DNA from: Adhaeribacter radiodurans
GTDB taxonomy: Bacteria; Bacteroidota; Bacteroidia; Cytophagales; Hymenobacteraceae
Reading direction: 5' to 3'
NCBI RefSeq assembly: GCF_014075995.1
Contig: NZ_CP055153.1
Coordinates: forward strand, 6,696,001 to 6,760,000
Length of the DNA stretch: 64,000 nucleotides
The stretch's first letter is position 1, and every line of letters begins with the position of its first letter. Shown here one piece after another: positions 1 through 64,000 of the stretch. Position numbers and translations under genes: made by a program. The notes under the pieces were generated by a model. The model made no database searches. It was not told where the DNA came from and worked only from the letters and a program-made list of their open reading frames with translations.

Positions 1-41
1 TGGGTCATGGTAGTGTTGCAGCCTTTAGGATCCTATTTGAT

Positions 42-617
42 TTGAAACTTTTTACGCGCCATTTATCTGAAGATGATGAACTGATCGCAGGGTGTATTGC
101 CGGTAAGCGGGATATGCAGCGTCGGTTATACGACAAATACGCTGCCCGAATGATGGCGGTATGTCTGCGGTATTCTAAAACCAGTTTTGAAGCGGAAGAT
201 GTGTTGCAGGAAGGGTTTGTGAAAGTGTTTGGGAATATTCAAAATTTTAAACGCGATTGTCCGGTAGAGTTTTGGATTCGCAAGATTATGGTGAATACCG
301 CTTTAAAACAGCACCGGCAAAAAATGCACGTGAGCTCAGTGGCAGAAGTGGAACAGGTAGAAAAACATCCGGAAGAAGAATTTATATTTTCGAATTACGC
401 CTTCGAAGAGCTGCTGGATATGGTGCAGCAATTAGCGCCCCGTTACCAGTTAGTTTTTAACTTATACGCCATCGAAGGTTATTCCCATAAAGAAATTGCG
501 GCTCAATTGGATATTTCGGAAGGTACTTCCAAATCTCAGTATTCGCGGGCGCGGGCAATTTTAAAAGAAATGATTGAAAGAAAAGAAAAAAAATACAATG
601 AAAGAATCATCAGATAA
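42..617 (+). CDS. RNA polymerase ECF-type sigma factor (sigma-70 family)
   Basis: Redirects RNA polymerase to a specific regulon in response to an envelope signal. Of 191 residues, region 2 spans about residues 13-70 (ELIAGC, then AEDVLQEGFVKVF) and region 4 about 127-178 (LAPRYQLVFNLYAIEGYSHKEIA, a helix-turn-helix). Length and domain order are normal for ECF factors. The start is TTG at 42 (MKLFTRHLSEDD); the frame stays open to the left window edge with no ATG, so a start outside the window cannot be excluded. The 3' end overlaps the next gene by 20 bases, indicating translational coupling to a membrane partner that probably regulates it. Family is clear; the regulon is unknown. Confidence 0.93.
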   Translation: MKLFTRHLSEDDELIAGCIAGKRDMQRRLYDKYAARMMAVCLRYSKTSFEAEDVLQEGFVKVFGNIQNFKRDCPVEFWIRKIMVNTALKQHRQKMHVSSVAEVEQVEKHPEEEFIFSNYAFEELLDMVQQLAPRYQLVFNLYAIEGYSHKEIAAQLDISEGTSKSQYSRARAILKEMIERKEKKYNERIIR

Positions 618-2259
618 CTCGAACCGGCCCCGGAAGCTGGAAGAGGTTTTTCGGGATGGTTTTGAATCGGCAGAGGTAAATCCACGGACTAGTATCTGGC
701 ACCGGATTGAGCAAGACCTGGAAGTTCAGCAAGCTGGGTATTATAAAAAACGCTTGGTTTGGTACCGCAGTGTAGCCGCCGCCAGTATTACCTTATTAAT
801 GCTGGCAATGGGGTACTTCTGGTACGATACCCAGACTGGCCACCATCTAAATGTCCCGAATGCCAGCTCTCCTAATCTGGCTGTAGAAAATAGTAAAACA
901 ATAGCACCTGCTAAAGGAACAGAATCAAACAAATTAACCTCTCCAGATCAATCGTCTGTTACTATTAATAATACTGCGGATGATAAATCTGTTAAAATAG
1001 CTTCAACGGAAGTTGAGCCTGCTTCGCAGGCTTATATGTCAAAAGAAAGAAGATTAGCCACTATAACCCGGCGCGGAGTAAAACCAGGAGCAACAACGAT
1101 AGCAGAAGTAAATAATTCGGTAAGCTTTACCAGACAAGCTGATGTAACTAATAATCATCAACCTGACAAAGGCATAGCAATTAATAAGAATCCTAACTTG
1201 CAACCGGATTCTCTTCGCAGCACTCTTGCACTTGGAGCAGCTAAATTAGAGTCGCCCTTAAATAGGCAAGCTGATTCCGTACAGATTGCTGCCGTAGATA
1301 AGCCTTCTTTATTTAAGACGGATAGTACAGCTTTTGACTTAGCGGCAACAAACTCAACGGAGACAAAAAAGCGGGTTCAAGCAAATCGTTGGGCAGTGGG
1401 TGGCGGAACTGGTTCGCAATATTTCGAGCAGAATATTAGATTTGCTGATGCTGGTAGTCAATCATTTGCAGCAGCGCCATTAGGAAATTACGCGAATGCT
1501 ATTGTTGCTAAAAATCAGCCAGGTAATTCTATAGAAGCGGCCAGCGAAGAATTTAATCAGAATACCCGATCGGCTTTCTCGTACCGGGCGGCTGTTGCCG
1601 CTACTTATCGCTTAAATGACAAATGGAGTATAGAAACCGGCTTCAGTTTTGCCGAAAATAAAGCCCAAACTACAACTTCGTACATTATCTATAAGCGGCC
1701 GGTAACTTTAAATAATATTCCGGGAGTAAATATAGGAAATGTAAATTATGGTAATAACGACAACTTAATGGGGCAGAACGTTACTATTCCGGTAACTATA
1801 TTTTTAGCCAGATTAACGGATGATTATCTAACCAATGCCAATGTTTCGGTAGAAAAAGTAGATCCGTTTACCATGTATTACCGTTACCGGCAGATGAGTT
1901 TACCCATAAAATTGCGGTATCAGCAAGGCCGGGGTAAGTGGTTTAATTTTGTACAAGCCGGTGGGGCTGTAAATGTATTGCTGCAAACCAGCGTTTTATC
2001 CGACTCACCTAAAGTGCCAGCTGCCGAGTATTCAATTGGTCAACCTTCGCCTTTCCGCAAATGGTACCTTACTGCTTTAGGGTCGGTAGGCCGTGGTTTA
2101 AAGGTTACAGATGCATGGCAGGTACAAGGCAGCTTAGATGTAGCCCGTAGCTTTTCTCCTTTAACCTTAAGCCCCGACCAGTTATCTAATGTAAATCAGA
2201 GTAAATCTTATTATGTAGGTTTTGGTATTAGCTCGAGTTATGTAATTGGTAAAAAATAA
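598..2259 (+). CDS. One-TM protein with C-terminal outer-membrane beta-barrel, probable sigma-factor partner
   Basis: About 553 residues from ATG 598; a TTG at 574 would add eight lysine-rich residues and is less likely. The N-terminus (about 1-50) is charged and cytoplasmic-like. One hydrophobic segment follows (RSVAAASITLLMLAMGYFWY), then a long Ser/Asn/Thr-rich linker to about residue 270. The C-terminal part is rich in alternating aromatic and polar strands (FSYRAAVAATYRLNDKWSIE, YYVGFGISSSYVI) like the barrel domains of Bacteroidota outer-membrane proteins. It overlaps the ECF sigma gene by 20 bases. From this coupling I infer an anti-sigma or signal-relay role linking the envelope to the sigma factor; no classical zinc anti-sigma motif is seen. 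Confidence 0.75.
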   Translation: MKESSDNSNRPRKLEEVFRDGFESAEVNPRTSIWHRIEQDLEVQQAGYYKKRLVWYRSVAAASITLLMLAMGYFWYDTQTGHHLNVPNASSPNLAVENSKTIAPAKGTESNKLTSPDQSSVTINNTADDKSVKIASTEVEPASQAYMSKERRLATITRRGVKPGATTIAEVNNSVSFTRQADVTNNHQPDKGIAINKNPNLQPDSLRSTLALGAAKLESPLNRQADSVQIAAVDKPSLFKTDSTAFDLAATNSTETKKRVQANRWAVGGGTGSQYFEQNIRFADAGSQSFAAAPLGNYANAIVAKNQPGNSIEAASEEFNQNTRSAFSYRAAVAATYRLNDKWSIETGFSFAENKAQTTTSYIIYKRPVTLNNIPGVNIGNVNYGNNDNLMGQNVTIPVTIFLARLTDDYLTNANVSVEKVDPFTMYYRYRQMSLPIKLRYQQGRGKWFNFVQAGGAVNVLLQTSVLSDSPKVPAAEYSIGQPSPFRKWYLTALGSVGRGLKVTDAWQVQGSLDVARSFSPLTLSPDQLSNVNQSKSYYVGFGISSSYVIGKK

Positions 2260-2397
2260 TTAAAATAAATATAGGTTAAGTAAAACCAAATTGTGTAGTT
2301 TATTAGTATATTAGTATAAATTAATATTTAAATATAATAACAGTAAGTTAAAGGCTTATTTGCTGTTAGTACATCTGAAACTTAAATTAATAATACT

Positions 2398-2520
2398 ATG
2401 CAACTGCCACCTGAACCAAACAATTATTTTTCTGAATTATTCGACTTTTACGTGCCTACTATAGGCTGGATAACAATTAGTGCCTTATTAATTTTTTCTG
2501 TGTTAGTAAGCTTACAATGA
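2398..2520 (+). CDS. Small single-pass membrane protein (40 aa)
   Basis: A short frame with ATG at 2398 and TGA at 2518-2520. It encodes a polar N-terminus with prolines (MQLPPEPNNYFSELFDF) followed by a hydrophobic segment (WITISALLIFSVLVSL) ending at the stop. It lies between the barrel protein and a lipoprotein gene on the same strand. No homologue is recognised; the evidence is only the ATG, the TM-like composition and the good fit of the gap. It could be chance. Confidence 0.4.
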   Translation: MQLPPEPNNYFSELFDFYVPTIGWITISALLIFSVLVSLQ

Positions 2521-2539
2521 AATTTAAACGGTATTTATT

Positions 2540-3046
2540 ATGAAGCAACAACGTTTAGTATGGCTGGTGGTTTGGGCCTTACTCGGTTTTTCTTGTGAGA
2601 GAGAAACCGATACGAACGTTGTAAAGCATAATATTGCCTTTTACACCCTCGAAAATCAAAGCGAAACCGGGCCAGGTTGTGAACTGGATTTAAATACCGC
2701 CAAGGAGAAAGAGAAAATAATAAGTAACGATGAAGTGCTCTCGTACCACGCCGCCGATCATTATTTTACTTTAACCGCAGCGGCTATTAACCGGCTGAAG
2801 AATATAAAAACGCAAACACCTTTTTACTTAAAAGTAGATGGGCAAGTGGTATACTCCGGATTTTTAATGCCGGGTTATTTAAGTTTAGCTTGTTTAAATG
2901 TTATTGTGATGGATCCTCTTTCTTATACCAACAATATTATTTGGGTGCGTTATGACTACGGAAGCACTAATAAACCCGCCAATGATTTTCGGAATAATGC
3001 CGAATTGCTAGCTGTTTTGCAGCAACAAGGGAAGTTAGAAAAGTAA
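2540..3046 (+). CDS. Hypothetical lipoprotein
   Basis: 168 residues. The N-terminus is a lipoprotein signal: MKQQR, a hydrophobic stretch, then lipobox GFSC with the Cys at about residue 19, so the mature protein should be anchored in the outer or inner membrane facing the periplasm. The rest is a mixed soluble fold with no family I recognise (motifs YHAADHYFTL, PFYLKVDGQVVYSG, PLSYTNNIIWVRYDYG). The gene follows the sigma/barrel pair and is seven bases from a second lipoprotein gene, suggesting one transcript. Function unknown. Confidence 0.75.
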   Translation: MKQQRLVWLVVWALLGFSCERETDTNVVKHNIAFYTLENQSETGPGCELDLNTAKEKEKIISNDEVLSYHAADHYFTLTAAAINRLKNIKTQTPFYLKVDGQVVYSGFLMPGYLSLACLNVIVMDPLSYTNNIIWVRYDYGSTNKPANDFRNNAELLAVLQQQGKLEK

Positions 3047-3052
3047 AACAGA

Positions 3053-3400
3053 GTGGGCAAAGTAATATTTTTAATTGGATGTACTTGCCTTTTGTTTGCC
3101 TGCACTCCAGACGAAACAGTTGAGTTAATTAGTGGCCGTGTTATTTGCCGGGGCGGATGTGGTATACAAGCGTATTATGTAGAAATTACCAGTAACCATG
3201 TAATTGGTAAATCGCAACCGGTATTTGATAGTAGCGGCGTAAATCGAGGCCAATTTAGTAATGTGTTGATTGTTAATAACCTGAAAACTGCCGACCGGCA
3301 AGAAAATAAAAGTATTTCGTTTAAAAGCTTTCAGGATGTGGAGTTTAGTTGCCAGTCGTCGTACCCGCGCATAGTTCGCGAAATTGAAATCAAGTATTAA
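3053..3400 (+). CDS. Hypothetical small lipoprotein
   Basis: 115 residues from a GTG start at 3053. The N-terminus MGKVIFLIGCTCLLFAC is a lipoprotein signal with the acceptor Cys in LFAC. The mature part contains several further cysteines (ICRGGCGIQ, FSCQSS) which may form disulfides in the periplasm. It follows the previous lipoprotein by six bases and is followed by a hairpin terminator at about 3457, so it is probably the last gene of the operon. No family recognised. Confidence 0.7.
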   Translation: MGKVIFLIGCTCLLFACTPDETVELISGRVICRGGCGIQAYYVEITSNHVIGKSQPVFDSSGVNRGQFSNVLIVNNLKTADRQENKSISFKSFQDVEFSCQSSYPRIVREIEIKY

Positions 3401-3456
3401 TCAACCGCTTGCGGGTAGATTATAAAAATATCTTACACTATACTACAATTATACTA

Positions 3457-3486
3457 AGCCCATCCTTTTGGCATGGGTTTTTTTAT
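3457..3486 (+). terminator. Rho-independent terminator after the lipoprotein genes
   Basis: Hairpin with arms CCCATCC/GG-ATGGG around a TTTT-centred loop, followed by a run of seven T on the plus strand. It lies about 55 bases after the stop of the last lipoprotein gene. Confidence 0.75.
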
Positions 3487-3626
3487 GACTTCTTTTTCGT
3501 AATAAGTAATTGTACAAAATTAATTTACTATCCTGCAGGGCGAGATTATTGCGCGGTATTTTGATAATTAAATATTAAGCCGCGAAAAGTCTGGCGTCTG
3601 CTATCTTGATACTAGCGTTTCTTTAC

Positions 3627-3755
3627 TTATGATAAGTTTTTGTATTTACGCCGTTTATTCGGCTTTAATGGCCGGTACTCCCTTAACCATTGAATGCCTA
3701 ACCCAACTACCCAACTTAACCCAATTAAGGCTACGGTCCACTGCCACTCTTTCAT
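3627..3755 (-). CDS. Small membrane protein (42 aa)
   Basis: Reads on the minus strand from ATG at 3755 to TAA at 3627. It encodes MKEWQWTVALIGLSWVVGLG, then IQWLREYRPLKP and a strongly basic tail (NKRRKYKNLS). This is a textbook single TM segment with a positively charged cytoplasmic end. The start lies four bases after the stop of the 82-residue gene at 3760-4008 on the same strand, so the two probably form an operon. No family recognised. Confidence 0.6.
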   Translation of the reverse strand: MKEWQWTVALIGLSWVVGLGIQWLREYRPLKPNKRRKYKNLS

Positions 3756-3759
3756 GGTA

Positions 3760-4008
3760 TTAACCAATTAATTGATCAAAATTTACTTTTTCCAGATAAG
3801 GTTCTAAAAGAGTGGCACTTTTAAAACTCAATACCAAATCAATCTCGAAGTTGTCCCGGCGGTACCAGATTTCGACAAAGAATGTATCTAAACTGAAAAG
3901 ATAGACCAGGTGTTCGCCGTTGAGGCGATCGGCCAGGAAATTACCTTTTACTCGTACTAAAGCTGCCTTTTGCTCACGGCTAATACAGGAAAAATAGGGA
4001 TGATTCAT
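3760..4008 (-). CDS. Conserved-looking hypothetical protein (82 aa)
   Basis: 82 residues starting MNHPYFSCISREQKAALVRV. The pattern of alternating hydrophobic strands (YLFSLDTFFVEIWYRRD, FEIDLVLSFKSATLLEPYLE) suggests a small alpha/beta cytoplasmic protein. No signal peptide or TM segment. It is four bases upstream of the small membrane protein on the same strand. I do not recognise the family. Confidence 0.6.
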   Translation of the reverse strand: MNHPYFSCISREQKAALVRVKGNFLADRLNGEHLVYLFSLDTFFVEIWYRRDNFEIDLVLSFKSATLLEPYLEKVNFDQLIG

Positions 4009-4300
4009 CTTAAAGTAGTTCTAATACGATTAGCTTCAAATAAAAAGATCCTGAGAATCAGTCTTCTTTTGGGAAGTTACTATACATATTAGTCTTAGAA
4101 TGAGTAATTGAAGAAGCATAAGCGATTGATTAATATTTACTTATTAGTATAAGTAAATATTGTGCCACAAAATAGATGTGGAGTCAAATTGCACTACTTT
4201 TATCATTACTAATTGCAAGCTAAATGGGCAGGCTTTAGCAATGGCAAAAGTAGCCTTATACCGGGTGCGTTTTGAAATACGATGTATAGATAAAGTTAAC

Positions 4301-4684
4301 CTATTCAGCCAATAGTGGAATATGAATAAGATGCAGGGTAGAGGAATCAGGAATGGGTTGGTAAGTTTTAGCGGTGGTTACCGTTGTCCGGAACTGATAA
4401 ATATTTCTAAAAGGAGCAAAATACTTTCTTCCGTTTCGGCGCACAACGTACCAATCGTGGTTTAATCGGCCATATACATAAACCGTATCGCCTACCTGAA
4501 TATTTTTAGATACGGGAGCAAAAATCTTTGGGATTCTTCTCAGGGATACGCCGCTTCTTCCGGCGGTGTAAGTTTCATTAATTGGCTTATAATTGCTGCT
4601 TCCTTCGTAGGAGGAAGGGGAGAGAGTAGGCGCGCAGCCCGAGATAAAATAAAAGCTTAGTAGATAAAGTAAATTTGTTTTCAT
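4301..4684 (-). CDS. Lipoprotein with SH3-like domain
   Basis: 127 residues. MKTNLLYLLSFYFISGC is a lipoprotein signal with the acceptor Cys at about 17. From about residue 40 the sequence resembles bacterial SH3-like domains: GVSLRRIPKIFAPV, then VGDTVYVYGRLNHDWYVVRR and KYFAPFRNI. Such domains often bind cell-wall peptides. The neighbourhood gives no functional link. An alternative frame on the same strand (4587-4799) is weaker and not used. Confidence 0.65.
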   Translation of the reverse strand: MKTNLLYLLSFYFISGCAPTLSPSSYEGSSNYKPINETYTAGRSGVSLRRIPKIFAPVSKNIQVGDTVYVYGRLNHDWYVVRRNGRKYFAPFRNIYQFRTTVTTAKTYQPIPDSSTLHLIHIPLLAE

Positions 4685-5033
4685 TTAGTTGGATTGATTT
4701 GGTTCGGAGTATTGTATTTAGGGGCATGATAAAGAAGAAGGCTTTAAAAATTACTTTAAAGTCAGACTGTAACCGGTAATATACTTGTAGTTTATTCAAA
4801 TATTTTTCCTTGTTTTTATAATATTAGTATGGTAGCTGTTTCAATATAAGCTAATTAACAGCACCACGCAATAGAGAAAAGAAAATCTGTTTAGCGTAAA
4901 TAAATTAGTTATCTTAAAACAATTATAAAAAATTTACTAATTGAGCAGTAGATCAGGATTTAATTAAGAAGACAAGCAACTCTAAGAGGTTGTAAATTGT
5001 TATAATATGTTCACAAATCTTTAAAAAATCTGC
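4685..5033. other. Intergenic region between divergent lipoprotein and uvrB
   Basis: About 350 AT-rich bases separating a leftward gene from uvrB. It must hold promoters for both directions. TATAAT occurs within TTGTAAATTGTTATAATATG, about 20-35 bases before the uvrB start, but I cannot assign a promoter firmly. No small gene or RNA is recognised. Confidence 0.4.
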
Positions 5034-7058
5034 ATGGATTTTAATTTAACTTCTGAATATAAACCCACCGGCGACCAACCTAAAGCTATTGCGCAATTAG
5101 TGGAAGGCGTGCAAAACGGCGAACCGGCGCAAGTATTATTAGGCGCCACGGGAACCGGAAAAACCTTTACGGTAGCTAACGTTATTCAGCAGGTGCAAAA
5201 ACCTACCCTGGTATTGTGCCACAACAAAACATTGGCCGCTCAGCTTTATGGCGAGTTTAAACAGTTCTTCCCGAATAATGCCGTGGAGTATTTTATTTCG
5301 TATTACGATTACTACCAACCCGAGGCTTACATAGCTTCTTCTAATACTTTTATTGAGAAAGACTTAGCCATTAACGAAGAAATTGAGAAACTGCGGCTGC
5401 ACTGTACTTCATCGTTACTGTCGGGGCGGCGCGATATTATTGTGGTGGCATCGGTATCGTGTATTTACGGTATTGGTAACCCCGAAGAATTTGGAAAGAA
5501 TGTTATTTATTTACAGCCCGGTCGGCGCGTAAGCCGCAATCAATTACTATATCAGTTTGTCCAGATTTTGTATAGCCGCACCGAGGCCGAATTTTCCCGT
5601 GGAAATTTCCGGGTGAAAGGTGATACCGTTGATATTTTCCCGGCATACGCGGATTATGCTTACCGAATTTACTTTTTTGGCGACGAGATTGAGTCTATCC
5701 GGCGCATTGATCCGGCTTCAGGTAAAATGATCGCCGAAGAAGAGCAGATTGCGTTGTATCCGGCTAACTTATTCGTAACCGGGCAAGACGTTATGCAACA
5801 GGCAATCCGCGAAATTCAGTTCGATTTAATGGCGCAGCATGAGTATTTCTCAAAAGAAAGCCGCGACGAAGAAGCCAAAAGAATTAAAGAAAGGACCGAA
5901 TTTGACCTGGAAATGATCCGGGAATTGGGTTATTGTTCGGGTATCGAAAACTATTCGCGGTATTTTGACCGGCGTAGCCCGGGAGCGCGGCCTTTCTGTT
6001 TGTTAGATTATTTCCCGAACGATTACCTGATGGTAATCGACGAAAGCCACGTTACTACACCCCAGGTGCGGGCCATGTGGGGTGGCGACCGCTCCCGCAA
6101 AACTGCGTTGGTAGAGTGGGGATTCCGGTTGCCGTCGGCGATGGATAATCGTCCGCTTACTTTCAACGAGTTCGAGTCGATGATGAAGCAGACCTTATTT
6201 GTGAGCGCCACACCCGGCGATTATGAACTTCAGAAATCCGGAGGGGTAATAGTTGAGCAAATTATCCGGCCAACCGGTCTGCTGGATCCCATAATTGAGG
6301 TAAGACCTAGCGTAAATCAGGTAGATGATTTACTCGATGAAATTGACGAACGCATTAAAATGGGCGATCGCATATTGGTTACTACCCTCACTAAACGTAT
6401 GGCCGAAGAGCTTTCCAAGTACATGGAGAAATTGAACATTAAAGTAAAATACATCCATTCCGAAATTAAGTCTTTAGATAGGGTAGAGATATTACGGGAA
6501 CTGCGTTTGGGGCATATTGATGTGTTAATCGGGGTAAACTTACTGCGCGAAGGCTTGGATTTACCGGAAGTATCGTTGGTGGCCGTGCTGGATGCTGATA
6601 AAGAAGGCTTCCTCCGCGATCAGCGCTCGTTGATTCAAACTACTGGTCGGGCTGCCCGGAATAGCCAGGGTAAAGTAATTATGTACGCCGATCGCATGAC
6701 AGGTTCTATGCAACGTACCATTGATGAGACTAACCGTAGACGGGCAGTGCAAATGGCTTACAACGAAGCAAATGGTATTACACCAACCACGGTACGTAAA
6801 TCGAAAGAAGAAATATTTGAGCAAACGGCGGTGGCAGATGCCCGACCAACTCCGAAAGTATACGCCGGACCTGCCGAAGTATCTATTGCTGCGGAACCAG
6901 TAATACAGTACATGAAGCGCGAAGAGCTCGAAAAGCTCATTAAGAAAACGGAAAAGCAAATGGAAGGCGCTGCCAAAGAGCTAGACTTCCTGCAAGCTGC
7001 CAAGTACCGCGATGAGCTCGCTGAATTACGCAAGTTGTTGAAAAATAAACGTGATTAA
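5034..7058 (+). CDS. uvrB: UvrABC excinuclease subunit B
   Basis: 674 residues, the normal UvrB length. It is the damage-verifying helicase-like subunit of nucleotide excision repair, loaded by UvrA and incised with UvrC. Visible motifs: Walker A GATGTGKT at about 37-44; the beta-hairpin signature YYDYYQPEAYI at about 92; VIDESH (Walker B) near 335; motif V/VI GVNLLREGLDLPE and QTTGRAARN. The C-terminal UVR domain (REELEKLIKKTEKQM, then AAKYRDELAELRKLL) binds UvrC. ATG at 5034 gives the canonical N-terminus. It is followed by a strong terminator, so it is transcribed alone or as the last gene. Confidence 0.98.
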   Translation: MDFNLTSEYKPTGDQPKAIAQLVEGVQNGEPAQVLLGATGTGKTFTVANVIQQVQKPTLVLCHNKTLAAQLYGEFKQFFPNNAVEYFISYYDYYQPEAYIASSNTFIEKDLAINEEIEKLRLHCTSSLLSGRRDIIVVASVSCIYGIGNPEEFGKNVIYLQPGRRVSRNQLLYQFVQILYSRTEAEFSRGNFRVKGDTVDIFPAYADYAYRIYFFGDEIESIRRIDPASGKMIAEEEQIALYPANLFVTGQDVMQQAIREIQFDLMAQHEYFSKESRDEEAKRIKERTEFDLEMIRELGYCSGIENYSRYFDRRSPGARPFCLLDYFPNDYLMVIDESHVTTPQVRAMWGGDRSRKTALVEWGFRLPSAMDNRPLTFNEFESMMKQTLFVSATPGDYELQKSGGVIVEQIIRPTGLLDPIIEVRPSVNQVDDLLDEIDERIKMGDRILVTTLTKRMAEELSKYMEKLNIKVKYIHSEIKSLDRVEILRELRLGHIDVLIGVNLLREGLDLPEVSLVAVLDADKEGFLRDQRSLIQTTGRAARNSQGKVIMYADRMTGSMQRTIDETNRRRAVQMAYNEANGITPTTVRKSKEEIFEQTAVADARPTPKVYAGPAEVSIAAEPVIQYMKREELEKLIKKTEKQMEGAAKELDFLQAAKYRDELAELRKLLKNKRD

Positions 7059-7062
7059 ATTC

Positions 7063-7096
7063 AAAAAGCCTTCTGCAAAGAACAGAAGGCTTTTTT
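7063..7096 (+). terminator. Rho-independent terminator of uvrB
   Basis: Perfect stem AAAGCCTTCTG / CAGAAGGCTTT with loop CAAAGAA and a following T run, a few bases after the uvrB stop. Confidence 0.9.
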
Positions 7097-7318
7097 ATGC
7101 GGTTTAATTAGTAAATCTGAAGTACGATTAGAAATAAAATTTAATCTGAGAATAATAAGTGACTACTATTTACTATTTCCATAATCAATCTTTAATGTAA
7201 TTGAAATCGCTTAATCCTAACTTTACTTTATTTCCTTTACAGAAGGTGAGTAAGTTTATCTAAAATATCCTTTATTTGAATACAGAAACCGGATTCTTCT
7301 TATAAATTATCTTGCAAA

Positions 7319-7741
7319 ATGCCAAGTCCACTTATTACTTACCGCACTGGAAATGAAATAGATTTAAATGAAATGCTGGCTTTGTACGAAGCCTCTACCT
7401 TGGGCGAACGCCGTCCCATTCACGATCGGGCCCGAATGCAGGCTATGCTGCAACACGCTAATTTAGTAATTACAGCTTGGGCTGGAGTGCAGTTGGTAGG
7501 AATTTCGCGGGCACTCTCCGATTTTGCTTTTGTTACCTATTTATCTGATTTAGCGGTACACCGCGATTTTCAAAAACAAGGCATTGGCAAAGAGCTGATA
7601 AAACAAACTCAACTGGCTGGCGGACCAAACGCCAAGATTATTTTGCTGGCCGCTCCGGCAGCGGAACAGTATTATCCGCACATTGGATTTACGCACCATC
7701 CGCAAGCCTGGATGTTAAGCGGTAATGCAGAAATTAAATAA
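7319..7741 (+). CDS. GNAT family N-acetyltransferase
   Basis: 140 residues with the GNAT fold: beta strands ending in TYLSDLAVHRDFQKQGIGKELI, which contains the acetyl-CoA pyrophosphate-binding loop (Q/R-x-x-G-x-G/A, here KQGIGK). The C-terminal part PAAEQYYPHIGFTHHPQAW is the usual late strand. ATG at 7319 is the only sensible start. The substrate cannot be deduced. It stands alone, about 110 bases from the next gene. Confidence 0.85.
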   Translation: MPSPLITYRTGNEIDLNEMLALYEASTLGERRPIHDRARMQAMLQHANLVITAWAGVQLVGISRALSDFAFVTYLSDLAVHRDFQKQGIGKELIKQTQLAGGPNAKIILLAAPAAEQYYPHIGFTHHPQAWMLSGNAEIK

Positions 7742-7852
7742 GGTTTATTGCCGTTTTATAAGTTGCGTTAGAGATATTTGTGTTAAATTGGTTAAACCAT
7801 CCAACCTTTACCGTTCTAACATCTAACAACGTAAAAATTCAGGTTTCTAAGA

Positions 7853-8164
7853 ATGAGTCAGTCGTTTCAGTCGACAAAGAAGTGCAAAAATTGTGGAAAT
7901 TGGTCGCCGTGGAATCAGGAAATAAATGATATCTGCCATTTTTGCGGCCATCTACTCGACGAAGAAGCGTTTCTGGCGCAAGCCAAAGCCGAAGCCGAAG
8001 CTAAAGAAAAAAAGTCTTACCAGATTAATATTGATTTAATCAAAATATACCCCACCGATTCCTTCCTGGTAAAAACAGGAAAACGATTCATACAAGCCGT
8101 ACAAATCTCTTTTATTGCGATTTTATCCTTTATACTCTGGTTTTTAACTTTGTTGGCGGGCTAA
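7853..8164 (+). CDS. Zinc-ribbon protein with one C-terminal TM segment
   Basis: 103 residues. An N-terminal four-cysteine motif (KCKNCGNW, then CHFCGHLL) forms a probable zinc ribbon. A short charged Ala/Glu/Lys helix follows (AQAKAEAEAKEKK), and a single hydrophobic helix ends the protein (ISFIAILSFILWFLTLLAG). The stop TAA at 8162-8164 shares one base with the ATG of the next membrane protein, so the two are translationally coupled. Function unknown. Confidence 0.7.
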   Translation: MSQSFQSTKKCKNCGNWSPWNQEINDICHFCGHLLDEEAFLAQAKAEAEAKEKKSYQINIDLIKIYPTDSFLVKTGKRFIQAVQISFIAILSFILWFLTLLAG

Positions 8165-8544
8165 TGAAAATTTTGCGTAATCCGGTTTTCATAACAGCAG
8201 CAATAACTTTCTGGGTTACGTATACGCTGGAGCATTTCAAAATTTTTACCTTGCCCTTTGTTCATCATTATCTCGACGATTTATTGGCTATGCCGGTAAT
8301 TTTAACTTTGGCAGTAGCTGTGCAGCGGCAATGGGTTTACCGGAGTCCTCAATATACGCTCTCTAAAGCTCAAATTATTTTTGCGGTGTTGTATGTAAGT
8401 GTTTTGTTTGAAGGCATTTTGCCAGCATTCTCGGCCAAGTATACCCGCGACGTTTGGGATGTTTCGGCTTATATTTTTGGTGCCTGGGTATTTTACCGGT
8501 TTATTAATCAGCGGCAATCAATACCTTTACGGCCACAACCCTAA
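8164..8544 (+). CDS. Hypothetical polytopic membrane protein (126 aa)
   Basis: 126 residues with about four hydrophobic segments (PVFITAAITFWVTYTLEHF, LLAMPVILTLAVAVQ, IIFAVLYVSVLFEGILPAF, VSAYIFGAWVFYRFI). Its ATG overlaps the stop of the zinc-ribbon gene by one base, suggesting the two act together in the membrane. No family recognised. Confidence 0.7.
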   Translation: MKILRNPVFITAAITFWVTYTLEHFKIFTLPFVHHYLDDLLAMPVILTLAVAVQRQWVYRSPQYTLSKAQIIFAVLYVSVLFEGILPAFSAKYTRDVWDVSAYIFGAWVFYRFINQRQSIPLRPQP

Positions 8545-8564
8545 CTGCTGAATTAATCATTATC

Positions 8565-9086
8565 TTGAGACCAACTGCTACTCTTCGTCGCGCCACAGCT
8601 GCTGATACAAATTTATTAACCATTATAGGTGAGCAATCTTTTGCCGAAGCATTTGGTGAGGCTAATACGCCTGAAAACATGGCTGCTTTTTTATCCAGGG
8701 TGTTTGCTCCCGAAATAGTAGCGGATGAATTGGCTACCCCCACCACCGAATTTTACTTGGCTGAGTTAGGAAACGAAGCTGCTGGTTACGTGAAAATGGA
8801 ATATCCAGCACCAGAGGCTCAGGTGCCTTTTCAAAACGTATTAAAGATTAGTCGGCTGTATTTGCTTCGCAAATTTCTGGGTTTAGGTTTAGGTGATCAA
8901 TTAATGCATTTCTGTATTGAGAAAGCCAAATTAGTAGGTTGTGAAGCTATTTGGCTCACGGTTTGGGAACACAACCTTCGGGCTGTTTCTTTTTACCAAA
9001 AATGGGGATTTTATCAGGTTGGCACCGAAGACTTTATTTTAGGCGATGATGTTCAATTGGATTATTTGTTGGTAAAGCAATTATAA
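8565..9086 (+). CDS. GNAT family N-acetyltransferase
   Basis: 173 residues from TTG at 8565 (MRPTATLRRATAADTNLL, a typical GNAT beginning). The core reads KISRLYLLRKFLGLGLGDQL, the acetyl-CoA loop R-x-x-G-x-G variant, followed by AIWLTVWEHNLRAVSFYQKW, the conserved alpha4/beta6 region with N and Y. The overall pattern resembles spermidine/ribosomal-type acetyltransferases, but the substrate is unknown. It converges with the radical SAM gene 20 bases downstream. Confidence 0.85.
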   Translation: MRPTATLRRATAADTNLLTIIGEQSFAEAFGEANTPENMAAFLSRVFAPEIVADELATPTTEFYLAELGNEAAGYVKMEYPAPEAQVPFQNVLKISRLYLLRKFLGLGLGDQLMHFCIEKAKLVGCEAIWLTVWEHNLRAVSFYQKWGFYQVGTEDFILGDDVQLDYLLVKQL

Positions 9087-9106
9087 ATTTCCTTATAGGT
9101 TAAATT

Positions 9107-11314
9107 TTAAATAATTAGTAACCCTTTTTCGCGTAAGGTAAGCCAGGTAGGAGAAATTAGAAATTGCGTAAAAGTTAAGCCCGCTTGCTCCGGAAATTGT
9201 TGATCTAGCTCTTTTAAACGAGAGCCATTCGGTTGTTCGCTGCTTACCTGGCTTAACATTTCCATTAGCCATTGCCCAATAACCGGAGTTGTTCTGATCT
9301 GAAAATCTTCAGCTTTTTCGTAGAAAGTAAGTAAAGCTTGTTCTGTTTTTTTGCCTTTTTTATTTACCGTAATTATTTCCAGTTCCGGTAAATTTCCCAA
9401 CCAAAGTACGCGCAAATTTTGTTTTTCACTGTCGGGTTTACTCGGAGTGGCAATAGCTTGGGCAATAAGTTGCGGCGAGATAGTAGTACGCGCTACCTTA
9501 AAGTCGAACCAGAAGGAGAGGGGCTCTTCCAAACCAATGCCGTGCATGTAATTATATATAGCTTTTGCTAAACCTGCTCCAAACAACTCGTGGTCGCAGC
9601 CTTGCGGATCGTCGTGCCAAAGATCGTTATTAGCAAAAATGCCTACGGGTGGGCCAATTTTACGAACGCCGTATTTTTCCGGGTTTTTACCTACCGGGCT
9701 GTGGGCTGTCATAGAAAAGCGGTGCCAGAACCCGGATTGAATAACGTTATGCCAGAATAGCTGTCGTACTACTTCCAAAGAGTCGATGGTTTCTTGGGCA
9801 GTTTGTGTCGGGAAGCCGTACATGAGGTAGGCATGTACCATAATGCCAGCTTGGGTAAAACCTTCGGTTACCCGGGCAACTTGTGCAATCGTAACGCCTT
9901 TCTCCATTTTCGCCAGCAAGCGATCTGAGGCTACTTCTAAACCACCCGACACCGCAATACAACCCGAAGCCGCTAAAAGCCGGCAAATATCTGGGGTGAA
10001 AGTTTTCTCGAACCGGATATTTCCCCACCAGGTTATTTTTACTCCTCGCCGGATTAACTCAATCGCTAAATCGCGCAGAGCCAGTGGCGGTGCTGCTTCA
10101 TCTACAAAATGAAAACCCGTTTGGCCGGTTTGCGCAACAATAGCTTCTATGCGATCTACGAGTAAAGTTGCTGGGGCCGTTTCGTAACGGGCAATGTAAT
10201 CGAGGGTAACGTCGCAGAAAGAACAGCGTTTCCAGTAGCAGCCGTGCGCCACCGTAAGTTTATTCCAGCGGCCATCGCTCCACAAACGGTGCATGGGGTT
10301 CATTACCTCAATTACCGATAAATATTTATTTAGTGGTAAATCACTATAGTCTGGGGTACCTACTTCGGTATGCGGAATATTGGCATCCTGGCAGCCGTTG
10401 TAATACTTAACCTCGCCATTTTTCCGTAAAAACGTGCGTTGCAACAATTCTACTGTTCGCTTTCCTTGCAGATACTCCAGCAGTTTCAACCAAGGGCCTT
10501 CTCCGTCGTCTAAGGTTACAAAATCTATGTAATCGAAAAAGCGGGGCTCGTTTAAACTGCGTAATTCGGTATTAGGATAACCGCCGCCCATTAAGGTTTT
10601 TACGCCGGGATATTGTTCTTTAATGTATTGCGCGCACCGTAAAGCTCCGTATAAATTTCCCGGGAAAGGTACCGAAAAGCCAACTAAGTCCGGTTGAACC
10701 TGCTGCATGCGTTCGGCTACTAATTCCAGTAAAAACGCATCTACCAGGTTTGGCTTATCAGTTAAAGCTTGCTGCAATGGCTCGAAAGAAGTAGCCGATA
10801 AGGCAAGTTTTTCGGCATACCGACTAAAACCAAAGTGCGGACAAATAGTTTCTTTAATTAAATCACCGAGGTCTTCGAGGTAAAGAGTAGCCAGATGACG
10901 GGCTTTGTCGTTAATGCCCATTGCGCCAAAAGCTACTTCTAAATCACCTATTTGGTCGAAGCGAGAGGCCTCGGGCAGAAAGCCGTTATAACAAATTTGC
11001 TGCGCCAGCGTGGTATCAGTATTTTGCAGAAAATGAATAGTGGGTTCAATAGTAGCCAGGTAAAACCGCTTAAGCCGAACCATACGTTTGCTGTTATCCG
11101 AAAGCGGAAGGTTTTGTTGCTCAATGGCGTTAAATACACGCGTTAAACCAGAACGGGAAAAAATCTTTAAAACTAATTCCAGGCCAAAATCAGCTTGGGT
11201 TACCTGGTAATTGTACTGCTGTAAAAACCCTTTTAAATAGGCTGTAGCCGGGTACGGTGTGTTAAGCTGCGTAAGCGGCGAAGTAATGAGCAGTATTTTA
11301 GGCGCGGTTAACAA
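9107..11314 (-). CDS. B12-binding-domain radical SAM protein
   Basis: 735 residues. Residues about 1-260 resemble a cobalamin-binding Rossmann region (PKILLITSPLTQLNTPYPA, then PDLVGFSVPFPGNLYGALR and TLMGGGYPN). The radical SAM core begins near 350 with GCYWKRCSFCD, supplying three cysteines for the 4Fe-4S cluster. Later barrel elements include FHFVDEAAPP, ITWWGNIRFEKTF, AVSGGLEVASDRLL and HAYLMYGFPTQT. The cysteine spacing reads C-x4-C-x2-C rather than the common C-x3-C-x2-C. The reaction is not known. It is a single gene, convergent with the GNAT gene. Confidence 0.85.
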   Translation of the reverse strand: MLTAPKILLITSPLTQLNTPYPATAYLKGFLQQYNYQVTQADFGLELVLKIFSRSGLTRVFNAIEQQNLPLSDNSKRMVRLKRFYLATIEPTIHFLQNTDTTLAQQICYNGFLPEASRFDQIGDLEVAFGAMGINDKARHLATLYLEDLGDLIKETICPHFGFSRYAEKLALSATSFEPLQQALTDKPNLVDAFLLELVAERMQQVQPDLVGFSVPFPGNLYGALRCAQYIKEQYPGVKTLMGGGYPNTELRSLNEPRFFDYIDFVTLDDGEGPWLKLLEYLQGKRTVELLQRTFLRKNGEVKYYNGCQDANIPHTEVGTPDYSDLPLNKYLSVIEVMNPMHRLWSDGRWNKLTVAHGCYWKRCSFCDVTLDYIARYETAPATLLVDRIEAIVAQTGQTGFHFVDEAAPPLALRDLAIELIRRGVKITWWGNIRFEKTFTPDICRLLAASGCIAVSGGLEVASDRLLAKMEKGVTIAQVARVTEGFTQAGIMVHAYLMYGFPTQTAQETIDSLEVVRQLFWHNVIQSGFWHRFSMTAHSPVGKNPEKYGVRKIGPPVGIFANNDLWHDDPQGCDHELFGAGLAKAIYNYMHGIGLEEPLSFWFDFKVARTTISPQLIAQAIATPSKPDSEKQNLRVLWLGNLPELEIITVNKKGKKTEQALLTFYEKAEDFQIRTTPVIGQWLMEMLSQVSSEQPNGSRLKELDQQFPEQAGLTFTQFLISPTWLTLREKGLLII

Positions 11315-11456
11315 TTTTTATAACTTAATGCAGGTAGTAGAACAAAGGAGAACAAAGAGAAGTTTACCCGGCGCAAAATTATCCATTCAGCAGGTAAATT
11401 TTTAAATCTATCGTTACTATTTCCTCTTCAAAATTTTGTTTCCTCCATTTAGTAAA

Positions 11457-12347
11457 TCAGGCCTGTTTATACTTAGCTGTGTACTGCTGAATAAACCATT
11501 CTACCGCCTGATTAGACGACGACGGCTTATAGGCTAATACTACTTCTGTAGTAATGGGTAAGTAATTTAAATCGTAAAAAGAAAGTTTTAGCGAAGTACA
11601 TTGGGCTTTTACCGAAGCGGGAACAATAGAAACGCCCAAACCACTTTCTACTAATTGGAGAATAGAATGGATGTTATTGGCTTCGTGTACTACATCGGGG
11701 TAAAAGCCTAAACGCTGGCATATTTCTACTAATTTCCGGTAATAATCGGGAGCGTAATCCTGGTTAAAGAAAATAAATGGTTGGTGTTTTAAATATTGGC
11801 TTACTGCTTCCTGACCAGGCAACTCTATTGAATTTTGGCGGAAAACGACCGTAAAAGGATCCTGAAACAAGGTTATCGTTTTTAGTTTTTCGGAGCTTAC
11901 CGGAGCGCGCATAATGCCTACATCTAATTTGCCTTCTTCCAGCGCTTTAATTTGTTTAACCGTAGGTACTTCGTAGAGGCGGGTTTTGGTGAAGGGTAAT
12001 TCTGTGTGCAGTTTTTTTAAAATATTTACTAAATGCGCCTGATAGGTAGAACTGATATAGCCAATGCGCAACTGAGTAGTTATAGCCCCGTGAATTTGTT
12101 TTAGCAGGTTTTTGCTTTCTTCGAGTTGCGAGAAAATCTGATCGATTTCCTTTTTGAAAAACTGACCTGCCGGAGTAAGGCTTACTTGCTTATTGCTACG
12201 ATTAAACAGAACTACGCCTAACTCTTCTTCCAGCTCTTTAATTTGCCGGCTTAGAGGTGGTTGCGAGATGTGTAATTTAGAAGCAGCTTTCCGGAAATGA
12301 AGTTCTTCGGCTACTGTTTTAAAATAAAGTAAATGGCGCAACTCCAT
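11457..12347 (-). CDS. LysR family transcriptional regulator
   Basis: 296 residues. The N-terminal winged helix is typical (MELRHLLYFKTVAEELHFRK, SKLHISQPPLSRQIKELEEE), and residues about 90-290 form the periplasmic-binding-like effector domain (LRIGYISSTYQAHLV). LysR proteins bind a small molecule and usually regulate the divergent neighbour. Here the neighbour is the methyltransferase starting at 12473, and the 125-base gap contains several ATACTT half sites. The effector is unknown. Confidence 0.95.
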   Translation of the reverse strand: MELRHLLYFKTVAEELHFRKAASKLHISQPPLSRQIKELEEELGVVLFNRSNKQVSLTPAGQFFKKEIDQIFSQLEESKNLLKQIHGAITTQLRIGYISSTYQAHLVNILKKLHTELPFTKTRLYEVPTVKQIKALEEGKLDVGIMRAPVSSEKLKTITLFQDPFTVVFRQNSIELPGQEAVSQYLKHQPFIFFNQDYAPDYYRKLVEICQRLGFYPDVVHEANNIHSILQLVESGLGVSIVPASVKAQCTSLKLSFYDLNYLPITTEVVLAYKPSSSNQAVEWFIQQYTAKYKQA

Positions 12348-12355
12348 CTTATCTG

Positions 12356-12394
12356 ATACTTATAAGGTATGAATACTTGATAAAAATGATACTT
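12356..12394. promoter_or_regulatory. Probable LysR operator cluster
   Basis: The LysR/methyltransferase intergenic region contains ATACTTATAAGGTAT at 12356-12370, which fits the LysR T-N11-A rule with dyad symmetry. Further ATACTT copies lie at 12373 and 12389. The three direct copies are 17 and 16 bases apart. This placement suggests operator DNA; binding is inferred. Confidence 0.5.
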
Positions 12395-12472
12395 TACAAA
12401 TATCGTTTACTGGTTTAGATTTGCCAAAAAAGATTTCCGGAGCAAGTTTAACCTTAATTAACTTTAACAGTT

Positions 12473-13195
12473 ATGAGTCAAAATACAGAAACAAAATCAA
12501 CCGTAGCCGAAATAAGAGAGCGGTTTGATAATGACGTAGCGCGATTTTCTAATTTAGAAACTGGTCAGCAATCAACGGTTGATGCTCCCATAAGTTTAGA
12601 GTTGATAACGGATGCGGTAAAATCCATAACTCCAAACGCTTCGCGGTTATTGGATATTGGTTGTGGAGCCGGCAATTATACCTTAAAAATGCTAAGCAAA
12701 ATCCCGGATATGGCTTGTACCTTAGTAGATTTAAGTAAGCCTATGCTTTTAAAAGCCCGGGAAAGAGTTGCCGCTGCTACCTCCAATTCAGTAGAAATAA
12801 AGCAAGCCGACATCCGGGAGTTGGATTTACCCGAAAATCACTACTGTACCATTCTGGCCGGAGCCGTTTTGCATCATTTACGTACCGACGAAGAATGGGA
12901 AGCCGTATTTACTAAACTCTACAAAACCTTAAAACCCGGCGGCAGTTTCTGGATTTCGGATTTAATTATACACGATATGACTTCTATTAATAACTTAATC
13001 TGGAAAAAATACGGCGAGTACCTGGAGCAATTAGGGGGTACTGCTTACCGAGAGAAAGTTCTGGCTTACATTCAAAAAGAAGACACGCCTCGTTCTCTTA
13101 ATTACCAACTTGATTTAATGAAAAAAGTTGGTTTTAAACAAGTAGAGGTACTGCACAAAAATCTTTGCTTTGCTGCCTTTGGCGGAATAAAGTAA
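12473..13195 (+). CDS. Class I SAM-dependent methyltransferase
   Basis: 240 residues. Motif I LDIGCGAGNYTLKM (about 62-75) binds S-adenosylmethionine. Motif II is CTLVDLSKPML, then IKQADIRELDLPEN (acidic adenine contact) and TILAGAVLHHL (motif IV). The fold is that of small-molecule methyltransferases of the UbiE/CmoA-like group. It is divergent from the LysR gene and probably its target. The substrate is unknown. Confidence 0.9.
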   Translation: MSQNTETKSTVAEIRERFDNDVARFSNLETGQQSTVDAPISLELITDAVKSITPNASRLLDIGCGAGNYTLKMLSKIPDMACTLVDLSKPMLLKARERVAAATSNSVEIKQADIRELDLPENHYCTILAGAVLHHLRTDEEWEAVFTKLYKTLKPGGSFWISDLIIHDMTSINNLIWKKYGEYLEQLGGTAYREKVLAYIQKEDTPRSLNYQLDLMKKVGFKQVEVLHKNLCFAAFGGIK

Positions 13196-13249
13196 ATTTT
13201 TTCAAAAAAGGATCGTAAAATTTAGCGTACCGGCAAGCGTTAGGCTTCG

Positions 13250-14179
13250 TTAAGCATGTTCGCAGGTTTGGTCGCAAACTTTTTGATTTACTTTTTCGAT
13301 TTGGATGGTAGCGTGGTTGATTTGGTGATGATGTGCTAATTCCTCCCGGATGCTGGTGAGCAGGGATTCAGAAGTGTTTTCCTGCACTACCAGGTGGGCA
13401 GTTAAGGCGTTTTCGGTGGTACTCATGGCCCAGATATGTAAATCGTGCACATTTTGTACGCCCGGAAAATTAGTAAGTAATTGCCGGATAGCCGGTAAAT
13501 TTACACCCGTTGGCACGCCATCTAAAGACAATTTTAAAGATTCGGTTAGCAGGCTCCAGGTACTCCATAAAATAACCCCAATCACAATTAAGCTAATTAC
13601 CGAATCTATCCAGAACCAGTTGGTATAGTAAATAATTACCCCTGCTATTAACACACCCAACGACACCAACGCATCGGCGGCCATGTGCAGGTAAGCGCCT
13701 TTTACGTTTAAATCTTTATCTTTATCGCGTATAAAAAGTAAAGCCGTACCGGCATTAACCAAAATACCTATGCCAGATACCAAGGCAATGTACTGGCCCT
13801 CTATAGCCTGTGGTTTCCCGAGGCGTTGAAAAGCTTCCCAACCAATGGCACCCACGGCTACTAAAAGTAATACCGCATTAAACAGCGAAACCAAAGTAGT
13901 AGATTTTTTGAAGCCGTAAGTATAATCGTCGGTAGCTTTTTTGGTGGCCAGACGAGTGGCTAATAAAGCTAAAACCAGACTGGCCACATCGCTTAAATTA
14001 TGACCGGCATCGGTAAGTAAAGCCAGGGAATGCAGCCAGAAACCAGTAGTAGCTTCTATAACCACGAACAATACGTTTAACCCAATGCCTAGCAAAAAAG
14101 CCCGGGTTAAATTACTCGGCACACTATGGCTGTGGCTATGGCCGGAATGATGCTGATGATCGTGCGAATGGGAATGCAT
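13250..14179 (-). CDS. Cation diffusion facilitator (CDF) metal exporter, CzcD/ZitB type
   Basis: 309 residues. A histidine-rich N-terminus (HSHSHDHQHHSGHSHSHS) is followed by six TM helices. The metal-site signature is visible in helix II (LALLTDAGHNLSDVASL) and helix V (HMAADALVSLGVLI), giving the typical D-x-x-x-H/D sites. The C-terminal cytoplasmic domain (HDLHIWAMSTTENALTAHLV) is the dimeric ferredoxin-like part. It exports Zn(II) or related divalent cations by proton antiport. The HMA-AraC regulator upstream on the same strand (198-base gap) is a plausible controller. Confidence 0.95.
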   Translation of the reverse strand: MHSHSHDHQHHSGHSHSHSVPSNLTRAFLLGIGLNVLFVVIEATTGFWLHSLALLTDAGHNLSDVASLVLALLATRLATKKATDDYTYGFKKSTTLVSLFNAVLLLVAVGAIGWEAFQRLGKPQAIEGQYIALVSGIGILVNAGTALLFIRDKDKDLNVKGAYLHMAADALVSLGVLIAGVIIYYTNWFWIDSVISLIVIGVILWSTWSLLTESLKLSLDGVPTGVNLPAIRQLLTNFPGVQNVHDLHIWAMSTTENALTAHLVVQENTSESLLTSIREELAHHHQINHATIQIEKVNQKVCDQTCEHA

Positions 14180-14376
14180 GATTTAAATAAAACTACTTTT
14201 ACTTTTATTAAACGTGAAAGAAAGGTAAGGATAGTAAAATCGGCAACGAAATTTTGAAAATGTTACAACCAGCAACTTTTCGTGTCCGGAGCAATCTTAC
14301 TTTCTAAGCTTAAAGGTAAGGCAGAGTTATCTAAGTACTTAATATAATTTTAATAACAATGTACAAAATTCAGCTA

Positions 14377-14943
14377 TTAACCAATAGCATCGAGTGGCGT
14401 ACGAACCGGATGAATACTGTTTTTATACTCGCTCACCGATTGGCCGGTAATTTTTTTAAACTGATTCGATAAATGCTGCACGCTGCTGTATTGTAACTGG
14501 TGAGCAATTTCGCTTAGAGTTAACTGGCCATAAGAGAGCAGTTCTTTTACCCGCTCAATTTTTAATAAAATAAAATACTTTTCGATGGTAAGTGGCTCCA
14601 GGCGCGAGAATACTTTACTTAAATAAGAATAATCCAAGCCCAGTTTTTCGGATAAATAAACCGAAGTGGTAACCGGTTGGTAAGCCGTTTCAAAGTGTTG
14701 TAAATAATCGATTAAGGTATTTTTAATTTTCTCTACCAATTGCCGGTCGCGGTCTTGAAGTAACGCAAAACCTTCGGGTTGCAGAGCGGCATCAATGCGG
14801 GAAAAATCAGGTTCACCGGTAACTTGAGCACTACCGAGCTGCACATTGTTTACCTCTAAACCTTGTTCCTGGAGTACACGGGTAACCGTGCTAATGCAGC
14901 GCGGGCATACCATGTTTTTAATATGTAAAGTAGTAGTTTCCAC
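14377..14943 (-). CDS. AraC-type regulator with N-terminal HMA-like (CxxC) domain
   Basis: 188 residues. Residues 1-70 look like a heavy-metal-associated domain (TTLHIKNMVCPRCISTVTRV, with the M-x-C-x-x-C metal ligands). Residues about 75-180 are an AraC-type double helix-turn-helix (LSEKLGLDYSYLSKVFSRL, then LSEIAHQLQYSSVQHLSNQF). It lacks a sugar-binding arm. It is upstream of and co-directional with the CDF exporter, so metal sensing and control of efflux is the natural inference. Similar short HMA-AraC proteins are common in Bacteroidota but, to my knowledge, poorly studied. Confidence 0.88.
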   Translation of the reverse strand: METTTLHIKNMVCPRCISTVTRVLQEQGLEVNNVQLGSAQVTGEPDFSRIDAALQPEGFALLQDRDRQLVEKIKNTLIDYLQHFETAYQPVTTSVYLSEKLGLDYSYLSKVFSRLEPLTIEKYFILLKIERVKELLSYGQLTLSEIAHQLQYSSVQHLSNQFKKITGQSVSEYKNSIHPVRTPLDAIG

Positions 14944-15049
14944 GGAAGTTTATTTATACTATTTAAATATACACTTACTGCCAGTGAGTAGCAAATGCAG
15001 GCGTACTTCTTATTAGTAAACCTTTAATTTACTAATTTGGTGCCGGTCC

Positions 15050-15325
15050 TTAGCGTAACCAACGATTGAATACATAGTTTACCAGCGGAATAATACCCAT
15101 CACGGTAACGCTAATCAGCAGGAAAAAAACAAATGTAGAACTAAACAAACGACCAAAAAAGCCCGTCGGGAATCCAAAAACGTACAATATTAAAGCCGTA
15201 GAAATAAAGAAACTAATAATAAAAATCAAGATAACCTGCCGCTTTAAGTTAGCTTTATTAAATCGGAACTTATTTTTTCGTACAGTTGATTTGGCCGCAG
15301 CCTTCGGTACATTTTGCTTTCTCAT
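15050..15325 (-). CDS. Small two-TM membrane protein, DUF2798-like
   Basis: 91 residues. A basic N-terminus of about 30 residues precedes two TM helices (VILIFIISFFISTALILYVF and FVFFLLISVTVMGIIPLVNY) and a basic C-terminal end (VFNRWLR). Size and two-helix pattern recall DUF2798 proteins, but the match is by impression only. It lies about 100 bases from the HMA-AraC gene, possibly in the same transcription direction block. Function unknown. Confidence 0.6.
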   Translation of the reverse strand: MRKQNVPKAAAKSTVRKNKFRFNKANLKRQVILIFIISFFISTALILYVFGFPTGFFGRLFSSTFVFFLLISVTVMGIIPLVNYVFNRWLR

Positions 15326-15455
15326 TCACTCGGGCTTTACACCTGGGGTAAAATATCCAGCAGCAAAAATAATACATTCGTTCCGGTTTGAGAGAAACTA
15401 CTTAGTTAATTCCTTTTTAGAAGTTAACTTTATTCAGGTACCGACTCAAAAATAA

Positions 15456-15496
15456 AGCCCACCCCAGGTGCTATTTTATAGTACCTGGGGTGGGCT
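15456..15496 (-). terminator. Strong hairpin terminator downstream of the ScyD/ScyE-like gene
   Basis: Perfect 14-bp arms (AGCCCACCCCAGGT / ACCTGGGGTGGGCT) around a short partly paired loop. On the minus strand it is followed by TTATTTTT, so it terminates the leftward gene that stops at 15579. Confidence 0.85.
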
Positions 15497-15578
15497 GATT
15501 ATAAAATAAATAACCTTTATTCAGACAGAAGAATAAGGATATTACCTCATACTTTCTGCTAATACAATTAAAGATTTT

Positions 15579-16616
15579 TTAAAATACCGCTCGTTGTATT
15601 TTACCGCCGGTGTTGTAAAGGATATAATACGTTTTAAGGCCGCTTCTTTCAATGGAAGTAGGGAAATTTAAATTATTTAACAACGTTACGTTCTTGCGGC
15701 GGCTGGCGAAAATAAAACTGCCGGCATCCGGTGCAAAACCTTGGCCGGTAAAGTTGCTGTATTCTACCACTACCGGATGCCGGTCGGTACCTAGTTTTAA
15801 ATCTGTTAAGTTCGAAAAGCCAGATTGATACACCGAAACGTTGCCTTGCAAATCAAGCTCGTAGATAACGGCTTTTTTGGCCGGGAAAGGAAATCCGGTG
15901 AAGGTGGAAACTAAAAATCTTTCTCCATCATAAGCAATGGCTGTTGGTACCGATTGAGCATCAGGTAGTTCTCCGCTGCCGGTGCCCGCAATTGCCGGAA
16001 CTTCGGCAAAAACACTTAATTCTCCGGATTCGGCATCACGACGAATAATGGCGTTGGCGGCCGCATCGGCAATGTAAAAATCATCATCCGGGCCAACAGT
16101 TATATTGTAAATATTAGATTCGTTGGTCTCATCTTTAAAATCATATCCTAAAATAAACTTACCTAAATCTTCGTATTCTAAATCTTTGGCTTGCTTAGGC
16201 GCATCGCCCGGCTGAAATGTAGAAACATCTAATTTGTAAAGCCTGCCTTCTATTCCGTGTAAAACCCATAACATGCCATCTTTTAAAATAAGGTGATTAA
16301 GGCCATTCACTACTCCTTCCGAACTTTTAAAAGAACTAAAGCCTTTGGCTACCGGATACACTTTACCTTCGGGAGTAATTAAAGAAACTTGTCCGTCACT
16401 GGTACCTGTGGGAGTATTGCCGGTACCTGCTTCTGTTACCCATAACTGGCCTGCCGCATCGGCTTCTATGCCAATTGGCGAATTTAAACCGCTCACAAAA
16501 TCTTTTACTTTGGGTGGCTTCGGTTTTAGTTCATCTACAATTTCATAAAATTCTTCGCAAGCAGTAGTGCCTAGCAACAACAATAAGGATAGTAAAAAAG
16601 TAATTTTGGTGCGCAT
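15579..16616 (-). CDS. ScyD/ScyE-like beta-propeller lipoprotein
   Basis: 345 residues. The N-terminus is a lipoprotein signal with acceptor Cys in GTTACEE. The body carries NHL-like beta-propeller repeats (VSGLNSPIGIEADAAGQLWV, NGLNHLILKDGMLWVLHG, IYNITVGPDDDFYIADAAAN, SVPTAIAYDGERFLVS), the pattern of the ScyD/ScyE family. In cyanobacteria the family is linked to scytonemin loci; in Bacteroidota the role is unknown and no such pathway is nearby. It has its own terminator. Confidence 0.8.
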   Translation of the reverse strand: MRTKITFLLSLLLLLGTTACEEFYEIVDELKPKPPKVKDFVSGLNSPIGIEADAAGQLWVTEAGTGNTPTGTSDGQVSLITPEGKVYPVAKGFSSFKSSEGVVNGLNHLILKDGMLWVLHGIEGRLYKLDVSTFQPGDAPKQAKDLEYEDLGKFILGYDFKDETNESNIYNITVGPDDDFYIADAAANAIIRRDAESGELSVFAEVPAIAGTGSGELPDAQSVPTAIAYDGERFLVSTFTGFPFPAKKAVIYELDLQGNVSVYQSGFSNLTDLKLGTDRHPVVVEYSNFTGQGFAPDAGSFIFASRRKNVTLLNNLNFPTSIERSGLKTYYILYNTGGKIQRAVF

Positions 16617-16916
16617 AATTAAAAGGTTAAGTGAAAACTATGATTTATTTAAGAATTATGGGCAAATAAAGCTTGAATATCTGGTCATCGGCAAACGAAA
16701 GTATAGGTAAATGTTAGTATAGAGATATAATACTCTTTTCTGCTTTTTTTGTTTTGCAGTTAAGGTACTCTTCCTAAAAATGTTGCTTTGAATTTTAGAA
16801 GGGAAAGAAAATTAATTCAGGCTTACTTAACAAGAGAAGCGAATTATTTATAGCGCCACAAAAATAGTAAATTGTAAGGGCATTAAATTAAAAGAGATGC
16901 CGCATATCTTAAATAC
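16617..16916. other. Intergenic region, no gene seen
   Basis: Three hundred AT-rich bases between two leftward genes. It should hold the promoter of the propeller lipoprotein and the 3' flank of cobA. I see no hairpin, RNA or small gene that can be supported. Confidence 0.4.
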
Positions 16917-17708
16917 TTATTCTTCCGAAGCAGGATTTTGAAATAAATTGACTTGTTGGAGTATTTCTTGTTTCCGGGCCGAATTAAAACGTAGATCTAC
17001 TACCCCCCCAATTACGATAATGGCCGGTGAAGTAATATTTTGTTCCTGCGCTAACTGGCAAATAGTATCAATGGTTCCGCAAAGCAGGCGCTCGTTAGGC
17101 AAAGTTCCGTTCTGAATAATTGCTACCGGGGTAGTGTTTTTACCTAATACCTGAAATACCCGGGTAATATCTTCTAGGTTTTTCATGCCCATTAATATTA
17201 CCACGGTAGCCGAAGACTGGGCCGCTAAGGCAATATCCGACGAAATTTGTCCATATTTAGTAGCGCCGGTAATTACCCAAAAACTTTCGCTTACCCCCCG
17301 GCTGGTGAGCGGAATATTCTGAGAGGCGGGTACAGCAATAGCGCTGCTAATACCCGGAATTACCTCGGTAGCAACGCCGTGTTGAGCCGAAAACTGAATT
17401 TCCTCGTAACCTCGCCCAAACACAAATGGGTCGCCGCCTTTTAGGCGCACTACGTGGCCGTATTCTAATGCGTATTTAACAATTAAGGTGTTAATTTCTT
17501 CCTGCGGATACTCGTGTTTACCGGAACGTTTGCCCACAAATATGCGGGGTTTATCGGCAGGTACCAGATCAAGTAAAGCCGGATTAACAAGAGCATCGTA
17601 GAGTACCAAATCAGCGGCGGCTAACGCTTTCGCCCCTTTAATGGTTAGTAAATCTACATCGCCGGGGCCTGCGCCCACTAAAGTAACCCGCGGAATTTTA
17701 GAACTCAT
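16917..17708 (-). CDS. cobA: Uroporphyrinogen-III C-methyltransferase
   Basis: 263 residues. It adds two methyl groups from SAM to uroporphyrinogen III, giving precorrin-2 for siroheme or cobalamin. Signatures: VTLVGAGPGDVDLLTIKGAKAL near the N-terminus, LVLYDALVNPALL, VVRLKGGDPFVFGRG near 90 and the PGISSAIAVPASQNIPLTSRG region near 120-145. The length fits the stand-alone enzyme without the CysG oxidase part. No siroheme, nitrite or sulfite reductase gene is adjacent. Confidence 0.96.
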   Translation of the reverse strand: MSSKIPRVTLVGAGPGDVDLLTIKGAKALAAADLVLYDALVNPALLDLVPADKPRIFVGKRSGKHEYPQEEINTLIVKYALEYGHVVRLKGGDPFVFGRGYEEIQFSAQHGVATEVIPGISSAIAVPASQNIPLTSRGVSESFWVITGATKYGQISSDIALAAQSSATVVILMGMKNLEDITRVFQVLGKNTTPVAIIQNGTLPNERLLCGTIDTICQLAQEQNITSPAIIVIGGVVDLRFNSARKQEILQQVNLFQNPASEE

Positions 17709-17861
17709 GAGAATCGCAGACTGATAAAACGCTTAAATTACGCACATTTCTAGTAAAATTTACTTTTTAGCCGCTAGGTTAATCTAAAATTAGAATTTAA
17801 CCTCTCAAATTATAGGGTTTAATGAGGTATTTTTCTTTTGATAACCAAGAAAAAAATCAAT

Positions 17862-17895
17862 AAAAAAGGTGGTCTGCCAAACAAACCACCTTTTG
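17862..17895 (-). terminator. Terminator of the Gfo/Idh/MocA gene
   Basis: Stem AAAGGTGGT / ACCACCTTT with a short loop. On the minus strand it is followed by a T-rich tail, about 20 bases after the stop of the leftward oxidoreductase gene. Confidence 0.85.
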
Positions 17896-17915
17896 AAAAT
17901 AACAGAAATGATTTT

Positions 17916-19415
17916 TTAAGCCGTTAAACTCCAGCCAGAGCGGTATTCGCGGGTTACAAATGGGTTTGCTTCCGGAGCATTGGTAAACTGCATTTTGGCC
18001 GAATCCCACAATAATTTTTTACCGGTAAACCGGGTAGCAATAATACCCAGCAGCATGGTTTCGGTTAATGGACCGGCATAGTCGAAGTTAGACGAAGGCT
18101 GTTTTTTACCATCTTTCGCGCAACGTACCCAGTCCATTTCGTGACTTACATCTATCCGGGGAATAGTTTTAGCTGGTTGCTTGTATTCGGCCATGCGGCT
18201 GGCAGGTAATAAGCGCGGGTTAGAACCATAGGTTTCGTGCATCAGTTTACCTTTATCACCAATCATCAGTACCCCGCCGCTTTTATCCATATTTTCATCC
18301 GGTCCCATTTCAGTTGGTTTCGGCGGCATTAAACCCCCATCGAACCAGGTAAGCGTTACCGGAGGCATATTTTCGCGGGCGGCAAATTCATACGTCACCA
18401 TAGAGCCGCTCGGGTAAGTAGCTAAATCTTGTTTATTGTTACCACCACCAAAAGGCGTGCTGGTAGCTTCTACGCTTACAGGAGCGCCTAGTTTTAAGGC
18501 CCAGTTCGGGTGGTCGAGTAAGTGCGCACCCATATCGCCGAGAGCACTGGCACCGTAATCTACCCAACCCCGCCATTTAAACGGATGGTAAGCCGGGTTG
18601 TAAGGCCGCAACGGAGCCGGCCCCAAAAATACTTCCCAGTCCAAACCTTCGGGAGTAGCTATGGTTTCGGTAGGCCGCGGAATGCCCTGTGGCCAGATCG
18701 GGCGGTTCGTCCAGGCGTACACGGTACTTACTTTACCAATGGCACCATCCCAAATCCATTCATTTATTAAACGGGCACCTTCGCTGGAATGCCCTTGATT
18801 ACCCATTTGCGTGATAACTTTGTATTTGCGGGCCGCTTCGGCCAAAGCGCGGGCTTCGTGTACGGTATAGGTTAAAGGCTTTTGCACGTACACGTGTTTC
18901 TTCCGGCGCATCGCTTCCATGGCAATAACGGCATGCGTATGATCTGGTGTAGCCACCACTACCCCATCAATATCCTTACTCATTTTATCCAGCATTTCGC
19001 GGTAATCTTTAAACCGCTTGGCTTTTGGATACTGAGCTTTTAGTTGATTAAAGTTGTTAATCTGATTGGTTATATTTTGCCGATCTTTATCGGTAGCAGC
19101 ATCTTTTAGCCGGGCTTGTGCTTTTTCGGCATCGCTGGTTAATCTATCAAAAGCTTTCCCCGCAAAATCCCAGTCTACATCACATAAGGCTACAATATTC
19201 TGGCTCGATAAATTAAGTAAATTAGAGCGTCCCATGCCGCCTACTCCAACGCCGGCAATATTAAATTTGTCGCTCGGGGCTACAAAACCGGGTCCACCTA
19301 ATACGTGCCGCGGAAAAATATAAAAAGAGGCAGCGGTTAAAGCAGCGCCTTTTATAAAATCACGACGGTTGAAAGCGTTTTTACTTTGTTCTGAAGTATT
19401 TTGCTGGTCTTCCAT
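17916..19415 (-). CDS. Gfo/Idh/MocA family oxidoreductase with Tat-like signal
   Basis: 499 residues. The N-terminus has a twin-arginine signal (NRRDFIKGAALTAASFYIF), so the folded enzyme is likely exported. The NAD(P)-binding Rossmann domain follows (FNIAGVGVGGMGRSNLLNLS, DGVVVATPDHTHAVIAMEA), with the family motif KHVYVQKPLTYTVHEARALA, whose lysine is catalytic. The C-terminal substrate domain is of the planctomycete/Bacteroidota exported type (GASALGDMGAHLLDHPNWAL). Members act on sugars or related polyols; the substrate is not evident. It is transcribed alone. Confidence 0.93.
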   Translation of the reverse strand: MEDQQNTSEQSKNAFNRRDFIKGAALTAASFYIFPRHVLGGPGFVAPSDKFNIAGVGVGGMGRSNLLNLSSQNIVALCDVDWDFAGKAFDRLTSDAEKAQARLKDAATDKDRQNITNQINNFNQLKAQYPKAKRFKDYREMLDKMSKDIDGVVVATPDHTHAVIAMEAMRRKKHVYVQKPLTYTVHEARALAEAARKYKVITQMGNQGHSSEGARLINEWIWDGAIGKVSTVYAWTNRPIWPQGIPRPTETIATPEGLDWEVFLGPAPLRPYNPAYHPFKWRGWVDYGASALGDMGAHLLDHPNWALKLGAPVSVEATSTPFGGGNNKQDLATYPSGSMVTYEFAARENMPPVTLTWFDGGLMPPKPTEMGPDENMDKSGGVLMIGDKGKLMHETYGSNPRLLPASRMAEYKQPAKTIPRIDVSHEMDWVRCAKDGKKQPSSNFDYAGPLTETMLLGIIATRFTGKKLLWDSAKMQFTNAPEANPFVTREYRSGWSLTA

Positions 19416-19614
19416 TTGAAAAATTATAGGGATTTTAAGTTAGAATAAATAGCCCAAATAGATTACAATCCGGGAGTTTGTTTTTGCATAGATTGTATAA
19501 TATTACATCTAATTTAGAAAACAAGCTACTTTCATTAAGGAAAAATAATTGAGGCGGCAGTTTTTTTCTGATTTTAGTAAAGTAACCGTAAACGCACCCT
19601 TTTTTAGTAAATTT

Positions 19615-20748
19615 ATGTTTTTTCTCCTGATCTGTTGGAGTGTTTTAGGCCTTTACGCCTGGATTATTCTTCGTAGGTGGCGTGCCTGGCTTACTCTGCC
19701 TCCGGTAGGTAATTCTTTAGATTTTGCCCAGACTTTTTTATCGGTGCTTATTCCGGTACGCAACGAAGCGGCCCATATTAGAGCTCTGTTGCAAGATTTA
19801 GAACAACAAACTTACCCCAAACAAAACTTTGAAGTACTGGTTATAGATGATAACTCAGATGATGAAACAGCGGCATTAGTGGGGGTATTTAAAGAAAAAA
19901 GTAAATTGCCGGTGCGGCTGATTTGTTTGCAGGATTACCCGGGCTTGCAGCAAAAAAAAGCCGCTATTACAAAAGGAGTAGCCTTAGCTAAAGGCGAGTT
20001 AATAGTGCAAACCGATGGAGATTGCCGGGTTACTCCGGATTGGCTTTTTACCTTGGCCCAACACTATGAGCGCACAAATGCCCGTTGTATAAGTGGGCCG
20101 GTGTGCCTTTCAACGGATGGTTCCTGGTTTGAGGGAATGCAGGTGGTAGAGTTTGCCAGCCTAATTGGGGTAGGGGGCGCATCTATAGCCGTAGGGAAAC
20201 CAAATATGTGTAATGGAGCTAATTTGGCCTATGCGCGTGAGGCTTTTCTGGAGGTGCAGGGTTTTACAGGTAACGCGCATTTGGCCTCCGGCGACGATGA
20301 GTTTTTAATGCACGAAATAGCGAAGCGTTATGCTGGTAAAGTAAGTTTTTTAAAAGATAAGAGAGCTATTGTTTATACTGCGGCACAAAAATCAGTAACC
20401 GCGTTTTTTAACCAACGCATTCGTTGGGCAAGTAAATGGCCTAACTACTCTGAGTGGTCGGTTAAATTTTTGGCTGTATTGGTGTTTGGCGTAAATTTTT
20501 TACTTTTTCTGGCTTTTATGGCTTGGCTTGGCGGCGGATTCGGTAATTGGCAAGTGGCGGCATTATTTAGTTGTAAACTAAGTGTAGATGGGATATTCCT
20601 TTTGGCGGTGTTGCATTTCCTTAATCGGAAAAGGTATATTATTTACTTGTTACCTCTTCAATTGGTGTACATTCCTTATGTATTGTACACGGCCTTACGC
20701 GGGTTACGGGGCACTTACTATTGGAAAGGCCGACAGGTTACAACTTAG
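19615..20748 (+). CDS. Membrane glycosyltransferase family 2
   Basis: About 377 residues from ATG 19615. The frame extends to a TTG at 19549, but the ATG directly begins an N-terminal TM helix (MFFLLICWSVLGLYAWIIL), which is usual. The GT2 domain follows: SVLIPVRNEAAHIRALLQDL, VLVIDDNSDDETA and the D-x-D-like VQTDGDCRVTPDW. Later come GDDEFLMHEI and the QxxRW motif (NQRIRWASKW). Two or three TM helices close the protein. It transfers a sugar from a nucleotide donor at the membrane; product unknown. Monocistronic. Confidence 0.92.
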   Translation: MFFLLICWSVLGLYAWIILRRWRAWLTLPPVGNSLDFAQTFLSVLIPVRNEAAHIRALLQDLEQQTYPKQNFEVLVIDDNSDDETAALVGVFKEKSKLPVRLICLQDYPGLQQKKAAITKGVALAKGELIVQTDGDCRVTPDWLFTLAQHYERTNARCISGPVCLSTDGSWFEGMQVVEFASLIGVGGASIAVGKPNMCNGANLAYAREAFLEVQGFTGNAHLASGDDEFLMHEIAKRYAGKVSFLKDKRAIVYTAAQKSVTAFFNQRIRWASKWPNYSEWSVKFLAVLVFGVNFLLFLAFMAWLGGGFGNWQVAALFSCKLSVDGIFLLAVLHFLNRKRYIIYLLPLQLVYIPYVLYTALRGLRGTYYWKGRQVTT

Positions 20749-20919
20749 GGAGCAGGTAGGTTAAACAAAATCCATCCGCAATAAATGAACGGGTTGATAG
20801 TTAAGGAAAAAGCTCTGGTTTACAGCTTTAGAGACACAGTTGAAAAGAGTAATTAGCTATCTTTAAGCTGTTTAAGGTAACACAACAAAATAAGTATATA
20901 CATAAAACTTGGTAGTAAT

Positions 20920-21177
20920 ATGACCGAGATTGAATTTGAAATTATCGATGAACTGTACTTTGTAACATCTTTTCATCAATTAGAGAATGCCTTATTCCTG
21001 GCGGATGAGGAATTGTGCCATAGCTTGCAAGACTTGGTTGTGCGGGGGTATGTAAAGTGTTATTACCCCGACCCGGATACAGAAATTGAGTACAATAAAG
21101 TTAAATTCAGTAAGGATTATAAACAGTATTATTTTCTGGCAACCAAAGCCGGATTAATGGTGCATAACTCGCGGTAA
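20920..21177 (+). CDS. Small conserved-looking protein, winged-helix-like
   Basis: 85 residues (MTEIEFEIIDELYFVTSFHQ, then LADEELCHSLQDLVVRGYVK and YYFLATKAGLMVH). The helix-helix-strand order and the LxxLVxRGYVK segment resemble a winged-helix domain. No TM segment. It is five bases upstream of the ABC permease gene, which overlaps the phosphatase gene. I infer an adaptor or regulatory role in that operon, with no direct evidence. Confidence 0.65.
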   Translation: MTEIEFEIIDELYFVTSFHQLENALFLADEELCHSLQDLVVRGYVKCYYPDPDTEIEYNKVKFSKDYKQYYFLATKAGLMVHNSR

Positions 21178-21182
21178 TAAAT

Positions 21183-22367
21183 ATGATGGCTGCCTCCCTA
21201 GTAGCACACTCACCGGCATATTACATAAAAAAACGCTTGCTGCAGAATACACCGGCAATGGTTGGGTTATTTTTTATTGTAGTAGCACTACTAATTGCTT
21301 TGTTAGGTTACGCTATTATGCCTGATGCCAGCCCGAATGCCAATCACTCAATCGTTCAATTGCAGAAAAAAGCACCGGGTTTTTCGGTTTGGATGCTTCG
21401 GATAAAAAAACAAACTATCCAACCAGCGCCTACTTTTCTGCACAAATGGTTATTTGGCCAGGAATTACCCTATCAGGAAATCCCGGTTCAAAGTTTCCGG
21501 GTAATAGATAAATTTATAAGGGTAAATCCGTACGTAGATAAACGTTCTTTACCAGATGAAATACGGATTTTTCCTTTGAATAAGGTTTTTGGGTTGGAAT
21601 TAAGTAACTTAGAAACACAACGATCGAGCTCCGCTGTGTTACAAGAAAAGGTAAAAAAAACTTCCTTGTTTCGTAAAACATATCTGCTAGGGACCGATAG
21701 GGCAGGTCGGGATGTATTAAGCCGGTTGCTATTGGGCACTCGTATTTCGCTCAGTATTGGTTTAATAGCCGTTTTAATTTCGGTGAGTTTGGGGATTCTG
21801 GTAGGCTCCATAGCGGGTTACTTTGGTGGTTGGGTAGATAAGGTTATGCTGTTTCTCATGACAGTGGTGTGGTCTATTCCGGGCATTATGTTGGTTATTG
21901 CCATTAGCTTAGCTTTTAATAGCCGGGGAGTTTGGGTGTCGTTTGTGGCCGTAGGATTAACCATGTGGGTAGATGTAGCGAGGTTGGTTCGCGGTCAGTT
22001 TTTAAGTATAAAGGAAAAAACATATATTGAAGCCGGAAAAGTTTTAGGTTTACCGCAAAGCCGCCTTATTTTCCGTCATATTTTACCGAACCTGATTGGC
22101 CCTTTAATTGTTGTAGGTACAGCTAATTTTGCCGCCGCTATTTTAATGGAAGCCGGATTAAGTTTTTTAGGGTTAGGCGTGCAGCCGCCCACTCCTTCCT
22201 GGGGAATGATGGTTAACGAAGGTTTTCAGTTAATAGGTACCAGAGCCGGATTATATTTAGTGTTACTACCAAGTATTTGTATCAGTTCATTAGTTTTATC
22301 TTTTAATTTGCTTGGCAACGGGCTACGCGATGCATATGACCCTAAATTACTCCTCAACAATGCCTGA
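21183..22367 (+). CDS. DppC-type ABC transporter permease
   Basis: 394 residues. A first TM helix (VGLFFIVVALLIALLGYAIM) is followed by an extended loop of over 100 residues and then the binding-protein-dependent permease domain (LGTDRAGRDVLSRLLLGTRI, the usual DppC beginning). The EAA loop reads YIEAGKVLGLPQSRLIFRHILPN, which contacts the ATPase. The end AGLSFLGLGVQPPTPSWGMM plus NLLGNGLRDAYDPKL is classical. No DppB, ATPase or binding protein is adjacent, so partners must lie elsewhere. The 3' end overlaps the phosphatase gene by eight bases. Confidence 0.92.
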   Translation: MMAASLVAHSPAYYIKKRLLQNTPAMVGLFFIVVALLIALLGYAIMPDASPNANHSIVQLQKKAPGFSVWMLRIKKQTIQPAPTFLHKWLFGQELPYQEIPVQSFRVIDKFIRVNPYVDKRSLPDEIRIFPLNKVFGLELSNLETQRSSSAVLQEKVKKTSLFRKTYLLGTDRAGRDVLSRLLLGTRISLSIGLIAVLISVSLGILVGSIAGYFGGWVDKVMLFLMTVVWSIPGIMLVIAISLAFNSRGVWVSFVAVGLTMWVDVARLVRGQFLSIKEKTYIEAGKVLGLPQSRLIFRHILPNLIGPLIVVGTANFAAAILMEAGLSFLGLGVQPPTPSWGMMVNEGFQLIGTRAGLYLVLLPSICISSLVLSFNLLGNGLRDAYDPKLLLNNA

Positions 22368-23589
22368 AGTAAACGTAAAGTTTATGAAGAAAGAGCTCGA
22401 CCTGAAAAAGCTTGAGTTATCGGCGTTGCTGGAAGTTACCCAGGCTATTAACGGTAATTTAACCGATCAGGCGCTTTATAAGATTTACCATTTTACTTTA
22501 TTGGCCCAATTGCAAATTTCGCGCTTAGGCTTGTTTGTGCTGGAAGATAACTGGGAGTGCAAAGTTAATTTTGGAACCAATCACAATTTTCTGGATACTG
22601 CCTCCCTGCCGCCGGCTATTACTTGTTTAACCGAAATAAGCTACATAACCGATTTAAACCTGGATGCGCATTGGGGCGAATTTGAAACGGTTGTGCCTAT
22701 TTTACAAAATCGTAAAATTCTGGCTTTTGTTTTAATTGGTAATTCGCAGGCGTATTATTCTACTTTAGGGGCTTTGTCGTTTGTGCAAACCTTAAGTAAT
22801 ATTATTCTGGTAGCAATGCAGAACCGCCGTATGGCGCGCCTGCGTTTAGCTGAAGAAGCTATCCGGAATGAGATTAAAATTGCGCGCGAGGTGCAAACCA
22901 TGCTCTTCCCGAAGTCGTTGCCCAATGACGACGCAGTTGCCATTCATGCCAGTTATTTACCGCACTCTTCCATTGGCGGCGATTACTACGATTACGTTCC
23001 CATTGACGAAGACCAGTTTCTTTTTTGTATTGCCGATGTTTCGGGCAAAGGAGTGCCGGCTTCTTTACTCATGTCTAATTTCCAGGCAGGTTTACGCACC
23101 ATTTTGCGCCAAACGCCTAATTTGCTTACCGTAGTAACCGAGCTTAATCATTTAATTTACTGCAATGCGATTGCGGAGAAATTTGTTACGGCTTTTTTCG
23201 GTATTTACAATCGCCGCACCAATGTACTAAGCTACGTGAATGCCGGCCATAACTCCCCGGTGCTGCTGCACGAAAATAGTACCGTTCAACTCCTGACTGA
23301 AGGATGCACCATGCTGGGTATTTTTGAATCCTTGCCTTTTATATCCGTAACAGAGGTGCCTATTCCTAATAAATCGTTGATAATGTGTTATACTGATGGG
23401 TTAACCGAAGTCTTTAACACCGACGAAGACGAATACGGACTGGACAATACCATCAAGTTCCTGCAAAACTACCGTTACCTGCCACTCCCTAAACTACACG
23501 AAGAACTGCTCGAGGAAATTAAAAATCATAATCAAGGCAGCACCAATTTCCACGACGATATTACCTTACTTTCCTGCCGGTTTAAGTAA
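22360..23589 (+). CDS. GAF-like plus PP2C/SpoIIE serine phosphatase (RsbU-like)
   Basis: About 409 residues from ATG 22360, which overlaps the permease stop as ATGCCTGA; an upstream TTG at 22312 is less likely. Residues about 25-165 form a GAF-like sensor (LLEVTQAINGNLTDQALYKI). A short coiled linker (AEEAIRNEIKIAREVQTMLF) leads to the SpoIIE phosphatase domain with metal-binding acidic residues (SIGGDYYDY, FCIADVSGKGVPASLLMS, CYTDGLTEVFN, FHDDITLL). Such enzymes dephosphorylate anti-sigma antagonists or related targets; the target here is unknown. Confidence 0.92.
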   Translation: MPEVNVKFMKKELDLKKLELSALLEVTQAINGNLTDQALYKIYHFTLLAQLQISRLGLFVLEDNWECKVNFGTNHNFLDTASLPPAITCLTEISYITDLNLDAHWGEFETVVPILQNRKILAFVLIGNSQAYYSTLGALSFVQTLSNIILVAMQNRRMARLRLAEEAIRNEIKIAREVQTMLFPKSLPNDDAVAIHASYLPHSSIGGDYYDYVPIDEDQFLFCIADVSGKGVPASLLMSNFQAGLRTILRQTPNLLTVVTELNHLIYCNAIAEKFVTAFFGIYNRRTNVLSYVNAGHNSPVLLHENSTVQLLTEGCTMLGIFESLPFISVTEVPIPNKSLIMCYTDGLTEVFNTDEDEYGLDNTIKFLQNYRYLPLPKLHEELLEEIKNHNQGSTNFHDDITLLSCRFK

Positions 23590-23614
23590 TTTTAACAATT
23601 GGTCGATGAACTGT

Positions 23615-24091
23615 TTAGTTGGTAGCTTCCATTTCGGTTAGAATCTTCTTTATTAAAAAAATTTGCCCCAAATGATAATGGGTGTGCTCTGTAATTCCGT
23701 GTAAGTTCCGGTAATAGTTGCCGTATTTAGACTCGGTAAAAACTTCAAATAGTTGTACTTCCTCTAATTTCTCGATTTCCGCAGCCAATAATTCAGCTTC
23801 AGCCAAGGTTTTATTTGTAAGATTTTGCCAGTCTTCTTTCGAAGTTATAGGTGAAAGATCAAAGCTAAATTTATCGCTGGCATTTAACGGTTCTCCTTGT
23901 AATACTTTTAAAACAACGCTCACATAATAGTTGATGTGAAAGACTAAAGCGGCAATGGTATTTAAGTTATAAACTTTTGTTATCGATTGTTGCCAGCTAA
24001 TATCTGCTAAGGTGTCTTTAAGATTAACCGAAGTCCAGTTTCCTCCAAAATAAACATCCCGGAGATGTTTGGCTATTTGTTGAGCTAGCAT
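23615..24091 (-). CDS. DinB superfamily / DUF1572-like protein
   Basis: 158 residues, all helical by pattern, with spaced histidines typical of the DinB metal site (LVFHINYYVSVVLKVLQGEP near residue 50 and HGITEHTHYHLGQIFLIKKI near 130-150). DinB-like four-helix bundles include thiol transferases and proteins of unknown function. It converges with the phosphatase gene (25-base gap). The exact reaction is unknown. Confidence 0.8.
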   Translation of the reverse strand: MLAQQIAKHLRDVYFGGNWTSVNLKDTLADISWQQSITKVYNLNTIAALVFHINYYVSVVLKVLQGEPLNASDKFSFDLSPITSKEDWQNLTNKTLAEAELLAAEIEKLEEVQLFEVFTESKYGNYYRNLHGITEHTHYHLGQIFLIKKILTEMEATN

Positions 24092-24159
24092 TTTGAACTT
24101 CTTTAGGGTGAGATTTAGGGTTGAAAAAAAAGCACCCGGTGTAAACTAGTTAACAACCA

Positions 24160-25605
24160 TTACTCAACCTGAATACTCTCCTTCGTCCAATAATCCAGGC
24201 GAATGAGTGCTACCAGGGATAGGTAGAATAATGAGCCGATTTTATCGGTTTCAAGCAGTTCGTTTAAGAAAAGATGAACGGCAATAATAAACAGGCACAA
24301 GCCAATAGCCAGAACCGTTTTTCTGTGTTCCGGTTGAGTAGTTCGATGATAAATTTTTTCGGGTAGCAGTAAAGCATAACCCATAAAAATTAAAAATAAA
24401 ATTCCGCCTAAATAACCTTGTTCAGCAAATTGCAGCAAAAAATAATTATGAACCGTAGATTGCTCCAGATTATCGCTTACGTAGGTAGTAAACCGGCTGA
24501 CAGTATATTTTAAATATTCCGGGTAAAAAGTATTGGGTCCGCTACCGGTAAACGGCCGGTCGGCAATCATGCGGGTGGCGGCAATCCAACGGTAAACGCG
24601 CTCCATTCCTGATACATCGCGCAAAGTATACGTAGCCTGTAAGTGTTTCCGGATATCGTCTTTGTTGAAAATAGTTTTCTCGTAATCCGGGGCATATTGC
24701 ATGTACCGGTAATTCGAGCTCAGGTAAATAACCGCCGCTACACTGGTAAGTAAAATAAAAGCCAGCAAATAACGCGTAAGCCGAAACCGAATTACAAAAC
24801 CATACAATACCGTCAAAGGTAAACTTAACCAGGAAGCCCGGGTATACGAAGCCAGTACTCCAGCCAATAATAAAAAACTAATCAGGCCTAATAAAATTCT
24901 CCCACGACTTGTTTTTTGATGCAGCGTCAGGTACACCGCATAGGGTAGGGCTGCGGCCGATAATACCCCGTACATGACGTGGTTCCGGAGAAAAGGAGCT
25001 ACTATTTTATTGGCAGCAGCAAACGTAAAACCAACAGCCGCGTGCCGGATTAAAGTAACAGTAACTACAATACCCAGAGCGCTGATAAAAAAGTAAAGAA
25101 ACCGCCGCCAGATTGTCGGGTTCTGGATAAGATCGCCGGCCAGAAAAACAAAAACCAGTAAATACCAGGTTTTGGCGACCAGGTACTTCCCCGAGCGTAA
25201 ATAATCGGCTGAAAGCAAAGTGGTAACTATTGACCAGGCAAAAAATAAGAGTAATATCTTTATTAAAGGATGCTGGATTAAACGCCTATCCGGACTTTTG
25301 CCGAGTAGCCACGAACCCAGGTAACAAGCGGCCAGCAAAATAATGAGCGGTTCCGAAAATAAATCTGTTCCAAAGCCGCCAGGCAAATCCACTTCCATAG
25401 AAAAAGGAATAGCCAACAGTAACACATAATAAAGCACCGCATAATTAGTAAGTACAATGCCCAAAACTACCAGCCCTAGTACTGGAACCAGAAATAGAAT
25501 ATTTTGCTTGTAAATAGATAAGGAAAGCGTTGCCAATAAAACGGCACTAAAAGCCAGATAAATTTTTAGCTGCTGATTAACGGTAACTGGCCAGGAGAAA
25601 ATCAT
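24160..25605 (-). CDS. O-antigen ligase / polysaccharide polymerase family membrane protein
   Basis: 481 residues with about 11-12 TM helices and the Wzy_C (O-antigen ligase) signature: a large periplasmic loop (VYRWIAATRMIADRPFTGSG, then NTFYPEYLKYTV and TVHNYFLLQFAEQGYLGGIL). The family joins or polymerises undecaprenyl-linked glycans at the periplasmic face. Its ATG overlaps the stop of the upstream Wzz-type gene by four bases, so both are made together. Which glycan is built is not known. Confidence 0.9.
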   Translation of the reverse strand: MIFSWPVTVNQQLKIYLAFSAVLLATLSLSIYKQNILFLVPVLGLVVLGIVLTNYAVLYYVLLLAIPFSMEVDLPGGFGTDLFSEPLIILLAACYLGSWLLGKSPDRRLIQHPLIKILLLFFAWSIVTTLLSADYLRSGKYLVAKTWYLLVFVFLAGDLIQNPTIWRRFLYFFISALGIVVTVTLIRHAAVGFTFAAANKIVAPFLRNHVMYGVLSAAALPYAVYLTLHQKTSRGRILLGLISFLLLAGVLASYTRASWLSLPLTVLYGFVIRFRLTRYLLAFILLTSVAAVIYLSSNYRYMQYAPDYEKTIFNKDDIRKHLQATYTLRDVSGMERVYRWIAATRMIADRPFTGSGPNTFYPEYLKYTVSRFTTYVSDNLEQSTVHNYFLLQFAEQGYLGGILFLIFMGYALLLPEKIYHRTTQPEHRKTVLAIGLCLFIIAVHLFLNELLETDKIGSLFYLSLVALIRLDYWTKESIQVE

Positions 25606-26756
25606 GCGTAGAAACGGGCGTGGCGAACTGAACGCCGACGCTCTAAAATACTAACTACTACCACCGACAGTAAAAAAGTTAAAAACGTAGCTCCCATCAC
25701 AATTAACCAACGGATAGGTTTTACTTTTTTAATAGCCGGAGTAGCGGGCTGTACCACGTACAAAGAACTGGTCTGGTTTTGTAAAGCCAGCTTGGCGTCT
25801 TCGTAAATTTGCCGGGCTTTTACGTATTCTTCGCGGCGGCTGTCAAAAATGGCTTCGAGGCGGGTAACTTCGTCGGTACCGGCTACATACGATTCCAGGT
25901 TAATGCTATTACCCGATGTCGCACTTTTTAAGGCATTTAGAGCGGCCTCTAAACCTTTTATATCCGCCTTTAAAGTAATGATTTTATCATGAGAACCGGA
26001 AAGCTGCGCCTGATAACTTTTTAAGGTAGCACGGGCTTGCTGCAAATCGGTTTCGGTTTGTACCAAACGTTCGGCCAAATAGCGGCTTTCGGGGCGACTT
26101 TCGTGCTCGGCAGTTGTGGTGCCGAAAATACCGTATTGTCGCCGGGCAGCTACTAATGAATCCTGCGTTTTAAGTAATTCTTTTTGTAAAAATTGCTGCC
26201 GCTGGGCGTAAGAATTTACCATTTTTTGCTGATTGGTGAGCGTTAACTGTTGGTTAATCACATCAATCTGCTGCGTAATGGTGTTAGCTACCTGGGCCGC
26301 AAAATACTTATCTGCATCGTCGAAAGATACTTCTACTGCCGAGCGGTTATTCTGGGCAATAGAGTAGTTGTACAAAAATTCTTCCAGTACTTTTTGCCGG
26401 ACTTTATCAGAGGTATCGTTAGCGGGATAACGGTAGTGCTGCGCAAAGTTAAATTTTTGAATGATATGCCGCAGCAAAGGTTCGGATTGACCAATGCTAA
26501 TGAGCCGGTCCGCATCGTCGGAACTCATGCTTAGCGTTAATTTCTCGCCATTTAAAATAAACTCCGGATTTAAGGTTGTTTCCAGGTCGGGTAAGTTGGT
26601 AGGATAAAAAATAGCCGTTGACCGGTAAATATTGGGGAGCAACAAAGCGGTAATGGCGCTTATAATACAGGCGGCTAAGGTTACTCCCAAAATTGGCCAG
26701 CGCCATTTTTGCATCAGTGGCAAATAACCTGCTAAATTATGTTCGGTGGCGGCCAT
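25602..26756 (-). CDS. Wzz/GNVR chain-length determinant protein
   Basis: 384 residues. Two TM helices near the ends (WRWPILGVTLAACIISAITA at about 18 and WLIVMGATFLTFLLSVVVVS near 350) flank a large coiled-coil periplasmic domain (LVQTETDLQQARATLKSYQA). This is the layout of Wzz and polysaccharide co-polymerase proteins that set glycan length. No tyrosine kinase domain is fused. It overlaps the ligase/polymerase gene by four bases. Confidence 0.88.
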   Translation of the reverse strand: MAATEHNLAGYLPLMQKWRWPILGVTLAACIISAITALLLPNIYRSTAIFYPTNLPDLETTLNPEFILNGEKLTLSMSSDDADRLISIGQSEPLLRHIIQKFNFAQHYRYPANDTSDKVRQKVLEEFLYNYSIAQNNRSAVEVSFDDADKYFAAQVANTITQQIDVINQQLTLTNQQKMVNSYAQRQQFLQKELLKTQDSLVAARRQYGIFGTTTAEHESRPESRYLAERLVQTETDLQQARATLKSYQAQLSGSHDKIITLKADIKGLEAALNALKSATSGNSINLESYVAGTDEVTRLEAIFDSRREEYVKARQIYEDAKLALQNQTSSLYVVQPATPAIKKVKPIRWLIVMGATFLTFLLSVVVVSILERRRSVRHARFYA

Positions 26757-26846
26757 TTAAAATTTAAAACTTACTTCTAAAAATCAAATCTATTTAAAAT
26801 TTACTAAATTATTTTGGCTCTGCTACCCACAAAAGCATTTTTAGCT

Positions 26847-27608
26847 TTACTTAATTTTCTGAAACTCCATTTTAGTAACTTCTCTTTGCTGAATCCAGAA
26901 TTTATCAATAATCTGAGTGATGGGTAAAGTTATATTTTCTAAAAATAGCGAGAGCTTAGTTAAGGGTTCGCCTTCGATCCGGTTTTTGGGATTAAATACT
27001 TTGCGAATAGCACCACAAACGTAATAACTAGCGTGAATAGGCAAGTATTGCGTAGCTATTAATTTAAAACCTTTATTTTGAAGAATATTGGCGTAAGTGC
27101 TCACCGGTCGACCCATGTTTAACTCATCGCCTTTTTCGATAGATTCGGTCCTTTCAAACAATATAACTTTATCGCGCGATACTCTACCCATTTCTTCCAG
27201 GTAAAGTTTAAACATTTCGTAGTTGGTGTTGTGCTGCAAAACTGTAACCGAATAAACGATATCAATAGAGTTGTCGGGGAGTGGAATGCCGGTACCATCG
27301 GTTTTAATTAACTCTACCGGATAATTTTTTAAATTTTCGGCGGCTAATTGCAGCATGTTCTCAGAAATATCTATCCCTACTAAGCGGGCAGGTTGGTGCT
27401 GGGCCACTATTTTTAAATTACCACCGGGACCACTGCCCAACTCCAACACCGACTTTCCTTTAAAATCTATTTTATCAAAAATCTTTAGAAATTGCTGGCG
27501 TTTGTAGACGTAGTAAGGCTCGTCATCGCCGGCAATTACATTTCCCTTATTTCGTTTGGTAATTTCCTGGGCTACTTTCGACCAATACTTTTCGGGTTGA
27601 TAGTTCAT
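26847..27608 (-). CDS. Class I SAM-dependent methyltransferase
   Basis: About 253 residues from ATG 27608 (MNYQPEKYWSKVAQEI); a TTG at 27659 would add 17 residues. Motif I reads VLELGSGPGGNLKIV, then LVGIDISENMLQLAAENL, VELIKTDGTGIPLPDNSIDI and VYSVTVLQHN. It sits in the polysaccharide locus, 90 bases from the Wzz gene on the same strand, so methylation of a sugar or a lipid carrier is plausible. Substrate not proven. Confidence 0.88.
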   Translation of the reverse strand: MNYQPEKYWSKVAQEITKRNKGNVIAGDDEPYYVYKRQQFLKIFDKIDFKGKSVLELGSGPGGNLKIVAQHQPARLVGIDISENMLQLAAENLKNYPVELIKTDGTGIPLPDNSIDIVYSVTVLQHNTNYEMFKLYLEEMGRVSRDKVILFERTESIEKGDELNMGRPVSTYANILQNKGFKLIATQYLPIHASYYVCGAIRKVFNPKNRIEGEPLTKLSLFLENITLPITQIIDKFWIQQREVTKMEFQKIK

Positions 27609-27804
27609 CTTGAAAATTGTTCTCGAAAAATTATTAAATAGATGAAGAGGCTTTTGCAAAAATATTAGAAAAATTACCTTTTACTTAACCAGTATTATTC
27701 GCACAACTTATAAAATCCTTAGTTAGAGGTATATTTCAAAAAGAGCTAGCTTCCGTAATTGAGCTAATTCGTTTGTGTTTATTAAGGTAGAAAATGTTAG
27801 TTTA

Positions 27805-28353
27805 TTAGTATTTCAAATAGGTAAGTTTTGCTTTAGCAATCCGCTTTAAATTCGAAAGGCCATCATGTCCTATTTCATTCCTTGAAAATGACCAAGTTGA
27901 ATTAACTTGTTCCAATAATAGATAAATAGTGTCCGCTTCTTCTAAATAAGCCCTGAAATATTCCCATTTAATTTCTGACTTTGTTTTAGGAGTAGTATAT
28001 TTTACCCATTCGTTATTGAATTCTAAAAAAATCTCGTCATTTAAGTTGAATTTTTCCGCACATTTTTGTTTCAATTGCTGCTGCTTTAAGTTAAACGCCC
28101 TAGCCTTAATAAAATATCTAACCAGAAAAAGCGTCCACGTTCCTGTTATCACAATGTAAAAACCAATTAGGAAATCTAAATCTGTGAAAAAAGAAAATGC
28201 TGTTAGAATGGCGCTAAGTACAAGAAGGGTTATAAAATTCTTTTTTATACCTTTTAACTCGAAGCTTCTAAGTAATTTATGTATAAATAGATTTTGTCGT
28301 ATTTCTTCTTCTAAAATCCTGTTTATTCTTATTTGGTCCCCATTCAGATGCAT
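27805..28353 (-). CDS. YcxB-like membrane protein
   Basis: 182 residues. Two adjacent TM helices (FITLLVLSAILTAFSFF and FLIGFYIVITGTWTLFLVRY) are followed by a soluble domain of about 100 residues (EFNNEWVKYTTPKTKSEIKW, then EYFRAYLEEADTIYLLLEQ), which is the YcxB-like arrangement. The protein faces the cytoplasm and its function is unknown. It lies inside the polysaccharide locus but is AT-rich and may be unrelated to it. Confidence 0.7.
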   Translation of the reverse strand: MHLNGDQIRINRILEEEIRQNLFIHKLLRSFELKGIKKNFITLLVLSAILTAFSFFTDLDFLIGFYIVITGTWTLFLVRYFIKARAFNLKQQQLKQKCAEKFNLNDEIFLEFNNEWVKYTTPKTKSEIKWEYFRAYLEEADTIYLLLEQVNSTWSFSRNEIGHDGLSNLKRIAKAKLTYLKY

Positions 28354-28562
28354 AATCCATAATTAATACTATCTAACTTTCCGATGATTAAAATTAATCC
28401 TTGTTAACCAATTAAGGAGCTTTAACTTTGCTATTGAAATAAAAAAAATTTAGAGTATAATCTGGCCGAACTAAGCGAACCTGTTTAATCCTGCATTAAA
28501 AACAAGTAAAACGTAAACCTGCCTTCTAATTTATTAAAAAGCTACTCGGAAATATCAGTTTT

Positions 28563-29957
28563 GTGGTACTGCTAAATTTGCTTGTAAAGCCTATTTGGTT
28601 GGTTTTAGAAAACAACGTGCAAAACCAAATGGGCCACGCGGCCTTTGGTACGTTTGCGGCGCTTTTTTCTTTTACTTTTATTTTTACCTCATTCACCGAT
28701 CTGGGTATTTACCATTATTTTACGAAGCAAATGGCAGCAGTACCTACTTTTATGGCGACACACTTGCCGGTAGTTTTGCCATTTAAAACGCTCATTTCCT
28801 TAATATTTCCTTTTATAATGCTGCTGGCCGGCTGGGCCATTGGGTACCAAAAAGAGGAGTTATATTATCTTACTTTAGTCGGTTTTATTTTTACGTTTAC
28901 CCAGTTTACCCAATTTTTACGCGGAGCCCTACAAGCCTACCAGTTCTTTAACCTCGATTCAGTAATGTCGGTGCTGGAACGGTTTTTCCTGATTTTTATA
29001 ATTGTGGTGCTGCTTTACCTGGGAATTACGCTGGAAAGTTACGTGTATGCCCGGTTGGCTTCGGTACTATTGGCTTTCGGAATTCTTTGTCTGTTGTTCC
29101 GTAAAAAATTCGGCTCTTTTCCGGCTAAGTGGAGCTGGCAGCAATTAATTTTCCTGTTAAAAGCCAGTTTTCCGTTTGCCATTATTAACCTGGTAAACGG
29201 CATTAACGAAAAAATTGACATGGTGATGCTGGAGCGGTTAGCTTCGAGTCGGGAAGCAGGCATTTACGCGGGCGCTTACCGTTGGGTAGATGCCGTTATG
29301 ATGTATTTATGGACGGTACTGCCTATTTTCTTCGCTAAATTTGCGGCTCACCAGCACCAACCTCTCGAACAACAAAAGCTGCTGCGTTTCGGGCAAATGG
29401 TGGTAAGCATACCCATTATTTTCGTGTGCGTTTTCGTTTTTTTTTACGGCGAAAAACTGTTCTGGCAATTTAGTAATTCTTCGGCTACCGAGTTAAGCTT
29501 AATGCACCTGAATTTACAGATTTTATTTGCCAACGTGTGCGTACACGGCTTCTTTGCCATTTATGCCAACATACTCACTGCCAGTAACTGGGAGTTAGCA
29601 GTAAGCAAACTGGTAGCCCTTAGTATTGTGGTAAATGTTACCCTTAATTTTATTTTTATTCCGGTTTATGGTTCTTTGGCAGCGGCCGTAGATACCCTTA
29701 TAAGTGCGGTGCTGGTTTCCGGTGGTTATTTGCTTTACCTACGGCCAAAATTAAACATTCCGGTTCCCGGAGATCTTATTTTTAAATTATTAGTAAGTGG
29801 CTTGGCGTTAGGTGGTATATTTTACGGATTATCGTTTATTTTTACCATCTGGTGGGTAAATACTATTCTGGCAGGCATTGCGTTTTTAGGCGTATTGTTT
29901 TTAACCCGGGTTATTCGTATCGTTGATCTAAAGGCCAATCTGTTTCCAAAAAAATAA
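28563..29957 (+). CDS. Polysaccharide flippase (Wzx-like, MOP superfamily)
   Basis: 464 residues with about 12-14 TM helices. It flips lipid-linked saccharides across the inner membrane. Typical features are FGTFAALFSFTFIFTSFTDL near the N-terminus, NGINEKIDMVMLERLASSRE in the middle and the repeat helix pattern of MOP exporters. The frame is open upstream of GTG 28563 to 28530 and the extra residues (IKKLLGNISF) look native, so an ATT start at 28533 is possible. It begins a rightward run of four glycan genes. Confidence 0.9.
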   Translation: MVLLNLLVKPIWLVLENNVQNQMGHAAFGTFAALFSFTFIFTSFTDLGIYHYFTKQMAAVPTFMATHLPVVLPFKTLISLIFPFIMLLAGWAIGYQKEELYYLTLVGFIFTFTQFTQFLRGALQAYQFFNLDSVMSVLERFFLIFIIVVLLYLGITLESYVYARLASVLLAFGILCLLFRKKFGSFPAKWSWQQLIFLLKASFPFAIINLVNGINEKIDMVMLERLASSREAGIYAGAYRWVDAVMMYLWTVLPIFFAKFAAHQHQPLEQQKLLRFGQMVVSIPIIFVCVFVFFYGEKLFWQFSNSSATELSLMHLNLQILFANVCVHGFFAIYANILTASNWELAVSKLVALSIVVNVTLNFIFIPVYGSLAAAVDTLISAVLVSGGYLLYLRPKLNIPVPGDLIFKLLVSGLALGGIFYGLSFIFTIWWVNTILAGIAFLGVLFLTRVIRIVDLKANLFPKK

Positions 29958-29991
29958 ATATTATTGTAAACGGTTAGCCGTAAGTTGTTGC

Positions 29992-31137
29992 ATGAGAATA
30001 GCCGTAAATACCCGTATTTTGTTAGCTGGTAAATTGGAGGGAGTGGGTAAGTTTACGCACGAGGTGTTACAACGTCTGGTAGTACAGCATCCCGAACACG
30101 AATTTTACTTTTTTTTCGACCGACCTTACGATAAGCAGTTTATTTACGCTCCTAACGTAAAGCCTGTCGTGATTTACCCTCCAGCGCGGCATCCGTTTCT
30201 GTTTTACCTTTGGTTCGAGATAATGCTGCCACGGATATTGCGCCAATTAAAACCCGATGTATTTTTTTCGCCGGATAACTTTACCACGTTGCGCACTACT
30301 GTGCCGCGGGTAACGGTCATTCATGATCTGGCATACCAACATTTTCCGGAAGAAAAAAGATACTTCGACCGGCGATACTACCAAAAATTTATTCCGCGTT
30401 TTGCAGCAGCTTCCCGGCTTATTTTAACGGTTTCGGAGTTCTCCAGAAAAGACATACTTAAAAGTTTTAATCTGCCCCCAGATAAGGTAAAGGTAGCACC
30501 CTGTGGCGTATCTGATTTTTTTAAACCTACGCCTTTTGCGCAGCAAATAGATATCCGGCAAAAGTACTGCGCCGGCGAAATGTATTTTGTGTTTGTAGGA
30601 GCCTTGCAGCCCCGTAAAAACCTGGTTAATCTTTTTAAGGCTTTCGATGCTTTTAAAAACTTAACGCGCAGCGAGGTGAACTTAGTAATTGTAGGTCGCA
30701 AAGCCTGGAAAGCCGGTTCTATTGTAAAAGCTTACCAGGCCATGACGCATAAGACCGAAGTAGTGTTTACCGGTAGGGTTTCGGATGCCGAAGTGCGGCA
30801 ATTATACGGCGGAGCCTTGGCACTGGTGTTTGCTTCTGTGTTCGAAGGTTTTGGCTTACCCATTATTGAAGCTCAGAAATGTGATTGCCCGGTTATTACA
30901 AGTAATACCAGTTCTATGCCCGAAGTAGCCGCCGACAGTGCGTTGCTGGTAGACCCTCACTCGCCGGATGCTATTTGCCAGGCGTTGGTGCAATTATACC
31001 ATTATCCGGAGCGCCGCGACTACTACATTCGCCGGGGGCGCGAAAACTGCCGCCGTTATACCTGGCAGCAAACCACCAATCTCGTTTATCAGGGGCTACA
31101 AGAAGCCGGAGTAAAATCAAAAAAATCTTTTGATTAG
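29992..31137 (+). CDS. Glycosyltransferase family 4 (GT-B fold)
   Basis: 381 residues. The N-terminal acceptor domain starts MRIAVNTRILLAGKLEGVGK, and the donor domain has the GT4 signature FVGALQPRKNLVNLFKAF and then FASVFEGFGLPIIEAQKCDCP, which includes the E-x7-E-type motif. It builds a glycan in the cytoplasm using a nucleotide sugar. It is 34 bases after the flippase gene and seven bases before the deacetylase gene. Confidence 0.93.
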   Translation: MRIAVNTRILLAGKLEGVGKFTHEVLQRLVVQHPEHEFYFFFDRPYDKQFIYAPNVKPVVIYPPARHPFLFYLWFEIMLPRILRQLKPDVFFSPDNFTTLRTTVPRVTVIHDLAYQHFPEEKRYFDRRYYQKFIPRFAAASRLILTVSEFSRKDILKSFNLPPDKVKVAPCGVSDFFKPTPFAQQIDIRQKYCAGEMYFVFVGALQPRKNLVNLFKAFDAFKNLTRSEVNLVIVGRKAWKAGSIVKAYQAMTHKTEVVFTGRVSDAEVRQLYGGALALVFASVFEGFGLPIIEAQKCDCPVITSNTSSMPEVAADSALLVDPHSPDAICQALVQLYHYPERRDYYIRRGRENCRRYTWQQTTNLVYQGLQEAGVKSKKSFD

Positions 31138-31144
31138 GTAAGAA

Positions 31145-31774
31145 ATGCGAATTTTTAAAACCCCGGCTTTGTTGCGGTATTTATTTCCGGAGTATGTCTG
31201 GCGAAAAACAAGTAAAGAGAAGTGCATTTATCTAACCTTCGATGATGGGCCAGTGCCGGAAGTAACAGAATTTGTCTTACAACAATTGGCAATTTACCAG
31301 GCAAAAGCTACTTTTTTCTGCGTCGGCGAAAACATCAGCCGGTATCCGGATATTACCCGGAGCATAGTAGAACAAGGGCATTTTTTAGGAAATCATACTT
31401 ATAATCACCTGCGGGGCTGGGCCACCGAAACCGATACCTACGTGCAAAACATTGCTTTATGTCAGCAGCAAATTGAAAAATATCAGCCTAAACAAGCAAC
31501 AAACTTGTTCCGGCCGCCTTATGGTCGCATCGGGCGCAAACAATTTAGAGAAATTAAATCGGCTTACCGCGTTATCATGTGGGAAATACTTACGTATGAT
31601 TTCGATAATACTCTTCCGGCCGAAGTGGGTTTACAACGCATACTGAAACAAACTACTGCTGGTTCAGTGGTAGTATTTCACGATTCTGTAAAGGCGTTCC
31701 CTAACCTGCAGTATTTGTTGCCGCGGTTTCTGCGTTATTTTGCTGGTATTGGTTACAGCTTTAATACTTTATGA
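31145..31774 (+). CDS. NodB-type polysaccharide deacetylase
   Basis: 209 residues. The NodB motifs are intact: LTFDDGPVPEVT (motif 1, catalytic Asp and metal Asp), GNHTYNH (motif 2, two metal His), and RPPYGRIG (motif 3). Late motifs read MWEILTYDFDN and VVFHDSVKAF. The enzyme removes N-acetyl groups from a glycan. No signal peptide is evident. Its stop overlaps the start of the GT2 gene by four bases. Confidence 0.93.
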   Translation: MRIFKTPALLRYLFPEYVWRKTSKEKCIYLTFDDGPVPEVTEFVLQQLAIYQAKATFFCVGENISRYPDITRSIVEQGHFLGNHTYNHLRGWATETDTYVQNIALCQQQIEKYQPKQATNLFRPPYGRIGRKQFREIKSAYRVIMWEILTYDFDNTLPAEVGLQRILKQTTAGSVVVFHDSVKAFPNLQYLLPRFLRYFAGIGYSFNTL

Positions 31775-32865
31775 TGTTCAAAGTAATATACTTTGCGGTT
31801 TTATTCAGTGTATCCTTGGTTATTTTGGGCCTATGGCTTTTAAACCGTCGCCGTTACCGGACCCAGTTACTGGTGTTTCCGAAGGTGAGCATTTTAATTG
31901 CCGCCCGCAACGAAGAACATACTATTTTAAGGTGCCTGCAAGCTATTGAAAATTTAGATTATCCGCGCGATAAACTGGAAATACTCATCGGCGACGATGC
32001 TTCTACGGATAACACCTACCGGGTAGTCCGGCAATTTATTCAGGATAAGCCCCATTACAAGTGTATTACAGTTACTCAAAATCTAGGATTAGCCCGGGGA
32101 AAAGGTAATGTTTTAGCTCATTTAGCGCACCTGGCTACGAGTAATTACTTTTTTATTACCGATGCTGATATTCAGGTGCCACCTGCCTGGATTCAGTTGA
32201 TGCTGGCGCAGGTAAGGCCTTATATTGGTATTGTTACGGGTATTACCACCGTTACCGGCCCGCGGCTTTTCGATAAATTGCAATCCATCGATTGGGTATA
32301 TGCCTTGGGATTATTTCAGGTAGTAACCGACCTGGATTTGCCGGTATTTACTATGGGCAATAATATGCTTATAACCCGCGAGGCTTACGAAGCTACCGGC
32401 GGATACGAGAACATTCCGTTTTCCATTACCGAAGATGCCAAGCTTTACCAGGAAGTAGTAAAAAGACATTTTCATACGGTTAATATTTTTGATCGATCGG
32501 TATTAGCTTTTTCTACTCCTGCCCAGGATATGCGGCAATTATTGTGGCAGCGGCGGCGTTGGATGGAAGGGATTAGTCATATCCCGTTTTATATGGCGGC
32601 GGTATTTATTTTATATTCTTGCTTTTATCCCATCTGGATTCCTTTTTTTCAGGAAGTATCGCCGTTGTTTTACTGGGGAATACTGGTGGCTAAGATAGCG
32701 TGGCAATCAGCTTTTATTAAATTGTGCGCCCAACGCGTGAACTTAAAATTTACTATTTGGCAACTCGTTGTTTACGAATTTTTTATGATGTTCCTGGGCA
32801 TTGCCTCTATAATCTATTATATCTTACCCGTTAAAATTACCTGGAAGCAACGGAAATATGCCTGA
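31771..32865 (+). CDS. Membrane glycosyltransferase family 2
   Basis: 364 residues. An N-terminal TM helix (VIYFAVLFSVSLVILGLWLL) precedes the GT2 domain: VSILIAARNEEHTILRCLQA, ILIGDDASTDNTYRVV, FFITDADIQVPPAW (DxD), FSITEDAKLYQEVV and QRRRWMEGI (the QxxRW-type motif). C-terminal TM helices suggest processive or membrane-linked synthesis. The gene overlaps the deacetylase gene by four bases, so the two products probably act on the same polymer. Confidence 0.93.
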   Translation: MMFKVIYFAVLFSVSLVILGLWLLNRRRYRTQLLVFPKVSILIAARNEEHTILRCLQAIENLDYPRDKLEILIGDDASTDNTYRVVRQFIQDKPHYKCITVTQNLGLARGKGNVLAHLAHLATSNYFFITDADIQVPPAWIQLMLAQVRPYIGIVTGITTVTGPRLFDKLQSIDWVYALGLFQVVTDLDLPVFTMGNNMLITREAYEATGGYENIPFSITEDAKLYQEVVKRHFHTVNIFDRSVLAFSTPAQDMRQLLWQRRRWMEGISHIPFYMAAVFILYSCFYPIWIPFFQEVSPLFYWGILVAKIAWQSAFIKLCAQRVNLKFTIWQLVVYEFFMMFLGIASIIYYILPVKITWKQRKYA

Positions 32866-33082
32866 ACCTTGGTAAATTTGCCGGGTTAGTTAGGTTGTGG
32901 AATTTAGGTTGTTAGTCTTGCGTTTTAAGCTTGGCAGCATACAAGTTAAGTAGTTCCAAGGCTTTTATTTACTTTTTTTTAAGCTACGTGCTTAAGGTTA
33001 CCGGCTAAACTAGTCGCAACTTACTTAAGCAAATGGACGGACGAATAACCTAAACTGTACGACGCACCGCCTACAATTTACT

Positions 33083-33850
33083 ATGGAGCTAATAGATTCG
33101 CACGCACATATTTACGCCACGGAGTTTAAACCAGATAGGGACGACGTTATCCGGAAAGCGCAGGAAGCTGGCTTAATTCAGATATTAATGCCAAATGTGG
33201 ATCATACATCGGTTGATAGTCTATTACAAACTGAAACGGATTATCCGGGTTTTTGTCTGCCCATGATGGGAGTACATCCTTGCTCAGTTAAAAAAGATTT
33301 TCAAAAAGAGTTATATCAAGTAGAAGATTGGTTAAATAAACGTTCTTTTACGGCCATCGGCGAAACCGGTATTGATTTATACTGGGACAAAACTTTTCTG
33401 GGGCAGCAAAAAGAAGCGCTTTTAGTGCAGTTGGAATGGGCTAAAAAGTACAAGCTACCTATTGTTTTGCATACCCGCGACTCTTTTGAAGAAACTTACG
33501 AGTTAGTGGCCGCTGCTCAGGATGGTAATTTAACCGGAGTATTTCATTGTTTTTCCGGTACGCCGGAGCAAGCGCAACGGGTAATCGATTTAAAATTTTA
33601 CATGGGTATTGGGGGAGTAAGCACTTTTAAAAATGGCGGCCTGGATATGTTATTGCCTCAAATTCCGCTGGAACATATATTGCTTGAGACGGATTGCCCG
33701 TATCTGGCACCTGTTCCTTACCGGGGCAAACGAAACGAACCTGCTTACTTACCACTTATTGCCCAGCGGGTAGCGGATATAAAGCAAGTAACCGTTGAAG
33801 AAGTGGCTACCGTTACTACCCGGAATACCCGTAATTTATTTAACTTATAA
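33083..33850 (+). CDS. TatD family metal-dependent hydrolase
   Basis: 255 residues. It is a TIM-barrel metalloenzyme with 3'-5' exonuclease or deoxyribonuclease activity in the family. Metal ligands are visible: DSHAHIY near the N-terminus, GETGIDLYWD near 95, VLHTRDSF near 130, FHCFSGTPEQ near 155 and LETDCPYLAP near 205. The stop is one base before the asparaginase start. The 217-base gap upstream holds nothing recognisable. Confidence 0.95.
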   Translation: MELIDSHAHIYATEFKPDRDDVIRKAQEAGLIQILMPNVDHTSVDSLLQTETDYPGFCLPMMGVHPCSVKKDFQKELYQVEDWLNKRSFTAIGETGIDLYWDKTFLGQQKEALLVQLEWAKKYKLPIVLHTRDSFEETYELVAAAQDGNLTGVFHCFSGTPEQAQRVIDLKFYMGIGGVSTFKNGGLDMLLPQIPLEHILLETDCPYLAPVPYRGKRNEPAYLPLIAQRVADIKQVTVEEVATVTTRNTRNLFNL

Positions 33851-33851
33851 C

Positions 33852-34922
33852 ATGAAATTGCGAAAAGTTCACCTGAACACCGCTGCTACCCTCGAACCGG
33901 TTGGATCCGTATTGGTGATTTATACCGGCGGTACCATCGGGATGGTGTTTGATAAAACCGGCCGGCACCTGGTTCCTTTCAAGTTCGAGGAAATTATGGA
34001 TAAAATGCCGGAATTACGGCAACTGAATATCGACTTATCCTTGATTAGCTTTGCCCGACCCATCGACTCGTCGGATGTAACCGATGCCGACTGGATTGTG
34101 CTTTCTTATATTATTCAACAACACTACGACGATTTTGATGGTTTTGTGATTTTGCACGGCACAGATACCATGGCCTATACAGCCTCGGCTTTGTCGTTCC
34201 TGCTCGAAAATCTGCAAAAACCTGTAATATTTACCGGGGCGCAGGTACCAATTGGTAAAATGCGGACTGATGCCCGTGAAAACCTGATTACCGCTCTGGA
34301 AATTGCTACTTCTACCAGCCGGGGCATTTGCATTGTGCCCGAAGTGTGCATTTATTTCGGCGATTTGCTGCTACGGGGTAACCGGTCCAAGAAAGTAGAA
34401 AGTAGTCATTTTAATGCTTTTAAGTCTACTAATTATCCTTTATTGGCGCAGGCCGGAGTAGAGATTGAATACCACGCTAAAAATATTTTGCCTTTGCCCA
34501 CTGGTCGGTTTAAAGCGCACCAGGTGCTGGATAACCGCGTGGTGCGGCTCCGGTTATTTCCGGGCCTTTCGGAACACGTTATCCGAAATTTAGTACTTAC
34601 CGAAAATCTGCAAGGCGTAGTATTGGAAAGCTATGGGTCCGGAAATGCTCCTACGGCCCGCTGGTTTTTAGATGCCATGCAAACCGCCATTGACCGGGGT
34701 ACTTTTATTTTAAACGTTTCGCAATGCGATGGTGGGCGGGTTGACCAGGGAAAATACCAAAACAGCAAATACCTCCACGATATGGGTATTATTGGGGCCA
34801 ACGATATTACCAGTGAGGCCGCAGTTACTAAATTAATGTTTGTTCTGGGCCAGAACTTACCCTACGAAGAAACCCGCCAATTACTGCAAACGGATCTTCG
34901 CGGCGAAATGACAGTTGAATAG
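33852..34922 (+). CDS. ansA: Type I L-asparaginase
   Basis: About 356 residues from ATG 33852; an upstream frame start at 33795 overlaps tatD and is not used. It hydrolyses asparagine to aspartate and ammonia in the cytoplasm. Signatures: VIYTGGTIGMVFDKTG with the nucleophilic Thr near residue 25, VILHGTDTMAYTASALSFLL with the second catalytic Thr-Asp pair, and FTGAQVPIGKMRTDARENL. No signal peptide fits the type I enzyme. It follows tatD by one base. Confidence 0.95.
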   Translation: MKLRKVHLNTAATLEPVGSVLVIYTGGTIGMVFDKTGRHLVPFKFEEIMDKMPELRQLNIDLSLISFARPIDSSDVTDADWIVLSYIIQQHYDDFDGFVILHGTDTMAYTASALSFLLENLQKPVIFTGAQVPIGKMRTDARENLITALEIATSTSRGICIVPEVCIYFGDLLLRGNRSKKVESSHFNAFKSTNYPLLAQAGVEIEYHAKNILPLPTGRFKAHQVLDNRVVRLRLFPGLSEHVIRNLVLTENLQGVVLESYGSGNAPTARWFLDAMQTAIDRGTFILNVSQCDGGRVDQGKYQNSKYLHDMGIIGANDITSEAAVTKLMFVLGQNLPYEETRQLLQTDLRGEMTVE

Positions 34923-34964
34923 GTAAGAAATCTGAAATCCTGCTTTAGAACTAGATAATAACAC

Positions 34965-35015
34965 AAAAAGAAACCTCGATAGCGGGCTGTACGCCACTTA
35001 CCGAGGTTTCTTTTT
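34965..35015 (+). terminator. Terminator after ansA
   Basis: Stem AAAGAAACCTCG / CGAGGTTTCTTT with a loop of about 23 bases and a following T run, about 45 bases after the asparaginase stop. Confidence 0.85.
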
Positions 35016-35149
35016 ATGCAGCTTATCCAAAATTTACTTTTTCCCTTTTAAGTAATACCAAATAGTATAAACCATAGGCCATAAAAGTTGGAAAGCTTTT
35101 CCTTGAAGACTGTTCCAGTCTCCATGCTCCGGTTCTATCGTGTTGGCAC

Positions 35150-35325
35150 GGCCTAAGTTTGCCTCATGGCCGGCGGGCCTCATTTGGCTCTCTCGCACTC
35201 GCTAGCCTTCCTTTCCTCGGCTCCGTCTGCGGAATGCTAACGCACCGGAATCCTAGCAGGTGCTCCATAGCCAAACAGGTGTCATTACCTAGTAGCCAAA
35301 GCTTTTCTTGTTTTTACTGACTTTT
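35150..35325 (+). repeat. GC-rich repeat element, copy A
   Basis: A GC-rich block with no convincing gene, unlike the AT-rich surroundings. It contains AGTTTGCCTCATGGCCGGCG, then GGCCTCATTTGGCTCTCTCG, and later GCACCGGAATCCTAGCAGG and AGCCAAACAGGTG. The same order appears, inverted and diverged, at 35465-35645. It looks like one arm of a long imperfect inverted repeat or an old pair of inserted elements. Confidence 0.7.
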
Positions 35326-35367
35326 CTATTTACACTGTAGTTATTACTAATTTTCTAAAGCTGATGA

Positions 35368-35448
35368 CTCTAATTATTTTATTAAATACTGCCCCTGCCC
35401 CTCCTAAAATAGGAGGGGCAGGGGCAGTATTTAATAAAATAATTAGAG
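35368..35448. repeat. Perfect 39-bp inverted repeat with 3-base loop
   Basis: The left arm (35368-35406) begins CTCTAATTATTTTATTAAAT and ends in GGGGCAG-complement C-rich DNA. Loop AAA is at 35407-35409, and the right arm (35410-35448) is its exact reverse complement. It sits at the centre of the two inverted GC-rich copies. No gene ends into it directly. Confidence 0.9.
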
Positions 35449-35464
35449 GAGTTAATAAGTAGAA

Positions 35465-35645
35465 ATATCCGGAGCTACTAGCAACTGATACCAGTTTGGC
35501 TATTGAGGGCCTTTTAGCGTTCCGGTGCCGACGCAGGAGGCATGGCGCAGTGCAACGAGCCAAGGTTCGCTAAACCGCCCGAAAGAGCCAAACGAGGCCC
35601 GCCGGCCACGAGGCAAACTGGGTACGATTCAAACAAGTTAGTACA
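35465..35645 (-). repeat. GC-rich repeat element, copy B (inverted)
   Basis: The reverse complement of this block matches copy A in the same order, including AGTTTGCCTCGTGGCCGGCG, GGCCTCGTTTGGCTCTTTCG, GGCACCGGAACGCTAAAAGG and AGCCAAACTGGT. Differences are scattered, so the copies are old or independently acquired. The flank to 35883 holds no gene I can support. Confidence 0.7.
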
Positions 35646-35883
35646 TCAACCTGGAGACTTGAAAAGGCTCCATGGAAAAAGGCAAACGCCGCTAGGAATT
35701 TTAAAGAATTTAAGCCCATGCTTTACTTAACACTCTATGGAATGATGTTTTTACGATTAAGTATAACATCTCAAAATTAATTTTAATACTTGCTATCGAG
35801 ATCGTAATAAAAAGACATTATTTTTCATTACTTATACACACAAGAGTCTAACATCTAATAGTTTGCTACTTATATCTCTTTAC

Positions 35884-38800
35884 TTATCTCTTAATAAACT
35901 TAAGAACTTGCCTTTTCTGGTCTAGTTGCAGATGAAATAGATACATACCAGCTTTTAGTTGCCCCACGTTTACCTGAATTTGATCTGGGCTAGTTTGTTG
36001 GTGTCCGTTAAGCATTACTTCGGCTCCGGCGGTATTTACAATAGAAGTGGAAATTTGAGTGACAGGTTCGGGTAAGTTTACGGTAAATCGATCGGTTACC
36101 GGATTAGGGTAGAGTCTGATTAATTTAGTAATTTCTGAATTACTGGTAGTAGGTACGGAACGATTGAACTGAACTATACCCGCCGAAACCGTTACGGTAA
36201 TAACTTCTTCGTCGAAGAGTGGGGGAGTACCATTATCGGCAACTCTTACTTTAAACAGATAACTACCATCGGTAGCGGGTGTCCAGGCGAAGGCTCCAGA
36301 ATTCGCATTAATAGTGGCTCCGGCTGGTGCCCCAATTAAAGAAAAAATTTTGCTTTGGCCCGCATCCGGGTCGGTGGCAGTCGCGGTAAATTTAAGCGGG
36401 GAGCCAGTGGTCGCATTTTTATCGCCAATGGTAGCTAGTACCGGCGCATCGTTTACGTTGGTAACCGTGATAGAAACTGTTTTAACCACAGATTCTTGGC
36501 AGCCCCAAACAACTTTAAATTTAAAAGAATCTTTTCCGGAAAAATTTGCCTTAGGCTTGTAGGTGCGGGTAGCTCCGGAGCCCGATAACGTACCATTAGC
36601 AGGTGGAGTAACAATGGTATAAACAAGAGAAGTGCCACTCGCAGAGCCAGTGAGCGTGATGGCTTTACCTGTTTCTTCGGTGGTAGTAATACTTTGGGCA
36701 TTGGCTACCGGGTTTGCTTTGCGTATTACTAATTCCCCCATGGGCTTACTTCCATCCGTTACCGGATCTAATTGTCGTAATACCGAAAAAGTGCCGCTCG
36801 CAGTAATCTTAAAAATAGTGCCGCCGCTGAAAAAGCCGCCTTCCGGAGTTACCCCGTAGAAACTATTATCGCTACCCTGTACTAAACTGCCTTGCGGCCG
36901 ACCACCATCATTGTAGTAATCCAGGTGGTGCAACACCGAAAAAGTGCCGCCAATACTAATTTTAAAAATAGTACCCTCTCCAAATAAACCTCCACGGTTG
37001 GTCAAGCCATACAAATTACCATTACTACCTTGTATTAAATTGCCGTACGGGTACCTGCCATCGTTGGAGCTATCCAGGTGGCGCAAAACGGTAAAAGTAC
37101 CGCTGGGGGTCATTTTAAAAATAGTACCGTAACTATTAGCGCCCCCTTCCGACATGGTACCGTAAAAGTTACCATCGGTTCCTTTTACTAAACTGCCCGA
37201 TGGGTTTCGTCCGGTAGTAGCACTTTCTAAATGTTTCAGAACGGTGAAGGTACCCGAAGGACTAATGCGGAAAATAGTGCCGTAACTATTAGTGCCGCCC
37301 CGGTACGTCATGCCGTAAAAGTTTCCCCCACTTTGAATTAAATCCCCGGTCGGGTTACCACCGTCGGTGGCATAAGCTAAACTGCGTAAAACGGTAAGAG
37401 TACCACTTGCGGTAATTTTAAAAATAGTGCCATAACCACTTGTGCCTCCATTTTGGGTGAGGCCGTAAAAGTTGTTATCGGCACCTTGCACCAGACTACC
37501 CTGCGGATTGCTGCCGCTCGTACTCGAGTTAAAAGAATGTAAAGTAGAAGAAGCACCATCGCAAAATCTAAAAACAGTACCGTAGCCGTACGTACCACCC
37601 ACCGAAGTAATGCCGTAAAAGTTGCCATTACGCGCCTGAATCAAGCTTCCTAAAGGTGTATGGCCATTATCCGATTCGGGAAAATGGACGAGTACAGAAA
37701 AAACACCGGCTGCCGTAGTTCTAAAAATAGTACCGTAACCACCCGGGCCGCCGCTAGAAGTCATACCATAAAAAATACCACTGCTGCCTTGTACCAGACT
37801 ACCCAACGGATTGCGGCCATCGTTAATATTATCCAGGTTGTGGAGTACGGTATACAATCCTGCGGGGGTTATTTTGAAAACGGTACCAGAACTGTTGGTA
37901 CCACCTACCGAAGTTAACCCGTAGAAATTGCCATCGCTACCTTGCGTAAGACTACCCTGGGCATTACCGCCATCGCTGGAATAAGCAAGATGACGCAGCA
38001 CAGTAAACGTACCGCTTAAAGTCATTCTGAAAATAGTGCCGTAGTTGTTGGCACCTCCGGTATAAGTCATCCCGTATAGAACTCCGTTGGTACCTTGTAT
38101 TAAACTGCCGCGCGGATTAGCTCCGGAAAGGCTATAATCTAAATGGCGCCGCACGGTAAAAATCCCACTGGGAGTTATCCGGAAAATAGTGCCGTAATTA
38201 TTCTCGCCGCCCTGGTAAGTCATGCCATAGAAATTACCGTCCGTTGCTCTGATTAAGCTGCCTTGCGGATATCTTCCGGTGGTAGTATTATCTAACTGTT
38301 TGAGAACGGTAAAGGTACCCGAAGGAGTAATTTTAAAAATAGTGCCATAGTTGTTAGTGCCACCTTGATAAGTCAGGCCGTAAAAACCGCCATCGCTGCC
38401 CTGCACCAAATTACCTTGCGGGTATCTGCCATCGATAGCATTATTTAAATTGCGTAATAGTGTGAAATTACCAGTAGGTGTTATTTTAAAAATAGTACCA
38501 TACCCAGTTCCTCCTCCATAAGTAGCCATTCCGTAAAAATTACCATCGCTGCCTAATGTTAAGCTGCCCTGCGGATTACTACCCGTAACTGAAGAAATAA
38601 AATTAATAATAGTGGTAATGGTGCCGCTTGGAGCAATTTTAAATATGGTGCCTTGGTTATTGGCACCTCCCTGATAAGTCATGCCATAAAAGTTGCCATC
38701 TGGCCCTTTTATTAAACTGCCATAAGGCGAATAACCCGATTTGGCAAAATTTTTCTGAACTTTGAAATTAGTGCCATTGCTGCGGATACTAAAAGCGGTA

Positions 38801-39018
38801 CCGGCTCCTTCCTGACCACCACTGGAGGTAAGCCCTACTAACTCATCTTGCGCAAACAGTAGAGTAGTTGATAATAAAAAAAAGGTAAATACTAAACAAA
38901 TAAAGAAATAAGCCAGATTACTATTTTGGCTAAGCGTGGAACTTACTTTCAGGTGAGAATTAACTTTTTGAGAGTGGGTAATTTTGGCAGCGGGGAAAAT
39001 TAGTAAAACTGGTTTCAT
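35884..39018 (-). CDS. Secreted GloVer-repeat protein with type IX sorting domain
   Basis: 1044 residues. An N-terminal hydrophobic segment (LAYFFICLVFTFFLLSTTLL, then FAQ) is the export signal, preceded by an unusually long 35-residue leader. There are 13 tandem repeats of about 51 residues (consensus GSLxxGSDGNFYGMTYxGGx, then YGTIFKITPSGTFTVL), a beta-propeller-like GloVer array. Two Ig/cadherin-like domains follow (about 775-860 and 865-950), and a C-terminal type IX sorting domain (IRLYPNPVTDRFTVNL to LKFIKR) directs the protein to the cell surface or medium. Role is likely adhesive or binding; no enzymatic motif. Confidence 0.9.
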   Translation of the reverse strand: MKPVLLIFPAAKITHSQKVNSHLKVSSTLSQNSNLAYFFICLVFTFFLLSTTLLFAQDELVGLTSSGGQEGAGTAFSIRSNGTNFKVQKNFAKSGYSPYGSLIKGPDGNFYGMTYQGGANNQGTIFKIAPSGTITTIINFISSVTGSNPQGSLTLGSDGNFYGMATYGGGTGYGTIFKITPTGNFTLLRNLNNAIDGRYPQGNLVQGSDGGFYGLTYQGGTNNYGTIFKITPSGTFTVLKQLDNTTTGRYPQGSLIRATDGNFYGMTYQGGENNYGTIFRITPSGIFTVRRHLDYSLSGANPRGSLIQGTNGVLYGMTYTGGANNYGTIFRMTLSGTFTVLRHLAYSSDGGNAQGSLTQGSDGNFYGLTSVGGTNSSGTVFKITPAGLYTVLHNLDNINDGRNPLGSLVQGSSGIFYGMTSSGGPGGYGTIFRTTAAGVFSVLVHFPESDNGHTPLGSLIQARNGNFYGITSVGGTYGYGTVFRFCDGASSTLHSFNSSTSGSNPQGSLVQGADNNFYGLTQNGGTSGYGTIFKITASGTLTVLRSLAYATDGGNPTGDLIQSGGNFYGMTYRGGTNSYGTIFRISPSGTFTVLKHLESATTGRNPSGSLVKGTDGNFYGTMSEGGANSYGTIFKMTPSGTFTVLRHLDSSNDGRYPYGNLIQGSNGNLYGLTNRGGLFGEGTIFKISIGGTFSVLHHLDYYNDGGRPQGSLVQGSDNSFYGVTPEGGFFSGGTIFKITASGTFSVLRQLDPVTDGSKPMGELVIRKANPVANAQSITTTEETGKAITLTGSASGTSLVYTIVTPPANGTLSGSGATRTYKPKANFSGKDSFKFKVVWGCQESVVKTVSITVTNVNDAPVLATIGDKNATTGSPLKFTATATDPDAGQSKIFSLIGAPAGATINANSGAFAWTPATDGSYLFKVRVADNGTPPLFDEEVITVTVSAGIVQFNRSVPTTSNSEITKLIRLYPNPVTDRFTVNLPEPVTQISTSIVNTAGAEVMLNGHQQTSPDQIQVNVGQLKAGMYLFHLQLDQKRQVLKFIKR

Positions 39019-39698
39019 ATCTTAACGGGTTTAGAAGATAAGTGCTTGATTTTTATTGTTATAAATCATAATGAAAAAGATCGGAGTTTTGCGAACCGGT
39101 AACAAGAATTCCCTAGATAACACGCGAACAGAGAAATAAAAAAAGGGAAAGAAAGCAGCTCATATCCAACGTAATGAGAAAAGCGCTTTCATCCATAATT
39201 AGCTACGGACAGTTTGGGTGGTAACAAGCTTTCAGGAAGCGGGGAGCCGACGTTAAGTTTTGCTGCTGAGCAAAGACGAGAAAACTCAGCCACCGAAGAG
39301 TAAAAAAGAACAACCAATAAAAAATGCTCTTTTATGCAAGAGCTAACGGAATGTGAATTAACAAAGACTGATAAAAGATGGTAACCAGCAGGTGTTTATA
39401 TTGTTTACAGGTAAGTGGTTTGTTTTTAATATATTACTGCTGGAAAGGTATAAAGAAAGCACCCGAATAAAAATACTGATTTTTCAGTATTTTTATTCGG
39501 GTGCTTTGATAAATAATTATTGAGGAGAGATAGCGTTTTTTCCGGAACATTTAATTGTAGTTAGATAGGAGCTGTTCTTGCAGCTAATTGTTTATAATAA
39601 AGCTGCGTTTAACCCGATGCAATCTGGAAATTAGGTAGAAAGTGTAACCTAAATTTGCTTGGGTTAAATTTTATCTGTTTTTTTGCAATCCGTTAAAC
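39019..39698. other. Intergenic region before tRNA-Ser
   Basis: About 680 bases upstream of the secreted protein gene and of the tRNA. It should contain the promoters of both. The only clear structure is the perfect hairpin at 39456-39507. I see no gene, RNA or repeat of known type besides it. Confidence 0.4.
39456..39507. repeat. Perfect 24-bp hairpin, terminator-like but without a gene in front
   Basis: Left arm AAAGCACCCGAATAAAAATA plus CTGA, loop TTTT, then the exact reverse complement to 39507. It has the look of a bidirectional terminator, but neither neighbour ends into it: the secreted protein starts at 39018 leftward and the tRNA starts at 39699 rightward. Confidence 0.85.
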
Positions 39699-39786
39699 AG
39701 AGAGGTGTCCGAGTGGTTGAAGGAGCACGCCTGGAAAGTGTGTATACCTCAAAAGGGTATCGAGGGTTCGAATCCCTTCCTCTCTG
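39699..39786 (+). tRNA. tRNA-Ser(GGA)
   Basis: 88-nt cloverleaf with long variable arm. The acceptor stem is AGAGAGG (39699-39705) paired with CCTCTCT before discriminator G at 39786. The D region begins TGTCCGAGTGGTTGAAGG, the anticodon GGA is at 39733-39735 in loop CTGGAAA, and the T-arm contains GGTTCGAATCC. The long variable arm (TACCTCAAAAGGGTA) confirms serine. The CCA end is not encoded. It sits at the left edge of the accessory region and is a plausible integration site. Confidence 0.96.
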
Positions 39787-39791
39787 CACAA

Positions 39792-39824
39792 AAGCTCTAA
39801 ATCAAGTTGATTTGGGGCTTTTTT
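39792..39824 (+). terminator. Terminator of tRNA-Ser
   Basis: Hairpin AAGCTCTAAATCAA / TTGATTTGGGGCTT with two G-T pairs and a following run of T, directly after the tRNA. Confidence 0.75.
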
Positions 39825-39913
39825 TATTTTTGGGGTAACAATAGGGGTAATATTCTTTAATTTACTTAACTGGTTTTCGGTTGAGGAGACCAACCTACTT
39901 ACAAGCAAGAGAC

Positions 39914-39938
39914 ACTGGTTCAAATCCAGTATACCCTA
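39914..39938 (+). other. tRNA 3'-half-like fragment (T-arm plus acceptor end)
   Basis: Stem ACTGG, loop TTCAAAT, stem CCAGT, then ATACCCT and A: exactly a tRNA T-arm followed by a 7-base acceptor strand and a discriminator. No matching D-arm or anticodon arm can be built upstream, so it is not a complete tRNA. It could be a tRNA remnant or an attachment-site scar at the edge of the island. It differs from the tRNA-Ser 3' end. Confidence 0.5.
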
Positions 39939-39949
39939 TATTGATTATC

Positions 39950-39984
39950 AAGAGGTTATAGACAAAATCAATAACCTCTTTTTT
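39950..39984. terminator. Bidirectional-looking terminator at the island edge
   Basis: Stem AAGAGGTTAT / ATAACCTCTT with loop AGACAAAATCA and a T run on the plus strand. It also lies 28 bases beyond the stop of the leftward PLD-vWA gene at 40012, so it may serve that gene too. Confidence 0.75.
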
Positions 39985-40011
39985 GGTTTAAACAAGTGGA
40001 AAATTATATCT

Positions 40012-42600
40012 TTATTCTACTACTTTCGATTTAACTTCCGCATACCATTTAGGAAACTTTTGCAAGAGTCTATTTTTAAGATCATCATTTGAAAGCTGTT
40101 GGACATCATTTAACTGAAAAAAGCTTACATTGCTAGAAACAGCTTCTAATTTTTCCAAAAAGGTGAACTGGGCTCCTAGACCAACAAATTGCCAAAAAAT
40201 CGAAGTATCTCCATTTTCCTGGAAATACTTCAGCATTTGTTCATTTGAAGCTGTACTATTATTCTCTCCATCTGTAATTAGAATTACAAACACTATTTTA
40301 TTTATTTTCGCATCAATATAGTTTTTATGAATATCCGCAATAGGTGCATAAATATCAGTTCCATTCATCTCATACTTATTTAATATTTCTTTTTCTATAA
40401 AATTTTGGTAATTATGTTTAGTAACCTTTATTGGCAATCTAACGGACTTTTTCTCGAATAAAAATAAATCAATGTTTTGCTCTGATGTTAAGCCTTTGCT
40501 TATTGCAAAAATCATGTTTATGACTTTTTGGATTTTTCCTGAAGAATAAAGTTTATAGCCTTCGTTCTTACCATAGTTCTCCATTGAATTTGAATAATCT
40601 AAAGCAAAAACCAGTTGAAGGTTCTCAAACATATATCCTTGTGCTGCGGAACTTGGAATCGCAAAGGAAGTAATAGGACTTAATGTTTTAGGGAGCTCAA
40701 TCCTGGCAGAATTATGTTGAGTAAAATTTGGAGGTACCCCAACAACATTAGTCGGCTTATTATTAGAAATTATAATGGGTGATGCATGGGTTTTTTTAGA
40801 AGTCTCATTAACAGTAAGTAAGGGGCTAGAAACTTTCGATTCAGAAATATTTTTCTCAGATATTAAAGATGATTTATTACTCTGGAGATTTGCTTCTGAA
40901 TCGTTAATGGATGCTACTTTCTCAACTGGAACTTCTTCAGAAATATTTTTAATTATTTCACTTTTATTATTAGTATCTTGCTCTTTAATTTCTTTACTTA
41001 TTATTTCGGTTGTTTCCGTAATTAGGTTCTCAGCTACAATTTTTTGTACTTCAATAATGGAGTGGTCTAAAGCTACTTCTGGAGCAATCTGCAATTTATA
41101 GTTCTCTGCACCTGTATTTTCTGGATATAATTTTAATGCCTGAGAAATTAATTCATCTGAATAAATTACATTAGAATTCTTAACCTCTCTTGCTTTAAAT
41201 TCTACATCTTTAGAAAGATAATTTCTATATGCCATTCTTTCGAATCGATGAATTTGGGATGCATCAAATGGTACTATAGGTATTTGCACCTCCCCTAACT
41301 TGCTTTTCAATTTGTCAAACTCACCTAAAAATGCTTTGACAAGATGATGTTTGCCCTTTAAAAGCATTATATTTTCATTATTGATACTGTCAGCATAGTA
41401 TGTCCAGTTATATGAACCATTAAAGATTACATCTTCATCAATAATGCAAAATTTATGATGCATCAATGCTGGATAATCACTGAAATATAATTTTCCATTC
41501 AAACTAACGAACTTCTCGAACGGCAAGCCATACTCCCAATTATTTATATAATCGTTTATTATTATTAATTCAACCTTAACACCTTCTTCTAACTTGTTAC
41601 AAAGCATATCAAACAATTCAGCATTTGTAAACCAGGCTACAGCTATCTGGATAGATTTTTTTGCCTTCCCAAGCTCTTGTAAGATTAATCTTTTAATACC
41701 TGAAAAGTATACTTCTTCTATCTCTGTTGTCTTTTTAACTTGGTTGTCTAAAACCAAATAGCCGTTTTCACTTCCTTTGCACCTCTGTAAAATGTTATGT
41801 TTTACTGCATCATCTCCAGTTTCAAATTTATCTTTAAGAATATCAGTATCACAATAATCTGTTATACCATCAAACCAAAGCTTAAACTTATAATCGTTGG
41901 TAGATTTTTGGTAAAAACTAGCAGTAAGGTCTTCATAGCCTACTACAGATTCTTTCTTATTATATTCTAATAGAAATTTAGCTTGATCATAAACTTCTGC
42001 ATTTTCAATTGTTTTAATGCCTTCAACTAAAATTCTAAATAAATTTACATTGTATTCAGGTGTGTTAGCATGAAAAATAGTTTGCAAAAAGGAGAAAGTT
42101 GTGCTATTAGGTTCTAATGGTATTGAAGGAACCAAAACATCATTTTCTATTACTTTAGCGTTATTGCATTCTTTAGGAAGCCTACTTTTGATGTTAGCTA
42201 TTTTGATTTTTATCTCGTCTTCGAGTGTTCTATTTTCTATATTTCGGATTCTTCGAGAAATTTTTTGAATTAAGCTTGGTTTTGCATACCTAAAAATTAA
42301 TTCTAAAACAGGTGTATCATAATTCAACAATTCTTTAATTATGTAATTTTCACAATTCAAGTTGCAGTTAGTAGCATCTTGCCTATCACCTGTTTTGGTT
42401 TTTTTTAAATTTATTCCAAAGGTTACCAATTTATCTTCACCAATAAAATTAATTTGGTCCTTACTAGCTAAAGCATTTGGATGAAAAAAGGTCCGCTCTA
42501 TTTGAGGGCTTTCAATCCAGCCAGTATAATATTTGTTGCTTTGAGCCTCTCTCTCAGTTACTTTTTTAAGTACTCCGATATACAATTCAGTATTGATCAT
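40012..42600 (-). CDS. Cold-shock-like / PLD nuclease / TerF-like vWA fusion protein
   Basis: 862 residues. Residues about 1-85 resemble a cold-shock-type OB fold (TGWIESPQIERTFFHPNALA, then DKLVTFGINLKK). A helical region follows. About residues 300-440 form a phospholipase-D domain with a complete H-x-K-x4-D motif (HHKFCIIDEDVIFNGSYNW) and one copy only, so it may dimerise. A Ser/Glu/Lys-rich linker leads to a C-terminal von Willebrand A domain (about 658-855) with MIDAS elements DYSNSM, NGTDIYAPI and ITDGENN and the TerF-like end LLQKFPKWYAEV. I infer a nucleic-acid effector with a metal-dependent protein-binding module. Noticeably AT-rich. It follows the helicase-nuclease gene by 82 bases, on the same strand. 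Confidence 0.85.
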   Translation of the reverse strand: MINTELYIGVLKKVTEREAQSNKYYTGWIESPQIERTFFHPNALASKDQINFIGEDKLVTFGINLKKTKTGDRQDATNCNLNCENYIIKELLNYDTPVLELIFRYAKPSLIQKISRRIRNIENRTLEDEIKIKIANIKSRLPKECNNAKVIENDVLVPSIPLEPNSTTFSFLQTIFHANTPEYNVNLFRILVEGIKTIENAEVYDQAKFLLEYNKKESVVGYEDLTASFYQKSTNDYKFKLWFDGITDYCDTDILKDKFETGDDAVKHNILQRCKGSENGYLVLDNQVKKTTEIEEVYFSGIKRLILQELGKAKKSIQIAVAWFTNAELFDMLCNKLEEGVKVELIIINDYINNWEYGLPFEKFVSLNGKLYFSDYPALMHHKFCIIDEDVIFNGSYNWTYYADSINNENIMLLKGKHHLVKAFLGEFDKLKSKLGEVQIPIVPFDASQIHRFERMAYRNYLSKDVEFKAREVKNSNVIYSDELISQALKLYPENTGAENYKLQIAPEVALDHSIIEVQKIVAENLITETTEIISKEIKEQDTNNKSEIIKNISEEVPVEKVASINDSEANLQSNKSSLISEKNISESKVSSPLLTVNETSKKTHASPIIISNNKPTNVVGVPPNFTQHNSARIELPKTLSPITSFAIPSSAAQGYMFENLQLVFALDYSNSMENYGKNEGYKLYSSGKIQKVINMIFAISKGLTSEQNIDLFLFEKKSVRLPIKVTKHNYQNFIEKEILNKYEMNGTDIYAPIADIHKNYIDAKINKIVFVILITDGENNSTASNEQMLKYFQENGDTSIFWQFVGLGAQFTFLEKLEAVSSNVSFFQLNDVQQLSNDDLKNRLLQKFPKWYAEVKSKVVE

Positions 42601-42682
42601 TTCTAAGATTGTAATTGATTAATTTTATTTGGTTGGAATGATTATTGTGGCATTTCGATTTATTTTAATTGAATAGATTTCT

Positions 42683-45600
42683 TTAAAAACCCACATCACA
42701 AACTTCCTCAATTTGAGCTATAATTCTTTCAATGGCTATGGAGTCAATGCCACCGTTTTCACTTTCTGAAGTTATAAATAGGTTTTCGTTTAATGCGAAG
42801 CCATTCTCTTGATAGAACTTTAGTTTCTTTTCCCAATCTTCCCGATAACTAGGCACAGCCATCATTCCTAAGTGTTCCAAAATAACTAGGTCTCCGGCGG
42901 CATCAATAAATGAAAAATCCGGTATACGCTTTTGCCCATTTTTGCCTTTAAATTCCCTTTCGTATTCAAATTTTATCCCTTTTTCCAACAGCATATTGGC
43001 AATAATTACTTCTGATTTACTGCGGACCAAGAGCCCTTCTTTTTTGGTTTTATGAATAAGACCAGCTGCAAATGGTATTTCTGATTTACTTTCCCGAACA
43101 GCTGATTTAAAAAGATGGGTATTACGTTTGGCAGTAGTGGAAAACTGAGGTTTTGATAAATTTATAAGCCAATGAGGGTCAGTTCCCTCCACCAATAATA
43201 TTAACTTTTTCTTGGCCCGGGTTAGGGCTGTATAGATTAATTCTCTAGAAATAATTCGTCCAGTTTTGGGAATAATCAGGAACACATACTCAAAATCGCT
43301 GCCTTGGCTTTTATGAACGGTAATAGCATAAGCTAATTCAATATTAGAGCTCTCATTTTCCGCTTGTCCCTGTCCCTTATAACCGAATGTTACTTTTTCG
43401 TCAATACCTGCAAAAGACACATTAGCAAAACCATAATTTAAACCTTGTACTAAGCCCAATTGTCCATTAGAAAGCTGAAATTCTTTATCCCCTGGAAAAC
43501 AATTCTTTTTCTCGTTAATGGTTTGGATTACTTTATCAAATAAGCCTATTTGGTATTCGCCTATATTGATACCCCCTTGAATACCTTTTCTAAATTGCTG
43601 TTGGAATTTTCTGTTTAAATTAAAAGAACCCCAGTACGGCGCTTTTACCGGACTTAATAATTGGAAGGCCTCAATTCGTTGGGTATCGATTTCCGGAATA
43701 CTTTTTCCTTTTTTTTCAATATAGGAAATTCCTAAAAAGGCATTCAGCTTATCATAATCCTTAGCATGGTCAAGGTTAAGAACGTTTACCAGGGTTTCAT
43801 TTAATTTAGTAATGAGTTCTTCTTCATTTTGCCAGCAGCTCAATTGCAAATCATTCAGCTGAGTATTGTTTCCCAGCTTAGAGAAAATAATATCAGCATT
43901 TTTAGAAGGTTTCATACCAGAAAACCAGGAAGCTAGCATTAAGGTATCAGAATCTTCGCCTTGTGCTGTTCTTACTATCTCTTTAATTCTGGCCAAGGAA
44001 GAGGCTGCCTTAAAATCCGGATCAGTTTCTTCCAGTGTTTCCAGTTTAGCACAAATATCGGCAAATGGTCTACCAGCACCAATGGGTGGTAATTGATAAG
44101 GGTCACCCACTAATATAATCCGCTTGACGTGTGCCTGATCCAAAGCCTGGAAGATGGCAAAGAGGTCATCTTCCGTCAACATGGAACATTCATCAATGAT
44201 TACATTTTGTTCCCCTTTATATTGGCTTTCCCCGGTAAATTTTGGTTTCATCCGATCCCAGTCAAAACGTTTCTGACGGGTTAAAAACTGGGCGATTGTA
44301 TAAGCTTCTCCTCCCGCCATTTTTCCCAATTTTACCCTGGCCTTACCGGTGGGAGCTAATAATAATATGCCTTCACTTTTTAAGGCGCTACAGCTAAATA
44401 GTGCACCCATTACAGTAGTTTTTCCCGTACCGGCTGGGCCATGTAGCACGGATAATTTCCGGCTAGTAATAAGTTGTAAAGCTCTTCTCTGATCGTGTAA
44501 AGCAGCAACATGTCTGTTGTTTCCCGGGTCAAAATCTTTACCGTTTTTCCGGATAGTATTTACTATCAGTTTTTCCCAATCTTCTCCTAATGGCTCTAAT
44601 TCCCTTTTCGCTCGGGCCAAAACTATTTTCCTTAAAGAGCTCTCAATTTTTTCATAAATTTTTAATTGCAATGCCTGGATATCATCAGTAGAAAGATGAT
44701 TCAGTTGTTCTTTAAGGAATTCGATGTTTGCGGCAATATAGTTTGCTGGGATTTGTACCGGTCTTCTTAAGTTTAAAGTATTAAGAGTTTCGGTAATTTC
44801 ATTTACCGCGAGTAATGTATCTCCGTTTTCGGCGGCCCTTTTTAGAATATCTATTATAATGGCCCTTAATCTTCTAGGGTCTAATGGAGACTTAACTAGT
44901 TGCGGTTCTTTGGGTACATATTCGCCCTGAATAGCTTTATCTTCAAATAGCCCGTTGTCTATGGTTTCTACAGCAATCGGGTAATGCTCTTGATCACCAG
45001 TATCTTTTTCCGCAATTAGGTAAGGGTTAGTTAATAGTTCCGAGTCGGTGCAGGTAAAATCTAGTTTCCTGCGGCTGGTTAGCTCAAACCAATTTTTTAT
45101 TTGCTTTTCTGTTAACTCAAGCCGCGATAAAAGTTGTAATAATTCTTTTCTTTCCCCACTTTCACTGAACCAGGTATCCTTAAGAAAAGGTAAGTCTTTT
45201 GAATAAGTACGTGGCCTTATGGTTAGCCTTCCGGACAATACATCTTCCCAGGCATTCCAAGGATTATCTTTTATGCCTAAGATTCCCTGCGCACGTAAGT
45301 CTTCTTCCAAGCTATGGCCGTACTGAAAACCAATAGCTTGAAGAGCATTAGCAAAGGAAGGGAAAGGCCCCATAGCTTCTTTTACCTGGCCAACCTGCCG
45401 ATCTATCCACATCAGGTGGTTATCCCAAAAACCAGAGGCAATTCCGTGTTCCTTTATGCGTTCAACGATGCTGCGCAGCTTACCCAAAACCACTAGAACG
45501 GTACTATTATTTAGCCATTCGGTGCCGTGGGTAAATTCTTCTATGGCTTCCTGCCGGGTAGCTGTTTCCTGTAGAGTGAGTTTTATTTCATCCAGTAAAT

Positions 45601-46375
45601 CATTTTTTGTCTTCTTTCCATCTTTGGTTTTAAGTACGTAATCTTCCGGCAAAGCTAAATAGTCGTGGTATGGCAGCAAAATACCTTCGCTGGTTGGGTC
45701 ATCCGGGCGGATCCCATGGGTGATTAACCTATCCCAAAGTGGATAGGTATAGTCAGCAACTGAATCGTACTTTATAATGGATGATTTCTTTTTAATAATA
45801 CCAATCCCAACAATTAGTCTCCGGCTATCTTCATCAACTGGATTAGCTCCCTTTACATAAAAAATGCTTAGTGATTTATCTTCTGTAACAGGTTCAAAAA
45901 AGGTCTTCAAAATGGTTTCCTGTCTTTCCCGGCCATATACCCATGCCGAAGGAAAAGGACTGTCTGCATCTTTGGGATTTCCTGGATATAGATTATCTAT
46001 TTGGGCCTGGTTTCCTCGGAGCATCCACCAAAACGGAACAGTAAAGGTTGTAAAAGGAGGTATTTCGACTGTTGTAGGTCGTAAATTCAAGTGCGGAATA
46101 TCCTTTCCACCACGTTTATTATAGGGATGATTGAATTGCCTTTTATATGATAACTCGTTCATAAAGGCCCCACCTTCGGCTTTACAGGGCGGCAATTCGT
46201 GAAGCTTTAAGTTTGACCAGGACCGATTTGCAAGTACTTCTTCCGCATTTTCATTTTTTTCCTGATATATTCGAGGAAGGTGAATACAAAAAGTGTTTCC
46301 GGCCGGGTGCTGGCATATAGTACCATTCCATTTGTTATCGTGCCACGCAACTCGGTTTGAAATATGTTTTATCAT
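42683..46375 (-). CDS. RecD-like SF1 helicase fused to PD-(D/E)XK-like nuclease
   Basis: 1230 residues. Residues 1-150 form an uncharacterised start containing Cys/His motifs (WNGTICQHPAGNTFC, HELPPCKAEGGAFM). The SF1 helicase core has Walker A HGPAGTGKTTVMGALF near 648, Walker B VIIDECSMLTEDDLF near 723, GDPYQLPPIGAGRPF, and the late motif YAITVHKSQGSDFEYVF near 1021 plus YTALTRAKKKLILL. The C-terminus has a nuclease-like pattern RSKSEVIIANMLLEKG, PDFSF near 1151 and VILEHLG near 1165. It probably unwinds and degrades DNA. First gene of a leftward pair, divergent from the Mod operon. Confidence 0.88.
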   Translation of the reverse strand: MIKHISNRVAWHDNKWNGTICQHPAGNTFCIHLPRIYQEKNENAEEVLANRSWSNLKLHELPPCKAEGGAFMNELSYKRQFNHPYNKRGGKDIPHLNLRPTTVEIPPFTTFTVPFWWMLRGNQAQIDNLYPGNPKDADSPFPSAWVYGRERQETILKTFFEPVTEDKSLSIFYVKGANPVDEDSRRLIVGIGIIKKKSSIIKYDSVADYTYPLWDRLITHGIRPDDPTSEGILLPYHDYLALPEDYVLKTKDGKKTKNDLLDEIKLTLQETATRQEAIEEFTHGTEWLNNSTVLVVLGKLRSIVERIKEHGIASGFWDNHLMWIDRQVGQVKEAMGPFPSFANALQAIGFQYGHSLEEDLRAQGILGIKDNPWNAWEDVLSGRLTIRPRTYSKDLPFLKDTWFSESGERKELLQLLSRLELTEKQIKNWFELTSRRKLDFTCTDSELLTNPYLIAEKDTGDQEHYPIAVETIDNGLFEDKAIQGEYVPKEPQLVKSPLDPRRLRAIIIDILKRAAENGDTLLAVNEITETLNTLNLRRPVQIPANYIAANIEFLKEQLNHLSTDDIQALQLKIYEKIESSLRKIVLARAKRELEPLGEDWEKLIVNTIRKNGKDFDPGNNRHVAALHDQRRALQLITSRKLSVLHGPAGTGKTTVMGALFSCSALKSEGILLLAPTGKARVKLGKMAGGEAYTIAQFLTRQKRFDWDRMKPKFTGESQYKGEQNVIIDECSMLTEDDLFAIFQALDQAHVKRIILVGDPYQLPPIGAGRPFADICAKLETLEETDPDFKAASSLARIKEIVRTAQGEDSDTLMLASWFSGMKPSKNADIIFSKLGNNTQLNDLQLSCWQNEEELITKLNETLVNVLNLDHAKDYDKLNAFLGISYIEKKGKSIPEIDTQRIEAFQLLSPVKAPYWGSFNLNRKFQQQFRKGIQGGINIGEYQIGLFDKVIQTINEKKNCFPGDKEFQLSNGQLGLVQGLNYGFANVSFAGIDEKVTFGYKGQGQAENESSNIELAYAITVHKSQGSDFEYVFLIIPKTGRIISRELIYTALTRAKKKLILLVEGTDPHWLINLSKPQFSTTAKRNTHLFKSAVRESKSEIPFAAGLIHKTKKEGLLVRSKSEVIIANMLLEKGIKFEYEREFKGKNGQKRIPDFSFIDAAGDLVILEHLGMMAVPSYREDWEKKLKFYQENGFALNENLFITSESENGGIDSIAIERIIAQIEEVCDVGF

Positions 46376-46752
46376 ACGAAAGAGAACTATTTTAATTAAA
46401 AGTTAAATCAGGTAATTGAGCAATGGACTAACTGGTATATTCAGTTTGTCAGCTAATATTTATAATATTTGGCTGTTGCTTGGGCTTTTATAGCGAGAAC
46501 AGACTAATAAATTTATGCAACTCAAAACAATAAATATGCCTTTTGATAAATATATAGTATCTAAAATACAAAATTCTTGAAATTAGCTATTTTAATAGTC
46601 TTTTTTTAATCCTAGTTTTAGGATGATTTATTGATGTTCTTAAAATTAAGCTACTATTTAAATCCAATTACCTTGAATTACTCGAAACCTTATGTCGTCA
46701 TACAAAAAAAGAGAGTAATTACTATTTTAAATTCTCTACCTCAATTTAAATT
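46376..46752. promoter_or_regulatory. Divergent control region between the two island operons
   Basis: About 377 very AT-rich bases separating the leftward helicase/PLD-vWA pair from the rightward Mod operon. It must carry both promoters. I see no clear operator palindrome, small RNA or small gene; AT-richness suggests silencing by nucleoid proteins, which is an inference. Confidence 0.5.
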
Positions 46753-48669
46753 ATGAATATAATAGATACTGACATAATCGAGCGGATGGATATGGCCAGC
46801 CTGGATCTTGTGAGCAATAATTTTAAAAAGCTTGCCGCACTATTTCCAAACTGTGTTACTGAAACTGCTGAAGGCAAAGTAATAGACTTTGATTTACTGA
46901 AACAGGAATTAAATTACCAAATAGTAGAAGGCACCAAAGAACGGTACCGATTGGAATGGCCTGGTAAGCGTGAAGCTATTGTAACCGCAAATTTACCAAC
47001 CAATAAAACGATACGTCCAATTCACGAAGATTCGGTTGATTTCAACAACACTGAAAACTTGTATATCGAAGGTGATAATTTAGAAATTCTTAAGATACTG
47101 CAAGAAAGTTATTTGGGTAAAATAAATATAATCTATATTGATCCTCCCTATAATACAGGAAATGATTTTATTTATTGGGACAATTATATACAAGGAAAGG
47201 AGGTATATAAGGAAGGAAGTGGTCAAAAAGATGAGTTAAATCAACGCTTAGTAGCAAATCCAGAGACAGCAGGTCGTTATCACTCTGATTGGTTGACGAT
47301 GATGTACCCTCGATTGAAATTAGCATATAATTGTCTATCAGACGATGGACTATTGGTTATATCAATTGATGATAATGAAGTTTTCCAATTAGGCAAAATA
47401 CTTGATGAAATATTTGGTTCGACTAATCGCCTGGCTTGTGCACCTTGGCTTTCAGAAGCAAGTGGAGGTAAAGAAAAAACAGGTTTAAGGACAGGACATG
47501 AATATCTTCTAATCTATTTCAAAAAGTCTTCAGAAAATATTTCACAAGAAGAAAGATCAGCAGGTGAATTAAATTTACGAGATTCGAAAGGAGCCTATAG
47601 AAAAGGGCGCGAATTAATGAAATGGGGAGGAACATCGCTTCGAGAGGATCGACCAAACCAATTTTATGAACTTCCTAATATGGAGGGCGAAATGATTTTG
47701 CCCTATAGAAATGATGGTAAAGCAGGTCATTGGAGGTGGGGCAAAAACAACCCCGAAATTTTAAAAGCATTTGATGATAAATCCTTTTTTCATTGGGAAT
47801 TAAGGCCTTTTAATGAAGGAATTTTAGTAAATGGTTTTAGAGAAAGGTGGGTTCCTTATGAAAAGATTAGGGACTCGAAGAAGGCAACAGGCTGGAGTAC
47901 TTGGTTGGATAAATTTGGATCAAATGCAGATGGGACTAGGGAGTTGATAAATCTTTTTGGTTCTAAGGTTTTTGACACTCCAAAGCCGTTTCAATTAGTA
48001 AAATGGATAGTTTCCTTGCATAGTAATGAAAATGCTCTTATAATGGATTTTTTTGCAGGGTCTTCGGCTACAGCCCAAGCTGTTATGCATCTTAATGCTG
48101 AAGATAGTGGTAAGCGCAGGTTTATCTTGGTTCAACTTCCTGAAACAACAAACGAAAAAAGTGAATCTTTTAAAGCTGGATATAAGAACATCTGTGAAAT
48201 AGGGAAAGAACGCATTCGGCGGGCAGCAAAGAAAATAAAAAAAGAAACAGGAGCGGATATTGACTATGGCTTTCGTGTTTACCGGCTGGATGAAAGTAAT
48301 ATGCAGGATGTATATTATAAGCCGCAGGAGTACACACAGGCAACCTTAGACCTTTTTACTGATAACGTAAAACCTGACAGAACTGCCGATGACCTTTTAG
48401 CGCAAGTGATGCTGGATTGGGGGTTGCCCCTTTCTTTAAAAATCGAAAAAGTGATTATTGCAGACAAACAAGTTTTTAAAGTAGCCGCTAATTCTTTATA
48501 TGCGTGTTTTGATAAAGGCATTGACGAAGATTTTGCTAAAGCCATTGCTCAAGAGGCTCCTTTACGCATTGTTTTCCGGGATAGCGGCTTTAAAGATGAT
48601 ACTGCCAAAACTAATGTGAAGCAGTTGCTGAAACAACTAAGTCCGGAGACTGAAATGAAAGTAATTTAA
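46753..48669 (+). CDS. mod: Type III restriction-modification Mod methyltransferase (N6-adenine, beta class)
   Basis: 638 residues. The catalytic motif IV comes first (INIIYIDPPYNTGNDF, DPPY at about 130) and the SAM motif I later (MDFFAGSSATAQAVMHL near 434), the order of beta-class methyltransferases. It should methylate one adenine strand in a short asymmetric site and also supply specificity to Res. Length is in the usual range; the central part (about 210-400) is the target-recognition region and is less conserved. Three bases separate it from the AlbA/HATPase gene, giving a tight operon. Confidence 0.94.
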   Translation: MNIIDTDIIERMDMASLDLVSNNFKKLAALFPNCVTETAEGKVIDFDLLKQELNYQIVEGTKERYRLEWPGKREAIVTANLPTNKTIRPIHEDSVDFNNTENLYIEGDNLEILKILQESYLGKINIIYIDPPYNTGNDFIYWDNYIQGKEVYKEGSGQKDELNQRLVANPETAGRYHSDWLTMMYPRLKLAYNCLSDDGLLVISIDDNEVFQLGKILDEIFGSTNRLACAPWLSEASGGKEKTGLRTGHEYLLIYFKKSSENISQEERSAGELNLRDSKGAYRKGRELMKWGGTSLREDRPNQFYELPNMEGEMILPYRNDGKAGHWRWGKNNPEILKAFDDKSFFHWELRPFNEGILVNGFRERWVPYEKIRDSKKATGWSTWLDKFGSNADGTRELINLFGSKVFDTPKPFQLVKWIVSLHSNENALIMDFFAGSSATAQAVMHLNAEDSGKRRFILVQLPETTNEKSESFKAGYKNICEIGKERIRRAAKKIKKETGADIDYGFRVYRLDESNMQDVYYKPQEYTQATLDLFTDNVKPDRTADDLLAQVMLDWGLPLSLKIEKVIIADKQVFKVAANSLYACFDKGIDEDFAKAIAQEAPLRIVFRDSGFKDDTAKTNVKQLLKQLSPETEMKVI

Positions 48670-48672
48670 ATA

Positions 48673-50328
48673 ATGGCGCTTCCGGTAAACATAGAAGCAT
48701 TAGTACATGGCAAAACAATTGAATGGGAACGTCTGGAATTTAAGCAGGGCTGGAACCCGGAAGATATTATTCACTCCTTGTGTGCTTTTGCCAACGACTT
48801 GCAGCATTGGGATGGTGGTTATATAATTGTCGGAGTTGCAGAAAATAATGGTCAGCCCGTTCTGCCTCCAGCTGGCTTACAGCAAAACCAAATAGATGCT
48901 ATTCAAGGAGAAATTGTGCAGCTTGGTCATAAAATACAGCCAAACTATTTCCCGATAACCCAGCCCTACTTATTGCAAGACAAGCATATTTTAGTTCTTT
49001 GGTGCCCTGCAGGTGATAATCGGCCTTATACTGCTCCAACTACTTTAGGTAGCGGAGCACAACGGCAATCTTATGTCCGGGTGGGCTCAAGGAGTATTAT
49101 TGCTAGGGATGAGAACTTAAGACGGTTACAGGAGTTAACCGCCCGAATTCCTTTTGACGACCGTGTAAATAACCAGGCAACGCTTCAGGATCTTGACTTA
49201 GGTTTAATTCAGGCGCATTTGCAGGAAGTTAAAAGCGATCTGTTTGCTGAAAGTACTACCATACCTTTTAAAGATTTATGCCGGAGCATGCTTATTGCCA
49301 AAGGGCCTTACGAAGACTTGCGCCCTGTAAATGTAGGCTTATTGTTCTTTTCAAAAGAGCCTGACCGCTTCTTTCCCAGAGCCTGGATTGAATTGGTTTG
49401 GCATAAAGATGGTTCAGGAAAAAATTACACCGAACATTATTTTAAAGGCCCGCTGCAAAAGCAGCTTAGAGATACACTTTCTTTCTTAAGAACCAATATT
49501 ATTGGCGAACAGGTAATTAAATATCCGGATAAAGCAGAAGCTGACAGATTTTTTAATTTCCCTTATAATGCCCTTGAAGAAGCGTTGTCTAATGCTGTTT
49601 ACCATAAGAGTTATGAATTAGGCTCTCCCATTGAGGTTCAGGTTTGGCCGGATAAGATAGAGATACTCAATCATCCAGGGCCGGTACCCCCAGTAAATGC
49701 TACAATATTGAGTACTCATAGAAGAATAGTAGCTAGGGAGTATCGAAATAGACGAATTGGAGATGTACTGAAAGAACTTAGGCTTACTGAAGGGCGTGGT
49801 ACTGGTTTACCTACTATCTATGATGCTATGGAAGCTAATGGTTCACCTGTGCCTATTTTTGCTACTGATGAACAAACTTATGTGCTGGTAACACTTCCTG
49901 TACATCCTCAAGCTAATGCTAGTAACATAGCTAGTAACAATGTAAGTAACCAAGTTAATACCCATAGTAAAGCTAATGCTATTACCTTTAGAAGCTTAGA
50001 AGATATTGTTGCTTTTAGTACTGACGCTGGTAACCAAGCTAGTAACGGAGTTAGTAACGAAGCTAGTAATCAAGTTAAAGCTATTCTTAATGACCGAGTT
50101 CATGATAGGGTTAAGGAGATGCTCTATATTCTAACTAATAGGATAAAAAGTGCTGAACTATTTAGAAGAATGGGATTAACAAATCAAACAAAGAATAGAG
50201 TCAGGTACTTAGATCCTTTAGTTGAATTAGGCTGGGTAGAATTAGAATACCCTAAAGAGAAAACAAGTCCTAAGCAGCGGTACCAAATAACTGATGCGGG
50301 GAAAAGAATATTGAATTTGATAACTTAA
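48673..50328 (+). CDS. AlbA_2 / HATPase_c_4 protein with tetrapeptide repeats
   Basis: 551 residues. The N-terminus (about 1-130) is an AlbA_2 (Schlafen-like) domain: IEWERLEFKQGWNPEDIIHS, then CAFANDLQHWDGGYIIVGVA. A HATPase_c_4-type ATP-binding part spans about 290-400 (ALEEALSNAVYHKSYE and LTEGRGTGLPTIYDAM). Between about 415 and 475 lie two blocks of (A/V)-S-N-x tetrapeptides. The C-terminus is a winged helix (ELFRRMGLTNQTKNRVRYLD). Such proteins are often loosely called RecG-like, but the helicase motors are absent. It lies between mod and res in one operon, so an accessory or regulatory role in defence is likely. Confidence 0.85.
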   Translation: MALPVNIEALVHGKTIEWERLEFKQGWNPEDIIHSLCAFANDLQHWDGGYIIVGVAENNGQPVLPPAGLQQNQIDAIQGEIVQLGHKIQPNYFPITQPYLLQDKHILVLWCPAGDNRPYTAPTTLGSGAQRQSYVRVGSRSIIARDENLRRLQELTARIPFDDRVNNQATLQDLDLGLIQAHLQEVKSDLFAESTTIPFKDLCRSMLIAKGPYEDLRPVNVGLLFFSKEPDRFFPRAWIELVWHKDGSGKNYTEHYFKGPLQKQLRDTLSFLRTNIIGEQVIKYPDKAEADRFFNFPYNALEEALSNAVYHKSYELGSPIEVQVWPDKIEILNHPGPVPPVNATILSTHRRIVAREYRNRRIGDVLKELRLTEGRGTGLPTIYDAMEANGSPVPIFATDEQTYVLVTLPVHPQANASNIASNNVSNQVNTHSKANAITFRSLEDIVAFSTDAGNQASNGVSNEASNQVKAILNDRVHDRVKEMLYILTNRIKSAELFRRMGLTNQTKNRVRYLDPLVELGWVELEYPKEKTSPKQRYQITDAGKRILNLIT

Positions 50329-50330
50329 GA

Positions 50331-52361
50331 ATGAAATTACAATTTAAAGAACAAGACTTTCAAGTTCAAGCAGTAAAAGCGGTGGTGGATTGCTTTGCAG
50401 GACAACCCTTAAAAACTAATCGCTTTACACTAGAACGCAGCAAAGCCCTTATCAAAAAGGCCAAACAAGCTGCTATAGGTGCAGGTGTCTTAGATTTTGA
50501 AGTGGAAGAAGAAATTGGTTATCGTAACAGCCCCCTGCAAATACTTGAAACGCAAGTAATCAAAAACATACAGGAAGTACAGAAAAGAGATGACCTGCAC
50601 GAAAGCCAGCAAATTGAACGTCCTAAAGGAGTAAGACTAGGCTATAACCTTACAGTAGAGATGGAAACAGGTACGGGTAAAACTTATACTTATATCCGTA
50701 CCATGTACGAACTGCACAAACATTATGGCTGGAGCAAGTTTATTGTAATTGTTCCGAGCATTGCCATTCGGGAAGGAGTGTACAAATCTTTTCAAGTTAC
50801 TCAAGACCACTTTCAGGAACTGTACGCCCATAAAATTAATCCTTTTATCTACAATTCCGGCCGCCCGCAAGATATAGAGAATTTTGCTTCTGATAGTCGC
50901 ATAAGTGTTATGATTATCAATACTCAGGCATTCAATGCCAGTGGTGCAGATGCCAGAAGAATTTATCAGGAACTTGACCAATTTGGTACCAGAAAGCCCA
51001 TTGATATAATTGCGCAAACCAATCCTATCCTGGTCATTGACGAACCACAGTCTGTGGATGGAGAGAGGACCTTGAGAAGTATGCAGGATTTTAATCCCTT
51101 GTTCACGCTGCGGTATTCAGCTACTCACAAAGTAGAGTACAATAAAGTGTACCGGCTAGATGCTTTAGATGCCTATAACAAACGACTTGTAAAGAAAATA
51201 CAAGTAAAAGGGATCAACCTCAAAGGGTCTACTGGCACAACCGGATATCTTTATTTAGAACAAATTAGCTTGAGTACCACCAAGCCCCCTTTTGCGATAG
51301 TTGAGTATGAAAAACGGGCGGGCGAAGGTGTGAAAAAGGTTCGCCAGAAATTAAGTGAAGGTGCCAATCTTTACGAGCTTTCAGGCAATATGCCTGTTTA
51401 TAAGAATCAAACGATAACAGAAATAAACGGCTATCTTAACAAAATTGTGGTTGGCGGCCAAGATATATTTACGGGAGATATTCTCAACAATAAAGATGAA
51501 AATGCTTTCCGAAGGGTGCAGATTCGGGAAACCATCATGTCGCACCTGCAAAAAGAAAAGCAGCTTTTTACAAAAGGGATAAAAGTACTTTCCCTTTTCT
51601 TTATTGATTCGGTGGAAAATTACCGGGTTTATGACGAAGCAGGCAATCAGAGTTTAGGTGAATACGCGAAAATCTTTGAAGAAGAATACAACAAAGTACG
51701 GAACGATTACTTAGACCTATTTCAGCAGGAATATAATGACTACTTGAAGGAAACAGATCCAGGCAGTGCCCATAAAGGTTATATGCCCATTACCTATGGT
51801 GAGTACCTGAAACGGGATGATGCGAATCGGGTCCATGAAGGTTATTTTTCTATTGATAAGAAAAATAAGATGATAGATCCTTCGGTAAAACGGGGAAGTG
51901 AAGAATCAGACGACATTTCAGCTTTTGACCTTATCATGAAAGATAAAGAACGTTTATTAAGCTTTGAAGAACCAACCCGCTTTATTTTTTCACACTCTGC
52001 TTTAAAAGAAGGATGGGATAACCCTAACGTATTTCAGATATGTGCTTTAAAAAATGCTGAAAGTGGCAGCCAAACCCGCAGAAGGCAGGAAGTAGGTCGT
52101 GGTATGCGTTTATGCGTAAGCAAAAACGGGACTCGTTTAGATTTTGAAGTTGTTGGTGACCAGGTGCATGAAATAAACAAACTCACAGTTATTGCCTCGG
52201 AGAGCTATGAAGCCTTTGCCAAAGGTTTGCAAACCGAAATTGCTGCAACCCTTAAAGATCGTCCTCAAAAAGCAGAAGTGGAGTATTTTGTTGGCAAAAT
52301 GGTAACCAATGAAAATGAAGAAGAACGCCGCCTTACCGAAGATCATGCTTGTAAAGCTTAA
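50331..52361 (+). CDS. res: Type III restriction Res subunit, helicase part (frameshifted)
   Basis: 676 residues carrying the SF2 helicase of Res: Walker A METGTGKTYTYIRTMYEL near 108, Walker B VIDEPQSVDGERT near 235, LRYSATHKVEYN and RRRQEVGRGMRLC near 583. In the intact enzyme it translocates after Mod binding and activates cleavage. The frame ends abruptly at TAA 52359 after HACKA, while the sequence continues in frame +1 as KLNKLLYKHDIIDDND. One extra A in AAA at 52353-52355 explains it. A full protein would be about 1040 residues. Two bases after the AlbA gene. Confidence 0.9.
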   Translation: MKLQFKEQDFQVQAVKAVVDCFAGQPLKTNRFTLERSKALIKKAKQAAIGAGVLDFEVEEEIGYRNSPLQILETQVIKNIQEVQKRDDLHESQQIERPKGVRLGYNLTVEMETGTGKTYTYIRTMYELHKHYGWSKFIVIVPSIAIREGVYKSFQVTQDHFQELYAHKINPFIYNSGRPQDIENFASDSRISVMIINTQAFNASGADARRIYQELDQFGTRKPIDIIAQTNPILVIDEPQSVDGERTLRSMQDFNPLFTLRYSATHKVEYNKVYRLDALDAYNKRLVKKIQVKGINLKGSTGTTGYLYLEQISLSTTKPPFAIVEYEKRAGEGVKKVRQKLSEGANLYELSGNMPVYKNQTITEINGYLNKIVVGGQDIFTGDILNNKDENAFRRVQIRETIMSHLQKEKQLFTKGIKVLSLFFIDSVENYRVYDEAGNQSLGEYAKIFEEEYNKVRNDYLDLFQQEYNDYLKETDPGSAHKGYMPITYGEYLKRDDANRVHEGYFSIDKKNKMIDPSVKRGSEESDDISAFDLIMKDKERLLSFEEPTRFIFSHSALKEGWDNPNVFQICALKNAESGSQTRRRQEVGRGMRLCVSKNGTRLDFEVVGDQVHEINKLTVIASESYEAFAKGLQTEIAATLKDRPQKAEVEYFVGKMVTNENEEERRLTEDHACKA

Positions 52362-53457
52362 CAAGTTGCTTTACAAGCATGATATAATTGACGATAATGA
52401 CAAGATAACCATAGAAGGCAAAGAGCTAATTGAACAGAATAAAATACCTTTGCCTGCAAACCTAGAACCATTCAGGGATTCAATAAATAACCTTCTAAAA
52501 TCTATTTACACCGGAGAAGCATTTAAACCTGAAAATGAAAGACAAACCATAGTACTCAAAACTAACCACAACTTCAGGAAAAAAGAGTTTCAAGCCTTAT
52601 GGGAAAAGATTAATCTTAAAACAATTTATGAGGTAAAGTTTGAAACTGATAAGCTAATCAATGACAGCAAAACTCGTATTAATGCTCAACTCAACATTGG
52701 CGACCGGGTGTATGAAGTAAAAACTGGAGAATTGCAGGATGGTACCAGAGAGCAGATGCAGGAAGGTAGTTTGATAAAAGAATCCCAGCGCCAATACTTG
52801 AAAATCAATAACGACCTTTACACCAATACTGTTTATGACATGGTAGGTGAGATAGAAGTACGTACCAATCTTACCCGCAGTACCATTGTATCCATTCTCA
52901 AGGCAATTAAGGAAGAGAAATTTTTACTGTTTCGCAAGAACCCGGAAGAGTTTATTGCTAAATGCAGTAAACTTATTAACGAGGTGAAAGCAGGCTTAAT
53001 AATTAACAACATTGTCTATCACAAAATCGATGAAAGGCATGATGCCAAAACAGTGTTCACTAATGATAAGTCTGCCCTTCGTAATTCCGATCTTCTAAAG
53101 AAACACATATACGACTATCTCACTTCGGATTCTAAAATAGAATCCAATTTTGCAGAAGCATTGGAGAACAGCACAGAAGTGGTGGTATATGCCAAGTTGC
53201 CCAAGAGCTTTTACGTATCTACGCCAATAGCCAATTACAGCCCCGATTGGGCCATAGTATTTGATAAAGACAAGATTCGTCAAATCTATTTTGTAACTGA
53301 AACCAAAGGTTCGGATTCGGATATGGATTTAAGAGAAATTGAAAAATTGAAAATCCATTGTGCTACTGAACACTTTAAAGAAATAAGTGGCAATGAAGTG
53401 AAATTTGAAAAAGTAAGTAGTTATGAGAAGCTTATGGATATTGTGCAGGTAAAATAG
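52309..53457 (+). CDS. Type III Res subunit, C-terminal endonuclease part (after frameshift)
   Basis: This frame continues the Res protein from about 52354 (KLNKLLYKHDIIDDNDKITI onward); bases before that are the shadow of the first part. It holds the nuclease: NYSPDWAIVFDKDKIRQIYF then VTETKG, a PD-x(n)-E-x-K site near the end. An ATG at 52345 (MLVKLN) could restart translation, so a separate nuclease fragment might be made, but helicase and nuclease would be unlinked. The helicase fragment and this one together match the usual Res length. Probably a pseudogene pair unless frameshifting occurs. Confidence 0.85.
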   Translation: MKMKKNAALPKIMLVKLNKLLYKHDIIDDNDKITIEGKELIEQNKIPLPANLEPFRDSINNLLKSIYTGEAFKPENERQTIVLKTNHNFRKKEFQALWEKINLKTIYEVKFETDKLINDSKTRINAQLNIGDRVYEVKTGELQDGTREQMQEGSLIKESQRQYLKINNDLYTNTVYDMVGEIEVRTNLTRSTIVSILKAIKEEKFLLFRKNPEEFIAKCSKLINEVKAGLIINNIVYHKIDERHDAKTVFTNDKSALRNSDLLKKHIYDYLTSDSKIESNFAEALENSTEVVVYAKLPKSFYVSTPIANYSPDWAIVFDKDKIRQIYFVTETKGSDSDMDLREIEKLKIHCATEHFKEISGNEVKFEKVSSYEKLMDIVQVK

Positions 53458-53461
53458 TTAT

Positions 53462-56400
53462 ATGAAACTCATTGATAATGTTAACACCCGCCTTGGGGAT
53501 GATTTAAAACAGGAGATAAAGAAAGGAAGTAGGCTAGCCATTGCTGCCTCTTCATTTTCTATCTATGCTTTTGAAGCTTTAAAAAAGGAGCTTAAAGATA
53601 TAGATCAACTCCAGTTTATTTTTACTTCTCCTACTTTTATAGAAGAAAAGCTACAAAAGGAATCTAGAGAATTTTACATTCCACACATCTATAATGAAGG
53701 CCATTTATGCGGAGGCGAGTTTGAATTACGATTAAAGAATGACTTGAATCAAAGAGGCATTGCTAAGGAGTGTGCAGATTGGATAAGAGAAAAAGTAATT
53801 TTCAAGTCTAATAAACACGCTAACCTTCCACTTCATGGAATGATTAATGTAAACAATAACGGAAGCGGCGGTGCTGCTTATACCAATATAAGTAGCTTTA
53901 CTACAGCTGATTTAGGTATTACCCATAAACTGGGGTTTCCAACTTTAATTCAAAAGATTAATTATCCTGAAAGTAAAGCCTATCTAGATTGGTTTGGACA
54001 AGTTTGGGAGAAAGAGGAAAGCCTTACAGATGTAACGAAGAAAGTTCAGGAATACTTTGAAAACGCCTACCGAGACAATAGCCCTGAATTTATATACTTT
54101 ATTACTCTTTACAATATCTTCAGTGATTTCCTGAGTGACATCTCCATGGATAACCTGCCAAATGATGATATAGGATTTAAAAATACTGAGATATGGAGTA
54201 AGCTCTATAATTTTCAGAGAGACGCTGTTATTGGTGCTATTAATAAGCTGGAAAAATACAATGGTTGTATCATTGCCGATAGTGTAGGGTTGGGTAAAAC
54301 GTTCTCTGCGCTTGGAGTCATTAAATATTATGAAAAGAGAAACAAGGATGTATTGGTGCTTTGTCCTAAGAAATTAGAAGATAACTGGAATACATTCCGG
54401 CACAATGATAAAAACAACATATTTGCCAAAGACAGATTCAGGTATGATGTACTGTTCCATACTGACTTAACCAGGGAAAGAGGAGCCAGTAATGGCAGAA
54501 ATCTCGAAAGCGTTAATTGGGGAAACTATGGCCTTGTAGTAATAGATGAGTCTCATAACTTTAGAAACAACAATACTATTGTTAGTCGGGAAAACCGTTA
54601 TCAAAAGTTATTAAGAAAGATTGTGCAGGAAGGTATTGAAACCAAAGTGCTTATGCTTTCCGCAACTCCGGTAAATAACCGTTTTAATGACTTAAAAAAT
54701 CAATTGGCAATCGCATATGAAGGTGCTACAAGTAATATTGATGATAAACTTGGAACAGAGCGAGGGATTGATTCAATATTTAAAAGGGCTCAACAAGCAT
54801 TTAACAATTGGTCAAAGTATGCTCCCGAATCCAGGACGACGGAAAAACTGTTAGAGATGTTAGATTTTGATTTTTTTGAAATTTTAGATAGTCTTACAAT
54901 TGCCCGGTCAAGAAAACATATTACTACTTATTATGATACAACGGCTATTGGTAAATTCCCTGCCAGAAACAAACCGATTTCCATTTATAGTGCTTTAACT
55001 ATAGAAGAAGGAGTGAACTTTAAGACTATTGCAGAACGCCTAACACTATTGAACTTATCTGTATACTCTCCATTAAACTATATTTTACCGAGCAGAGTCC
55101 AGCATTATGCAGATTTATATGATAAAAAAGCAAAGTCAGCTACTTTTACTCAGTTAGACAGAGAGAAAGGTATCCAAATATTAATGCGGATAAATTTATT
55201 AAAACGCATTGAAAGTTCTGTTGATTCCTTCCGCTTAACACTCACAAACATATTAAATCAGATCCAAGAAGCCTTAAATGCAGTATCCAGAGGTGATTCT
55301 GAAGCTTTTTCTGGCGTACAATCCGGCAGTTCGGAGGAGATAGACTGGGAAGCAGATTGGGGAGATGAGGAAAACATTATAGGAGGTAAAGTAAAAGTCC
55401 GGATTGCAGATATGGATATTACTCGCTGGCAAGAAGATTTGTCGGTCGATATGCAGATCTTGAAAGGTTTACTACAGGAAGTAGAAGGCATCAAGGGTAA
55501 AAATGATATAAAGCTGCAGCATCTTAAAGGAATAATTTCGAATAAAATTAAAAATCCCATAAACACGGATAATAGAAAAATATTAGTATTTACCGCTTTT
55601 GCAGATACTGCTAACTATTTATATGATAGCTTAAAAGACTGGCTTAAGAATGAATATAACATTAATACGGCTTTGATAACTGGAGATAAGCGCCAGTGCA
55701 CTACCAAGCAGATACCTACCGACCTGAATGCCTTGTTGACCTGTTTTTCTCCCAATTCTAAAAGTAAAGCTTTATTACTTCCTGATATTAAAGATAGTAT
55801 TGATATTCTAATCGCTACAGATTGTATATCAGAAGGACAAAATCTTCAAGACTGTGACTACTTGGTAAATTATGATATTCACTGGAATCCTGTTAGAATT
55901 ATTCAGCGTTTTGGGCGCATTGACCGGATTGGATCCCAAAACACTAATATTACTATGGTAAATTTCTGGCCTGATGTAACACTAGATGCTTATATAAATT
56001 TGAAACAAAGAGTTGAAAACAGGATGCTTATTAGCAACATGGCCAGCACTGGTGACGACAATATTCTTAACTCTGATGACAAAGACTTAGAATATAGGAA
56101 GATACAGTTAAGGAAATTACAGGATGAGGTTGTTGACTTAGAAGATTTAAAGGAGGGAGTTAGTATTACTGACCTAGGTTTAAATGACTTTAGGGTTGAT
56201 TTATCAAACTTCGTTAAAACATATGGGGAGCTAAAGAATATTCCTGATGGACTGCATGCAGTGACTCAAGCGAATGCCAATATAGAAAAAGGAGTAATTT
56301 ATGTGCTTAAGAATATAAACAACTCTGTTAATATTGATAAACTGAACCGGCTCCACCCATATTACTTGGTCTATGTAAAGGAAAATGGAGATCTGATTTA

Positions 56401-56686
56401 TAACCATGTTGATGCAAAAAAAACCTTAGATGTAATTAGACTCCTTTGTAAAGGAAAAACGGAGCCTTTAATGTCTCTTTGTAAACAATTTAGTCAGGAA
56501 ACAAAGGACTACTGTAAAATGACCACCTATTCTCAGTTGTTGCAAAAGAGCATTAGCTCGATTTTAAAAACCGAAGAAGAAAAAGAGGTACTAAGTTTGT
56601 TCAAAGCAGGAGGTACAACAGCTTTGCGAGGTGAAATAAAAGGTGCTGAGGATTTTAAATTAATTTCGTTTATAGTTATTAAGTAA
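53462..56686 (+). CDS. SNF2-type helicase with degenerate N-terminal PLD domain
   Basis: 1074 residues. The N-terminus (about 1-170) follows the PLD-like fold (RLAIAASSFSIYAFEALKKE, then LPLHGMINVNN and YTNISSFTTADLG). The H-x-K position reads HGM, so the catalytic lysine is missing. The SF2/SNF2 motor has IIADSVGLGKTFSALGVIKY near 270, VVIDESHNFRNN near 360, MLSATPVNNRFNDLKNQL and IQRFGRIDRIGSQN near 814. It probably tracks on DNA without unwinding. It follows the res fragment by four bases and directly abuts the DUF4391 gene, forming one operon with mod. Confidence 0.9.
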   Translation: MKLIDNVNTRLGDDLKQEIKKGSRLAIAASSFSIYAFEALKKELKDIDQLQFIFTSPTFIEEKLQKESREFYIPHIYNEGHLCGGEFELRLKNDLNQRGIAKECADWIREKVIFKSNKHANLPLHGMINVNNNGSGGAAYTNISSFTTADLGITHKLGFPTLIQKINYPESKAYLDWFGQVWEKEESLTDVTKKVQEYFENAYRDNSPEFIYFITLYNIFSDFLSDISMDNLPNDDIGFKNTEIWSKLYNFQRDAVIGAINKLEKYNGCIIADSVGLGKTFSALGVIKYYEKRNKDVLVLCPKKLEDNWNTFRHNDKNNIFAKDRFRYDVLFHTDLTRERGASNGRNLESVNWGNYGLVVIDESHNFRNNNTIVSRENRYQKLLRKIVQEGIETKVLMLSATPVNNRFNDLKNQLAIAYEGATSNIDDKLGTERGIDSIFKRAQQAFNNWSKYAPESRTTEKLLEMLDFDFFEILDSLTIARSRKHITTYYDTTAIGKFPARNKPISIYSALTIEEGVNFKTIAERLTLLNLSVYSPLNYILPSRVQHYADLYDKKAKSATFTQLDREKGIQILMRINLLKRIESSVDSFRLTLTNILNQIQEALNAVSRGDSEAFSGVQSGSSEEIDWEADWGDEENIIGGKVKVRIADMDITRWQEDLSVDMQILKGLLQEVEGIKGKNDIKLQHLKGIISNKIKNPINTDNRKILVFTAFADTANYLYDSLKDWLKNEYNINTALITGDKRQCTTKQIPTDLNALLTCFSPNSKSKALLLPDIKDSIDILIATDCISEGQNLQDCDYLVNYDIHWNPVRIIQRFGRIDRIGSQNTNITMVNFWPDVTLDAYINLKQRVENRMLISNMASTGDDNILNSDDKDLEYRKIQLRKLQDEVVDLEDLKEGVSITDLGLNDFRVDLSNFVKTYGELKNIPDGLHAVTQANANIEKGVIYVLKNINNSVNIDKLNRLHPYYLVYVKENGDLIYNHVDAKKTLDVIRLLCKGKTEPLMSLCKQFSQETKDYCKMTTYSQLLQKSISSILKTEEEKEVLSLFKAGGTTALRGEIKGAEDFKLISFIVIK

Positions 56687-57340
56687 ATGAATACTTCCTC
56701 TTTACCTGTTTCAACTTTGGTAAATAAATATATTCCAAAAAATGCCTTCGATACATATACTAATACGAAGCAAAAACGATTATTTATAGAAGTAATAGAT
56801 AAAATAAGATGGACGAATAAGTTGTCCTCTCAAACAATTAATTTACCCGGTAAAGAAATTCAAGAAATTCAGATATTTGAAATTGATCTTAAAAAGAATC
56901 AATCAATTTCTGAGGTCCTTACTATAATCAATAAAGCAATTCCTTATCACATTATTTTTATTATAAATTATAATAATCAAATAATGCTTTCTGCTTCACA
57001 GAAGCATCCTCACCCAACTAATGACCACCAATCGGTTATTGATTGGTCCTTTTCTTCAGATTGGTATGAGAAAGATTCTGATAAATATCAGCTAAAGTTA
57101 GAGCAGAGCATAGATCATGTTTTCTTAGATCTTTGTAAACAATTATCTGGAGTTAAAAGAATTAAAAATAAAAGCATTGCTGATGTAATACAGCATGAAA
57201 TGAGGTTAAAAGAACTTGAAAGCTCAATAGAAAAGCTGCAATCAGCTATTAGAAAAAATAGTCAATTCAACAAAAAGGTGGAGTTAAACCTTGAGCTTCA
57301 GAAAAAGTTAGCAGAGCTGGAGACTTTGAAAAACCTTTAA
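56687..57340 (+). CDS. DUF4391 domain protein
   Basis: 217 residues. The first 150 residues fit DUF4391 (IRWTNKLSSQTINLPGKEIQ, then EIQIFEIDLKK and PYHIIFIINYNNQIMLSA). The C-terminal 60 residues are a coiled coil (MRLKELESSIEKLQSAIRKN, LNLELQKKLAELETLKNL). ATG at 56687 abuts the SNF2 stop with no gap, so the two are translationally coupled. The family repeatedly accompanies PLD/SNF2 helicases in restriction-like loci, to my knowledge without a defined activity. Last gene of the operon. Confidence 0.85.
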   Translation: MNTSSLPVSTLVNKYIPKNAFDTYTNTKQKRLFIEVIDKIRWTNKLSSQTINLPGKEIQEIQIFEIDLKKNQSISEVLTIINKAIPYHIIFIINYNNQIMLSASQKHPHPTNDHQSVIDWSFSSDWYEKDSDKYQLKLEQSIDHVFLDLCKQLSGVKRIKNKSIADVIQHEMRLKELESSIEKLQSAIRKNSQFNKKVELNLELQKKLAELETLKNL

Positions 57341-57510
57341 AGATTTGAAGGTTCAATAGTTACGCATCAGTTCTACGGGTTGACATGATCTATGATAGCC
57401 AAGATATAATCTGACAGTTAGCATAAATTATATAGGGCCCATTTGATTTACTTAAACCCAATTATACCATAACTACTATCGACAAAATTATTTAGGATGC
57501 CTCATGGTTA

Positions 57511-57942
57511 TTAGTGGCCATTATTAATAATCTGATTATTTGCATTATTTACTTGGACTACTAAGTTCATTTTGCGCATTCTAGAAAGCATCTCTAATGC
57601 TCGTTCATAGCGGCGGCTAGCATAAGCTAAACGTTTTTCCCAATAAATACCGGAATCCTTATTATGAGATTTTGATAGATAAGTGGCATGTTGTACTTCT
57701 ATTTCGTAGCAATATAACCAGCATAGAACTATCTGCTCAATAGCCAGCTTTTCTAATGGATTCGCCGCAGAGTACCCTAATTCTTCTCGGAGTTGTTCTG
57801 ATTTAACCCGTAATACTTCCTTGTAAGAATCACTAGCATTAACATTCCCTATACGTGCCTGGATTGCAACTTCATATATACCTTGATGCTTCTGAATCAA
57901 CTCTCGACAAATTAAACTATTTTTTAGTAGCTGTTGTAATTC
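57511..57942 (-). pseudogene. Conserved hypothetical protein, 5' end lost at an IS element
   Basis: An open frame runs from the IS boundary at 57942 to a stop at 57511. A TTG at 57900 gives 129 residues, but coding-like sequence (ELQQLLKNSLICRELIQKH) continues upstream to the IS end without any ATG. The body (NPLEKLAIEQIVLCWLYCYE, then YASRRYERALEMLSRMRKMN, ending VVQVNNANNQIINN) resembles a widespread unnamed family of about 150-200 residues whose members end in VQVNIA-like motifs. I infer that the N-terminus was removed with the IS insertion. Function unknown. Confidence 0.65.
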
Positions 57943-57987
57943 TGTAAGCTTCCCGTTTTTAGAACTGGTTACAATTATAAATTCTAA

Positions 57988-58968
57988 TTAAGGTGATACT
58001 ACTTTACTAAGCTGCTTTTTTCTAGCATATTCAACGGGAGCCATTCCATTCAAAGCATCATGTGGTCTTTTATGGTTGTAATCCTCGAGCCAAGTCGCCG
58101 TAATTTCTCTTACTTCCTCCAGGTTTTCAAATAAGTAAGCATTAAGTACATTTCGGCGGAAGGTACCGTTAAACCGTTCTACAAAGGCGTTTTGCGTTGG
58201 CTTGCCGGGTTGAATATATTTAAATTCTATCCCTTGGACCTGACTCCATTCCTTCATTAAGCTAGCCACAAACTCTGGTCCGTTATCCATTCGGATCTGT
58301 TTTGGTTTTTCTCTTCGCTTTAATAGGTGATTCAGTACCCAAACTACCCGGTTGCTTTTCAAAGAAAAGTCCACTTCAATATGCAAGATTTCCCGGTTAT
58401 AATCATCTAGCACATGGAAAGAGCGGAACTTTCGCCCGTTCAGCAAAGCATCACTCATAAAATCAATCGACCAAGTATAGTTCAATGTCTGCGGTACTTG
58501 CAGGGGCTGTTGGATGCGGGCGGGTAGACGCTTTTTCGCTTTACGACGCAGGTTTAAACCCAAAGCGGTGTAGATGCGATAAACCCGTTTATGATTCCAA
58601 AGATGGCCTTCTTTACGTAACCGTACATAGACCTTCCAAAAACCTTCTCGGGGATGCTGCTCGGCTTTCTGCCGTAAAGCTTCTTCCACCGGTTGGTCCT
58701 CTTTAACAGCTTGATAATAGTAAACCGACTTGCTTAAGCTCAATACCCGGCACGCCCTGCTGATGCCGGCTTGTGGTTGCTGGTAAACCTCTTCCACCAG
58801 CTGTCGCTTTTGGCAGGGCTTCAAAGCTTTTTTTCGATGATCTCCTTCGCTAATTTTAAGTCTAAGGCTAGTTCCGCATACATGGCTTTCAACCGCCGGT
58901 TCTCTTCTTCTAAATCCTTGAGCCGCTTCAGCTCGGTCGCATCCATACCGTTGTAACGTTGCCGCCAT
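57988..58968 (-). CDS. IS3 family transposase OrfB (DDE integrase part)
   Basis: The catalytic part of the transposase. The DDE residues are visible: [20 protein letters not shown] (first Asp), [18 protein letters not shown] (second Asp) and [20 protein letters not shown] (Glu). An HTH_21-like region precedes it ([20 protein letters not shown]). Coding proper starts near the OrfA stop at about 58830; upstream residues of the frame are the shadow of OrfA. A slippery A-AAA-AAG motif at 58827-58833 (minus strand) lies just before the OrfA stop, so OrfAB is made by -1 frameshifting. Appears intact. Confidence 0.93.
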
Positions 58969-59087
58969 TTGTAAAAAGCCGCTTGACTCACTCCATGCTC
59001 TCGGCTAATCTCGGCCGCACTTTTACCATCCTCAAATTCCTTGAGAATTTTAGCAATTTGTTGGGGACTAAAGATCTTTCTTTTCAT
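58821..59087 (-). CDS. IS3 family transposase OrfA (helix-turn-helix)
   Basis: 88 residues. A DNA-binding helix-turn-helix ([20 protein letters not shown], then [17 protein letters not shown]) recognises the IS ends; a leucine-zipper-like coiled coil follows ([20 protein letters not shown]). ATG at 59087 is clear. The stop lies right after the A7 slippery run and overlaps OrfB in the -1 frame. Confidence 0.92.
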
Positions 59088-59151
59088 AAGTACTGTTCTA
59101 AGTTAAGTTTTTTCCTCTTCCTGAACAGTTCTATTTTTGGGGAAGCTTACA

Positions 59152-59315
59152 TCAAAACTATAAGTATCTTGACGTACCAGGGTACTAAATCCTCCGTCAA
59201 AGCGATTCGGAGAGCTTTTAAATCTCTTCTAAGTCGTCTTGCCCAGTCCTTGAGTTTGTCAAGTGTGTTCTGCTTGTCGGTCTTTGTCAATGTATCTGTG
59301 GTCTTTTTTTTCCAT
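59152..59315 (-). pseudogene. DUF1232 (YkvA-like) gene fragment, truncated by the IS
   Basis: Reading leftward toward the IS, the frame encodes NTLDKLKDWARRLRRDLKAL, RIALTEDLVPWYVKILIVL and stops being recognisable exactly at the IS end. This is the N-terminal half of DUF1232 membrane proteins; the usual continuation (AYALSPIDLIPD-like) is missing. ATG at 59315 needs one base fewer in an A8 run to stay in frame, or TTG at 59290 could start it. The missing 3' part is not on the other side of the IS. Confidence 0.7.
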
Positions 59316-59435
59316 GCACGCCAACTACCAGATAAACTGAGTTGTTCCGGTTATCTGCGCTATGTGTTGAGTAATGTGGGCTCTGATTTCCTGGGTTTAT
59401 TTTTTGGCAGAAGAGCTGCTATTTTCATGCCTAGA

Positions 59436-59474
59436 TTTATAGTGTTTGCCTAATATATAGGCAAACACTATAAA
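59436..59474. repeat. Perfect 17-bp hairpin
   Basis: Arms TTTATAGTGTTTGCCTA-like at 59436-59452 and the reverse complement at 59458-59474 with loop ATATA. It lies upstream of the DUF1232 fragment and downstream of nothing on the plus strand. The bases from here to 59733 hold no gene I can support. Confidence 0.75.
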
Positions 59475-59733
59475 CTATCCAGTACGTTCAGAATTTTCTC
59501 TGAAGAGTGCAGTATTGTGGACAGCTATCTCCGTAGTTGCTAAAAATATGCCTGAATCAGATTTGCATAGAATGCAGTTCTGTTTCATATTCGAGTAAAT
59601 GGGCAACAAAGCCCTAAGAAAGGAACTAACTTATACTTAATGAAGAATAAGGAATTAAGCGGTTTAACCTAGAATAATTTACTAAGTAAATAATTACCAT
59701 TATAGTCTATCGTATTGGGCTGTAGACTAAATA

Positions 59734-61014
59734 CTAGCGTTTCGTAACTTCTTTTCCGCTTATAAATACCCTGTTTATTTTTCTTACATTCCGGATATCG
59801 GTTAATGGATTAGCTTCTAGTATCAAAAAATCGGCCCAGTGTCCGGGAGATAGAGTACCTAAGTCTTTCAAGCCCAGGTATTCTGCCGCATTTTTAGTAG
59901 CCGATGTAATAATTTGCATGGGGGTAAGCCCTGCTTCGGCCATCATTTCCATTTCCAGGTGCTCAAAGTAGCCCATAAACCGGGTAGGTACTCCGCTATC
60001 GGTGCCAAAAACAATGGGTATGCCTTGCTCGCAAAGAGTTTTTAAATTGGACATAGCCGTGGGTAGTTGCTGTTTATAAGTTTGGGCACTGCGGCTGTTT
60101 CGCATTTGTAACTGGCGCTTCGGATCCTTTAAGGGTTGAATAATGCTACTGTCGTATTCCCGGGTGAAGAAGGGATCAGTAAAGAAAGCAGCGGTATCTT
60201 CGTAAACAAAAGTCGAGAGTTCGCGGGTAAGGGTGGGGCAGTAGCCTACTTTTCTCTTTTTAATAAGTTGAATAAAGGCCGTATCTACCCGCTGGTCTCT
60301 AACGCTATGGGCCAGCAAATCCGATCCGGCTTCGAGTAGCTTTTTTGCATCGGCCAGGGAGTACATATGCGTCGCAATTTTATAACCCAATTGGTGTGAT
60401 CGATTAATTACCGCCTGGTAAACTTCTTCCGACATTTTAGGAGCAGTGCCTAATTGATCATCCACTCTAATTTTCATAAAGTCGACTCCCATTTGGTGGT
60501 TTTGGTTGGTAACCGCTATTGCTTCAGCTGGGGTATTGCCGTTAATTACCGCACCAGCAATAAATAAACGGGCACGTTGAGTAGCGGTAGTGTCGTTTAT
60601 TGCCCGCAAAGGTTCTGCTTCTTTTTGGTCGCCGCCCAGGCTCACCACCGTAGTCATACCATAACGGGCATATATTGCCAGGTTATCGATTATATTTTGA
60701 GTGGAATAATGGCCAGATTCGATTCCTTTTACCTCGCCTACATGACCATGCCCATTAATAATGCCCGGAATAATAGTCTTACCAGCAACATCTTTAATCG
60801 TTGTATTTTCCGGAATAGTAACAGTTGCTTTGGGTCCTATGGCTGCCACCCGTCCGTTTTTTACGAGTAACACACCGTTTTGAATCGGGTTAGCGCCGCT
60901 GCCATCAATAATAGTGGCTCCGGTATAAGCAGTATAGGAATTAGTGGCAGTTTCCCGGCTTTTACAAGCAAACAGCAACATAACCAAACTAAATAGAAGG
61001 CTGAACCGGCTCAT
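59734..61014 (-). CDS. Amidohydrolase family lipoprotein (imidazolonepropionase-like)
   Basis: About 426 residues from ATG 61014 (MSRFSLLFSLVMLLFAC), a lipoprotein signal; an ATG at 61047 would add 11 residues. The metal-dependent amidohydrolase barrel shows GTVIPGIINGHGHVG-like (KTIIPGIINGHGHVG), FMKIRVDD, IATHMYSLADAKKLLEAGSD, LLAHSVRDQRVD and VFGTDSGVPTRFMG (late Asp). The C-terminus LGTLSPGHWADFLILEANPL is typical. The enzyme acts at the cell envelope on an amide or cyclic substrate that cannot be named. Single gene. Confidence 0.92.
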   Translation of the reverse strand: MSRFSLLFSLVMLLFACKSRETATNSYTAYTGATIIDGSGANPIQNGVLLVKNGRVAAIGPKATVTIPENTTIKDVAGKTIIPGIINGHGHVGEVKGIESGHYSTQNIIDNLAIYARYGMTTVVSLGGDQKEAEPLRAINDTTATQRARLFIAGAVINGNTPAEAIAVTNQNHQMGVDFMKIRVDDQLGTAPKMSEEVYQAVINRSHQLGYKIATHMYSLADAKKLLEAGSDLLAHSVRDQRVDTAFIQLIKKRKVGYCPTLTRELSTFVYEDTAAFFTDPFFTREYDSSIIQPLKDPKRQLQMRNSRSAQTYKQQLPTAMSNLKTLCEQGIPIVFGTDSGVPTRFMGYFEHLEMEMMAEAGLTPMQIITSATKNAAEYLGLKDLGTLSPGHWADFLILEANPLTDIRNVRKINRVFISGKEVTKR

Positions 61015-61229
61015 GAAATTGAAGTTTTCTTTTGTTTGGGAAAGCATGCTTTAATTTTAACTTTTTTAACGGGCTAAAACGAATACAAGAAAATAATTAC
61101 GCTTAGAGCTAATCAAAATGCCTGTAAGCGAAGCTTTATTGTTTTTCTGACCAGATACTGGCAGGTACAACACGCAACAATAACAACCAGAGTGATTAAC
61201 TTTTTCTTTCGGTTTATGCCTGGTAAGTG

Positions 61230-61889
61230 TTAATTAGATTCCAGAATGCCATTAGTTGGTTGAAGAGAATTTACTATTTCTGCAACTTCAATGGGTGAAT
61301 TTGCTATAAAATCTGGTTTTTCTTTGCTGGCTACTTCTATTATATCGTATCCCCAATTTACCCAAATTACTTTTATATTATTCTTTTTACAAGCCACAAT
61401 GTCCCTGCCTTCATCACCTACATAAACTACTTCTTCGGGGTTTAAGCGATACGTTTTCAGGAATTTTTTAATTACCCGATCTTTCCCAAATATATTAGGA
61501 GAGCTGTAAATTAAGTTTATCGTATGAATTTGGTTTGCTTGCAGGAAATGTTGAATATTTTCTTTTGAGTTAGAAGAAATAATAGCCAGCGTATAACCTT
61601 GTTGCGTTAATTGATCAACTAAATTTTTTATTCCTTCTATTAAAATAACGTCTTTCATGGAATTTTTGTAGAGCCGAAGAAACTCCGCTGATAAGAAAGG
61701 AAGCTTATACAGCGGTAAACCCAGGTATTGGCAACGTTCTTTAATAGATAGCTGGCGCAGGTAATCAATATTATCGGCTTCCATGGTTTTAAGTTTATAC
61801 TTCCGGGCCAACTGATTAAATACTGATATAAATACTGACTTGGAGTCAACCAAAGTGCCATCAAAATCAAAAACAATGTACTTTATCAT
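61230..61889 (-). CDS. HAD family hydrolase (phosphoglycolate-phosphatase-like)
   Basis: 219 residues. Motif I FDFDGTLVDSKSVF with nucleophile and acid/base Asp, a helical cap (about 15-85), motif II LAIISSNSKENIQ, motif III lysine in KDRVIKKFL and motif IV VVYVGDEGRDIVACKKNNIK. It removes phosphate from small molecules; substrate unknown. It lies 215 bases from the amidohydrolase and is transcribed leftward. Confidence 0.92.
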   Translation of the reverse strand: MIKYIVFDFDGTLVDSKSVFISVFNQLARKYKLKTMEADNIDYLRQLSIKERCQYLGLPLYKLPFLSAEFLRLYKNSMKDVILIEGIKNLVDQLTQQGYTLAIISSNSKENIQHFLQANQIHTINLIYSSPNIFGKDRVIKKFLKTYRLNPEEVVYVGDEGRDIVACKKNNIKVIWVNWGYDIIEVASKEKPDFIANSPIEVAEIVNSLQPTNGILESN

Positions 61890-62378
61890 TCGTCCGATGC
61901 TTTAACTGAAAACTTATAATTAGAAAAACCAGCGCTTGTATTTACTTAATTTAAAATAAGTAAAGAAACACCATTATTAGGCTAGTAGAGGTTAGACTTT
62001 TGTGAACAAGTAATGAAAGGTGAATTCTTTTTACTACGATCTCGATACTAAGTATAGTAAATTATTTTTGGCCAGTTTCTTAATCGAATAAATTTAGTAA
62101 AAGATAATAAAACTAGCTCTAATACGGTTCTTGTAGGATCCTAAAACTTGAAAGGAAATGCATTAACTGCGTAGTTTAGTAATTTCCTGCCTGAGCAAGA
62201 TTTTATAGGGCTATTAACAAGTAAAAGTAATTCTATGTAAACAGAGCCTGACTTCACCACCTAAATCATATTTGTATTTAGGTGGTGGAGCCAGGCTCTG
62301 TTTTTAGCACCTTAGAATAGGCGTCTTTCTTTATTGTTTTAAGCCGATAAAGTTAAATTGTATTCTAAAAGCTATTCT
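61890..62378. other. Intergenic region with a terminator-like repeat
   Basis: Nearly 490 AT-rich bases between two leftward genes. Apart from the hairpin at 62241-62301, I see no gene or RNA. The promoter of the HAD gene should be near 61900-62000. Confidence 0.4.
62241..62305 (-). terminator. Long two-part hairpin after the DUF4097 gene
   Basis: Outer arms ACAGAGCCTG / CAGGCTCTGT and inner arms CACCACCTAAAT / ATTTAGGTGGTG separated by a small internal loop. T runs on both sides make it bidirectional; on the minus strand it lies about 75 bases after the DUF4097 stop. Confidence 0.7.
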
Positions 62379-63422
62379 TTATCGAACTGTTAACGACACA
62401 TTGCCGCTACCAGCATCGGCGGTTATCCGGACGCCGCCCCCGTTTAGTTTGCCGTGTACTTCGTCTTTTTCAATGGTGCCGTTAAACGCATCGAGCTTGC
62501 CTACGTTTACCTGTTCGGCTTGTAGGTCTAAATCGGCAGCGGTGTTTTTAGGTAAATGCAAGGTAATATCGCCCCCGGAATTACTAAGCCGCACGTATTT
62601 ACCCGGTTTTTTAATGGCTACCTCTAAATTGCCGCCGCTGGTGGAGGTTTCCAGGCTGCAAGCCAGATCGCGTAGCTCTATATCGCCGCCGGAAGTGTGG
62701 GTGTTTAATTCGCCGGAAATGTTGGAACCGGTAACATCGCCCCCGGAAGTACTGGCTTTAACTAAGCCGCTTAAATTATTTAGCCGCAAAGAGCCGCCGG
62801 AAGTAGACAGTTGCAAATTACCCGTGCAATCCGTGGCTTCTATGTCGCCACCGCTCGTACGCAGGTATAAATTGTCTTTAGAATCTTTCAGGTGAATACT
62901 GCCGCCAGAGGTGCTGCCTTCGGTTTTGCCGCTTACCTGGTCTATGTTTAAGTCGCCGCCGCTGGTGGTAAAATGTTGCTCGCCCGAAATATTAACTAAC
63001 TGAATGCTGCCGCCGCTGGTAGTTAGTTCCGTAGATATTTTTTGGGGCACATACACCCGGAATGATATATTCAGGCCCCGTTTCCAATCCATAAATCTTT
63101 CCTTTGGTTTGGCCCGGGCAATTAGTTTACCGTTACTTACCGAAACAGTAAGGTCATAATCAGATTCTATTCGCTTTTTAATTTCTTCTTTGGATAGCGT
63201 TGCGCCGGAACGGTTGTTATTCTGGTTCACGTACACTTCCACGCGAGCATCGGTATTACTGCCGCCCGTGACCGAAATGCTGCCCCCGGAAGTTTTTACC
63301 TCCACATTCTTTATTGCGGCACTGACTAAGGATTTAGTTAAGTAGGGCTCCTGGCCAGATCTTATCTGAGCGTTTGCGGTAATACTCAGGCCAACCAATA
63401 AGAGGGAGAGAAAGGTTTTCAT
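62379..63422 (-). CDS. DUF4097 family beta-strand repeat protein
   Basis: 347 residues. A Sec signal peptide (MKTFLSLLLVGLSITANAQ) precedes a right-handed beta-solenoid of short repeats with the recurring TSGGSI/TSGGDI motif (about 12 copies), the DUF4097 pattern. The protein is exported, likely to the periplasm or outer surface. DUF4097 proteins often accompany anti-sigma or envelope-stress systems; none is adjacent here. Role structural or unknown. Confidence 0.93.
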   Translation of the reverse strand: MKTFLSLLLVGLSITANAQIRSGQEPYLTKSLVSAAIKNVEVKTSGGSISVTGGSNTDARVEVYVNQNNNRSGATLSKEEIKKRIESDYDLTVSVSNGKLIARAKPKERFMDWKRGLNISFRVYVPQKISTELTTSGGSIQLVNISGEQHFTTSGGDLNIDQVSGKTEGSTSGGSIHLKDSKDNLYLRTSGGDIEATDCTGNLQLSTSGGSLRLNNLSGLVKASTSGGDVTGSNISGELNTHTSGGDIELRDLACSLETSTSGGNLEVAIKKPGKYVRLSNSGGDITLHLPKNTAADLDLQAEQVNVGKLDAFNGTIEKDEVHGKLNGGGVRITADAGSGNVSLTVR

Positions 63423-63879
63423 AATTTTAAATTTTAAAATTTTGCGTAATAGTTTTCTAAAGCGCTAGGTCACTGCCATTCAAACAGGCATATTGTAGAC
63501 GGCCATTATTCCACGTTTCAACTCATAATAACAATACCAAAAATATATTTAATTGATAAACAAATAATTACACAAATATAAAAGGTTATTTAGAATATAA
63601 AACTGTTCGGTTATGGTACAATTACGTCCGGATTTGTACAGCAGCAGAAAATTGAAACTTAGCGCACCAAACGAGAGTATACCGGCAGTTAAAAATTACC
63701 TGAATGCAGTTACTACCAGCCCTTATTTGCACAGGCTGATTATTTTACTTAAATAATGGTAGCATATTTACCGGAATATCGAGTTCTTACAAGCTTGAAT
63801 GCCCAACGCATTTTGTAAAAGTTATTTTGGAGTTACAGGCGGCCGCAAACTTTTACTATGCTTAACTAAAATGTAGTTG
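63423..63879. other. Intergenic region with a doubtful 47-codon frame
   Basis: Promoter region of the leftward DUF4097 gene and the rightward AraC-like gene. A plus-strand frame from ATG 63613 to TAA 63756 encodes 47 residues (MVQLRPDLYSSRKLKLSAPN and on) with no recognised family; it may be chance. No RNA or repeat seen. Confidence 0.3.
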
Positions 63880-64000
63880 ATGATTTTATATAAAGAGCTT
63901 GATTCTATTCCGGCATTTACCAAAGCCATTAGAAAATTCTGGATATTAGACAATTTGGCAAATGACGGGGCGAGCGAACCTAAGTTTGCCTTGCCTAATG
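63880..64000 (+). CDS. AraC-type regulator, N-terminal part (DUF6597-like), cut by the window end
   Basis: ATG at 63880 followed by an open frame to the window end (40 residues). MILYKELDSIPAFTKAIRKF and WILDNL match the start of Bacteroidota AraC-family proteins with a DUF6597 N-terminal domain, where IRKFW is typical. The helix-turn-helix would lie beyond the window. The identification rests on a short piece. Confidence 0.6.
   Translation, partial: MILYKELDSIPAFTKAIRKFWILDNLANDGASEPKFALPN

Follow-up and report, generated by a model that had tools for sequence, protein, structure and literature searches.

A RecD2-like helicase and a cold-shock/PLD/vWA protein as putative auxiliary nucleases beside a type III restriction system in Adhaeribacter radiodurans

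Two neighboring genes of Adhaeribacter radiodurans, here termed P0001 and P0002, probably encode two independent auxiliary (backup) nucleases carried on a methyltransferase-based defence island, and not the two parts of one defence system. The genes lie in a window of 64,000 nucleotides (contig NZ_CP055153.1, positions 6,696,001 to 6,760,000), in which all coordinates below are counted. This reading draws on the domains and conserved motif residues of the two proteins, on the genomic company kept by their relatives, and on the absence of co-travel among the loci sampled.

The locus and its island setting

On the best reading, a type III restriction island starts at a tRNA-Ser gene, and P0001 and P0002 are attached to it. 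The features of the region are as follows:

39699..39787, + strand: tRNA-Ser(GGA), left edge of the variable region
40012..42600, - strand: P0001, 862 aa, with a probable CSD, a helical region, PLD (HKD), linker and TerF-like vWA
42683..46375, - strand: P0002, 1230 aa, RecD2-like helicase with nuclease-like C-terminus, matching PADLOC PDC-S68
46753..48669, + strand: type III methyltransferase, mod (PADLOC PDLC03634, E 1.3e-215)
48673..50328, + strand: AlbA_2/HATPase_c_4 regulator-like protein (Pfam)
50331..52361, + strand: type III restriction subunit, ORF 1 of a split gene (PDLC03647, E 1.2e-210, best stretch at profile 1-467)
52309..53457, + strand: type III restriction subunit, ORF 2, in another frame, endonuclease domain (RE_endonuc, E 1.1e-35; PDLC03647 624-986)
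53462..56686, + strand: SNF2-type helicase, PADLOC C3a139 "HKD+Snf2" (E 3.5e-129)
56687..57340, + strand: DUF4391 protein (E 1.1e-52)

The restriction-gene neighborhood after a tRNA that had been proposed for this locus is thus confirmed, with mod and res both present next door and res occurring as two overlapping ORFs in different frames. Two congeners are alike for ~50 bp past the tRNA and then diverge from each other over the stretch compared; the tRNA end was found only once in the window. Comparison with two congeners yielded no right edge of the island, which is blurred by rearrangement, as indicated by a right flank gene displaced to 0.6-1.0 Mb from the left flank gene in the two congeners and by sequence that follows the tRNA in G674 but is found elsewhere in the A. 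radiodurans genome of the window.

Domain composition of P0001 and P0002

The domains recognized in the two proteins, all encoded on the - strand, are listed here with the evidence for each:

42352..42600, - strand: P0001 residues 1-83, probable cold-shock/OB-like domain (alignment with L005; model)
41281..41712, - strand: P0001 residues 297-440, single-HKD PLD nuclease domain, H381/K383/D388 (PLDc_2 306-431, E 4.5e-21)
40024..40623, - strand: P0001 residues 660-859, TerF-like vWA with MIDAS (PF10138, E 1.5e-30)
43166..44500, - strand: P0002 residues 626-1070, SF1B helicase core (GPAGTGKT, DECSM, GDPYQLPPIG, VHKSQGS, YTALTRA)
42776..43063, - strand: P0002 residues 1105-1200, PD-(D/E)XK-like nuclease region (E1122, D1153, E1167)

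Judged by its profile match, P0002 is the already catalogued PADLOC single-gene candidate PDC-S68, since PDLC05065 spans residues 2-1222 of its 1230 residues (E 0) and no tested feature differs; the name PDC-S68 was not found in the open-licence literature searched. Its assignment as a RecD-like helicase holds, given the SF1B motifs and a match to the RecD2 model TIGR01448 (E 4.6e-61) that scores 206.9 bits, short of the curated equivalog cut-off of 500. P0002 also differs from RecD2/RecD in carrying an additional N-terminus with conserved Trp/Cys residues and the C-terminal nuclease-like region. The latter had been described as PD-(D/E)XK-like and is a candidate for such a nuclease domain: E1122, D1153 and E1167 are invariant in 15 sequences, and the model shows a fitting helix-strand-strand-strand-helix order. 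PADLOC matches to this region are weak, and it gave no Pfam match and no convincing PDB sequence match. The fold-search list for P0002 was filled by helicases and never reached the C-terminal region, which makes the absence of a nuclease from it uninformative. The N-terminus likewise had no Pfam match and is modeled with low confidence within a whole-protein model of mean pLDDT 63.2 and pTM 0.45.

P0001 is less described than P0002. Searches of Pfam, NCBIfam and PADLOC returned domain-wise matches, none over the whole protein, and its domain arrangement was not found described in the open-licence literature searched. Of the candidate pair originally called undescribed, the helicase loses that label. 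The HKD motif predicted near residue 380 is present as a single copy (H381/K383/D388) within a PLD fold that resembles Nuc, NucT and Zucchini in the PDB, both by sequence and by fold. The predicted C-terminal TerF-like vWA domain is equally well founded, with PF10138 scoring 107.3 bits against a cut-off of 29.4, a MIDAS that is intact (residues judged by eye) and RGLG/BON1-type vWA folds returned by the fold search. Lack of a PLD or vWA fold would have counted against the original prediction; both were recovered in the structure model. HKD residues are kept across the P0001-type proteins, as are those of the MIDAS except in L005, which has no vWA. Residues 523-655 form a linker with pLDDT <50 in the predicted model. 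The cold-shock-like N-terminus is probable through the relative L005, residues 7-69 of which match Pfam CSD (E 3.2e-12) where the P0001 N-terminus aligns, and five strands appear in the model of the P0001 domain with low confidence; L005 is the only relative so matched, Pfam CSD having no direct match in P0001, L017 or L004.

Relatives and their genomic company

Matches to P0001 were found in 3/395, 6/390, 12/399 and 3/395 genomes in four samples that overlap and differ in threshold. The N-terminal helical region and the PLD domain were matched together only in the genome of the window, in G166, and in G770 and G771, the genomes of L004 and L005, which were found by a low-sensitivity pattern scan. 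All other matches begin at query or model position 239 or later, approximately where the PLD domain starts, and were left out as members. The C-terminal part varies among the four P0001-type proteins, being a TerF-like vWA in three and an unnamed domain without a Pfam or PDB match in L005; a stretch similar to the latter occurs in 16 plasmid records, and the surroundings of two of these and of three TerF-vWA matches held nothing decisive. A phage origin was rejected. For P0001 the phage and viral collections yielded partial matches or nothing: among the matches listed from the phages collection (10 records), none covers more than 24% of the query, and viral contigs gave PLD-part relatives only (6 loci) or nothing.

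Each of the four P0001-type genes has a DNA methyltransferase no more than about 6 kb away, namely type III mod in the window, type I hsdM at L005, IIG and N6_N4 methyltransferases at L004, and DUF1156_MTase with DUF499 at L017. A strict two-model test (PF02384 and PF01555, <=10 kb) found this association in 3/4, where 0.04 to 0.05 were expected (P from about 4e-6 to 7.5e-6), a probability that is post hoc because the link was first noticed on these same four loci. The gene in G166 was missed by this test, its nearest match on the contig being 187 kb off, and its DUF1156_MTase neighbor was detected by a different model. Defence genes also cluster in general, which counts against the reading.

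P0002 relatives have restriction systems as frequent neighbors, which ties the PDC-S68 helicase-nuclease, uncharacterized so far, to such systems: restriction or DNA-methyltransferase genes lie near the P0002-type gene in 12/22 loci, as a raw count (the window, L019, L020, L024, L026, L035, L036, L037, L075, L077, L078 and L080). A DrmD-like helicase and a TmtA-like protein occur at three loci (L021, L034, L076), and other defence-type genes at three more (MkoA-like in L022, Drt3b in L023, NACHT by annotation in L031); the neighbors scanned at the remaining four (L025, L032, L033, L079) include no nameable defence gene, L079 comprising only 4.2 kb. Neighbors were called by PADLOC/Pfam scans, or from record annotation for L035 and L037, and the restriction calls for L077 and L078 come solely from phmmer matches with restriction genes found at other loci. 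Contig ends truncate L023, L077 and L079, and the relative in L034 is spread over three ORFs. Eight plasmid records cover >=80% of P0002, of which seven were used and the eighth, unannotated, was left out. As a lone query P0002 found no relative in viral contigs, while a P0002 alignment found at least 79 distinct loci; the six best were used, five covering nearly all of P0002 and L079 covering residues 531-1217, and the 73 others, all within residues 243-1115 and mostly helicase, were set aside. In the phages collection, two short faecal records that lack annotation also carry P0002 relatives; they stand outside the 22 counted loci.

Alternative readings and known systems

In the original prediction the two genes formed a candidate defence pair, an idea to be given up if they proved rarely adjacent elsewhere, and this is what the sampled loci show. 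No P0001 match (phmmer E<=1e-5 or 1e-6) lies near any of the 21 P0002 relatives outside the window, and a P0002 search of three genomes with P0001 relatives came up empty (E<=1e-20), a result that is weak alone, yet in other genomes the same query picked up relatives with as little as 30% identity. A conserved pair was rejected on these neighborhood and whole-genome searches. It is therefore very unlikely that the genes form one two-gene system, in which the helicase would expose single strands for the CSD-PLD-vWA protein to cut. Their shared strand and 82 bp spacing, with no terminator-like site between, would allow co-transcription, but their G+C contents differ (30.7% vs 39.6%) and P0002 relatives can instead be arranged like an operon with restriction genes (L019, L026, L078). 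The gap contains one promoter-like match; sites of this kind turn up about as often as chance predicts (29 against an expected 24.6), and the same is true of a second promoter-like count (2 found, 3.34 expected). That 40012-57340 is one machine, with both genes belonging to the type III system, is distinctly unlikely. P0002 and mod do adjoin, divergently and with 377 bp between, and a P0002 relative adjoins type III-like genes in L036; however, relatives of each protein occur elsewhere with type I, IIG, ISP or DUF499/DUF1156 systems, and therefore neither is type III-specific.

TerF-like vWA and CSD are domains of stress proteins, and P0001 might process RNA or DNA as a house-keeping or stress protein (Ter-type stress response) and lie in islands by chance. 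PLD-part relatives without CSD or vWA (L018, L038-L043) agree with this, as does the placing of TerF vWA in sub-membrane structures (PMC7824862). We consider it unlikely, given the methyltransferase neighbors at 4/4 P0001-type loci and the rarity of the CSD-helical-PLD body, which was found only in its own genome and G166 in each of two overlapping samples of 395 and had no match in two congeners. A lipid-acting phospholipase D, as superfamily membership and weak cardiolipin-synthase matches might suggest, is hardly credible for a protein with a single HKD motif, top matches that are mostly nucleases and a relative, L005, with a CSD-type N-terminus.

For two independent auxiliary nucleases, we infer nuclease activity, substrate, trigger, dimerization and antiviral function as follows. 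P0002 would load where restriction or phage replication has left a DNA end or a single-stranded gap, its RecD2-like motor would unwind the DNA, and its PD-(D/E)XK-like domain would then cut. P0001 probably acts as a homodimer, because Nuc/NucT/Zucchini-type single-HKD nucleases do. Its cold-shock domain would present single-stranded RNA or DNA to the HKD site. Attached through a ~130-residue and probably flexible linker, the metal-binding vWA would gate activity or dock a partner. Possible, if doubtful, is a broader proposal that CSD, helical region, HKD nuclease and an exchangeable C-terminal domain define an undescribed accessory defence nuclease family, which would attach to several methyltransferase-based system types, with the CSD sensing single-stranded nucleic acid and the C-terminal domain acting as a switch.

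Several known systems come close. P0001 shares the fold and HKD motif of Nuc/NucT/Zucchini and adds CSD-like, helical and vWA parts around them. PLD nucleases are described as accessories of the modification-based systems DISARM (DrmC) and Dpd (DpdK) in PMC12458937; profiles of these two match P0001 weakly, in the PLD part only (4.3e-6 and 1.9e-5), and no DISARM or Dpd set was identified among the nine proteins scanned. Auxiliary PD-(D/E)XK and HKD nucleases stand beside methyltransferase-centered defence in BREX and BREX-related loci (PMC12839542, main text), and L017 adjoins DUF499/DUF1156. The HKD nucleases described there are fused to BrxL or SNF2 helicases, unlike P0001, and that main text contains neither "cold shock" nor "CSD". 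If our reading is right, the backup-nuclease idea widens from BREX loci to restriction-modification islands generally. CoCoNuT restriction systems contain CSD, PLD nuclease and Ter-type vWA (TerY), on separate proteins around a McrB GTPase and not all in one CoCoNuT type in the portion of PMC11090510 considered; in P0001 one chain would combine a nuclease with a domain that binds nucleic acid and a metal-binding domain of the Ter type. Among the nine proteins at 40012-57900 (Pfam E<=1; PADLOC matches listed), no McrB GTPase/McrC and no BrxC/DUF499-type ATPase was found; the latter is present at L017. P0002 and its seven neighbors (42683-57900) gave no Ter match, and P0001 has in common with TerF of tellurite/Ter operons a vWA-TerF-like domain above the Pfam cut-off.

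Layout and left edge of the island

The original prediction's observation is right. The two genes that it had joined as a candidate undescribed defence pair are complete minus-strand ORFs separated by 82 bp and are oriented divergently from a plus-strand type III restriction-modification locus.

39699-39787: tRNA-Ser, left edge of the island, where congener matches to the window stop
40012-42600, minus: P0001, 862 aa, with cold-shock-like (CSD), helical, single-HKD PLD and TerF-like vWA regions
42683-46375, minus: P0002, 1230 aa, helicase with a PD-(D/E)XK-like C-terminus
Type III locus, plus, in order: mod, an AlbA_2/HATPase_c_4 protein, split res (50331-53457), an SNF2-type helicase (C3a139; 53462-56686), DUF4391

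In two congeners, the main matches (~70-94% identity) run from a window position of ~32 kb, the start of the fetched congener stretches, to base 39787, the final base of tRNA-Ser, with none further. G+C content is 44.6-46.3% in three flanking genes, 30.7% in P0001 and 39.6% in P0002. The congeners diverge from one another ~50 bp past tRNA-Ser. The tRNA-Ser end at 39787 looks like a rearrangement point, because the sequence 3' of it in genome G674 has an 86% identical copy at a different site in the genome that contains the window, and past it the window matches neither congener. Immediately right of tRNA-Ser, 39916-39938 resembles by eye the 3' part of another tRNA, with one copy within the window. 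Two overlapping minus-strand ORFs (57988-59087) that flank the defence genes on the right resemble by eye an IS3-type transposase pair.

P0002, a catalogued candidate, and its neighbours

The proposed two-gene pair is not supported, as no co-occurrence was found outside the window. Among 22 P0002 loci (the window, eight whole-genome, seven plasmid and six viral-contig), none besides the window had a P0001 match nearby, and a P0002 query that worked in another search found no match in the three genomes with P0001 relatives. Within this sample the two genes are rarely adjacent elsewhere, the outcome that the original prediction had named as failing the pair idea. Nor is P0002 undescribed: it matches PADLOC PDC-S68 over its full length (E 0) and is therefore, by sequence, an already catalogued candidate defence protein. 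PDCs are putative candidates from guilt-by-embedding, mostly unvalidated, according to PMC12988326, whose available text does not name PDC-S68.

The helicase core is RecD2-like with intact motifs. In a family alignment of 15 sequences, including the window's, the N-terminal W/H/C pattern is largely retained, and three acidic residues of the PD-(D/E)XK-like C-terminus are conserved. The putative PD-(D/E)XK nuclease assignment is unproven, since Pfam, PDB sequence and fold searches all gave no confirmation.

Within fetched flanks of up to 10 kb, restriction or DNA-methyltransferase genes lie near 12 of the 22 loci, a plain count.

Genes near P0002 and its relatives, by locus
Type III-like: window, L036
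Type I-like: L019, L024, L026, L037, L075, L077, L078
IIG: L020
ISP: L035
Eco57I-like: L080
DrmD-like helicase and TmtA-like protein (three further loci): L021, L034, L076; sacsin-type ATPase domain at L021 and L076
Other defence-type genes: L022, L023, L031
No nameable defence gene (4/22): L025, L032, L033, L079

At L032, on a Vibrio fluvialis plasmid, the next annotated gene encodes a Qnr-family pentapeptide repeat protein.

P0001, its setting and relatives

P0001 is a rare domain arrangement, of which no description was found in the open-licence literature searched. Its genomic setting is consistent: a methyltransferase gene accompanies the P0001-type gene at all four loci, at 4.5 kb in the window, 2.2 kb at L004, 1.3 kb at L005 (measured to the matched domain) and ~5.8 kb at L017. 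The two methyltransferase families of the strict test (PF02384, PF01555) have only 2-4 matches per genome in these four genomes, yet three of the four P0001-type loci lie <10 kb from one, against 0.04-0.05 expected for P0001 loci (P ~4e-6 to 7.5e-6, a guide rather than a test, since these loci themselves suggested the hypothesis). The sole miss, G166, which carries L017, arises because its DUF1156 methyltransferase escapes both models at threshold.

The genome that contains the window also encodes a PLD-TPR protein (G000:C2:1709448-1709954, in L042) that is 41% identical to P0001 residues 297-468, and PLD-TPR and PLD-only relatives in other genomes lack CSD and vWA matches. Searches of Pfam and the PDB gave no match for the C-terminal domain of the relative from Mucilaginibacter (L005:9758-11593), yet 16 plasmid records contain similar stretches: one, in Hymenobacter canadensis, is 47% identical, and another lies in a Paenibacillus protein encoded next to a phospholipase D family gene.

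Possible roles in modification-based immunity

P0001 and P0002 are most likely backup nucleases accompanying modification-based immunity; such nucleases are described for BREX loci in the available text of PMC12839542. The substrates of P0002 would be DNA ends or gaps. In P0001, the CSD would hold single-stranded nucleic acid, the HKD site would cut, and the vWA domain would serve as a metal-dependent switch or a dock. We infer activity, substrate, trigger and antiviral effect alike. Domains of these kinds (CSD, PLD and Ter-type vWA) are also reported in CoCoNuT systems, there on separate proteins (available part of PMC11090510).

The type III res occupies two overlapping ORFs in different frames, which between them match the two halves of one profile, and may be inactive, purposely split or a sequencing artefact. 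In addition to P0001, the island may encode another HKD nuclease, since the adjacent SNF2-type helicase matches the PADLOC HKD+Snf2 model.
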